Source: Fibrobacterota bacterium (GTDB lineage: Bacteria > Fibrobacterota > Fibrobacteria > UBA11236). From it: 36,185 nt of DNA. The stretch lies in the NCBI GenBank assembly GCA_028287465.1, contig JAQBPO010000034.1, forward strand, positions 1 through 36,185, read 5' to 3'. The notes below the pieces were generated by a model. The model was not told the origin of the DNA and did not search any database. It was given only the letters and a program-made list of their open reading frames with translations. Position numbers and translations under genes: made by a program. Below, in pieces: positions 1 through 36,185 of the stretch. The stretch's first letter is position 1. Each line of letters opens with the position of its first letter.

Positions 1-1262
1 TCGTCAGCTACCTCGCCGATGAATTCAAGCGCGAACAGGGCATTGACCTGCGCGGTGACAAGCTCGCCTTGCAGCGCCTGAAGGAAGCCGCCGAAAAGGC
101 CAAGATCGAGCTTTCCTCGGCCCAGCAGACCGAAATCACCCTGCCCTTCATCACGGCGGACGCCTCGGGACCCAAGCACTTGGACCTGACCCTCACCCGG
201 GCCAAGTTCAACCAGTTGACCCAGGCCTTGGTGGACAAGAGCATCGAGCCTTGCGCCCAGGCCTTGAAGGATGCCGGGAAGAAAAAAGAGGACATCGACG
301 AGGTCATCCTCGTCGGCGGCTCCACCCGCATCCCGGCCATCCAGGACAAGGTGAAGGAATTCTTCGGCAAGGAGCCCCATAAGGGCGTGAACCCGGATGA
401 GGTCGTGGCCGTGGGCGCCGCGGTGCAGGCGGGCGTGCTCGCCGGCGACAGCGCCGTCAAGGACGTGCTGCTGTTGGACGTGACCCCCCTGTCCCTGGGC
501 ATCGAGACCTTGGGCGGCGTCATGACCAAGCTCATCGAACGCAACACCACCATCCCCTCCCGCAAGAGCCAGGTGTTCTCCACGGCCGAAGACAACCAGC
601 CCGCCGTATCCATCCACGTGCTCCAGGGCGAGCGCGAAATGGCGCGGCACAACCGCACCTTGGGCCGCTTCGAGCTGACCGGCATCCCGCCGGCGCCCCG
701 CGGCATGCCCCAGGTCGAGGTGACCTTCGACATCGACGCGAACGGCATCGTGCACGTGGCCGCCAAGGACAAGGCCACCGGCAAGGAGCAGAAGATCAAG
801 ATCGAAGCGTCTTCCGGCCTTTCCGAGGACGAGATCCAGCGCATGGTCAAGGAAGCCGAGGCCAACGCCGAGATCGACAAGAAGGAAAAGGAAAAGGCCG
901 AGGTCAAGAACCAGGCCGAGCACATGATCTACAGCACCGAGAAGCTCATCAAGGAGCACGGCGACAAGATTTCGGCCGAAGACAAGGCCAACGTCGAGGC
1001 CGCCGTGGCGGAGCTGAAGAAGATCGAAGGCTCGGAGAACCTGGAAGAGGTCCAGGCCGCCATCAAGAAGGTGGAAGAAGCATCCCACAAGCTTTCGGAG
1101 GCGATGTACAAGGCGGCCGCCGAGAACGCCCAGGCGACGGGAGCCCAGGGCGACGGCGCCGGACAGGCCCCCGGAGCGGGAGCGGGTCCCAAGGGCGACG
1201 GCAAGGGCGCCAAGGGCAAGGATGACAGCGCCGTGGACGCGGACTTCGAGGTGGTCGAGTAA
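1..1262 (+). CDS. dnaK: Chaperone DnaK (Hsp70), 5'-truncated by the window edge
   Basis: ATP-dependent cytosolic Hsp70 chaperone that binds unfolded polypeptides and works with DnaJ and GrpE. The open frame runs in from the left edge (first full codon at base 3), so only about the last 420 residues are visible; by comparison with E. coli DnaK roughly the first 230 are missing. Seen are the end of the nucleotide-binding domain ([34 protein letters not shown]), the linker ([13 protein letters not shown]), the substrate-binding domain ([21 protein letters not shown]), the helical lid, a Gly/Ala-rich tail and an acidic C-terminus (DADFEVVE). The stop is TAA. Two hairpins follow, and dnaJ comes next on the same strand. 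No grpE or hrcA lies in the visible part. Identity is very secure. Confidence 0.98.
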
Positions 1263-1266
1263 AACC

Positions 1267-1292
1267 GTCCCGCGGGTCCAGGCCCGCGGGAC
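1267..1292 (+). terminator. Hairpin downstream of dnaK
   Basis: A perfect 10-bp GC-rich stem (1267-1276 with 1283-1292) and 6-nt loop starts 5 nt after the dnaK stop. It is followed by only a weak T-run (TATTTT), so it may act as a terminator or as a 3'-end stabiliser before the stronger terminator at 1330. Confidence 0.5.
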
Positions 1293-1329
1293 ATGGTATT
1301 TTAGCCTCTCAGGCAGGCGGATCCGAGGG

Positions 1330-1354
1330 GAGGCAGAAATGCCTCTCTTTTTTT
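1330..1354 (+). terminator. Intrinsic terminator between dnaK and dnaJ
   Basis: A 6-bp stem (GAGGCA 1330-1335 with TGCCTC 1340-1345) closes a GAAA tetraloop and is followed by seven T at 1348-1354. This is a classical rho-independent terminator and should largely separate dnaK transcription from dnaJ. Confidence 0.8.
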
Positions 1355-1358
1355 CCTG

Positions 1359-1367
1359 TGGTATACT
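1359..1367 (+). promoter_or_regulatory. Extended -10 promoter of dnaJ
   Basis: TGG followed by TATACT (1362-1367) fits an extended -10 element (TGn plus a 5/6 match to TATAAT) just after the terminator T-run. The start of transcription would be near 1374, leaving a short leader with AAGGGA at 1380-1385 before the ATG at 1391. No convincing -35 box is seen, as is common for extended -10 promoters. No CIRCE element was noticed. Confidence 0.55.
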
Positions 1368-1390
1368 GAAAGCATTTTTAAGGGAAACCT

Positions 1391-2515
1391 ATGGCGACTA
1401 AGCGGGATTATTACGAGATATTGGGCGTCGCCAAGGACGTTGACGTCGCGGCCATCAAATCGGCCTATAAGAAATTGGCCGTCAAATTCCATCCAGACAA
1501 GAATCCCGGCAACAAGGAAGCGGAAGACCAGTTCAAGGAGGCCGCCGAGGCCTATTCCGTCCTGAGCGACGCGACCAAGCGCGCCCAGTACGACCGCTTC
1601 GGCCATGCCGGGGTGCAGAACGCGGGCGGCGGTGCCGAGGGCTTCAGCAACTTCGAGGACATCTTCAGCGCCTTCGGCGACATCTTCGGCGGGGACTTCT
1701 TCGGCCGGGCCGGCGGCGGACGCGGCGGTCGCGGACGCTCTGGCCCCCCCCGGGGCCAGGACGTGCAGATCGCCCTCACCGTCACCCTTCCGGACGTCTC
1801 TGTGGGCGTGACCAAGAAGGTCAAGCTCAAACGATACAACAAGTGCGGGACCTGCGCGGGGCAGGGCGGCACCGGCAAGCAGACCTGCAACGTTTGCGCC
1901 GGCCAAGGCCAGGTGCGCCAGGTGCAGAGTTCATTCTTCGGGCAGATCGTCAACGTGACCACCTGCCCCGAATGCCAGGGAATCGGCACCTTGATCAAAA
2001 CCAAATGCGCCACCTGCCATGGCCAGGGCCGCAACCAGGAGGAAGTCACCATTTCCATCGACGTCCCCCCGGGCGTGGAGGAGAGCAACTACCTTACCCT
2101 GCGCGGTGAAGGCCATGCGGGCCCCCAGGGCGGGCCCAGCGGCGATCTGATCGTGGCCATCAAGGAAGCGGAAGACGAGTTCTTCGAACGCCGGGGCGTG
2201 GACCTGTACAGCCAGGTGGAAGTGCCGTACACCACGGTGGCCCTGGGCGGGGACATCCGGGTCCGGACCATCGACGGCGAAGTGGACCTGAAGATCCCGG
2301 CCGGGACCCAGAGCGAGAAGCTCATGCGCCTGCGCAGCAAGGGCCTGCCGGACATCAACGGGCACCAGCGCGGCAGCCAATACGTGAAAATCCACGTGCA
2401 TACGCCTGAGAACCTGACCGCCAGGGAAATCGAAGTCCTGAAGGAATTGGAAAAGATCCAGGAAAAGGATCATCCCAAATCCTTCTTCCAGAAGGCCAAG
2501 ACCTTTTTCACGTAA
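1391..2515 (+). CDS. dnaJ: Chaperone DnaJ (Hsp40)
   Basis: Co-chaperone that stimulates the DnaK ATPase and delivers unfolded clients. The 374-residue length is normal for a type I DnaJ. The J domain is residues 1-70 with the HPD motif at 34-36. A Gly/Phe-rich stretch covers about 72-120. All four zinc-binding CxxCxGxG repeats are intact, starting near residues 152, 166, 192 and 206. The C-terminal beta domains follow (residues 215-350). The ATG is preceded by AAGGGA at suitable spacing and by an extended -10 promoter. It lies just downstream of dnaK but behind a terminator, so it is probably transcribed separately. A 63-nt gap without an obvious terminator precedes the sigma-54 activator, which could be co-transcribed. 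Confidence 0.98.
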   Translation: MATKRDYYEILGVAKDVDVAAIKSAYKKLAVKFHPDKNPGNKEAEDQFKEAAEAYSVLSDATKRAQYDRFGHAGVQNAGGGAEGFSNFEDIFSAFGDIFGGDFFGRAGGGRGGRGRSGPPRGQDVQIALTVTLPDVSVGVTKKVKLKRYNKCGTCAGQGGTGKQTCNVCAGQGQVRQVQSSFFGQIVNVTTCPECQGIGTLIKTKCATCHGQGRNQEEVTISIDVPPGVEESNYLTLRGEGHAGPQGGPSGDLIVAIKEAEDEFFERRGVDLYSQVEVPYTTVALGGDIRVRTIDGEVDLKIPAGTQSEKLMRLRSKGLPDINGHQRGSQYVKIHVHTPENLTAREIEVLKELEKIQEKDHPKSFFQKAKTFFT

Positions 2516-2578
2516 CGGGAATCGGCCGGAATCCGAGCGTCCTCATGGCGCCCGGAGCCAGGCCCGAAAGCGAACGAT

Positions 2579-4009
2579 ATGAAGATTTTCATACTCGACA
2601 ACGACCCGGAGCTCAAAAAAGAGGTCTTCAACAAATGGTCGATCCCTAATACCGAGATCATGGAGAGCAGCGGCGGCCAGAACGCCATCAAGCTGCTGAC
2701 CCAGGGCGGCATCGGGGCCATGTTCCTGTCGTCCGAATTCCTCACCATCGACAACCTCGACATCCTCGATCTGGCCAAGGAGAGCAACCCCGGCATCGAG
2801 GTCTTCATCATGGCCACGGTCCGGGATACGCAGAAAGCGGAAGCGGCCGTGCAGCGCGGGGCCCATTCCTTCCTCATCAAGCCCGTGAACGTGAACCTTC
2901 TGGAGAGCCTGGCCACCAAGGCCCTCAACCATGGCTTGACCCGTAAGAACGTCCGGGCCATGGAAGAGCGCTACCTGGAAGACATCCTGGGTTCCTCCCC
3001 CACCATGAAGAAGATCCTCAAGACGGTGACCAAGGTGGCCCCCACCAACAGCACCATCCTCATCTCGGGCGAAAGCGGCACGGGCAAGGAGTTCATGGCC
3101 AATATCGTGCACCGGCTCAGCCAGCGCGCGGACGAGAGCTTCGTCGCCGTGAATTGCGGCGCCATCCCCGAGAACCTGGTCGAATCGGAACTCTTCGGCT
3201 CGCGTAAAGGCTCTTATACCGGCTCCATCGCCGATCGCAAGGGCCTGTTCGAAATGGCGGACAAAGGGACCCTGTTCCTGGACGAAATCGGGGAACTGTC
3301 CCTCCAGACCCAAGTCAAGCTGCTGCGCTTCCTCCAGGAAAAGGAAATCCGCCGCGTGGGGGACAACGAGAACAAGTACGTGGACGTCAGGGTCATCGCG
3401 GCTTCAAACAAGGATTTGCACAAGGCCATCGCCAACGGCTCCTTCCGCGAGGACCTCTACTACCGCCTCAGCATCTTCCATCTGACCTTGCCGCCCCTGC
3501 GCGACCGCCGCAGCTCCATCCCCGGGTTGATCCGCACCTTCGTCAAGAAGTACGCGAGCCTCAACAAGAAGGAGATCCACGGCATGGCCAAGAACGTCGA
3601 GGCCCTCCTCCTCAACTACGACTACCCGGGCAATATCCGCCAGTTGGAGAACATCATCGAGCATGCGGTGGCCCTGTGCGAAGGCCACAATATCGTCCTC
3701 GACGATCTGCCGGAATACCTGGTCAAATCCCAGGGAGGTCCCGCCTTTTTCGCCTTGCCCAAGGGCGAAACCGTTCCTCCGGACAACAATCCAGCATCCC
3801 TTTTGACCCTGGCGGAACTCGAGAAGAACTATATCCGCAAAGCCCTGGAAATCTGCCACAAAAACCATACCGAAGCCGCGCGGCGCCTGGGCATCTCGCG
3901 CTCCACCCTTTGGCGAAAGCTGAAGGAGCATGGCTTGGAAGGCACCCCTTCCCCTTCCGGCGCCGTCGCTCCGGAGCCCGTCCCGGATCCGGCTCCAGCC
4001 CCTGCCTGA
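2579..4009 (+). CDS. Sigma-54-dependent activator with degenerate receiver domain
   Basis: NtrC-family transcription activator of 476 residues. An N-terminal receiver-like domain (1-115) precedes an AAA+ sigma-54-interaction domain (about 135-370) with Walker A GESGTGKE (164-171), a GAFTGA-loop variant GSYTGS (211-216) and Walker B GTLFLDEI (230-237). A Fis-type helix-turn-helix sits near 415-455 (TEAARRLGISRSTLWRKL), and the tail is rich in Pro and Ala. The receiver keeps the acidic residues near its start (D7, D9) and the conserved Lys-Pro (K101-P102). The position equivalent to the phosphoacceptor Asp aligns with Ser52, and the switch Thr/Ser is Ala79. It therefore probably does not respond to ordinary phosphorylation. 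No histidine kinase gene is adjacent. The target promoters are unknown. The AAA+ and HTH assignments are firm; the regulatory input is inferred. Confidence 0.93.
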   Translation: MKIFILDNDPELKKEVFNKWSIPNTEIMESSGGQNAIKLLTQGGIGAMFLSSEFLTIDNLDILDLAKESNPGIEVFIMATVRDTQKAEAAVQRGAHSFLIKPVNVNLLESLATKALNHGLTRKNVRAMEERYLEDILGSSPTMKKILKTVTKVAPTNSTILISGESGTGKEFMANIVHRLSQRADESFVAVNCGAIPENLVESELFGSRKGSYTGSIADRKGLFEMADKGTLFLDEIGELSLQTQVKLLRFLQEKEIRRVGDNENKYVDVRVIAASNKDLHKAIANGSFREDLYYRLSIFHLTLPPLRDRRSSIPGLIRTFVKKYASLNKKEIHGMAKNVEALLLNYDYPGNIRQLENIIEHAVALCEGHNIVLDDLPEYLVKSQGGPAFFALPKGETVPPDNNPASLLTLAELEKNYIRKALEICHKNHTEAARRLGISRSTLWRKLKEHGLEGTPSPSGAVAPEPVPDPAPAPA

Positions 4010-4022
4010 TTCCGGAATCACC

Positions 4023-4039
4023 CGGTAATACCGTTTTTT
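4023..4039 (+). terminator. Weak terminator-like hairpin after the sigma-54 activator
   Basis: CGGT-AAT-ACCG (4023-4033) is followed by six T (4034-4039). The stem is only 4 bp. A 12-nt perfect palindrome (GATTCCGGAATC, 4008-4019) overlaps the preceding stop codon and may add structure. Confidence 0.35.
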
Positions 4040-4129
4040 CGCGCTTCCCGCGTATCCGGCCGTGCCGCCGATTCAACGCCTCCTTTTACGATTAGATTTT
4101 CCGGCGGACCGGTTGGGGGAGCGGCCCGG

Positions 4130-5044
4130 ATGACCATCATCACCGGAGGCTCTATTCTGTTTCGCATCGTCGCCCTATCATTCGCGTTGTTTCCCGCCCT
4201 CCTCACGGCGCAGGAAAGCCTTTTCCTCACCAGGACCTATAGAGCCGCCTCCGGCCTGGTCCTCCCCTACCGTTTGTTCGTCCCCGCCGGATACTCCAGG
4301 ACCAAATCCTATCCGCTGATCCTGGCCCTTCACGGGGCGGGCGCCAAGGGCACGGACAACAAGGCGCAGTTGACCCAAAGCCGGATCGCGACCGTCTGGG
4401 CCGTGGACTCGAACCAGGCGAAGCATCCCGCTTTCATCTTCGCGCCGCAATGCCCGGTCGAAAGCACGTGGGTGAACAAGGGAAGGCCGATCGATAGCGG
4501 ATCCCTGCGGGGCATGTCCAGGATCGTGCTCGACCTCATGGATTCCCTGGCGCGCGCCTACCCCATCGATCCCGATCGGTTGTATATCCTGGGGCAGTCC
4601 ATGGGCGGCCATGCGACCTGGGAGATCATCGAGCGGTTCACCGCCCGGTTCGCCGCGGCCATTCCCATGTGCGGCATCGGCGATCCCGTACAGGCGCCCG
4701 TGCTGATCCATCTCCCCATCTGGGCCTTCCATGGGGACAAGGATGCGACCGTTCCCGTCGAATACGATCGGACCATGATCGCGGCCATCCGCAAGGCGGG
4801 CGGCTCGCCCAGGTATACCGAGTACCCCGGGGTCGATCATGAGGTGCAGGTGCCGGCGATGAATGAGCCGGGCCTGCCCGCTTGGTTGTACGCTCAAAAA
4901 CGGCCGGTGGATCCGGTTTTCCTATCCGCCCCGAAGGGTCCCGCGCCGATACTCCGGAATCTGGGAACCGGAATGGGGATCATGCCCGATGGCAAAGAGG
5001 CATCCACAAGGAGCCCTTCTACCCCGGTGTATCAGCGCCCTTGA
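4130..5044 (+). CDS. Secreted alpha/beta-hydrolase (carboxylesterase/phospholipase-like)
   Basis: Predicted exported esterase of 304 residues. The N-terminus has a hydrophobic signal segment (residues 8-27, ending ALLTA-Q). The body shows the alpha/beta-hydrolase pattern: oxyanion-loop LALHGAGAKG (65-74), nucleophile elbow GQSMGG (S157), acid Asp205 in HGDKDATVPV, and His237 in GVDHEV. A W-L-x-x-Q-K-R segment near 252-258 is typical of the peptidase-like predicted carboxylesterases (COG4099 type), a group that also resembles feruloyl and acetylxylan esterases. Substrate cannot be read from the sequence; deacylation of plant polysaccharide esters would fit the neighbourhood but is inference. 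The ATG has only a weak upstream purine run. About 45 residues after the usual family end are unassigned. Confidence 0.82.
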   Translation: MTIITGGSILFRIVALSFALFPALLTAQESLFLTRTYRAASGLVLPYRLFVPAGYSRTKSYPLILALHGAGAKGTDNKAQLTQSRIATVWAVDSNQAKHPAFIFAPQCPVESTWVNKGRPIDSGSLRGMSRIVLDLMDSLARAYPIDPDRLYILGQSMGGHATWEIIERFTARFAAAIPMCGIGDPVQAPVLIHLPIWAFHGDKDATVPVEYDRTMIAAIRKAGGSPRYTEYPGVDHEVQVPAMNEPGLPAWLYAQKRPVDPVFLSAPKGPAPILRNLGTGMGIMPDGKEASTRSPSTPVYQRP

Positions 5045-5249
5045 GGAAAACCGCCTGCCATTGTAATCCCCACCGACAGATTTTTCCGTAAGTACCGTGG
5101 ATTGTTGAGCTTATAGACCCATTTGAAATAGGATCGACCGCACATTTTTTTCCGTTGTAGAGGTCTGAATATTTAGATTTGCGGATTCTAGGGACACGGA
5201 GCGGCAGGGTGGGGACTCGCCGGTCCATTTAATCAGGAAAGTGGAATCA

Positions 5250-8200
5250 ATGATGACTGCAAATCGCACACGTATATCGCATTTCCGTTCGCGGACCGTA
5301 ATCGCGCCGCTGATGGCCGTTTTGAGCATGCTCGTCCTGCTCTTGGGCGGATGCCAATCCGAAGATGGCCTGACCGGAAACAGGGGGCAGAACACCTTGG
5401 CCACCGGCATGGCCGTGCCCCTAACCAAATTCGCGGACCAGAACGTCATCTCCGGATTGAGCACCCCGATGGCGATGGAATTCGCGCCGGACGGTCGTCT
5501 GTTCGTCCTTGAAAAGAGCGGCGCCGTGAAGATTGTCACCGGTCCCGCCACGACCGTGACCTTCCTGACCCTCACCGTGGACCAGAACACCGAACGCGGC
5601 CTCCTGGGCATCGCCTTCGATCCGGACTGGAACAACGGAGTGAAAAAGGTCTACATCCACTATTCCGTCGCGGGCGGCAATCATAATCGCGTCAGCATCT
5701 TTTCCGTCTCCGCCTCGGATCCGAACAAAGCCGACCCGGCCGAGACCATCCTGTTCGAACTCGACCCCCTCACCAACAGCGCATACCACAATGGCGGCGC
5801 CCTGCACTTCGGCCTGGACAACAATCTCTACCTGACCACGGGCGACAACCGCCTCACCACCAACGGCCAGGCGAACAACCTCCTCGGCAAAATGCTCCGG
5901 TTCTCGAAAACCCCATCGGGCACGCCCGGCATCCCGAATATCCCCACCGACAATCCCTTCTACGCGTCCCAGACCGGTAAGAACCGCGCCATCTGGGCGT
6001 TCGGCCTCCGCAATCCCTTCACCTTCGCCGTCCAGCCGGGAACCGGCCGCATCTTCATCAATGATATCGGCGAAAACACCTACGAGGAGATCAATGAGGC
6101 CACCCAGGGCGGTCGCAACTTCGGATGGCCCAATTCCGAAGGACCGACTTCGGAAGCCGGGAAGACCACGCCCATCGGAGGCTATGTCAACGGGTACACC
6201 GCGAACGGCGGAAACTACAACGTAGGGGATTGCGCCATCATCGGCGCGGCCTTCTACAACCCCAAGCCTGGCGCCGAACAATATCCCGCCAGCTATATCG
6301 GCGACTATTTCTTCGGGGACCATTGCAGCCAGTACATCAAGGTGATCGATCTGGCCGCCCCGACCGCCCCGACGACCTTCGCGACCGCCTTGGGCGGCCT
6401 TCTCATGGACCTGAAGGTCAACCCCTTCGACGGCGCGCTCTACTACCTGACCTTGAACGGCAATGTGGGCAAGATCAGCTACACCGGCTCGGACGCTCCG
6501 ACCATTGCGCGCCAGCCCGCGTCCCAGCTCATTTCCGTGAACCAACCGGTCACCTTCTCGGTGGAGGCCAACGGCACCAACCTGTCCTACCAGTGGCAGA
6601 AGAACGGCGTCGACATCGCCAATGCCAAGAGCGCCAGCTATACCATCCCCAGCGTCACCCTCGCCGACAATAACACCACCTACCGGGTCGCGGTCAAGAA
6701 CGCCGTCGCCACCTTAATGAGCGATGCCGCCACCTTGACGGTCACTTCAAACCAACGCCCTGTACCCACGATCGCGGCGCCGGCCTCCACCCTCAAATGG
6801 AGCGCCGGGCAGACCATCACCTATTCCGGCTCGGCGACCGATGCGGAAGACGGCACCCTGCCCGCGACCTCCCTCTCCTGGTACGTGGTGGAGGTGCATG
6901 ATGCCCATACCCATCCCATCGAAGGACCGAAAATCGGGGCCGGATTCTCCTACATCATCCCCACCTCGAATGAAACCGCGCCCGGGATATCCTACCGGTT
7001 CATCCTAGAGGCCAAGGACTCCCAGGGCCTTATCAAACGGGACAGCGTGGAAATCAAGCCCAATCAGGCGCTCATCACCCTCCTCACCTCCCCTGCCGGT
7101 CTCCAGGTGACCCTGGACGGCCAACCTAAAACCTCCGGCTTCGGTTTCACCGGCGTTGTCGGCGTCACGCGCACCCTCGGAGCGGTTTCCCCCCAGACCT
7201 TGAACGGCACCACCTACTACTGGAGCGGCTGGTCCGACGGCAAGGCGCAGACACATGACATCTCGACGCCTTCGACCAATTCCACCTTCACGGCCACCTT
7301 CGGGACCACGCCGACCAATATCGCCCTGCCCGGGAAGCTCCAGGCCGAGGACTACAAGGCCGGCGGCGAAGGAGTGGGCTACCATGACCTGACCGCGGGC
7401 AATACAGGAAACGTCTACCGCGCGGACGGAGTGGATATCGAAGCCTCGACCGATGTGGGCACGGGCTACAACGTGGGCTGGACCCAGGCCGGCGAATGGC
7501 TGGAGTACAGCGTCAATGTCGCCACAACCGGCACCTACAATCTGACCGCCCGCATGGCCTCCGGCGTAGTCGGCACCAAGACCGCGGCCGTCACGGTCGA
7601 TGGCGTCGCCAAGGGCACCTTCAACCTGACCGACGCGCGCGGCTGGCAGATCTGGAACGATGTCCCAGTCTCAGGTGTCAGCCTGACCTCGGGAATCCAT
7701 ACCCTGCGCATTACCATGAATACCGGTGACTTCAATCTCAATTACCTGAATGTGGTTTCCGCGGGCGGCAATCTGGTTCCCACCGCCAATGCCGGCGCCG
7801 ACAAGTCCGTCAACGTGAATACCCTGGTGACCCTGGACGGTCGCGGTTCTTCGGATCCGGACAATGCCCCTTCCCCTCTCACCTATTCCTGGACCAAGCT
7901 CTCGGGCCCCACGGTGGCCTTGAACAACGCGACCACGTCCCAGCCCAACTTCACTCCCTCGACCACCGGCACCTACGTGTTCCGCCTGACCGTCAGCGAC
8001 GGCGCCGCCAGCGCCACCGATGATATCCAGGTCGTGGTGAATGCCGTTCCCGTCGGCATCGCGCTTCCGGGCCGTCTCCAGGCCGAGGAGTTCAAGACCG
8101 GCGGGGAAGGCGTGGGTTACCATGAACTTTCCGCGACCAATCTGGGCGGGGCCTACAGGACCGCCGAGGCCGTGGACATCGAAGCCACCACCGACGGGGG

Positions 8201-8954
8201 CCCGGGCTACGACGTGGGTTGGACCGATGCGGGCGAATGGCTCGATTACGCGGTCAATGTGTCGACCAACGGCGCCTACACCCTGACGGCGCGGCTCGCT
8301 TCCGGCAATGCCGGAACCAAGACCGTGGCCGTGACTCTCGACGGGGGAACGACTCCTATCGCAACGTTCTCCTTCACGGACGCCTCCGGCTGGCAGAGCT
8401 GGAAGGATATCGTCGTCTCGGGAGTGAACCTCTCCGTCGGCGCGCATACCCTCCGGTTCACCATGACCACGGGCGGCGTGAACTTCAATTACGTGGATTT
8501 CGCGATCGGCACCCCGCCTGCCAACCTGCTGCAGAACGGGGACTTCTCGAACGGGATCGTTTCCTGGACGCCCTATTTCGCGGCGCCCGCCACGGGCACC
8601 ATCGCGAACGAGGCGGGCGCGGCCCGGGCCACCATCACCAACCAAGGCGCCAATCCCTGGGACATCCAGCTCTACCAGTCTCTCGCCCTGACGGCGGGCA
8701 AGGTCTATACCCTTGATTTCGACATCAAGGCCGAGGCGACCCCCAAGACCTTCCGGGTGGTGGTGGAGCATAACGTGGATCCCTGGACCAAATACCATGA
8801 CGTGCAGTACACCGTGACCGCGGCCGCGAATACCTATCAGCACTTCACCATCAGCTGGACCCAGTCCGCGGCCGATGCGGCGGGTCGTGTGGTCTTCGAC
8901 TTCGGGTTCTCCAACGTGAACGACGTCTGGGTCGACAACGTTTTCCTGAAATAA
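5250..8954 (+). CDS. Lipoprotein: glucose/sorbosone dehydrogenase fused to Ig/PKD and carbohydrate-binding modules
   Basis: A 1234-residue exported lipoprotein. AGGAAA at 5235-5240 favours the ATG at 5250 over the in-frame GTG at 5241. A hydrophobic segment ends in the lipobox LGGC (near residue 35). Domains in order: a PQQ-type glucose/sorbosone dehydrogenase beta-propeller (about 55-405; motifs include ERGLLGIAFDP, HNGGALHFG and WAFGLRNPF); an Ig-like domain (about 415-500; YQWQKNG); a further beta domain (505-600); a short repeat-type domain (605-690); CBM6-like module 1 (691-837); a PKD domain (844-930; DGRGSSDP, YSWTK); CBM6-like module 2 (937-1086); and a C-terminal CBM_4_9-like module (1092-1233). 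It probably oxidises sugars at the cell surface while held to a polysaccharide. The dehydrogenase class is secure by motif; cofactor and substrate are inferred. It is followed by a strong terminator. Confidence 0.9.
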   Translation: MMTANRTRISHFRSRTVIAPLMAVLSMLVLLLGGCQSEDGLTGNRGQNTLATGMAVPLTKFADQNVISGLSTPMAMEFAPDGRLFVLEKSGAVKIVTGPATTVTFLTLTVDQNTERGLLGIAFDPDWNNGVKKVYIHYSVAGGNHNRVSIFSVSASDPNKADPAETILFELDPLTNSAYHNGGALHFGLDNNLYLTTGDNRLTTNGQANNLLGKMLRFSKTPSGTPGIPNIPTDNPFYASQTGKNRAIWAFGLRNPFTFAVQPGTGRIFINDIGENTYEEINEATQGGRNFGWPNSEGPTSEAGKTTPIGGYVNGYTANGGNYNVGDCAIIGAAFYNPKPGAEQYPASYIGDYFFGDHCSQYIKVIDLAAPTAPTTFATALGGLLMDLKVNPFDGALYYLTLNGNVGKISYTGSDAPTIARQPASQLISVNQPVTFSVEANGTNLSYQWQKNGVDIANAKSASYTIPSVTLADNNTTYRVAVKNAVATLMSDAATLTVTSNQRPVPTIAAPASTLKWSAGQTITYSGSATDAEDGTLPATSLSWYVVEVHDAHTHPIEGPKIGAGFSYIIPTSNETAPGISYRFILEAKDSQGLIKRDSVEIKPNQALITLLTSPAGLQVTLDGQPKTSGFGFTGVVGVTRTLGAVSPQTLNGTTYYWSGWSDGKAQTHDISTPSTNSTFTATFGTTPTNIALPGKLQAEDYKAGGEGVGYHDLTAGNTGNVYRADGVDIEASTDVGTGYNVGWTQAGEWLEYSVNVATTGTYNLTARMASGVVGTKTAAVTVDGVAKGTFNLTDARGWQIWNDVPVSGVSLTSGIHTLRITMNTGDFNLNYLNVVSAGGNLVPTANAGADKSVNVNTLVTLDGRGSSDPDNAPSPLTYSWTKLSGPTVALNNATTSQPNFTPSTTGTYVFRLTVSDGAASATDDIQVVVNAVPVGIALPGRLQAEEFKTGGEGVGYHELSATNLGGAYRTAEAVDIEATTDGGPGYDVGWTDAGEWLDYAVNVSTNGAYTLTARLASGNAGTKTVAVTLDGGTTPIATFSFTDASGWQSWKDIVVSGVNLSVGAHTLRFTMTTGGVNFNYVDFAIGTPPANLLQNGDFSNGIVSWTPYFAAPATGTIANEAGAARATITNQGANPWDIQLYQSLALTAGKVYTLDFDIKAEATPKTFRVVVEHNVDPWTKYHDVQYTVTAAANTYQHFTISWTQSAADAAGRVVFDFGFSNVNDVWVDNVFLK
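7320..7761 (+). repeat. CBM6-like module, copy 1 of an intragenic duplication
   Basis: Encodes a module beginning IALPGKLQAEDY and containing GGEGVGYHDL, VDIEAST and VGWTQAGEWLEY. It matches the second copy at 8058-8508 motif for motif, with a PKD domain between them. The nucleotide sequences are clearly related but diverged, so the duplication is not recent. Confidence 0.75.
8058..8508 (+). repeat. CBM6-like module, copy 2 of an intragenic duplication
   Basis: Second copy, beginning IALPGRLQAEEF with GGEGVGYHEL, VDIEATT and VGWTDAGEWLDY. Aromatic and acidic residues expected of the carbohydrate-binding face are kept in both copies. Confidence 0.75.
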
Positions 8955-9009
8955 CCTTTGCGGTAGGATTCCCCTTCCATCCGGGCGTTTCGGCGCCAAT
9001 CCAATCTTC

Positions 9010-9034
9010 AAGGCCCCCATTCCGGGGGCCTTTT
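9010..9034 (+). terminator. Intrinsic terminator of the dehydrogenase lipoprotein gene
   Basis: AAGGCCCCC (9010-9018) pairs perfectly with GGGGGCCTT (9024-9032) around a 5-nt loop, running into TTTT (9031-9034). It lies 55 nt after the stop. Confidence 0.85.
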
Positions 9035-9087
9035 CCATTTCCGGCCTCGGAACTCCTTTCAACCGTCCGTCTTGTTTAGCAACGATC

Positions 9088-9104
9088 TTGACAGGTAGTG
9101 TCAA
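9088..9104 (+). promoter_or_regulatory. Inverted repeat with -35-like half-site upstream of the 60-residue ORF
   Basis: TTGACA-GGTAG-TGTCAA is a perfect 6+6 inverted repeat with a 5-nt spacer, and its left arm equals the consensus -35 hexamer. It lies 116 nt before the ATG at 9220, between two strong terminators, so it may be a promoter/operator. No good -10 box sits at 16-18 nt spacing, so promoter function is uncertain. Confidence 0.4.
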
Positions 9105-9219
9105 TACCGGCACAGGTTACCTTTACATCACTACCCGAATCCTCCCGATTTCCACCCTTCTATGTGCTTTGGCCTATGGCATTTCAATTGCTTATTCAAT
9201 ATGGACGAAAGGAATCCAT

Positions 9220-9402
9220 ATGCAACCCAACTTCCAAGACAACCGAGCCGTGAAACTGGAAAAAGCGCTCTCGCCGGATTTCATACCCCTATTCGGCGGC
9301 CGTCCCGCAAGGACCGCGCGCATCGGCAAGGATGACTCCATGGATCTGAAAATCGTCCTGAACACCACCAAGGACGTGGAAGAGTTCTTGGCTAAATTCT
9401 GA
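9220..9402 (+). CDS. Small orphan protein (60 residues), function unknown
   Basis: I do not recognise this protein. The ATG at 9220 is chosen because GAAAGGA (9207-9213) is a good ribosome-binding site at 6-nt spacing; the frame stays open upstream to 9088, but that part is AT-richer and lacks a ribosome site. The product is hydrophilic with mixed charge, has no signal peptide, membrane segment or Cys, and has a central segment rich in Gly/Arg/Pro (FGGRPARTAR) followed by a likely helix at the C-terminus (TKDVEEFLAKF). It is flanked by a strong terminator on each side and by an upstream inverted repeat, so it forms its own small transcription unit. A small cytosolic regulator or peptide tag is possible but not shown. 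Confidence 0.6.
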   Translation: MQPNFQDNRAVKLEKALSPDFIPLFGGRPARTARIGKDDSMDLKIVLNTTKDVEEFLAKF

Positions 9403-9436
9403 CCTGGGCCGTGGCGTATCCTGGATTCACGAAGTA

Positions 9437-9464
9437 AAACCCCAAGCGGGACGGCTTGGGGTTT
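9437..9464. terminator. Strong, probably bidirectional terminator
   Basis: AAACCCCAAGC (9437-9447) pairs perfectly with GCTTGGGGTTT (9454-9464) around a 6-nt loop: an 11-bp stem. T-rich sequence follows on the plus strand (TTTCTTATT), and an A-run precedes it (AAAA 9436-9439), which reads as T on the minus strand. It can end the 60-residue ORF transcript and, from the other side, guaB, whose stop is about 170 nt away. Confidence 0.85.
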
Positions 9465-9637
9465 CTTATTGAAAGCGGTTTTCCCCGGACGGCATGCCGT
9501 CAGGGCGCTTCCGGGTTGGGAAAGGGTATCGGTGGCCATGGGCCGCCCGCCGGGTCCGGTTCCCCAATGGGATCCGGCCGGAGGATCGGAACGCTGGAAT
9601 GCGGACGGGCGCAGGCGCCTATCGGGGGATCCGCGGA

Positions 9638-11152
9638 TTATGTATCGTCGTCGAACTTGGAATCGACCTTGATGATGTTCGAGGTGCCGCCTTCTTCGAT
9701 GGACTGCTCGGACACCAAGGTCAAAACGGCGTTCTGGGTGAATTCCGCAAGCGTCTTCGACCCCAGGTTGCACATGGTGGCGCGCATCTTCTCCAGGGTC
9801 ATTGCCAGGACCTCGTTCACGGAACCGACCACGGGAACGTAGCCGTCCACGCCTTCCTCGAAGTGCAGGCGCGAAGATCCCTTTTCATCCACATAGCGTT
9901 CCCAGTTGCGGGCCCGGTTGGAGCCTTCGCCCCAATAGGGCTTGTAGATGCGGCCCTTGATGGAGACCTTGGGGGTGGGGCTCTCGTTGGTCATGGCGAA
10001 GTAACGGCCCATCATGACGAAGTCCGCGCCCATGGCCATGGCGATGATGATCTGGGTATCGTTGGCGAGGCCGCCGTCCGAGCAGATGGGGATGTAGACG
10101 CCCTTTTCCCGGAAATACCTGTTGCGCTCTTCCACCACTTCCATCAGGGCCGAGGCCTGTCCCCGGCCGATGCCCTTCTGTTCGCGGGTGATGCAGATGG
10201 ATCCGCCGCCGATGCCGACCTTGACGAAATCGAGCTGGGCCTCTTCCACCAGGTAGCGGAACCCTTCCGCCGAGACCACGTTGCCGCCGCCGATGATCAG
10301 CTTGTCGGCATAACGCTCCCGAGCCCACAGGGAGGCTTCCTTCTGGAACTCCGAGAACCCGTCCGAGGAATCGAAGGAGACCACGTCGACGCCGGCCTCG
10401 ACCAGGGCGGGCAGCCGTTCCTTGTAGTCATGGGTGTTGATGCCCGCGGCCGCCACCAGGCGCTTGCGCGGATCCAGGAGCTCGAGGGGATTGTTGATAT
10501 GATCGACATAATCCTTCTTGAACACCAGGGAGTTCAGCCGTCCGTCCGCCTCCAGGATGGGCAGGGCCTCCTTCTTATGCTTGTAGAGCTGGTGGTTCGC
10601 CTCCTTGAGGGTGATGCCCACCGTCCCATGGATGACCTTTTCCTTCGGGGTCATGTAGCCTTTGACCTGGGAGGAGAGGTCGTCTTCGAACTCCCAGAAG
10701 TCCTTGTCCGTGATGATGCCCATGAACCTGCCGTTGCTGCTTCCGTCCTCGGTAACGGGCACGGTGGAGTGCCCGGTCTTCTTCATCACGTCCAGCAATT
10801 CCCGTAGGGTCGCGGTCGGTTTCACGTTGGAATCGCTGCGGACGAAGCCGGCCTTATGGGCCTTGATCTTGGCGATCATGGCCGCCTGGGCCTCGATGGT
10901 CTGGGAACAGAACACGAAGGCCATGCCGCCTTGCCGGGCCAGGGCCACGCCCATGTCCGTGCCGGATACGGCCTGCATGCTCGCGGAGACCACGGGGATG
11001 TTCAGGGTCAGGCGGCTGGCTTCCCCGGCCTTGAAGCGGGCGATGGGCGCCGCCAAGGAGACATTGCGAGGAAGGTGTTCCTTGCGGGTCAGACGGGGGA
11101 TGAGGAGGTATTCGGAGAAAGTGCGGGAGAGATCGTCTAGTATTTTGGCCAT
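9638..11152 (-). CDS. guaB: Inosine-5'-monophosphate dehydrogenase
   Basis: Catalyses NAD-dependent oxidation of IMP to XMP, the committed step of GMP synthesis, in the cytosol. From the ATG at 11152 it is 504 residues (a TTG two codons upstream is also possible). A TIM-barrel is interrupted by a pair of CBS domains (about residues 103-223). The catalytic loop reads GIGGGSICITREQKGIGRGQ, with the nucleophilic Cys near residue 320; most IMPDHs have GPGSICTTR here, so this is a variant subfamily. Also seen are the phosphate-binding ICSDGGLAND and GRIYKPYWGEGSNRARN in the region of the mobile flap. The gene stands alone and diverges from asnB. No ribosome-binding site precedes the ATG, and a promoter-like -10 lies only 6 nt upstream, so the mRNA may be leaderless. 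Confidence 0.95.
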   Translation of the reverse strand: MAKILDDLSRTFSEYLLIPRLTRKEHLPRNVSLAAPIARFKAGEASRLTLNIPVVSASMQAVSGTDMGVALARQGGMAFVFCSQTIEAQAAMIAKIKAHKAGFVRSDSNVKPTATLRELLDVMKKTGHSTVPVTEDGSSNGRFMGIITDKDFWEFEDDLSSQVKGYMTPKEKVIHGTVGITLKEANHQLYKHKKEALPILEADGRLNSLVFKKDYVDHINNPLELLDPRKRLVAAAGINTHDYKERLPALVEAGVDVVSFDSSDGFSEFQKEASLWARERYADKLIIGGGNVVSAEGFRYLVEEAQLDFVKVGIGGGSICITREQKGIGRGQASALMEVVEERNRYFREKGVYIPICSDGGLANDTQIIIAMAMGADFVMMGRYFAMTNESPTPKVSIKGRIYKPYWGEGSNRARNWERYVDEKGSSRLHFEEGVDGYVPVVGSVNEVLAMTLEKMRATMCNLGSKTLAEFTQNAVLTLVSEQSIEEGGTSNIIKVDSKFDDDT

Positions 11153-11157
11153 ATCCA

Positions 11158-11187
11158 AATTTAGTAAGGGGCAGAATAGTTTGTCAG
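11158..11187 (-). promoter_or_regulatory. Candidate guaB promoter
   Basis: On the minus strand CTGACA (11187-11182, 5/6 to the -35 consensus), an 18-nt spacer and TAAATT (11163-11158, 4/6 to the -10 consensus) precede the ATG at 11152. Transcription would start at or next to the start codon. Confidence 0.4.
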
Positions 11188-11316
11188 GCCTCCCTGGATC
11201 GGGTTTTCCGGGTCAAACCGGGGGCCCGCAGGATTGGCCTCGAAAGGGTTCTGCCAGGCTGGCACGGGATGCCGGTTTTTTTGACCTGGAAAGGGACCAG
11301 AGAAAGGTCTTTAAGA

Positions 11317-11345
11317 TTGCCATGGACCCGGGCAAGGGTTAAATT
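11317..11345 (+). promoter_or_regulatory. Candidate promoter of the asnB operon
   Basis: TTGCCA (11317-11322), a 17-nt spacer and TAAATT (11340-11345) lie 53 nt before the asnB ATG, in the 245-bp divergent spacer between guaB and asnB. The -35 matches 5/6 and the -10 matches 4/6. Confidence 0.35.
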
Positions 11346-11397
11346 TTATCCTCTTTCGTGGGTTTTGGCCGTTAAACCCATGAACCGGGAGAGAAAA

Positions 11398-13368
11398 ATG
11401 TGCGGCATAGCCGGCATCCTGATGCCCGAAGGCGCTCCCCTGGACGGAATGGTGTTGAGGCGGATGACCCGAACCCTCACCCATCGCGGACCCGATGAAG
11501 AAGGCTATTTCGAAAAGGACGGGATGGGGCTGGGCCACCGGCGCCTTTCCATCATCGACCTTTCCGGCGGCAAGCAGCCCCTGCACAACGAGGATTCCTC
11601 CGTCTGGACGAGCTTCAACGGCGAAATCTTCAATTACATCGAACTGCGCGAGGGCCTGATCAAGAAGGGTCATCGTTTCAGCACCCAGTCGGATACGGAA
11701 GTCATCGTCCACCTCTACGAGGAATACGGGACCTCCTTCGTCGACCATCTGAACGGCCAATTCGCCATCGCGCTCTGGGACATCCCGCGACGCCGCCTGG
11801 TCTTGACCCGGGACCGGGTGGGAATCCGCCCCCTATTCTATTCCCTCCGCCCGGACGGCGGGCTGATCTTCGCGTCCGAGATGAAAGCCATCCTCGAATA
11901 TCCCGGCGTCCCCCGGGAGATCGACCCGGTGGGGGTCGCCCAAATCACGAGCTTCTGGGTCAATATCCCTCCGCGAACGGTCTTCAAGGGCATCGAGGAG
12001 TTGGGGCCGGGACGCACCCTGGTGGCTGAGAACGGTTCCGTCCGGGTCATGCAGTATTGGCGCCACCGGTTTCCCGCGCGCAACGAGTACGAGGACAGGC
12101 CGTTGGAGCACTACCGGGAGCGCCTGCGAGAACTCCTATCGGATTCCATCACCCTGCAGCTGCGTTCGGACGTGCCCGTGGCCGCGTACCTGAGCGGCGG
12201 CATCGACTCCTCCATCATCTGCGCCTTGGCCAAGAAGCACCACATCAATGACCTCATCACGTTTTCCGTCGCCTTCACGGACAAGCGTTTCGACGAGCGC
12301 GAATACCAGATGCAAATGGTCGACCATCTCAGGACCGATCACCGGTGCATCGAGGTGGGCGAAGGGGACATCGGCAGGGATTTCGCGGAGGCGGTCTGGT
12401 TCGCCGAACGGCCCATGATGCGCACCGCCCCCGCCCCCCTGTTGGCGCTCTCGCGGCTGGTGCGAGGGAACGGGATCAAGGTGGTGCTCACGGGAGAAGG
12501 CGCCGACGAGATTTTCGGGGGCTACAACATCTTCCGCGAGGACAAGGTGCGGCGGTTCTGGGCCCGGCAGCCGGAATCGAAGTTCCGGCCCTTGGCGCTG
12601 GGCAAACTATACGGTTACATAGGCCGGGACAAGAATGCCTCCAACTTCTGGCAGCTCTTTTTCCGCAAGGGCATGGAGGACGTGGACAATCCGTATTATT
12701 CCCATCTCATACGCTGGAACAACTCCTCGCAAATGCGCCGCATCCTGCACCCGGACTTCCGCGCCGCGATGCCCACGGAAGACCAGCTGCTGGAGGATCT
12801 CAAGCCCTATCTGGATCCCGGCGTGGACAAGTGGCACCCGTTATGCCGGGCCCAGTACCTGGAGATGACCCTTTTCATGAGCGGCTACCTGTTGAATTCC
12901 CAGGGAGACCGCATGATGATGGGCAACTCGGTCGAAGGGCGGTACCCGTTCCTGGACCACCGCCTCATCGAATTCGCGGCCACCGTGCCCACCAAGTACA
13001 AGATCAACGGCTTGGAGGAGAAATACCTCCTCAAACGCTCCTTCGGGGATCTGGTGCCAGCCGCCATCGCGAACCGGCCGAAGAAACCCTACCGGGCCCC
13101 CATTGCCGCGTGCTTCCGGGAGGGGACCGGCCTCGCGGCGGATTCCATCGCTCCGCAGGCGCTGGAAAGCGCGGGATACGTCAAGGCGGACGCCTTCGCG
13201 CGCCTCATGGCGAAAAGCCGCCCGGGAGGTCCCGGGCTCGGCGAGCGGGACGAGATGGCCGTGGCCACCGTGACCTCGCTCCAGTTGCTGCATCGGTTCT
13301 TCATCGCAGACGGCGCGCGGTCGCGCGTCGTTCAATCGCATACCAAGGAGTCCGCTTCCCCGGAATGA
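11398..13368 (+). CDS. asnB: Asparagine synthase (glutamine-hydrolysing) family amidotransferase
   Basis: Class II glutamine amidotransferase plus ATP-dependent synthetase, 656 residues. The start at 11398 is required because Cys2 (M-C-G-I-A-G) must become the N-terminal nucleophile. The glutaminase domain (2 to about 200) has the typical LTHRGPD, GHRRLSI and FNGEIFNY motifs. The synthetase domain carries the PP-loop SGGIDSS from residue 266 and LTGEGADEIFGGY. In E. coli the family converts Asp to Asn, but many homologues in polysaccharide and secondary-metabolite clusters amidate other carboxylates. Here the ATGA overlap with an acyl carrier protein gene argues for such a specialised role, resembling amidotransferases of exosortase-associated polysaccharide loci. 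The family is certain; the substrate is unknown. Confidence 0.92.
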   Translation: MCGIAGILMPEGAPLDGMVLRRMTRTLTHRGPDEEGYFEKDGMGLGHRRLSIIDLSGGKQPLHNEDSSVWTSFNGEIFNYIELREGLIKKGHRFSTQSDTEVIVHLYEEYGTSFVDHLNGQFAIALWDIPRRRLVLTRDRVGIRPLFYSLRPDGGLIFASEMKAILEYPGVPREIDPVGVAQITSFWVNIPPRTVFKGIEELGPGRTLVAENGSVRVMQYWRHRFPARNEYEDRPLEHYRERLRELLSDSITLQLRSDVPVAAYLSGGIDSSIICALAKKHHINDLITFSVAFTDKRFDEREYQMQMVDHLRTDHRCIEVGEGDIGRDFAEAVWFAERPMMRTAPAPLLALSRLVRGNGIKVVLTGEGADEIFGGYNIFREDKVRRFWARQPESKFRPLALGKLYGYIGRDKNASNFWQLFFRKGMEDVDNPYYSHLIRWNNSSQMRRILHPDFRAAMPTEDQLLEDLKPYLDPGVDKWHPLCRAQYLEMTLFMSGYLLNSQGDRMMMGNSVEGRYPFLDHRLIEFAATVPTKYKINGLEEKYLLKRSFGDLVPAAIANRPKKPYRAPIAACFREGTGLAADSIAPQALESAGYVKADAFARLMAKSRPGGPGLGERDEMAVATVTSLQLLHRFFIADGARSRVVQSHTKESASPE

Positions 13369-13640
13369 ACATGGCCAACGAGAATACGCAAGAAATCAAG
13401 GCAAAGGTCAGGCGGTTCGTGATCGACAACTTCCTGATGGGGGACGCGCCATCCATGCTGAAGGATGGCGAATCCTTCATGGAGACGGGAACCATCGATT
13501 CCACCGGAGTCCTGGAAATCGTGACCTTCCTCGAGGAGGTGTTCCGCATCAAGGTGGACGATAAGGATCTGATCCCCGAGAACCTTGATTCCGTGGACAA
13601 CCTGGCCCGCTACATCGCCGGGAAAAACCATGCTGCTTGA
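13365..13640 (+). CDS. Acyl carrier protein (phosphopantetheine-binding)
   Basis: A 91-residue stand-alone carrier protein. The predicted 4'-phosphopantetheine attachment site is Ser46 in GTIDSTGVLEIV; the usual D-S-L is D-S-T here. The surrounding helices fit the ACP/PCP fold (FLEEVFRIKVDDKDL, then DSVDNLARYI). It starts with an ATG overlapping the asnB stop (ATGA), with AAGGAG 14 nt upstream; a second ATG at 13371 is possible. Its stop overlaps the start of the AMP-ligase gene. The pairing with a ligase directly downstream suggests that the ligase loads this carrier. It is unlikely to be the housekeeping fatty-acid ACP, because it lacks the D-S-L motif and sits in a specialised operon. Confidence 0.88.
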   Translation: MNMANENTQEIKAKVRRFVIDNFLMGDAPSMLKDGESFMETGTIDSTGVLEIVTFLEEVFRIKVDDKDLIPENLDSVDNLARYIAGKNHAA

Positions 13641-15201
13641 CCACTTCCTGGCGCATAGCGCGGCGCGGCATCCGGGCAAGACGGCCCTGATCTGCGGCGA
13701 TCGGCGCGCCACCTACGCGGAAGTGGATGAAGGCGCCAACGCCCTCGCCCGGGCCTACCTGGCCTTGGGCCTGAAGCGCCAGGAACGGGTCTGCATCTAT
13801 TTCGACAACTCGGTGGAAACGGTCCAGGGACTGTTCGCGGCCCTTAAGGCGGCCGGCGTCTTCCTGGTGGTCAACCCCGGGGTCAAGGGGGACAAGCTCG
13901 CCTACATCCTCGGCGACTGCGATGCCCTCATCCTGGTGACGGGCCGCCGCAACCTGAAGCCGGTCGAAGCGGAGGTGGCCGCGGTTCCCGGGCTCCGCCA
14001 CGTCATCCTTGTCGATTACGATGCCGAAGCCGGCGAGGATCCGGGCTCCGCTTTCCCGGTCCTACGGGCGGCGGGCAAGGACGTCCACGGCCTGGCTTCC
14101 CTGACCGCCGCCCAACCCCGGACCCCCCCGGCCAATCCGAACATCGATCTCGACCTCGCCAGCCTCATCTATACTTCCGGATCGACGGGCACCCCCAAGG
14201 GCGTCACCCTTACCCATCTCAACATGGTGGCCGCGGCGACCTCCATCACGGGCTATCTCGCGAACCAGGAGGAGGACATCATCCTGGCGGTCCTGCCCCT
14301 CGCCTTCGACTATGGACTGTACCAGGTGCTCATGGCCTTCAAGTTCGGCGGCACCGTGGTCCTGGAGAGGATGTTCCTGTATCCGGGAAGGTTCCTGGAA
14401 CTCATCGCCCGGGAAAAGGTGACGGGCCTCCCGATAGTGCCCACCATCCTGGCCATCCTCCTCAACCTCAAGGACCTCGAGGAGCATGACTTCTCTTCGG
14501 TCCGGTACCTGAGCAATACCGCCCAGGCCCTGCCCGTGCACCATATCGCGCGCCTGCGCCGGGTGATGCCCAAGGCCCGCATCTATTCCATGTACGGCCT
14601 CACGGAATGCAAGCGCGTCGCCTACCTGCCCCCCGAACTCATAGACAAGAAGCCCTCCTCCGTGGGAATCGCCATCCCGAATACGGAAGTATGGATCGAA
14701 GATGAGGAAGGCAATCGCATCACCGCCCCCTGGGCGCCCGGGGAATTGGTCGTGCGCGGCTCCCATGTCATGGTCGGGTATTGGAACAAGCCCGAGGAGA
14801 CGGCGAAATGCCTCAAGGCGGGTCCGAATCCCCACGAACGCATCCTCCGGACCGGCGACCTCTTCAAGCAGGACGAGGACGGCCACCTGTACTTCATCTC
14901 CCGCAAGGACGATCTCATCAAGACCGCAGGCGAGCGCGTGGGCCCCCGGGAGATCGAGAACGTCCTCTACGAGCTTCCGCAGGTGCGGGAAGCCGCCGTC
15001 ATCGGCGTGCCGGACGAAATCCTCGGCCAGGCCATCAAGGCCTTCCTGGCCCTGGCGGACGGGGCAATCCTGACGGATCTCGATGTCATCAAGCATTGCC
15101 AGAACCGCCTGGAAAAATTCATGGTGCCCAGGCACGTGGAATTCCGTCCCGAGCTTCCGAAGACGAATACGGGCAAGATCAGCAAAAAAGGATTGGCATA
15201 A
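13630..15201 (+). CDS. AMP-dependent acyl/aminoacyl ligase (ANL superfamily)
   Basis: Adenylate-forming enzyme of 523 residues that activates a carboxylic acid with ATP and transfers it to a thiol, probably the carrier protein encoded just upstream. The ATG at 13630 overlaps the carrier stop. Signature motifs: YTSGSTGTPKG (181-191), YGLTE (near 325), RTGDLFKQDEDG (near 415), RKDDLIKTAGERVGPREIE, and the C-terminal catalytic lysine in TGKISKKG. The order of domains and length are normal. It resembles the exosortase-A-associated acyl-CoA ligase family more than long-chain fatty acyl-CoA ligases, but I cannot confirm that by eye. The acid specificity is unknown. The stop is separated by 1 nt from the next start. 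Confidence 0.9.
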   Translation: MLLDHFLAHSAARHPGKTALICGDRRATYAEVDEGANALARAYLALGLKRQERVCIYFDNSVETVQGLFAALKAAGVFLVVNPGVKGDKLAYILGDCDALILVTGRRNLKPVEAEVAAVPGLRHVILVDYDAEAGEDPGSAFPVLRAAGKDVHGLASLTAAQPRTPPANPNIDLDLASLIYTSGSTGTPKGVTLTHLNMVAAATSITGYLANQEEDIILAVLPLAFDYGLYQVLMAFKFGGTVVLERMFLYPGRFLELIAREKVTGLPIVPTILAILLNLKDLEEHDFSSVRYLSNTAQALPVHHIARLRRVMPKARIYSMYGLTECKRVAYLPPELIDKKPSSVGIAIPNTEVWIEDEEGNRITAPWAPGELVVRGSHVMVGYWNKPEETAKCLKAGPNPHERILRTGDLFKQDEDGHLYFISRKDDLIKTAGERVGPREIENVLYELPQVREAAVIGVPDEILGQAIKAFLALADGAILTDLDVIKHCQNRLEKFMVPRHVEFRPELPKTNTGKISKKGLA

Positions 15202-15202
15202 A

Positions 15203-16177
15203 ATGGCTTTCACCAAGGCGGCCCTGGACCTCGATTGCGCCAAGGAGGCGGATCGCATCGGGGACGCCATGCGATCCCAGCTCCGGGAATCACGGCGCAA
15301 AGGCCTCGTCCTGGGCCTTTCCGGCGGCATCGACAGCAGCGTCACCGCGGCCCTGGCCGTGCTCGCCCTGGGCAAGGATCGCGTTTTCGGAATCTTCATG
15401 CCCGAGCGCGACTCGGATCCCGAGACCATGCATTTCAGCCGCATGATCGCCGAGCACCTCGGCATCCGCACCGCGACCGAGGACATCAGCGATGCCCTGG
15501 AAGCCGTTGGCTGCTACCGCCGCCGGAACGAGGCCGTGGCCACGGTCCTTCCCGGATTCACCCCGGAGTGGAAGTTCAAGATCGTGCTGCCCGGCCCCGA
15601 CCATGAAGGTTTCAACTTCTATTCCGTGGTGGCCCAGGGCCCGCGGGGAGAGGAAGCGAAGGAGCGCCTGCCCCTCAACGCGTACCTCACCATCGTCGCC
15701 GCGACCAACTTCAAGCAGCGCATCCGGAAGATGATGGAGTATTACTACGCGGACAGCCTGAATTTCGCGGTGGCCGGCACCCCCAACCGCCTGGAATTCG
15801 ACCAGGGCTTCTTCGTGAAGCAGGGTGACGGAGCGGCGGACATAAAGCCCATCGCCCACCTCTACAAGACCCAGGTATACGACCTGGCCGCCTATCTGGG
15901 AGTGCCCGAACCCATCCTCCGCAGGCCTCCCACCACGGACACCTACAGCATGCCCCAAAGCCAGGAAGAGTTCTACTTCAGCCTGCCCTACGGCAAGATG
16001 GATCTGTGCCTGTGCGGCTTCAATGCCGGCGCCTCCGCGGCGGAAGTGGCTACGGCGGCCGGACTCACGGAATCACAGGTGCAGCGCGCCTTCAAGGACA
16101 TCGAAACCAAACGCTCGACAACGCGTTACCAGCACCTCAAGCCACGGCTCGTGGAGGAGATACCCAATGTCGGCTGA
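15203..16177 (+). CDS. NAD synthase-like ATP pyrophosphatase (NadE family), probable specialised paralogue
   Basis: A 324-residue protein of the NadE family, which forms an amide on an adenylated carboxylate using ammonia. The PP-loop SGGIDSS is residues 40-46, and the family block GDGAADIKPIAHLYKTQV is near 212-229. It has no glutaminase (nitrilase) domain, so would need free ammonia or a partner. The usual sAGLWxGQTDE segment is replaced by a PPTTDTYSMPQSQEE segment, and there is an extra stretch near 100-150 containing an LPGPDHEGFNFY segment. These differences and the operon suggest that it amidates another substrate, but genuine NAD synthase activity cannot be excluded, as no other nadE is in view. 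AAAGGA lies 10 nt before the ATG. It overlaps the methyltransferase gene by 11 nt. Confidence 0.85.
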   Translation: MAFTKAALDLDCAKEADRIGDAMRSQLRESRRKGLVLGLSGGIDSSVTAALAVLALGKDRVFGIFMPERDSDPETMHFSRMIAEHLGIRTATEDISDALEAVGCYRRRNEAVATVLPGFTPEWKFKIVLPGPDHEGFNFYSVVAQGPRGEEAKERLPLNAYLTIVAATNFKQRIRKMMEYYYADSLNFAVAGTPNRLEFDQGFFVKQGDGAADIKPIAHLYKTQVYDLAAYLGVPEPILRRPPTTDTYSMPQSQEEFYFSLPYGKMDLCLCGFNAGASAAEVATAAGLTESQVQRAFKDIETKRSTTRYQHLKPRLVEEIPNVG

Positions 16178-16982
16178 AACGGTCCGGAAATACGATGCGG
16201 AGAAATACTGGGCGGAACGCTACAAGGAGATCGATATCTCGAAATCGGGACACATCGATCTTCCGGTGGCCTATAACCAATGGCTGTACCGGCGCAAGAA
16301 GGAGCGCCTTTTGCAGGGGCTGGTCAAGGCCGGATTCGATCCCAAGGGCGCTTCGGTGCTCGAAATCGCCGCAGGTACGGGCGTTTACGTGGAAATGTGG
16401 AAGTCCCTGGGCGTCGGCAAGCTTTGCGGCATGGACATCAGCCAGAACGCGATCGATGCCTTGTCCGTCCGCTTTCCCGGCTACTCCTTCCACAAACGCG
16501 ACCTCACGGATCCCGGGCTTTCCTCCCTGACCGGCGGCGGCTACGACCTCGTTACCGCCGTGGACATGCTTTACCATATCGTCGACGATGGGGATTTCCC
16601 GGCGGCCCTGGCGAACCTGGCCGAAACCTGCCGGCCCGGAGGCCTCCTCGCCATCCACGACTTCTTCATGCACCATCGGGAAATGGACTTCGGCTATATC
16701 AAGCTCCGGACCCTTAAGGATTACCAGGCAGCGCTCGCCAAGGCGGGATTCGAAATCGTCTCCCGGACCCCTACCTTCTTCTTCACGGTGCAGACCTATG
16801 ATCACAAGTCGCCGGACACCAAAAAGGCCATGGACAGGCTATGGTCGCGCCTGGTCTTCCCCTTCATCAACGGCAGGCCGGACCTGGCCGGGCGCCTGGG
16901 CTATTACAGCGACAAGATCCTCGGAAGCCTCCTGAAAGAGGGCCCATCCTTCGAAATGATGGTTTGCCGTCGCAAGGCCTAG
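16167..16982 (+). CDS. Class I SAM-dependent methyltransferase
   Basis: A 271-residue Rossmann-fold methyltransferase. Motif I is VLEIAAGTGVY (64-74), the acidic residue binding the SAM ribose is probably Asp90 (GMDIS), and the post-motif region VTAVDMLYHIVDD and RPGGLLAIHDF match the UbiE/Methyltransf_11 type. The ATG at 16167 lies inside the end of the NadE-like gene and has GGAGGAGA at good spacing, so the two are translationally coupled. The N-terminal part (YWAERYKEIDISKSGHIDLP) looks like substrate-recognising helices of small-molecule methyltransferases. The substrate is unknown, presumably the product of the upstream enzymes. Confidence 0.88.
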   Translation: MSAETVRKYDAEKYWAERYKEIDISKSGHIDLPVAYNQWLYRRKKERLLQGLVKAGFDPKGASVLEIAAGTGVYVEMWKSLGVGKLCGMDISQNAIDALSVRFPGYSFHKRDLTDPGLSSLTGGGYDLVTAVDMLYHIVDDGDFPAALANLAETCRPGGLLAIHDFFMHHREMDFGYIKLRTLKDYQAALAKAGFEIVSRTPTFFFTVQTYDHKSPDTKKAMDRLWSRLVFPFINGRPDLAGRLGYYSDKILGSLLKEGPSFEMMVCRRKA

Positions 16983-16987
16983 GATAG

Positions 16988-17581
16988 ATGTCGTCGATTA
17001 AAACCTTCTACTGGGCCGTGCTGATGGACGTAGCCGGGATGTGGTTCTGGTTCCTCAGCAAGCTGCCGGGAAACACCGGGATCGCCCTGCGGGCCCTTCT
17101 CATACCCCCTCTCCTGGGCGCGTGCGGCAAGCGGCAGACCATCCAATTGAACCTGCGCGTGGCCAATCCCGAGAAGCTCCGCATAGGCAACGATTGCAAT
17201 TTCGGGCAAGGGGTGTTCATCACCGCGGGGGGCGGGGTGACCTTGGGGGATTTCGTCGGCATGGGACCGGACGCGAAGATCTGGTCCGTGAACCACCGGT
17301 TCGAGGATCCAGGCGTCCCCTGGCTGACCCAGGGATACGAGAGCAAGGAAGTCGTCATCGAGGACGATGTCTGGATCGGCGCGAATGCCTTCATCATGCC
17401 GGGCGTCCATATCGGAAAGGGCGCCATCATTTCCGCGGGATCGGTCCTATCCAAATCGGTGCCCGCCTTCTCCATAGTAGCGGGCAATCCAGGGCGCGTG
17501 ATCGGATGGCGGAAGAAGCCGGAAGCGGGAATCGAGGGCGGGGACGGAAAGGCCGCGGGGCCGGAAGAGGCCGCCGCCTAG
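16988..17581 (+). CDS. Hexapeptide-repeat (left-handed beta-helix) acetyltransferase
   Basis: A 197-residue O- or N-acyltransferase of the LbetaH/maltose-O-acetyltransferase type. A hydrophobic N-terminal segment (about residues 7-45) may sit on the membrane. The beta-helix starts near residue 52 with imperfect hexapeptides (IGNDCNFGQGVFITAGG, VTLGDFVGMGP), continues through the catalytic His103 in SVNHRF, and ends with VWIGANAFIMPGVHIGKGAIISAGSV and IVAGNPGRVI. Its ATG lies 5 nt after the methyltransferase stop. It is the last gene of the six-gene operon. The family typically acetylates sugars in capsule, O-antigen or exopolysaccharide synthesis, which supports a surface-glycan or glycolipid role. 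Convergent with the CotH-fusion gene; no terminator is visible in the 18-nt gap. Confidence 0.88.
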   Translation: MSSIKTFYWAVLMDVAGMWFWFLSKLPGNTGIALRALLIPPLLGACGKRQTIQLNLRVANPEKLRIGNDCNFGQGVFITAGGGVTLGDFVGMGPDAKIWSVNHRFEDPGVPWLTQGYESKEVVIEDDVWIGANAFIMPGVHIGKGAIISAGSVLSKSVPAFSIVAGNPGRVIGWRKKPEAGIEGGDGKAAGPEEAAA

Positions 17582-17599
17582 CCAGGTCGCGCCGGGCCC

Positions 17600-20212
17600 C
17601 TAGCGCTTCGCGATGATTTCCAGGCAGATGGCCTTGTGAGCCGAGGTCACCTCGGTGATCCCGCCCAGGTCGAGCTTGGTCACGTCATATCCGAGGGCAT
17701 CGTAGATCGATAGGGCCGCCAGCAGGTTGCCTACTCCGGCGAAATGGCCCCCGTCGGGCAGGATCGCGGCGGAGAAACCGATGCGGGCGACCAGGTCCTT
17801 GATATTACGGTCCACCTCGGCGATATGAACGCGGATGCCTTCCGATTGGAGCGCGGCGACCTTCGCCCGCAGAACCGAATTGTATTCCGTCCAATCGCGG
17901 AAATCCTGCGCCTCCCTCCGGAAGGAATAGGCCGTCTCCGTGGATATCACGGCCTTGGGAGAGCCCGCCCTCACCGTCCGCACCATGGCCAGGAAGGTCC
18001 CGCCGAATTCCGCCGGAGTCCTTTGGCCGTCCAGGTTCTGGTTGCCGCTTTCCTGGAAGTGGACCCAGGAGGCCGAGGATTTTTCCGCACGGCCATTGTA
18101 CATGGCCTTGGTTCCGGCCAGGGGTTGGCCGGAAATCCCCATCGCCAGGAGGTCCGGGTTCCGGGCGTAAGTGGAGGCGAAGATCGTCTTGAAGGCCGTG
18201 CCCGGGCTCAGGACCGCGCCTTCCGCGCGGCCCCCGGTCTCGCTGTCCCCCACGTGGATCCAATCGAGGCCCAAAGGGACCGCTCCGGTTTCCGGCTTGA
18301 CGGGGGCCGGCTTGAAGGGAGCCGGCGCGAAACGGGCCCGCAGGGAAAGCGGATTATCCAAGGTCGTTTCCAGGACCGGATCCGTTGAGGGCTTCGAACC
18401 CAGGGTCCATCCCTTGAAGGCGAAGCCCGGTCTGGGGACGGCGGTGAAGCGGAGCCGCATCCCCCGGTAATAGCCTCCCGACCAGGGCGAGGCCGGCAGA
18501 CTGGCCTCGTTCACGCGGACGGAACCCCAAGCGGTATCGAATGCGACGTCCACCTTGATGGCTTCGCCCAGGCCGAACACCCGCTCCAGATGGCTCCGCA
18601 CCACGGCGGGACGGTCATGGATGAATCCGCGCATCAGCCCCTGGTCGGCCCGGAAGGAGCTGTCGGTCAGTCCCCACCGTTTCCAGTCCCTGGGCAGATC
18701 CGAGCGGGAAAGCGCGAGAATGCTGTCGAGCAGGGCTTCCACCCTTTCGGGCCGGAACTCCGTATTGAGCAGGTCCGTGAAACGCGTGACGAACGCCGAT
18801 TTGAATTCCGGGTTCGCGAGGAGCTTGCGCATGAACAGGGTGGATACCAGGAAGGTCCCTTCGTCCTCATAAAGCCCCTTCTCGTAATTATGCTTCAGGT
18901 CGTTGCGGATCCGATCGCGGATGGCCCATTCGAGGGTCGCGTGCCCTACCTTGCCGCCCCCGAAATCGAAGGTGGCGTCCGCGTCCCAGCTGATCCAGCG
19001 CCAACGGCCGTCCCCGTCGACCTTCCGGAAAACCGTCATGTTATTGTAGGGCCAATCGATATTGGCGGCATAGACGTTATGGGCCCAATAATCGATGAGG
19101 CTCGGGAAGTCGAGGAGCTCCCCCGCCTTCGCGTAGGCTTCCGCGCGGGTGAGATCGCTCCCCTGGAAAAAGCGCACCGTTTCCTTCCATGCCTTTTTCT
19201 TCCCGATGATGGAGGTGGCCCAATCGTTCCGGTGCTTGGAATCGAAGGCGAGGAGCTCGTACTTCCCCGGCCCGAAGCGCGCTTCCAGGAAATCCCCGTC
19301 CACGTATTCGCGCGCGTCGTAGATGCCCCAATAGGCCCCGTTCAGGTAGACCGTAACGGGCTCGAATCCAGAGGCGATGCCTCCCGACCGCCGATACAAT
19401 GCCGAGAACAACTCGTCCCGCAGGCGATGCCGGCTATTGCTCCCCCCCGCCCGGAGCACTACGGTCCGTTCGCGGCCTACCCCCCGGGGAACCAATATGC
19501 CCCTTTCCGCCGCCCCGGCATCCCTATCCAGGACGGGATAGCGGAGCCGGAAGGATTTCTTGGGATGGGTGCGGGAGTATCCGCCATGCACCCGGATGCG
19601 CCCTTTGGATATCCAGGCGGCCTGCCCGGGAGCCCTGAGCACCTCGAAGTCCACGGGCCGTTCCCATTCTTCGCCGGACTTCCTGGGGTTCTCGTAGATG
19701 CCCGAGTATTTGTTCCAGAGAGTGACCGGGTCCATGACCAGGGAGACCACGGGCATGCCCGGCCTCGGTTCCAGGAAATACGTCCCGGAGACGGTGGGGC
19801 CTGGAAGCAATCCCCGCTTCAGGATGCGGGCGCGCACCACCGTGGTGCTTTCGATCGAAAGGGGTCCGGTGTAGACGGCGCTGTAATGATCGGGGATGCT
19901 GCCGTCCAGGGTATAGCGGATTTCCTCCCTCCCGGGAGCGGAAAGGACAACCCTCGTATGGGAGGAGGCGAATCCCCCCTTGGGATCCATGGCCACTTCC
20001 GGCGGCGTCGCATCCGATCCATGACCGGCGAAGCGGTCATCGACCCTCGGCAGTTTGCGCGCCTTGAGCTTGCGCTCGAACTCCTGGAAGTTCTGCTGAT
20101 TGAGTCCCCATAACTGGCGGCGGACGCCCCGCGCGGATTCCATCCGGCCGAACAGCAGGACGGCCAGCCCGACGCCTCCCATGGAGAAGGCGAGCTTCCA
20201 GGCGGGCCTCAA
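17600..20212 (-). CDS. Fusion protein: chitobiase-type domain + CotH kinase + SGNH hydrolase
   Basis: An 870-residue envelope protein. A TTG start at 20212 is chosen because GAAGGGA lies about 7 nt upstream; it follows the DUF4956 stop by 10 nt. A hydrophobic anchor (8-21) precedes a chitobiase/beta-hexosaminidase C-terminal-type domain (about 68-148; IRYTLDGSIPD), a CotH kinase domain (about 150-545; NGAYWGIYDAREYVDG, ISWDADATFDF at 407-417) and a small beta domain (560-630). The end is an SGNH-like hydrolase (645-868) with GDSE (Ser657) and DGGH (Asp820, His823). CotH proteins are atypical kinases that phosphorylate spore-coat or surface proteins; SGNH enzymes are esterases. The operon with VTC and DUF4956 proteins is a recurring one, but this three-part fusion looks unusual. 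Function is inferred. Confidence 0.85.
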   Translation of the reverse strand: MRPAWKLAFSMGGVGLAVLLFGRMESARGVRRQLWGLNQQNFQEFERKLKARKLPRVDDRFAGHGSDATPPEVAMDPKGGFASSHTRVVLSAPGREEIRYTLDGSIPDHYSAVYTGPLSIESTTVVRARILKRGLLPGPTVSGTYFLEPRPGMPVVSLVMDPVTLWNKYSGIYENPRKSGEEWERPVDFEVLRAPGQAAWISKGRIRVHGGYSRTHPKKSFRLRYPVLDRDAGAAERGILVPRGVGRERTVVLRAGGSNSRHRLRDELFSALYRRSGGIASGFEPVTVYLNGAYWGIYDAREYVDGDFLEARFGPGKYELLAFDSKHRNDWATSIIGKKKAWKETVRFFQGSDLTRAEAYAKAGELLDFPSLIDYWAHNVYAANIDWPYNNMTVFRKVDGDGRWRWISWDADATFDFGGGKVGHATLEWAIRDRIRNDLKHNYEKGLYEDEGTFLVSTLFMRKLLANPEFKSAFVTRFTDLLNTEFRPERVEALLDSILALSRSDLPRDWKRWGLTDSSFRADQGLMRGFIHDRPAVVRSHLERVFGLGEAIKVDVAFDTAWGSVRVNEASLPASPWSGGYYRGMRLRFTAVPRPGFAFKGWTLGSKPSTDPVLETTLDNPLSLRARFAPAPFKPAPVKPETGAVPLGLDWIHVGDSETGGRAEGAVLSPGTAFKTIFASTYARNPDLLAMGISGQPLAGTKAMYNGRAEKSSASWVHFQESGNQNLDGQRTPAEFGGTFLAMVRTVRAGSPKAVISTETAYSFRREAQDFRDWTEYNSVLRAKVAALQSEGIRVHIAEVDRNIKDLVARIGFSAAILPDGGHFAGVGNLLAALSIYDALGYDVTKLDLGGITEVTSAHKAICLEIIAKR

Positions 20213-20222
20213 GACGATCCCT

Positions 20223-20924
20223 TCAAAGAAGCGCGCCCTGGCTGTTGAAGTAGATGTTCAACCGCTGGACCGGCGCGATGTCGGTGAGGGTCCGGTGCAT
20301 GCCGTCCAGGGACGCTCCATCCATCCCATTGAAGGAAAAGTGGATGGTGGTGAGGTTCTCCGCGTAGGTGATGCCCTGCAAGCGGCCGCGCGTCAGCTTT
20401 TCCTTGAGATGGCCCACCAGCCTCTCCTTGCTTTCGGGGGCCACGTCCCCGCTCAGGGTGAGGAGCAGGATCCCGTCGGAGCGCTTGGAGCGGAACCAAC
20501 CCGGAACGTACCGCTGGAGCGTCAGGGCCGCCAGGGCCAGCAGCAGCAATACCAGGAGCAGCATGAACTGGAAGGTGGCGCAGACCACGGAGCAGGCGAT
20601 GAGCAGCATGATGAAACCGACCTCTTCAGGCTCTTTCACGGGCGTACGGAAACGGATGATGGAAAGCGCTCCCAAAAGGCCGAGGGAAAGGGGGAGCGAG
20701 AATTGGATCGCGATGAACAAGGCGGTGATGGACGGGGAGATCAACAGGAAGCTCCTGTGGATCTGGGATCCCGTGGCCCGGTTCTCGTAGAACATCTGAT
20801 ACATGGCGGACACGGCCACGCCTACGAAGGCGGAGACGATCAAGGCGAAGAGGAAGCCCGTCAGGTCGACCTCGATGCTGGGGTCCTGTACTAGCCGGCC
20901 GATTTTTTCGAGAACCTCGTTCAT
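20223..20924 (-). CDS. DUF4956 family multi-pass membrane protein
   Basis: A 233-residue membrane protein. The ATG at 20924 overlaps the VTC gene stop (ATGA). Hydrophobic segments are near residues 22-42, 62-80, 82-95 and 108-140. The block LGLLGALSIIRFRTPVKEPEE is characteristic of DUF4956, and a soluble C-terminal domain (about 150-233) follows. The family has no established biochemical role but repeatedly occurs beside VTC-domain and CotH genes, so the three probably act together at the membrane. It lies in the middle of that operon here. Confidence 0.85.
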   Translation of the reverse strand: MNEVLEKIGRLVQDPSIEVDLTGFLFALIVSAFVGVAVSAMYQMFYENRATGSQIHRSFLLISPSITALFIAIQFSLPLSLGLLGALSIIRFRTPVKEPEEVGFIMLLIACSVVCATFQFMLLLVLLLLALAALTLQRYVPGWFRSKRSDGILLLTLSGDVAPESKERLVGHLKEKLTRGRLQGITYAENLTTIHFSFNGMDGASLDGMHRTLTDIAPVQRLNIYFNSQGALL

Positions 20925-21625
20925 TTGATTCCTTTTGACGTGGGCTGCAAGAGGCCTTCCAGGCACTCCGCATATTTCGAGAACGCGCGCTTATGCAGTA
21001 AGGCGGCGATCGGCGCCTGGGACGCGAGCAGGAACCGCGAAGGGCCCTTCTGCTCCAGCACCCCGCAGTCCAGGTGGACCGGGGGGTTGAGGTTGAATAG
21101 ATCCAGATTGGCCCTCAGGCACCGGATTCCGGTGTCGAGGGAGAGGCGCGAACCGGTTTCCGGATCCACGTAGCGGAACCGCCGATAGCGGATTTCCGCT
21201 ACGGGAACCAGGGTCCCGGGCGGGAAATAATCGAGTTCGAAGGCGCGGGCGGCGAGCTCCCATATCCGGGGATTGCCGAAGAGGTCGCCTTCCAGGGTTT
21301 CCGCGGGCAGGGATACGGCCTGGCGGCCTTTGCGGCGGACCGCCCCGGATTTCCGTTTAACCTCGAGATAACAGGTAACGGGTCCGGACGGCTGGGCATC
21401 AGGGGATTCATACCAACGAAGCCTGACCTTGGTCTTCTGGTAATCGCTATTGCGCTTCTCCTCGAGGAGATGGAGCGAAGGGGTATCGAAATAGACGCTG
21501 CGGATCTCCCCCAGGTAATGCGCCGGGTCACGGGCGAACCGGAATTCCATCCAATCCCGCACGGCCTCCGCCTGCCCGAGCGGGAAGACGAATTTCTGCT
21601 CGATGGCTTCCTGGAAGATCTCCAT
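20921..21625 (-). CDS. VTC-domain protein (polyphosphate polymerase-like)
   Basis: A 234-residue soluble protein of the VTC/CYTH-like triphosphate tunnel group. In yeast, the VTC4 homologue makes polyphosphate from ATP. The visible family pattern is a series of beta-strands carrying basic and acidic residues: EQKFVFP near residue 9, SVYFDT (43-48), KVRLRWY (66-72), CYLEVKRKSG, EIRYRRFRY and LSLDTGIRC. The alternating Arg/Lys/Glu residues that line the tunnel are kept, so activity on a triphosphate or polyphosphate is plausible. No SPX or membrane domain is fused. It sits 14 nt behind the PfkB gene and overlaps the DUF4956 gene. No strong ribosome-binding site is visible, which suggests translational coupling. 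Confidence 0.85.
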   Translation of the reverse strand: MEIFQEAIEQKFVFPLGQAEAVRDWMEFRFARDPAHYLGEIRSVYFDTPSLHLLEEKRNSDYQKTKVRLRWYESPDAQPSGPVTCYLEVKRKSGAVRRKGRQAVSLPAETLEGDLFGNPRIWELAARAFELDYFPPGTLVPVAEIRYRRFRYVDPETGSRLSLDTGIRCLRANLDLFNLNPPVHLDCGVLEQKGPSRFLLASQAPIAALLHKRAFSKYAECLEGLLQPTSKGIK

Positions 21626-21639
21626 TTAGGCGGGGGGAT

Positions 21640-22635
21640 TCACCGTGCCGAAGCAGCCAGGTCCGCCCGGTACTGATGCACGCGCTTCCATCCGGCGTCG
21701 GGGATCACCGCGCCCATCACCTGCACCACTTCGCTGCCGACCTTGCAACCCAACCGGGCCGAGTTCTCGATGCCCAGTCCCTGGGTCAGGCCGAACAGGA
21801 ATCCGGAGGCCCACAGATCCCCTGCGCCCGTCGTATCGAGGGCCTTCACCAGGTGGGCATCCACTTGGAAGCGGTTCTTGCCTTGAGCGAGCAGGGCGCC
21901 CTTCTTGCCGATCTTGACCACGGCGGTCTCCACCTTGCCGGCCAGGATGTCCAGGGACTCGGATTCGCCCATCCCGGTATAGGCCTTGGCTTCGTCCTCA
22001 TTGGCGAGCACGATGTCCACGGACTTGATGATTTGTTCCAGGAAATCCCGGCAGACCTCCACGACCTGATAGGAGCCGAGGTCGAGAACGATCTTGGCCT
22101 TGGCCTGTTTCGCCACGGCGATGATCTTCTCCACGACCGGACGGTTGAACAGGAGATAGCCTTCCAGGTGCACCATGCCGACATCGGCGAAATCGTCGAT
22201 CGTCACGTCTTCGGGCGAGAGCTGGGAAGAGGCGCCGAGGTAGGTGAACATGGTCCGCTGGGTATCCGGCGTGACCACGGAAAGGACGCGCCCGGTGGGA
22301 TTGTCCGACTGGCCCAGGCGATGGTCGACGTTGGCCTTCACCAGGCCGTCCATGAACGCCTTCCCCAAATCATCCTTGCCGAGGCGGCCGATGAAGCGCG
22401 CCTTGCCGCCCAGGTTGCCGATCCCGACTATGGTATTGCAGGCGGAACCGCCAGGCACCACTTTAAGTGGTGACTTCGTGGTTTTCAACGCGGAATCGAT
22501 GGTCTCGAGCTCGACCAGGGTCATGCCGCCCTTGTCCGATCCCATGCCGGAAACGAACTGATCGGTCTCCTCGACAAGCAGATCCACCAATGCCGCGCCA
22601 ACTCCCGCCACCCATGGGCCTTGACCGTTGTTCAT
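21640..22635 (-). CDS. PfkB-family carbohydrate/adenosine kinase
   Basis: A 331-residue ribokinase-like enzyme that phosphorylates a sugar or nucleoside with ATP. The N-terminal part has GVGAALVDLLVE; the substrate-binding GG motif is in VVPGGSACNTIVGIGNLGG; ATP-site residues follow (VVKIGKKGALLA); and the C-terminal signature DTTGAGDLWASGFLFGL holds the anion hole and the catalytic base Asp. The pattern is closest to adenosine kinase-like PfkB proteins. AAGGAG precedes the ATG at good spacing. The VTC, DUF4956 and CotH-fusion genes follow at 14 nt or less, so it probably heads a four-gene operon; whether it has a metabolic link to them is unclear. No convincing promoter was found upstream. 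Confidence 0.9.
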   Translation of the reverse strand: MNNGQGPWVAGVGAALVDLLVEETDQFVSGMGSDKGGMTLVELETIDSALKTTKSPLKVVPGGSACNTIVGIGNLGGKARFIGRLGKDDLGKAFMDGLVKANVDHRLGQSDNPTGRVLSVVTPDTQRTMFTYLGASSQLSPEDVTIDDFADVGMVHLEGYLLFNRPVVEKIIAVAKQAKAKIVLDLGSYQVVEVCRDFLEQIIKSVDIVLANEDEAKAYTGMGESESLDILAGKVETAVVKIGKKGALLAQGKNRFQVDAHLVKALDTTGAGDLWASGFLFGLTQGLGIENSARLGCKVGSEVVQVMGAVIPDAGWKRVHQYRADLAASAR

Positions 22636-22924
22636 CCACTACTCCTTGTATGCCGGACCCGGGCCACCCGCGGTCCGGTTTATTCTTCCATGAGGGAACA
22701 AAACTAGCAATTAGAACATCAAACATAATGGAACGGACCCTGTGCCGCCGTTATGCTCGAATTTCCGCTCCAGGTATCCCTCGAAGTTCAATCGTGAGAA
22801 CGACTTCAGCAGGAAATGGGGGTCGGGAATATATTATGATATGCCATAGAACCCGCGCCTCGGAATCCGTATTCTGTCCGCTCGAAATTCAGGTGCATTT
22901 TCGTCTGGAAAGGTTTTCTTCGGC
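22636..22924. other. Divergent intergenic spacer
   Basis: This 289-bp spacer lies between the divergent PfkB gene and the exported coiled-coil protein gene, and must hold both promoters. It has two AT-rich patches (about 22680-22730 and 22825-22860, including TATGAT at 22835-22840), but I see no pair of promoter boxes at good spacing, no strong hairpin and no small gene. Confidence 0.5.
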
Positions 22925-24364
22925 ATGTCCGGATCCGATAAGAGTCCTTCCCCCCGCAAAACCCCGTTATGGGTGGGGATAATGCTGATGGCCGCGCTGG
23001 GAGCGATGGCCCAGGGGAAGGATACCCCGGAATCGGATGCGGAACTGGAGGTGCGCTACCAGAAGATGGTGGCCCAACGGGAAGCCCTGGCCAAGCAGCG
23101 GGCCCTGGCCGCGGCTGCTGCGGAAGCGGCGGAGGCCGAAGCGCGGGAAAAGGCCGCCCGGGGACAACGCGATCGGGCCAAGGCGGAAAGGGAAACCCGC
23201 GCAGGCGCCCCGGACGTCCAGACCGCAAGCCCGGACGGCGCGGGCAGCGGTCCGGCGCAGATCCTCGACCTCACGGACTCCCTCCTCATCGCCCGCGCTT
23301 GGGAAACCCTCTTTCCGGACTCCTCCCTCCCGGCAGGGGAATACCAGATCCTCATCCCCGCGGGGCCGGAGCTTTCCACCGGACGGTCCTATTCCGCCAC
23401 CGTCTACCTGCTCCGGAACGGCACCGAAGCGGGGCATATGGACCGCTCGGCCTGGGAAACCCTGTCCACCATGTCCTCCAACGAATCGGAAGGCGGATGG
23501 GCCGAGGCGATGGAAGGACCGGAAAGGCAAGACGTCCCCTTGCTCTGGAAATCGTTCAAATGGGAAGGCCATACCCTCCTGGATTGGGCGGAATGGCCGG
23601 GAGAAGCCACGGCGGGAATGGGGACCGCGGTCAGTTCCATCCCTTCCTCCAAACCCCAGATCCAAAGGGACATCGATTTCACCTGGAGCCAGAAACTGTA
23701 CGGGCATTTCCTGCTGGGCGGGGAATTGCATCGGATCCAATTCGGAGGCGGGCTGACCCGCATGGGGGCCGCCGTGGCGGATACCTCCTTCGGCAAATCT
23801 CCCTTGGTCCTGTCGCATGACTTCTGGAGCGAAGCGGATTGGTCCTGGGGCCTTGCAGCGGGCGTTCCCGGATTGAAATACACCCTTTCCCTCGCCAGCG
23901 GTCCCCTTCCCCGGTACTTCTGGATGGAGCCCGGGGCGGCGGCCGCCATCCGCCAGCACAAATCGGGGCGCGTAGTGAACCAATGGAAGGGAACGGTCAT
24001 GGAGAGGGAGGGTAACCTGTCGCATACCCTTGATGCGCGCCTGGGGATCCTGCGCTACGGTTTCCATTTCGACTCGGACGCCTATCGCGTGCCGATCCAG
24101 ACCTTCGCCTTGGACGATCTCCCGGCGGTTTTCGGGACCTGGGGCGCCGGCCTGGTGATGGCCTCGGACATCCTCGCCACCAGGGTATGGATGGACATCC
24201 CCGACGCCTCCCTGAGGCTGGGCATGCCTAAAGCGTATCCTTCCCGTTTCCGCATCGCCTTCCTCCATCTCGACCTGGCCTACCGCAACCTCCGGAACTT
24301 CAATCTGGGGGTATCGGTGCGCGTCAAGGTGGAAAACCCAATCATGAACCGACCCGGAGCTTGA
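22925..24364 (+). CDS. Exported protein with Ala/Glu/Arg-rich coiled coil and beta-rich C-terminus
   Basis: I do not recognise a family. The 479-residue product has a positively charged start and a hydrophobic signal segment (about 15-28, with AMA-Q as likely cleavage site). A long charged helix follows (about 38-95; many Ala, Glu, Arg and Lys), probably a coiled coil. A Gly/Pro/Ser linker covers 95-112, and a mostly beta-type domain fills the rest, rich in Trp, Gly and Ser. Segments in the last third (YKAGL-like alternation, LHLDLAYRNLRNFNLGVSVRVKVEN) resemble amphipathic strands of an outer-membrane protein, but the C-terminus does not end in an aromatic residue. Its stop is 2 nt before the start of the ExbB/MotA-like gene, so it belongs to that operon. 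It may be a periplasmic partner of that motor. Confidence 0.65.
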   Translation: MSGSDKSPSPRKTPLWVGIMLMAALGAMAQGKDTPESDAELEVRYQKMVAQREALAKQRALAAAAAEAAEAEAREKAARGQRDRAKAERETRAGAPDVQTASPDGAGSGPAQILDLTDSLLIARAWETLFPDSSLPAGEYQILIPAGPELSTGRSYSATVYLLRNGTEAGHMDRSAWETLSTMSSNESEGGWAEAMEGPERQDVPLLWKSFKWEGHTLLDWAEWPGEATAGMGTAVSSIPSSKPQIQRDIDFTWSQKLYGHFLLGGELHRIQFGGGLTRMGAAVADTSFGKSPLVLSHDFWSEADWSWGLAAGVPGLKYTLSLASGPLPRYFWMEPGAAAAIRQHKSGRVVNQWKGTVMEREGNLSHTLDARLGILRYGFHFDSDAYRVPIQTFALDDLPAVFGTWGAGLVMASDILATRVWMDIPDASLRLGMPKAYPSRFRIAFLHLDLAYRNLRNFNLGVSVRVKVENPIMNRPGA

Positions 24365-24366
24365 GC

Positions 24367-25500
24367 ATGAACACGAGTACGAGTCCCACTTTCAGGTTGT
24401 CCGAGGATCCGCTCAACCAGGCCAAGCGGCAGCTGATCCGGATCAAGAAACTGGCCCGCAACACCTCCTTCGTCCCCATCCCCGTGGTCGCCTTCGCGGC
24501 TTTCGCCTTCTTCAAGTACGAGATGCATTGGTACTCCAATCCCTTCCTGGCCGTCATCTTCGCCATCTTCGCGACGGGGCAGGTCATGGCCGTATTCCAG
24601 ATGCGGAGGGTGCTGGCCGGAGTCCACAGCACGGGCAAATCCATCACCGTGCTCGCGGAGGCCGGCGACGAGCCCGACCTTCCGGTCCTCCGCGGCAAGC
24701 TCCTGGAAAACGCGCCTCCCGGCCATATGCGCGACCTGCTCCTGCGCTGGATCGAACTCGGCATGCGGGGGGAGACCACGGGTTCCGAGTCCCTGTTGAA
24801 CAATGCCTGGGATCGCCGGGCCCATCACGACAACAGTTCCGTCTCCCTGCACGTATCCATGAACCGGACCACCCTCAAGCTCGGCTTCCTGGGTACCCTG
24901 TACGGCCTCATCCTCACCTTCCCGCCCATGCAGCGCGCGGTCATGGGCCTCTCCGACAGCGATGGAGAACTGCGCTTCATCAAGGACATCTCCATGGCCA
25001 TCGACGGCGACGAGTTCGCCATCGCCGTGACCCTGGGAGCCACCGCCCTTTCCATCCTCATCGAATTGGTGACCATCCAGATCCTGGAACGGGCCTTGGG
25101 CGGGTTCGACATGGTGAACAGCCATATCAACGATTGGAACCTGACCCGCCTGCAACCCTGGGTGAAAAAGCGCTACGGCGCGGATTCGCGCCTGCGCCAT
25201 TCCCCGGAATCCCAGGCAGCCCTGGACGCCAAGCTGGCCCGCGCGCACCAGGAGATCGACGCCAATCTGGGACGCGCCCTGGAAGCCATCGCCCGCACCA
25301 CCAAGCAACTCGACCAATTGGCCATGGTCCAGACCGCGGTAGGCCGGCGGATCGCCGAACTGGTCGAGTACGAGAAGCAATACCGCGGATTCATCGAATC
25401 CAAGACCGCGGCGGTCGCTCCCTTGCCGCCCCATAACCTGGATACCGGCCGGCTCGAAACCAGCCACATCGACAATGCCCGGCTCGAGGACGGACTGTGA
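24367..25500 (+). CDS. MotA/TolQ/ExbB-like proton-channel protein (divergent)
   Basis: A 377-residue inner-membrane protein. Hydrophobic segments lie near 34-50, 58-78, 168-186 and 216-240. The second pair contains the family hallmark: LGFLGTLYGLILTF (172-185), then AIAVTLGATALSILIELVTIQILER (219-242 region), as in the pore-lining helices of ExbB, TolQ and MotA. A cytoplasmic loop separates the pairs, and the C-terminus (about 265-360) is a long charged helical tail. In known systems five such subunits surround an ExbD/TolR/MotB dimer and turn proton flow into mechanical work. The next gene supplies an ExbD-like partner. The ATG at 24367 follows the upstream stop by 2 nt. Homology is by pattern; TonB, Tol and Mot partners are not seen. 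Confidence 0.75.
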   Translation: MNTSTSPTFRLSEDPLNQAKRQLIRIKKLARNTSFVPIPVVAFAAFAFFKYEMHWYSNPFLAVIFAIFATGQVMAVFQMRRVLAGVHSTGKSITVLAEAGDEPDLPVLRGKLLENAPPGHMRDLLLRWIELGMRGETTGSESLLNNAWDRRAHHDNSSVSLHVSMNRTTLKLGFLGTLYGLILTFPPMQRAVMGLSDSDGELRFIKDISMAIDGDEFAIAVTLGATALSILIELVTIQILERALGGFDMVNSHINDWNLTRLQPWVKKRYGADSRLRHSPESQAALDAKLARAHQEIDANLGRALEAIARTTKQLDQLAMVQTAVGRRIAELVEYEKQYRGFIESKTAAVAPLPPHNLDTGRLETSHIDNARLEDGL

Positions 25501-26054
25501 GCGCCTTCCGGCGCGGCCGCGGCGGCGGGGCCCGCGTGGAGATGGGCGAAGCCATTTCCTTCGAGGACGTCCTCACCGTCATGACCGTCCTGCTGCTCCT
25601 GCGCCTGGTATTCATGGTGCCCCTGGTCAACCTGGACAAGGCCAAGACCATCGCGGCCCGCGCGGACAAGTACTGGTCCCTGCAGGCGCTTTACGTCCTG
25701 ACCCATGGCGGGGACTCGACCCGGGTCCAGCCTTACCGCACCGCCTTCGGCCTGGAAGGGAAGGCGTCCATGGTCAGCGAATCGGGGAACGGGAAGACGG
25801 TCTTCCTGGAAGCCGCGGCTTCCGACAGCACCCTGACCGTCCTCCGCCACGATCCCGAAACCGGAAGCTTCATCTCCATGAACGTGGCGGGGCAAGGGCA
25901 TTCCGTAAGCTTCCGCCGCGGCAAACTCATCTGGAGCAAGGACGAAGCGGAGTGGTTCCCGGCCTCGGACAGCGTCGACTACGGTACGCGTCAGGAGAGC
26001 AGGGAGATGGAACGGGGATTCAGGGAGTGGACGAAGGCGAAGAGGGGTTATTAG
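25497..26054 (+). CDS. ExbD/TolR-like single-pass membrane protein (divergent)
   Basis: A 185-residue protein with a basic N-terminus (RRGRGGGAR), one membrane segment (about 24-44) and a soluble, presumably periplasmic, domain rich in beta-strand residues. The start of the segment, ISFEDVLTVMTVLLLLRLVFMV, mirrors the ExbD/TolR pattern in which an Asp at the head of the helix carries protons; here Asp24 would be that residue. An Arg (36) inside the helix is unusual. The GTG start at 25497 overlaps the stop of the ExbB-like gene (GTGA) and has GAGGA about 6 nt upstream, so the pair is translationally coupled, as expected of channel subunits. The C-terminal domain is not recognisably ExbD, so family membership is inferred from the segment and the context. 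Confidence 0.6.
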   Translation: MSAFRRGRGGGARVEMGEAISFEDVLTVMTVLLLLRLVFMVPLVNLDKAKTIAARADKYWSLQALYVLTHGGDSTRVQPYRTAFGLEGKASMVSESGNGKTVFLEAAASDSTLTVLRHDPETGSFISMNVAGQGHSVSFRRGKLIWSKDEAEWFPASDSVDYGTRQESREMERGFREWTKAKRGY

Positions 26055-26080
26055 GTCGCATGGAGCGTAGAAGAGAAAAC

Positions 26081-26224
26081 TTTTGAAAATCGCAAATCGA
26101 AAATGAAAATTGAAACCAGCATGACGAAGAAGAAGGATTTCCGCGTAGCCTACGGGATACGTCCGCAAGCAATCGGGCTTTCCTCCAATTTGCATTTTTC
26201 AATTTTCGATTCTCAATTTGCAAA
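26081..26224. repeat. AT-rich imperfect inverted repeat overlapping a gene start
   Basis: Two AT-rich arms of about 35-40 nt (26081-26115 and 26185-26224) are imperfect reverse complements; the best part is ATCGAAAAT...(26096 on) against the complement of 26195-26210. The arms flank about 70 nt of GC-richer sequence that holds a small palindrome (CGTAGCCTACG). The composition differs sharply from the surrounding GC-rich genes. This resembles a small intergenic repeat or MITE-like element. It covers the presumed start of the next gene. Confidence 0.6.
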
Positions 26225-28583
26225 ACTCCTCCTCTGTTCCCTGCTTTTCACGATGGCCGCATCGGCCAAAAACGGTTCCGAACCCCTCAACCACTACGGC
26301 CTCACGACCCTCCAGGACACCGCAATCGGCGTCAAGCTGCAGGGCCGCTTCAAGGCCAAGGGCCAGCCCGTCTTCCTGATCCACGACCCCAACCTGGGCC
26401 TGATGCAGGGGGATATCATGCGCTTCCAGGACAAGGCCGTGCTGGTGGACGCGGACGTATGGCAGACCCTGAACGACGAAGGCGCCCTGGGACGGCTCAA
26501 GGTGGCGCCGATGGTCAGGGTGCAGGCCAAGGCCACCGTCCCCGCCTGGGAGACCCGCTCCAAGCTGGTCACGGGCCTGCGCGAGAAGAAGGCGTACCAG
26601 CTGGGCGCGGAGCTGCTGAAGATCCTGGAGGAGACTTTCGGGGGCGTTCCGACGCGGCAGCAGATGGCCATCGTCTTCGATGGATCCAGCCTCGTCCTGA
26701 TGGCGCCGGACGAGTTCCTGGATCAGCTGAAGTATGCGACGGTCCGGCGCGTGCCTCCCGCGGGCAAGCCCCAGTTCCTCTCCCCGCCCCCGGGCCGGAT
26801 GTTCGCAGGGCAACCCTTCCGGTGGCAGGCGTGGGCCGCGGATCCGGCCGAACCCGCCGGCATGCTGCGCTATTCCCTGTTCGGCGATCTCCCAAAAGGC
26901 CTGGCCTGGGACGCGGCCTCCCACACCCTCATCGGGGCGCCGGAATCCGAGGGCCAATGGCGCGTCACGGCCGAGGCCCGCAACAATTCGGGAACATACG
27001 ACACCATGGGCTTCAACCTGACCGTACGCCGCAACGTGGCGCCGGCCCTGGCCCATGGGCCCAAGCCGGTGGCGGTGGCGGGACAGATGTGGAGCTACCG
27101 GGCCGAGGCGGTGGATCCGGATCATGAAGGGTCGGACATCCGCATCTCGGCCCTGAAGATGCCCTACGGAATGGAATTCGATTCCACCGCCAGGCTTTTC
27201 AAATGGTATCCGCCGGACAGCGCGGTAGGGCGGAACCTGGAATTGGCCTTACGCCTGGAGGATCCCGCCGGAGGCAGGACCGACAGCGTCTTCCCCCTCA
27301 AGGTCATCCCGGCTTCGGACATGCTGTGGAGCGAAGGGATCAAGCCCACCCTGCCCTGGGACACCTTGAACCAAGGGAAGACCTATACGTGGGAGGCGGG
27401 CGCTTCCGCCATGGCCTGGGCCCAACAAGGCATCACCCTGGCGGATGTGAGCGGCCCGGACTTCACCGGGTTCCGCGAAGGATCCCTGACCCTGAGGCCC
27501 ATGGCCGCCGGGACCCTGGTGCTGACCTTCGCGTTCGATGTCCAAGGCAAACGCCTGGAGCAGACGGTGCAATTGCCCGTGCGGCCGGACCTGGCCCCAC
27601 GCTTCGCGAGCGAAGTGGGCGCCTGGCGTTTGCGAACCGGGCAACCGGCGAGCTACCGTCCCGTGGCGGTCGACGGGGAGGGCGATCCCGTTACCATGCG
27701 GGCCGAATCCCAGGATGGGCAGCTCTCGTGGGACGGGCAGCGCTTGCTGTTGGCGCCGGAGGCCCCGGGAACCTACGCCGCGCGCCTGATCGCTTCCGAT
27801 CCGGCCGGGCACCTCGCGGGACAATGGGTTTCCTATAAAGTGGAGCGGGCGGAGCGCCCCACGGCGTGGTTCCTGGAGAACCGCATCCAGGGCGGCATCA
27901 GCACCTGGGCGGTGACGGCGGATTTCGGCACGGGCCGCATGGGGATCTTCACGCCCAACCTGGATCGCATCGGCGTCAAAGGCGTCAGCGGGGCACGCAT
28001 GTGGCCTTACCTGTTCTTCGGCGGGAACCTGATGGGCCGAGCGAACGAGAACCGGGGCAGGCGCCTGTGGATCGATGCCGGGCTCACCATGCGCATGCCG
28101 GACGAGAAAGTCGCCACCGGCGGCGTGTTCGGAAGGCTGACGGGGGAATGGACCTTCCCGGGCCAGGCCTTGGGCAAAATCGAATTCGAGATGCAAGGCC
28201 ACGTGAACCAGGCCTTGGTCGTGGCCGATACGTCCAACCTCCAGGTGATTTACGGCGATGCGATCCTGCAATTGGCCCAGGACTTCAACCGGGTCATCGA
28301 CGGCATCATCCAGGAAGCCACGGACAAGGAAAACATGGTCCTGTATACCCGCCTGGAAGCCTGGAGCCGCCTGGGCGCGGGCTTCTGGGCCGGACCCGGA
28401 ATCTGGCGCGAAGAGATCCCCAACGCCCACAAATATTACCAACGCCTGGGGGGCGGCCTCCGGTACCAGTCCCGCTTGGGCGAGGCCATCGCCGCCAACA
28501 GCCTCCGGGTGGGATGGGGCGCCGGCGGGGCGGGATGGAGCGTCTACTGGACCGGACGGGTCTCCATCTATTCTCCCTTCTGA
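26103..28583 (+). CDS. Large exported protein with Ig-like (putative-Ig/cadherin-like) repeats and barrel-like C-terminus
   Basis: The product is up to 826 residues. The signal segment is residues about 41-55 (LLLCSLLFTMAASA-K), unusually far from the first ATG, because about 40 residues are encoded by the inverted repeat at 26081-26224; no ribosome-binding site precedes any ATG here, so the start is uncertain. After an N-terminal domain (60-215) come three or four Ig-like repeats of the putative-Ig type (about 218-310, 312-410, 420-510, 515-590; motifs such as PKGLAWDAASHTLIGAP and PYGMEFDSTARLFKWYPP). The last 240 residues have alternating strands, many Gly/Trp/Tyr and a terminal Phe (SIYSPF), as in outer-membrane barrels. 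It closes the ExbB/ExbD-like operon and is probably its outer-membrane partner. Confidence 0.7.
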   Translation: MKIETSMTKKKDFRVAYGIRPQAIGLSSNLHFSIFDSQFAKLLLCSLLFTMAASAKNGSEPLNHYGLTTLQDTAIGVKLQGRFKAKGQPVFLIHDPNLGLMQGDIMRFQDKAVLVDADVWQTLNDEGALGRLKVAPMVRVQAKATVPAWETRSKLVTGLREKKAYQLGAELLKILEETFGGVPTRQQMAIVFDGSSLVLMAPDEFLDQLKYATVRRVPPAGKPQFLSPPPGRMFAGQPFRWQAWAADPAEPAGMLRYSLFGDLPKGLAWDAASHTLIGAPESEGQWRVTAEARNNSGTYDTMGFNLTVRRNVAPALAHGPKPVAVAGQMWSYRAEAVDPDHEGSDIRISALKMPYGMEFDSTARLFKWYPPDSAVGRNLELALRLEDPAGGRTDSVFPLKVIPASDMLWSEGIKPTLPWDTLNQGKTYTWEAGASAMAWAQQGITLADVSGPDFTGFREGSLTLRPMAAGTLVLTFAFDVQGKRLEQTVQLPVRPDLAPRFASEVGAWRLRTGQPASYRPVAVDGEGDPVTMRAESQDGQLSWDGQRLLLAPEAPGTYAARLIASDPAGHLAGQWVSYKVERAERPTAWFLENRIQGGISTWAVTADFGTGRMGIFTPNLDRIGVKGVSGARMWPYLFFGGNLMGRANENRGRRLWIDAGLTMRMPDEKVATGGVFGRLTGEWTFPGQALGKIEFEMQGHVNQALVVADTSNLQVIYGDAILQLAQDFNRVIDGIIQEATDKENMVLYTRLEAWSRLGAGFWAGPGIWREEIPNAHKYYQRLGGGLRYQSRLGEAIAANSLRVGWGAGGAGWSVYWTGRVSIYSPF

Positions 28584-28667
28584 CCCTGGACCTGGCCCCG
28601 GCCCGCCGGTCACCGTTTTCCGCCCCATTCCGCGCCGTTTTCCGGGTGATTCGCAAAAATCAACGAA

Positions 28668-28697
28668 TTGAAGCGCTTATGGAGGATTTCGTACAAT
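28668..28697 (+). promoter_or_regulatory. Candidate promoter of the sialate O-acetylesterase gene
   Basis: TTGAAG (28668-28673), an 18-nt spacer and TACAAT (28692-28697, 5/6 to the -10 consensus) lie about 50 nt before the ATG at 28748, in a locally AT-richer 165-bp spacer. Confidence 0.5.
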
Positions 28698-28747
28698 CGC
28701 GCCTCCGGTTCCGCTCTATATTTAGGACCTAAGTGGGGGTCCAGAAC

Positions 28748-30301
28748 ATGTCGAGATTTTTCCGCCGCACCGGGCCGTTGATCGTTTTATCCATCCTCGT
28801 CGCGGGCGCGCGCGCCGGCGCCGACGTAAGCCTGCCCGCCAAGGGCTTTTCCGACAATATGGTCCTCCAACGCGGCATGGCCGCGCCCGTATGGGGCACG
28901 GCCTCCGCCGGGGAGGACGTAACCTTGACGTTCCGGGGCAAGGACGTGGCGGTCAAGGCCGGGACGGACGGCAAGTGGACCGCGAAGGTCGAAACCGGCG
29001 CCGCGGGCGGGCCCTTCGAACTGGTCCTCAAGGGCAAGAACACCCTCACCCTCAAGAACGTCATGGTCGGCGACGTATGGCTGGCCGGCGGCCAATCCAA
29101 CATGGAGTTCACCATGAAGGGCATCGGGGGCGCCAATCTCGATTCCGCCAAGCTCGCGGATTTCCCGGACATCCGCCTGATGACCTTCCGCGCGGACGGC
29201 AAGTGGCATCCTTGCGATACGGGTTCGGTCCTGAACTTCTCGGCCACGGCCTATTATTTCGCCAAGATGGTGCATCAGACCCAGAAGATCCCCATCGGCG
29301 TGATCTCGAGCAATGTGGGCGGGACCGAAGTGGAGCGCTGGATGGATTCCAGCGCGCTCAGGGAAGTGCTGCCCAACGACACGGACATGATGAACGGGGA
29401 TCTGTACCGGGCCAACATCGCTCCCCTGATCCCGTACGGTCTGAAGGGAGCCATCTGGTACCAGGGCGAAAGCGACGCCTCCGGCGCGGGACGCAATCCC
29501 CACCCCACCTGGATCGCCCCCAACTACGCCAGGCACTTCGGGGCCATGATCAAGGGATGGCGCCGCCAGTGGAATCAGGGGGACTTTCCCTTCTATTTCG
29601 TGCAACTCGCGAACCACATGGCGGTGCAGACCAATCCCGCCGAGGAAAGCAATTGGGCCGTAGTGCGCGAGATGCAGCGGCTGACCCTGGCGCTGCCCCA
29701 GACCCATATGGCCGTGGCCATCGATATCGGCGAAGCGGCGGACATCCATCCAAAGGACAAATGGGACGTGGGCAAGCGCTTGGCCCTGGGCGCGCGGGCC
29801 CTGGCGTACGGGGAGAAGAACCTCGCCTATAACGGACCGCTGTTCAGGACCAAGTCGGTCCGGGGGAGCTCGGTCCGCTGCGTATTCTGGGGGGCGGAAA
29901 GCGGCCTCAAGGCCAAGGACGGCGGCAAGCTCACGGGCTTCGCCGTGGCGGGTTCGGACAATAAATGGGTCTGGGCGGACGCGGCCATCGATAAGGATAC
30001 CGTCATCGTTTCGAGCGCCACGGTCTCTTCCCCGCTGAAGGTGCGCTATGGCTGGGCCAACAACCCCACCTGCAACCTCTATAACGGCGTGGGCCTGCCC
30101 GCCTCGCCTTTCCAGACGGACGGCGCGCAATTGCCCGTGGCGCTGGCTCCGGCACGCACCGCCTCCGGCAGGCTTACCTTGAGGGCCTCGACGGAAATCG
30201 TGGATGCGGTGGGCCGTTCGCTCGAACTCCCCGCCGGCGCCTCGCGCGTTTCCGGCATGGGCCCGAAAGCGACCTTGGCCTTCCCCATCCCGGGGAAATG
30301 A
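28748..30301 (+). CDS. Secreted sialate O-acetylesterase (SASA family)
   Basis: Predicted exported esterase of 517 residues that removes O-acetyl groups from sugars; in polysaccharide degraders relatives act on acetylated xylan or other glycans. The ATG at 28748 is chosen over the GTG at 28733 because GGGGGT lies 7 nt upstream and it gives a clean signal peptide (RRTGPLIVLSILVAGARA-G). An N-terminal beta-sandwich (about 30-105; FSDNMVLQRGMAAPVWG) is typical of the family. The SGNH-type catalytic domain has the nucleophile in GGQSNMEF (near 120), an oxyanion block GAIWYQGESDA, and the Asp/His pair in IGEAADIHP (near 335-343). A C-terminal beta domain follows (390-515). The gene stands alone with its own candidate promoter. 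Confidence 0.92.
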   Translation: MSRFFRRTGPLIVLSILVAGARAGADVSLPAKGFSDNMVLQRGMAAPVWGTASAGEDVTLTFRGKDVAVKAGTDGKWTAKVETGAAGGPFELVLKGKNTLTLKNVMVGDVWLAGGQSNMEFTMKGIGGANLDSAKLADFPDIRLMTFRADGKWHPCDTGSVLNFSATAYYFAKMVHQTQKIPIGVISSNVGGTEVERWMDSSALREVLPNDTDMMNGDLYRANIAPLIPYGLKGAIWYQGESDASGAGRNPHPTWIAPNYARHFGAMIKGWRRQWNQGDFPFYFVQLANHMAVQTNPAEESNWAVVREMQRLTLALPQTHMAVAIDIGEAADIHPKDKWDVGKRLALGARALAYGEKNLAYNGPLFRTKSVRGSSVRCVFWGAESGLKAKDGGKLTGFAVAGSDNKWVWADAAIDKDTVIVSSATVSSPLKVRYGWANNPTCNLYNGVGLPASPFQTDGAQLPVALAPARTASGRLTLRASTEIVDAVGRSLELPAGASRVSGMGPKATLAFPIPGK

Positions 30302-30326
30302 ACCCGGTCCCGAAAATACGGAAATG

Positions 30327-30354
30327 AAAAAACCGGTCCGGGAAACCGGGCCGG
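30327..30354 (-). terminator. Intrinsic terminator of the minus-strand pil-rsmD-coaD-rhomboid unit
   Basis: CCGGTCCGG (30333-30341) pairs with CCGGGCCGG (30346-30354) around a GAAA loop, with one wobble pair. On the minus strand the stem runs into six T (complement of AAAAAA at 30327-30332). On the plus strand no T-run follows, so the signal is directional. It lies 45 nt beyond the rhomboid stop. Confidence 0.82.
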
Positions 30355-30399
30355 CCTCGCAATCGGACCTGGCCCGGAGGGCCATCCGCGCCGGCCGGG

Positions 30400-31242
30400 C
30401 TATTGCCGCTTGCGGTACTCGTCGAGGCTGATGACCTTGCCCTTGGCCTTACGCTTCATCTCGCTCGCGCGCTCCAGCTTGTCCTTCTCTTCCTTGGACA
30501 AGGAGCCCATTCCCGTCTGGGAGATCTTCTTGAGGATGGGATCGATGTCGACCATGACCTGGCCGAGCTCCTCTTCCGATTTCCGGACCGCCTTCTGCAT
30601 CTTGACCGCCTTGCGGCTCTTCAACCGCGAAAAAACCCGGACGCCCCGGTCCTCGAACATGAAATACAGCCAGGCGAAAACGGCCCCTCCGAGATGCGTG
30701 ATATGGGCGATGCGATCGTTGGACAGGATGGACAGGAGCTCGATGGCGCCGAAGATGATGACGGCGTACCTGGCCTGGACCGGGAACAGGAACAGGATGA
30801 GGAATTGCTGGGTGGGGAAGAATTTCGCGAAGGCGAACATCAGGCCGAACAGGGCCCCCGAGGCGCCGATGACCGTGGTGGGATTGTCCGTGACGGTATA
30901 GAAGATCAGGGAGCACAATCCGGAAAAGATGCCGGTGCTGAGGTAGAACCACCAGAATTTCCGCTCGCCCATGGCTTCCACCAGGGGCGTGCCAAACATC
31001 CACAGGATGAGCATGTTGATGAGGATATGCAGGAAGGGGGCGTTCAGATCGTGGACGAACAGGTAGGTTCCCAGGCGCCACACTTCCCAATTGTGGATGG
31101 TGCGCACGGGATCGAGGGCGAGCCATTCGCGCACGTAGACGCCGTCGGTCGCCAGGTCGATCAGGAACAGGGCCACGTTGGCGATCAGGAGGATCCTGAT
31201 GGCTCGCGGCAAGGTTCCCGTGGGGGTGAATCCGTATGACAT
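30400..31242 (-). CDS. Rhomboid-family intramembrane serine protease
   Basis: A 280-residue polytopic membrane protease that cleaves within or next to transmembrane helices of its substrates. Six hydrophobic segments occupy residues 14-205. The signatures are HILINM (72-77) in TM2, GASGALFGL with nucleophile Ser128, and HITHLGG with catalytic His183, so it is predicted to be active. The C-terminal 75 residues are a basic/acidic cytoplasmic tail (KKISQTGMGSLSKEEKDKLERA, DEYRKRQ), as in many rhomboid-like proteins of this type. Its ATG lies 44 nt downstream of the coaD stop with AGGGA just before it. It is the last gene of the unit and is closed by a terminator. Confidence 0.93.
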   Translation of the reverse strand: MSYGFTPTGTLPRAIRILLIANVALFLIDLATDGVYVREWLALDPVRTIHNWEVWRLGTYLFVHDLNAPFLHILINMLILWMFGTPLVEAMGERKFWWFYLSTGIFSGLCSLIFYTVTDNPTTVIGASGALFGLMFAFAKFFPTQQFLILFLFPVQARYAVIIFGAIELLSILSNDRIAHITHLGGAVFAWLYFMFEDRGVRVFSRLKSRKAVKMQKAVRKSEEELGQVMVDIDPILKKISQTGMGSLSKEEKDKLERASEMKRKAKGKVISLDEYRKRQ

Positions 31243-31286
31243 GTTCCCTATTTTCCGAATACTTCGCTATGAAATCGATACCCCGC

Positions 31287-31850
31287 TCAAGACTTCTTGG
31301 CGCGGGGTTTGGTTTTTTTCGGGAGTTTGGCTCGCCCTTTGGGCGGAACGACCGTTTGGATCGGAGCATGGGGGGCGCCGAGCTTCTTGCGGAGCTTTGC
31401 CTCCACCGCATGCGGCACGAATTCCGATACCGACCCGCCCAGGGCCGCGATTTCGCGGATCACGCTGGAGTTCAGGTAGGTGTATTGCTCGCTGGGCATC
31501 AGGTAGACCGTTTCGCAACCGGGGTCCAGCTTCTTGTTCATCAGGGCCATCTGGAATTCGTATTCGAAATCGCTGACGGCGCGCAGGCCGCGGATGACCA
31601 CCTCGGCGCCGAATCGGCGCAGGCAATCCACGGTAAGGCCTTCGAAGGAGGAGACATGCACATTGGGCAGATGCAACGTGCAATCCCGGATCAGCTCCAA
31701 GCGTTCGGACAAGCTGAACAAGGTGTTCTTGCGCACGTTGACGGCTACCACCACTTGGACCTCTTCAAAAAGGAGGGCGGCTCGGCTGAGGATGTCCAAG
31801 TGCCCATTCGTGATGGGGTCGAACGTTCCCGGGTATATGGCTTTGACCAA
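31287..31850 (-). CDS. coaD: Phosphopantetheine adenylyltransferase
   Basis: Converts 4'-phosphopantetheine and ATP to dephospho-CoA, the fourth step of coenzyme A synthesis, in the cytosol. The TTG at 31850 is chosen as start because GAAGGGG lies 6 nt upstream and the protein then begins as the family does (VKAIYPGTFDPITNGH); a longer reading from TTG at 31883 adds 11 unconserved residues. Residues are 187. The nucleotidyltransferase motif TNGH (14-17) and the C-terminal block YTYLNSSVIREIAALGG are intact. The basic tail (KGRAKLPKKTKPRAKKS) is longer than usual. rsmD lies directly upstream, a pairing common in bacteria, and the carrier-protein operon elsewhere in this window would need the product's pathway. 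Confidence 0.96.
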   Translation of the reverse strand: MVKAIYPGTFDPITNGHLDILSRAALLFEEVQVVVAVNVRKNTLFSLSERLELIRDCTLHLPNVHVSSFEGLTVDCLRRFGAEVVIRGLRAVSDFEYEFQMALMNKKLDPGCETVYLMPSEQYTYLNSSVIREIAALGGSVSEFVPHAVEAKLRKKLGAPHAPIQTVVPPKGRAKLPKKTKPRAKKS

Positions 31851-31902
31851 TCCTGCCCCTTCTGAATAAAATACCGTTCTCAAGGACCCAGAGCTAAATA
31901 TA

Positions 31903-32451
31903 CTACGTAAAAAACGCCAGCCCCGATTCCCCGTACTTCTTCAACTTGGCCGCTTGATCCAGCCAGGCCGGGGGGTTACGCGAGGGAAACTGGATGATAC
32001 CGGTTCCGCCCGGGCCCAGCAGGCCCGAAACCAGGTCCTTCAAGCCTGAAAAATCATGGTCGAAAGGGGGATCGGCGAAAACGAAATCGAAAGCGCGCCC
32101 CTCTTCCCGCATGCGTCGGCCGAAGGCGGTGGCATCGGATTTGACCAGGTTTGCCTTTCCGGCATCCGGGCCATTGCCCAGGACGGAAGCGCAATTCGCC
32201 TTCAGAAGCAGCCAGGATTGCGCGTGGTTTTCCACCAGGATGGATTCGCGGGCTCCGCGGCTCAAGGCCTCCAGGCCGACGGCCCCGGAACCGGCGTACA
32301 GATCGACGAAGGTCGCATCCAGGATGGTTTCCCCGAGGGAACTGAAGAGGGCTTCCCGGACCTTGCCGGAAGTGGGGCGGATCACCTGGGCACGGGTATC
32401 CGTGGACAGCTTCCTGCCCTTGTATTCGCCGCCGGTGATGATGACGCCCAT
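31903..32451 (-). CDS. rsmD: 16S rRNA (guanine-966-N2)-methyltransferase
   Basis: Methylates G966 of 16S rRNA in the assembled 30S particle. The ATG at 32451 gives 182 residues and the standard RsmD start (MGVIITGGEYKGRKL); the frame is open further upstream but that part overlaps pilN and is not conserved. Motifs: RPTSGKVREALFSSL, the SAM-binding DLYAGSGAVGLEALSRGA (near 49-66), and the catalytic ADPPF near 127. It sits between pilN (32-nt gap) and coaD (52-nt gap). No clear ribosome-binding site precedes it. Confidence 0.95.
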   Translation of the reverse strand: MGVIITGGEYKGRKLSTDTRAQVIRPTSGKVREALFSSLGETILDATFVDLYAGSGAVGLEALSRGARESILVENHAQSWLLLKANCASVLGNGPDAGKANLVKSDATAFGRRMREEGRAFDFVFADPPFDHDFSGLKDLVSGLLGPGGTGIIQFPSRNPPAWLDQAAKLKKYGESGLAFFT

Positions 32452-32483
32452 GCGTGGAGAGTGGGGCCCGGATTCGTCCGGGA

Positions 32484-33425
32484 TCAGGGTCCGACGTAAG
32501 CGGCGATATCCATCTCCGCGTTCACCTTCTCGTCGCCGCGGGCCATCATGGCGAACTTGATGAAGCCGAGGTTTGACTTGGCTTCCTTGAGATCGGTAAT
32601 GAGATCCTGCATCTGCTGGAAGCTGCAATCGCCCTTTATCGCATACACGTTCTTCTTCAGGGTCCCGGTGGATGTGGAACTGATCAGCTTGGGTTCGTTC
32701 AAGCGGATCCCCAGATTCGCGGCCACGGTCTTCAACTGCTTGAGTTCGGCAGGCAGCTTGGCTTTGGGGATGGTATGGTCGGGCGGGGTCTGGATATAAT
32801 CGAAGGGGAACTTGACCGTCCCGAAGAAGGAGAACTCCTTCGCCTTCCCGTGGGTACCGGCCGGTACGTTCAATCCGGGCCGGATGCTTGCGCCCGCGAG
32901 GCCGGACAGGCCTTTCTGGAACTGCTGCAATTGCTGCTCGTCCGCCGCCAGGCCATGCACGTAGAAGTCGCCGGGGGGCGAGAAGATGAAATTGGCGAAG
33001 CCGATATCCGGGGGCGTGACCGACTTGATGTCCTTGAGGATCCGGTTCGAGGCGTAATATTGCAGTTCGATCTTCTCGGAAGGGACGAGGTCCGCATAGT
33101 TGGTCTCGAGGTTCTGCTGATCCGGGTTATCCTGGATGTCCCGGACGGTCTCTTCAACCGCTTGCGAGGTGACGCGCTTGGGATGCGGATTCTCCTGCTC
33201 CGTCGGCCGGGGCACCGGAGGGGCCTTGGTCTGCTCGGTCTTCCCCTCGTGAGCGACCATGCCTCCGAAAAGGGAAGGGAATTGCAGGACGGCGATGGCC
33301 AGCACCGCCACCAGGACGAGTCCGCCCAGGATGAGCATGGACTTCCTCCCGCGTCCCGGCGGTTCCTCGAGGATCAATGGGAGCGCTTGGGGCTCCAAAG
33401 GCTTGAGCAGGTTGATCCTGATCAT
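32484..33425 (-). CDS. pilN: Type IV pilus assembly PilN-like protein
   Basis: A 313-residue bitopic inner-membrane protein. It begins MIRINLL, the conserved cytoplasmic tail by which PilN binds PilM, followed by one membrane helix (about 29-52). A Pro/Thr/Gln/Glu-rich linker (60-100) and a periplasmic region follow. The latter may correspond to two PilN/PilO ferredoxin-like folds (about 105-210 and 225-313), as it is longer than a normal PilN (near 190 residues); a PilN-PilO merger is possible. In known systems PilM/N/O/P form the alignment complex linking the inner-membrane motor to the PilQ secretin. Its start directly abuts the pilM stop. No pilO, pilP or pilQ follows. Confidence 0.68.
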   Translation of the reverse strand: MIRINLLKPLEPQALPLILEEPPGRGRKSMLILGGLVLVAVLAIAVLQFPSLFGGMVAHEGKTEQTKAPPVPRPTEQENPHPKRVTSQAVEETVRDIQDNPDQQNLETNYADLVPSEKIELQYYASNRILKDIKSVTPPDIGFANFIFSPPGDFYVHGLAADEQQLQQFQKGLSGLAGASIRPGLNVPAGTHGKAKEFSFFGTVKFPFDYIQTPPDHTIPKAKLPAELKQLKTVAANLGIRLNEPKLISSTSTGTLKKNVYAIKGDCSFQQMQDLITDLKEAKSNLGFIKFAMMARGDEKVNAEMDIAAYVGP

Positions 33426-34364
33426 TCAGCTGTCTCCACGGCGGCGAAGCGCCAATCCGACGGCCCCGGCGCATTGCGGCGCGGAGGGCTGGAATACGGC
33501 GCTTTTTTCCGGGCCCAAGGCGAAGGTGATCTCCTTGAAGGCGTTGAGGTGCAGGACTTCGGTGGGAAGGTTCGCTTCGAGGATCTCCCGGAACTCGTTG
33601 TCCAGGGCGAGGTCCCCGCAAAGGACTATCTGGTCGATGCCGCCCCATCCATCATGGGCGCGATCGAGGGACGCGCGGATCTGGTTCACGAGTCCCAGTA
33701 CGATGTCCGCCTTGGCGTCCGCGCCGGAAGTCATGAAGGCGGCGTCCACGGTCGTGCTCTCGAAACCGATGAACCGGCCGTTCTGGGTGCGGATGCACTT
33801 GATGACGTTGGAGTCCGCCTTGATCAGGAAGGTCTTGAGCGGCAGTTTTTCCGGATAGTTGGCTTCGTAGACGTTCTGGGCGGCGAAAACGTCCAGGTCC
33901 ATCACCGCCAGGGTGAATCCGCTCTGATCCATGATGCGCTTGAAACGTTCGACCTCGCTGCGGCGGAAGGCCGCGACGAGGTATACCCGGGCGGTTTCGT
34001 CCTGGTTCGACCCCAGGGCCTGGTAATCGAGGAGGTATTCGTCCAAAGGATGGATCAGATACTGTTCCATCTCCCATTGGATGGCATCGTTGATATTGTC
34101 CTCGGAATTGGGGACGTCCACTTGGCGGATGACGGCGTTTTCGCCGGACATCGCGGTCACCAGGTCGGCGTCGGCCTCGGAGACATGCTTGGAAACGCTT
34201 TGCTTGATCTGGTCGGCCAGGTAGGAATCATCGTCCCAGCGGCTGGCGTCCAGGGGCTTGATGGCCACGGTCGAGATCTGATTCTCGGCCGGAAGGAATT
34301 CTACCAATTTCAGGTAGGAGCGGCTCAGTTCAAGAGCCACAACGCTTGAGTTTTTTTTGGCCAT
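33426..34364 (-). CDS. pilM: Type IV pilus assembly PilM-like, actin-fold ATPase
   Basis: A 312-residue cytosolic protein with the actin-like ATPase pattern of PilM: a first phosphate-loop segment SSVVALELSRSYLKLVEF (6-23), the region SGENAVIRQVDVPNSEDNINDAIQWEMEQYL typical of PilM, and a second nucleotide segment QIVLCGDLALDNEF near 245. It binds the N-terminal tail of PilN. The ATG follows the ComEA-like gene stop by 7 nt, and pilN follows directly, so the pair is translationally coupled. The last residues (GAVGLALRRRGDS) also match the PilM end. The pairing with a MIRINLL protein makes the assignment likely; type II secretion GspL is the alternative. Confidence 0.75.
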   Translation of the reverse strand: MAKKNSSVVALELSRSYLKLVEFLPAENQISTVAIKPLDASRWDDDSYLADQIKQSVSKHVSEADADLVTAMSGENAVIRQVDVPNSEDNINDAIQWEMEQYLIHPLDEYLLDYQALGSNQDETARVYLVAAFRRSEVERFKRIMDQSGFTLAVMDLDVFAAQNVYEANYPEKLPLKTFLIKADSNVIKCIRTQNGRFIGFESTTVDAAFMTSGADAKADIVLGLVNQIRASLDRAHDGWGGIDQIVLCGDLALDNEFREILEANLPTEVLHLNAFKEITFALGPEKSAVFQPSAPQCAGAVGLALRRRGDS

Positions 34365-34371
34365 GACGTAA

Positions 34372-34965
34372 TTATAATATTAAATAGGGTGCCAGCTTTT
34401 CCAGCTTTTTCTCCCCTATCCCTTTGACCTTCAACAAGTCCCGCAAATCGCGGAACGGTCCGTTCGATCGCCGGAAGCGCACGATGGCATCCGCGGTTTT
34501 AGCTCCGATGCCGCGAACCTGGGTCAACTCGACCGCTTCGGCCCGGTTCAGGTTCACCTTTCCGGAGAAGCCGCCCTTGGCCGCGGGCGATCGCGCCGGC
34601 TTTCCGCCTTGGGATCGGGAAGGTTCCCGCGTTCCCGCGACTCTTGACGAATCATTGACCCAATCCGATCCGGTTGGCCCCTGATCGGGACGCGCCGATT
34701 CCCGATCCGGGGAGTCGGCCCCGGAACCGTCCGGAAGCGGACGGCCCGCGGAAAGGGAATCCGGGCTGGAGGATGCTCCAACGGAGTCGGAAGCGGTTGA
34801 ATCCGGAGCAGGGGCGCCTGCTTTCCCGGGGTTTCCGGAAGCGAAAGCCGGGTCCGCGAAAGGACCCAGCCTGACGCCCGAATGGCGGTAGGCCTTGATG
34901 CCGGAACCGGCGGCAAGGAAGAACAGGGTCAGGGCCAGATAGCCTTTTTCGGATTTGGTGAACAT
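34372..34965 (-). CDS. ComEA-like helix-hairpin-helix DNA-binding protein
   Basis: A 197-residue membrane-anchored protein. One hydrophobic segment (8-25) is followed by a long disordered linker (about 30-130), rich in Ser, Pro, Asp and Gly. The C-terminal HhH domain (about 135-197; VNLNRAEAVELTQVRGIGAKTADAIVRF and LLKVKGIGEKKLEKL) is the ComEA type. In naturally competent bacteria this class binds incoming DNA in the periplasm. Placement upstream of pilM and pilN fits a pilus-linked DNA-uptake role, though the linker is unusually long. The ATG at 34965 has no ribosome-binding site but a TATATT box ends 8 nt upstream. It is probably the first gene of the six-gene unit to the rhomboid. Confidence 0.85.
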   Translation of the reverse strand: MFTKSEKGYLALTLFFLAAGSGIKAYRHSGVRLGPFADPAFASGNPGKAGAPAPDSTASDSVGASSSPDSLSAGRPLPDGSGADSPDRESARPDQGPTGSDWVNDSSRVAGTREPSRSQGGKPARSPAAKGGFSGKVNLNRAEAVELTQVRGIGAKTADAIVRFRRSNGPFRDLRDLLKVKGIGEKKLEKLAPYLIL

Positions 34966-34972
34966 GGAACGG

Positions 34973-34978
34973 AATATA
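34973..34978 (-). promoter_or_regulatory. -10-like box directly before the ComEA-like gene
   Basis: TATATT on the minus strand (34978-34973) ends 8 nt before the ATG at 34965. No convincing -35 box lies 16-18 nt further up, and no ribosome-binding site lies between, so a leaderless start is possible but unproven. Confidence 0.3.
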
Positions 34979-35061
34979 GACGGATGCAGGAGGGGATGAA
35001 GTGCGGGCGGGCACGCTCACGGAAGGAACCCTCCCGGAAATGAGAACCCTAACGGAAACGG

Positions 35062-35092
35062 AAAAGGCGCCGGGGTCGCCCCCGAACGCCTT
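35062..35092 (-). terminator. Intrinsic terminator of the Lys/Asp-rich exported protein gene
   Basis: On the minus strand AAGGCG (35092-35087) pairs with CGCCTT (35069-35064), with an inner CGGGG/CCCCG stem (35084-35080 and 35075-35071), a small bulge and a 4-nt loop, followed by TTTT (complement of AAAA at 35062-35065). It lies 22 nt after the stop. Confidence 0.78.
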
Positions 35093-35113
35093 CTCCCTCG
35101 CCGTAAGAAGCGG

Positions 35114-35659
35114 TTAGTGGGCGGGAACGTCGTCTACTTCGGCCTTGGCCTGATCCTTCTGGTCTTCCATCTTGTCCTTATGCTTGGCGCGGGCCTGCTT
35201 GTCCTTCTTCAACTCCTTCTTGGAATTGTCGATGGCCTGCTTGTCGCCCGCGATCTCGGCCTTGTCATTGCGGACCGCGGACTCCTGGGCCGCCACGTCC
35301 GCCTTGTCCTTGCCGATGGCGGCATGGTCCTTGGATGTTTCCACCGGTCCGGCGCCGTTGTTCTGATCGTGCTTGAGGGCGTTGCGGGAATCGTCCAAGG
35401 TATCCTTCTCCGCCGCCAAGGCCTTCTTGTCGCGCTTCAGCTTCTTCTTGTCCGCTTTGGTCTCGGCCTTGCCGGCCTTGATGTCGCGCTTGTCCTGCTC
35501 GATCCGGGCGCTGTCGGTCTTGAGTTGCGCCGAGGTCTGCTCGACGGTCACGGCGGTGGCCGGAGCGGCGGTTGAGTTGACGGACTTGTCGTCGGCCCGC
35601 ACGGAGGCGGCGACGCCGAGGGCGATTGCGGCAGTGGCGAGGGAAATCCTGTACTTCAT
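35114..35659 (-). CDS. Small exported, Lys/Asp/Ala-rich protein, function unknown
   Basis: I do not recognise a defined family. Of three consecutive ATGs (35665, 35662, 35659), the last gives 181 residues and the best spacing (8 nt) to AGGGG. The N-terminus is a clear signal peptide (KYRISLATAAIALGVAASVRA-D). The mature part has almost no hydrophobic or aromatic residues and is built from loosely repeated stretches of K, D, A and E with D-K pairs (DKRDIKAGK, DKKKLKRDKKALAAEKDTLDD, GKDKADVAAQ). It should be a long, highly charged helix or disordered chain in the periplasm. Roles could include coating or buffering the envelope, or binding metal or nucleic acid; none can be read directly. It ends with a good terminator and forms its own unit. 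Confidence 0.85.
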   Translation of the reverse strand: MKYRISLATAAIALGVAASVRADDKSVNSTAAPATAVTVEQTSAQLKTDSARIEQDKRDIKAGKAETKADKKKLKRDKKALAAEKDTLDDSRNALKHDQNNGAGPVETSKDHAAIGKDKADVAAQESAVRNDKAEIAGDKQAIDNSKKELKKDKQARAKHKDKMEDQKDQAKAEVDDVPAH

Positions 35660-35883
35660 CATCATGACCCCTTTCGGTTCGGATTTTTCCAGAAAGTACG
35701 CTCGTGCAAACGCGAGGCAAGATTTTTTTTCCGCCGGATCCGGTGCGGTGCCCCGCTGGCATGGTCCGCCCGCAAAACGTTTTTTCGTCCTACCCGACCT
35801 CGGACGACGGCATCAAGGAGAAGCGAATTGGGGCCGGGGAAAAGCGGCGGCGCCCGCAGCGAACGCCATGGCCCGCTTCCAGG

Positions 35884-36185
35884 TCAGGCCCGCAGGAAGG
35901 CGAGGAGCGGCTTCAGGTCGCGGTCATCCGCCGCGCGCAAGGCCTCCAGGTAACGTTTGCGTGACTCGCCTTGAGTCCCTGCGGAGCCGCCCCAGGTGAA
36001 GCGCGGCATGCCGTAGGCCTGGACCAGCAACAGGTCCGCCATCAGGCGCGCATGCCGGCCATTGCCGCGATCGAAAGCGCGGATGGATACGAGCCGGTGG
36101 AAGAAGCGGGCGCAGGCCTCATCGGGGGGATGCACCCGCGCCTTGGACCAATAGGCCGCGTTCTCGCAAAGGGTCTTGAGCCTGG
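35884..36185 (-). CDS. Fic-domain protein (mobile-mystery-protein-B-like), N-terminus beyond the window, catalytic His absent
   Basis: The frame enters from the right edge, and about the last 99 residues are visible. They read ...LCENAAYWSKARVHPPDEA, then FFHRLVSIRAFDRGNGRHARLMADLLL, matching the Fic core of mobile-mystery-protein-B-like proteins, which typically have HRLVxIHPFxxGNGRHxRL. Normal Fic enzymes transfer AMP or another nucleotide to target hydroxyls using the His of HPFxxGNGR. Here the block is RAFDRGNGR: His is Arg (CGC) and Pro is Ala. The phosphate-binding GNGR is intact. Loss of the His usually abolishes AMP transfer, so the protein may be a pseudoenzyme or may use another chemistry. 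The gene lies upstream of, and on the same strand as, the Lys/Asp-rich protein, but 218 bp apart. Confidence 0.85.
   Translation of the reverse strand, partial: RLKTLCENAAYWSKARVHPPDEACARFFHRLVSIRAFDRGNGRHARLMADLLLVQAYGMPRFTWGGSAGTQGESRKRYLEALRAADDRDLKPLLAFLRA

Follow-up and report, generated by a model that had tools for sequence, protein, structure and literature searches.

The window analysed here, a stretch of 36,185 nucleotides from a Fibrobacterota genome, carries four co-directional genes on its + strand, all of them recovered as open reading frames and designated A to D. Gene A (22925..24364, +) encodes an exported beta-rich protein of 479 aa; gene B (24361..25500, +), a divergent channel subunit of the MotA/TolQ/ExbB type, 379 aa long when counted from a TTG; gene C (25497..26054, +), a single-helix periplasmic subunit of 185 aa that is positioned like ExbD and has a non-ExbD fold; and gene D (26103..28583, +), a predicted outer-membrane stalk protein of 826 aa from the first ATG, its start being uncertain. 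Because the proteins of relatives open with MNTTPNF, B likely starts at the ATG at 24367, which makes the A-B gap 2 nt; B and C overlap by 4 nt, and D, counted from its first ATG, follows C at a spacing of about 48 nt. The first three genes thus overlap or nearly touch, as the initial annotation had it; among relatives, the A-B and B-C gaps lie between -8 and +64 nt. Scans for promoters and terminators found them no more often than in shuffled sequence.

These genes are real and under purifying selection, with dN/dS of 0.07-0.32 for A, B, C and D against four close relatives, and they form one conserved unit. At each of the 21 loci that were compared, the genes lie on one strand in the order A-B-C-D. 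Seventeen Fibrobacterota genomes account for 20 of these loci, three of them having a second complete copy, and the remaining locus is in a genome from another phylum. Pairwise distances, compared between the four proteins, correlate with r = 0.92-0.97. The window's own genome is among the three that carry the whole cassette twice. Linkage of the partners to B, which had been proposed for a co-occurrence check, proves tighter than first noted, and a lack of conserved partners, named at the outset as a ground for refutation, is not what the loci show. In the window's genus the cassette is flanked by a PfkB kinase and a rhomboid, and in other families by different, mostly housekeeping-looking genes; neighbouring genes were ruled out as functional partners, conservation across families being limited to A-D. 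Neither Pfam nor NCBIfam supplies a name for the cassette, and no description of it occurs in the searched passages of papers on the genomics of Fibrobacteres, the evolution of MotAB, or force transducers of the periplasm.

Judged by its sequence, B belongs to the MotA/TolQ/ExbB superfamily; it has diverged far but keeps both pore threonines. Hydropathy and alignment give it four hydrophobic segments and a cytoplasmic helical tail. PF01618 is matched by all 14 scanned B members at E <= 1 (best E 2.4e-4), below the cut-off; the window's B scores 12.5 bits and does not reach the gathering score of 22.9. Profile-profile comparison with hhalign aligns B at P = 4.7e-9 with a set of nine canonical ExbB/TolQ proteins, to which the same genome contributes six (unrelated membrane proteins, 0.018-0.15), and a B profile searched against other genomes recovers canonical ExbB-type proteins of about 210-240 aa at 1e-4 to 1e-6. 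Thr179 (24895..24897, +) and Thr228 (25042..25044, +), aligned with the LLGT and LxAT threonines of canonical ExbB/TolQ, respectively, are each invariant in 21/21 members, and conservation is highest in TM3/TM4; the ExbB/MotA-like channel subunit originally proposed is borne out. Homology with ExbB and TolQ lies in the TM2-TM4 core. B differs from them in an extra N-terminal hydrophobic segment, a longer cytoplasmic tail and Glu235 (25063..25065, +), which is invariant (21/21) within the last hydrophobic segment, in a column that is non-acidic in the canonical proteins aligned here. For the tail, PDB sequence matches to viral fusion-protein coiled coils were discarded (E > 0.02, heptad composition). 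The anti-phage motor ZorAB also has an ExbB-type channel whose helical tail lies in the cytoplasm but, unlike the cassette, it has a MotB-type partner; this defence motor was rejected as an identity, because the B tail matches that of ZorA only weakly in NCBIfam and none of the four proteins has a PADLOC match.

The partner subunit C occupies the position of ExbD or TolR and shares their topology, with a transmembrane segment at residues 22-44 (25560..25628, +) as a putative transpore helix. Neither Pfam nor the fold makes it a homologue of ExbD: 14 C members give no match to PF02472 at E up to 1, and the AlphaFold2 model (pLDDT 82), a helix followed by a six-strand meander, finds no PDB match at E <= 0.001, with no ExbD/TolR among the matches listed. 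Neither Pfam nor the fold search finds a vWA domain in C, and Pfam finds no OmpA-like peptidoglycan-binding domain. The resemblance to ExbD is confined to gene position, topology and an acid where the helix begins on the cytoplasmic side. That acid had been assigned to Asp24; the Glu23-Asp24 pair is present (25563..25568, +), yet column 23 is E in all members except one, which has D, whereas column 24 varies among D, E, S and N, so that the conserved acid is Glu23. Alignment of the C helix with canonical ExbD helices is short and weak (P = 0.0035; controls 0.12-0.96) and places Asp24 on the ExbD Asp, with the conserved Glu23 one residue away. The expectation that both membrane proteins would align with ExbB/ExbD was therefore half right: B does by profile, C does not by sequence family or fold, and what stands of an ExbD-like C is its position and topology.

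It might be argued from the missing ExbD domain and fold that C is an unrelated one-helix protein and no motor subunit, B working either by itself or with an ExbD encoded at another locus; ExbD-type proteins are indeed encoded elsewhere in this genome, where TolQ-type genes are followed by two ExbD-type genes at L090 and L092. This seems improbable, given that C follows B at 21 of 21 loci, often overlapping it, and that every member bears an acid at the helix head. A TolQ-type pentamer whose transpore-helix partner is not ExbD has been published before (Mol Biol Evol 2025, PMC12204202): in the TPH-vWA motor the partner has an acid-bearing, ExbD-like transpore helix, lacks an ExbD/TolR domain, and the pentamer keeps its threonine ring (PMC12204202). 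The cassette likewise sets a subunit of the ExbB/TolQ superfamily, B, beside a non-ExbD partner with a putative transpore helix, C. It differs in that the periplasmic domain of C is a six-strand meander and not vWA, that a single C gene replaces a heterologous pair, that the conserved acid lies one residue earlier, that B falls far below the Pfam cut-off, and that two exported partners travel along.

Those partners begin with signal-peptide-like N-termini in most members, and D ends in a predicted barrel, both of which support the span from inner to outer membrane that was initially suggested. D, foreseen as a large Ig-repeat protein with a barrel-like end, answers to that description: an N-terminal alpha/beta domain (residues 65-211; 26295..26735, +) is followed by four Ig-like domains (residues 223-581; 26769..27845, +; Pfam He_PIG, 1.1e-9) and a predicted 12-strand outer-membrane barrel (residues 585-826; 27855..28580, +), modelled by AlphaFold2 as 12 consecutive strands over residues 588-822, mostly at pLDDT 80-93. 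With a pTM of 0.37, the model does not set the arrangement of the domains. When the D model was searched by fold, the matches were Ig-type proteins and were uninformative on the barrel and the N-domain. Classical autotransporters have an N-terminal passenger and a C-terminal 12-strand barrel, and the layout of D could be read in the same way, the N-domain and Ig repeats standing outside the cell as an adhesin while B and C energise export or a gliding-like movement. Ig repeats are common in adhesins, and among PDB sequences the D stalk is best matched by the Ig domains of one bacterial adhesin. Display at the surface is nevertheless unlikely: D has no Pfam match to an autotransporter domain, its last Ig strand leads straight into the barrel in the model without the usual pore helix, and the N-domain, which would then be outermost, is the most conserved part of the protein (0.60, vs 0.44-0.55 for the Ig stalk and barrel), unlike typical adhesin tips. 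Conservation of the N-domain above stalk and barrel is what a docking role would lead one to expect.

Gene A comprises a signal peptide, an Ala/Glu-rich linker and a conserved beta-rich C-terminal domain of about 350 residues, with no Pfam family. Of the coiled-coil/beta exported protein first envisaged, export and the beta-rich character hold, while the Ala/Glu-rich coiled-coil stretch is confined to the window's species. A may lie in the outer membrane, possibly as a barrel. Profile comparison gave no similarity by which A, or the N-domain of D, could be related to C or to the barrel.

An inner-membrane motor with outer-membrane partners follows the general Ton/Tol plan, and one could therefore see here a Tol-Pal-like or TonB-like system for outer-membrane stabilisation or uptake, with D or A in place of TolA or TonB. 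We regard this as quite unlikely. As had been noted from the start, the cassette contains no TonB, TolA, Pal/OmpA or MotB domain (Pfam, all four proteins), and it has no conserved neighbour beyond A-D; the lack of TonB and TolA also separates it from ExbB-ExbD and TolQ-TolR systems. The barrel of D has 12 predicted strands and not the 22 of a TonB-dependent receptor. The window's own genome encodes a separate TolQ-TolR-TolA-like-TolB set (L087), and TolB is present in most carriers; with Tol-Pal encoded separately, it does not explain the cassette. An essential role is in any case disfavoured by the patchy distribution of the cassette, which occurs in 17 of 168 genomes and is missing from a large genus that we take to be Fibrobacter. 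The one carrier outside the phylum (G266) is the sole genome of its own phylum in the set examined, and 386 genomes sampled around it yielded no further carriers.

It could also be asked whether the cassette, rather than standing alone, is an accessory to one of the established machines for motility or secretion (flagellum, type IX secretion or Agl/Glt gliding). Flagellins occur in 15/17 cassette genomes vs 49/151 others (Fisher 1.1e-5), an association confounded by shared ancestry; flagellin is missing from two of the carriers (G006 and G009), and outside family f3 there are 35 flagellated genomes that lack the cassette. SprA, a type IX translocon gene, is near-universal in the phylum with or without the cassette, so a type IX link is uninformative and does not explain it. 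At the examined loci, none of the genes flanking the cassette was recognised as flagellar, type IX or Glt. We consider an accessory role highly improbable. Gliding, secretion and polysaccharide handling, each offered at the outset as a function, found no positive support.

The reading we prefer, to which we would assign a probability of about 0.62, is a four-gene proton-driven trans-envelope machine in which a B/C motor acts on outer-membrane partners; A-D would then probably encode an undescribed motor reaching from inner to outer membrane. Five B subunits may surround a C dimer, with protons passing between Thr179/Thr228 of B and Glu23 of C (and Asp24 where present), and this passage would rotate or displace C with respect to B. 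The motion could be transmitted by the domain of C in the periplasm, most likely to D, whose barrel would sit in the outer membrane while its Ig stalk, about 16 nm long by the general size of four Ig domains, sets the conserved N-domain near C; a stalk that reaches down to C would make TonB or TolA unnecessary. A may be a further partner, in the outer membrane or the periplasm, and might form a gated barrel. Of these steps, the motor is much better founded than the contact between D and C. More tentatively, and with real doubt, the cassette could represent a previously undescribed, inverted-wiring class of such machines, in which a D-borne stalk reaches the motor and the axle C has a new periplasmic domain and a Glu for the canonical Asp, with no TonB, TolA, ExbD or peptidoglycan-binding part.

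To our knowledge, there are few kinds of proton-driven 5:2 motor, all of them well studied, and almost all have an axle subunit of the ExbD/TolR/MotB type. A system in which the axle subunit is replaced and the envelope partners are inherited with the motor as one unit would offer a compact, four-gene setting for studying how proton flow becomes outer-membrane work, in a phylum with few cultured members.

Two gliding and secretion motors invite comparison. In type IX secretion, GldL-GldM forms an ion-driven motor of the inner membrane that a periplasmic stalk of beta-domains connects with the outer membrane, and the cassette as proposed would resemble it in joining such a motor to a beta-domain stalk; the stalk there belongs to the inner-membrane GldM, whereas here it is predicted on the outer-membrane D. 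GldL and GldM are absent from the Pfam and NCBIfam matches of the cassette proteins. In AglRQS-Glt, which drives Myxococcus gliding, AglQ and AglS match PF02472 and GltG bears a TonB-like motif (PMC3169522); the cassette has neither, and one C gene in place of two of ExbD type, and it would share with that system an inner-membrane ExbB-type motor coupled to envelope proteins that reach the outer membrane.

The four plus-strand genes called A (22925-24364), B (24361-25500), C (25497-26054) and D (26103-28583, with a provisional start), all found where the initial annotation had placed them, make up an envelope motor set that is real, well conserved and, it appears, not previously described. It is a variant of the ExbB-type motor with an axle subunit that is not ExbD and two co-inherited envelope partners. 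B and C overlap by 4 nt, bearing out the tight packing proposed from the sequence; C starts at GTG 25497, and B probably at ATG 24367, because its relatives begin with MNTTPNF. The dN/dS values against the two nearest relatives (B 0.07-0.11, C 0.10-0.14, D 0.13, A 0.24-0.30) indicate protein-level constraint on all four genes, A being the fastest-evolving.

Relatives were collected by a search with B, and genes were then called around each match. Order and single strand are kept at 20/20 loci within the phylum, so that A and D do flank the membrane proteins as conserved partners, while the genes flanking the cassette differ among families. Pairwise protein distances of the four are intercorrelated (r = 0.92-0.97). 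Carriers number 17 of 168 phylum genomes, a count that leaves out 13 more from the B search with weak E-values and canonical ExbB-type proteins; the cassette is absent from every member of one large genus, presumably Fibrobacter, among those 168. A genome of another phylum holds A to C and the beginning of D, the remainder lying beyond the contig end. Three genomes of the window's genus carry the whole cassette twice, the second, diverged copies being L022:5161-11710 (own genome, contig C73), L031:4221-10764 and L033:3-6116. Behind each second copy lies a lipoprotein gene (product about 500 aa, truncated by the contig end in L033), which matches no Pfam family and is missing from the main cassette.

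The suggestion of an ExbB-like channel subunit holds for B. PF01618 (MotA/TolQ/ExbB) is matched by all 14 members scanned, the window's B scoring under the Pfam cut-off. When the B profile is aligned with that of nine canonical ExbB/TolQ proteins, six of them encoded in this same genome, P is 4.7e-9; unrelated membrane proteins give 0.018-0.15. Hydrophobic segments 2 and 3 align onto ExbB TM1-TM2, and in global alignment the core extends to TM3; B therefore has one additional N-terminal segment. TM3 and TM4 are its most conserved parts, and its cytoplasmic helical tail bears an almost invariant YExxYR motif. The ExbB/TolQ pore is lined by two threonines, to which B Thr179 and Thr228 correspond; both are invariant in 21 sequences, as are Thr186, Thr224 and Glu235 (25063-25065), the last lying in the final membrane helix where aligned canonical proteins are non-acidic. 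PMC12204202 describes a conserved threonine ring in a TolQ-type motor, whose TPH-vWA (transpore helix) partners offer a published parallel to B/C.

C was proposed to be ExbD-like, and is so by position, topology and the acid at its helix head, but not by family or fold: no ExbD, TolR or OmpA profile matches it, and its AlphaFold2 model (mean pLDDT 82) has no PDB match at E <= 0.001. In the model, residues 22-56 form a long helix; two short ones, a six-stranded meander and a helix at the C-terminus make up the rest. Asp24, singled out initially, does align with the ExbD aspartate, but some members have Glu, Ser or Asn there; at position 23 every member has Glu except for a single one with Asp.

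The anticipated Ig-repeat, barrel-ended D is borne out by its model, in which an alpha/beta domain at the N-terminus is followed by four Ig-like domains (backed by Pfam) and 12 consecutive C-terminal strands. Given the even strand number and a terminus at the last strand, the modelled N-terminal part should be periplasmic, unless it leaves the cell in the manner of an autotransporter passenger. Conservation within D is highest in the N-domain (mean identity 0.60; Ig domains 0.44-0.55, barrel 0.45), and Ig domain count differs among members. In A, judged from sequence, amphipathic strands are conserved, and the N-terminus of most members resembles a signal peptide.

The analysis thus shows four genes conserved as a unit, among them B, whose ExbB-superfamily core keeps its pore residues, and C, a one-helix partner in which an acid is conserved; D is predicted to be an outer-membrane partner bearing an Ig stalk. 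In the proposed mechanism B would form a pentamer and C a dimer, protons may be coupled via B Thr179/Thr228 and C Glu23, and the C periplasmic domain could hand force to D, and to A.

The public sequences closest to the window come from metagenome-assembled genomes of Fibrobacteria/Fibrobacteres. Its own genome (5.8 Mb, 98% complete), in which it is contig C82, also encodes ten canonical MotA/ExbB proteins, with Tol-Pal apart from the cassette. A type IX translocon gene is almost universal in the phylum; association of the cassette with flagellin is confounded, and two carriers are exceptions to it. Two further loci in this genome, L090:5057-7937 and L092:4598-7529, each have a TolQ-type gene followed by two ExbD-type genes and one more envelope protein, an arrangement resembling that of the Myxococcus gliding motor. 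Elsewhere in the window, genes for a VTC-domain protein, a DUF4956 membrane protein and a CotH-kinase protein lie side by side (17600-21625, minus strand), and a plus-strand cluster at 11398-17581, with asparagine synthase, acyl carrier protein and AMP-ligase look-alikes and more small-molecule genes recognized by eye, is possibly biosynthetic or surface-modifying.
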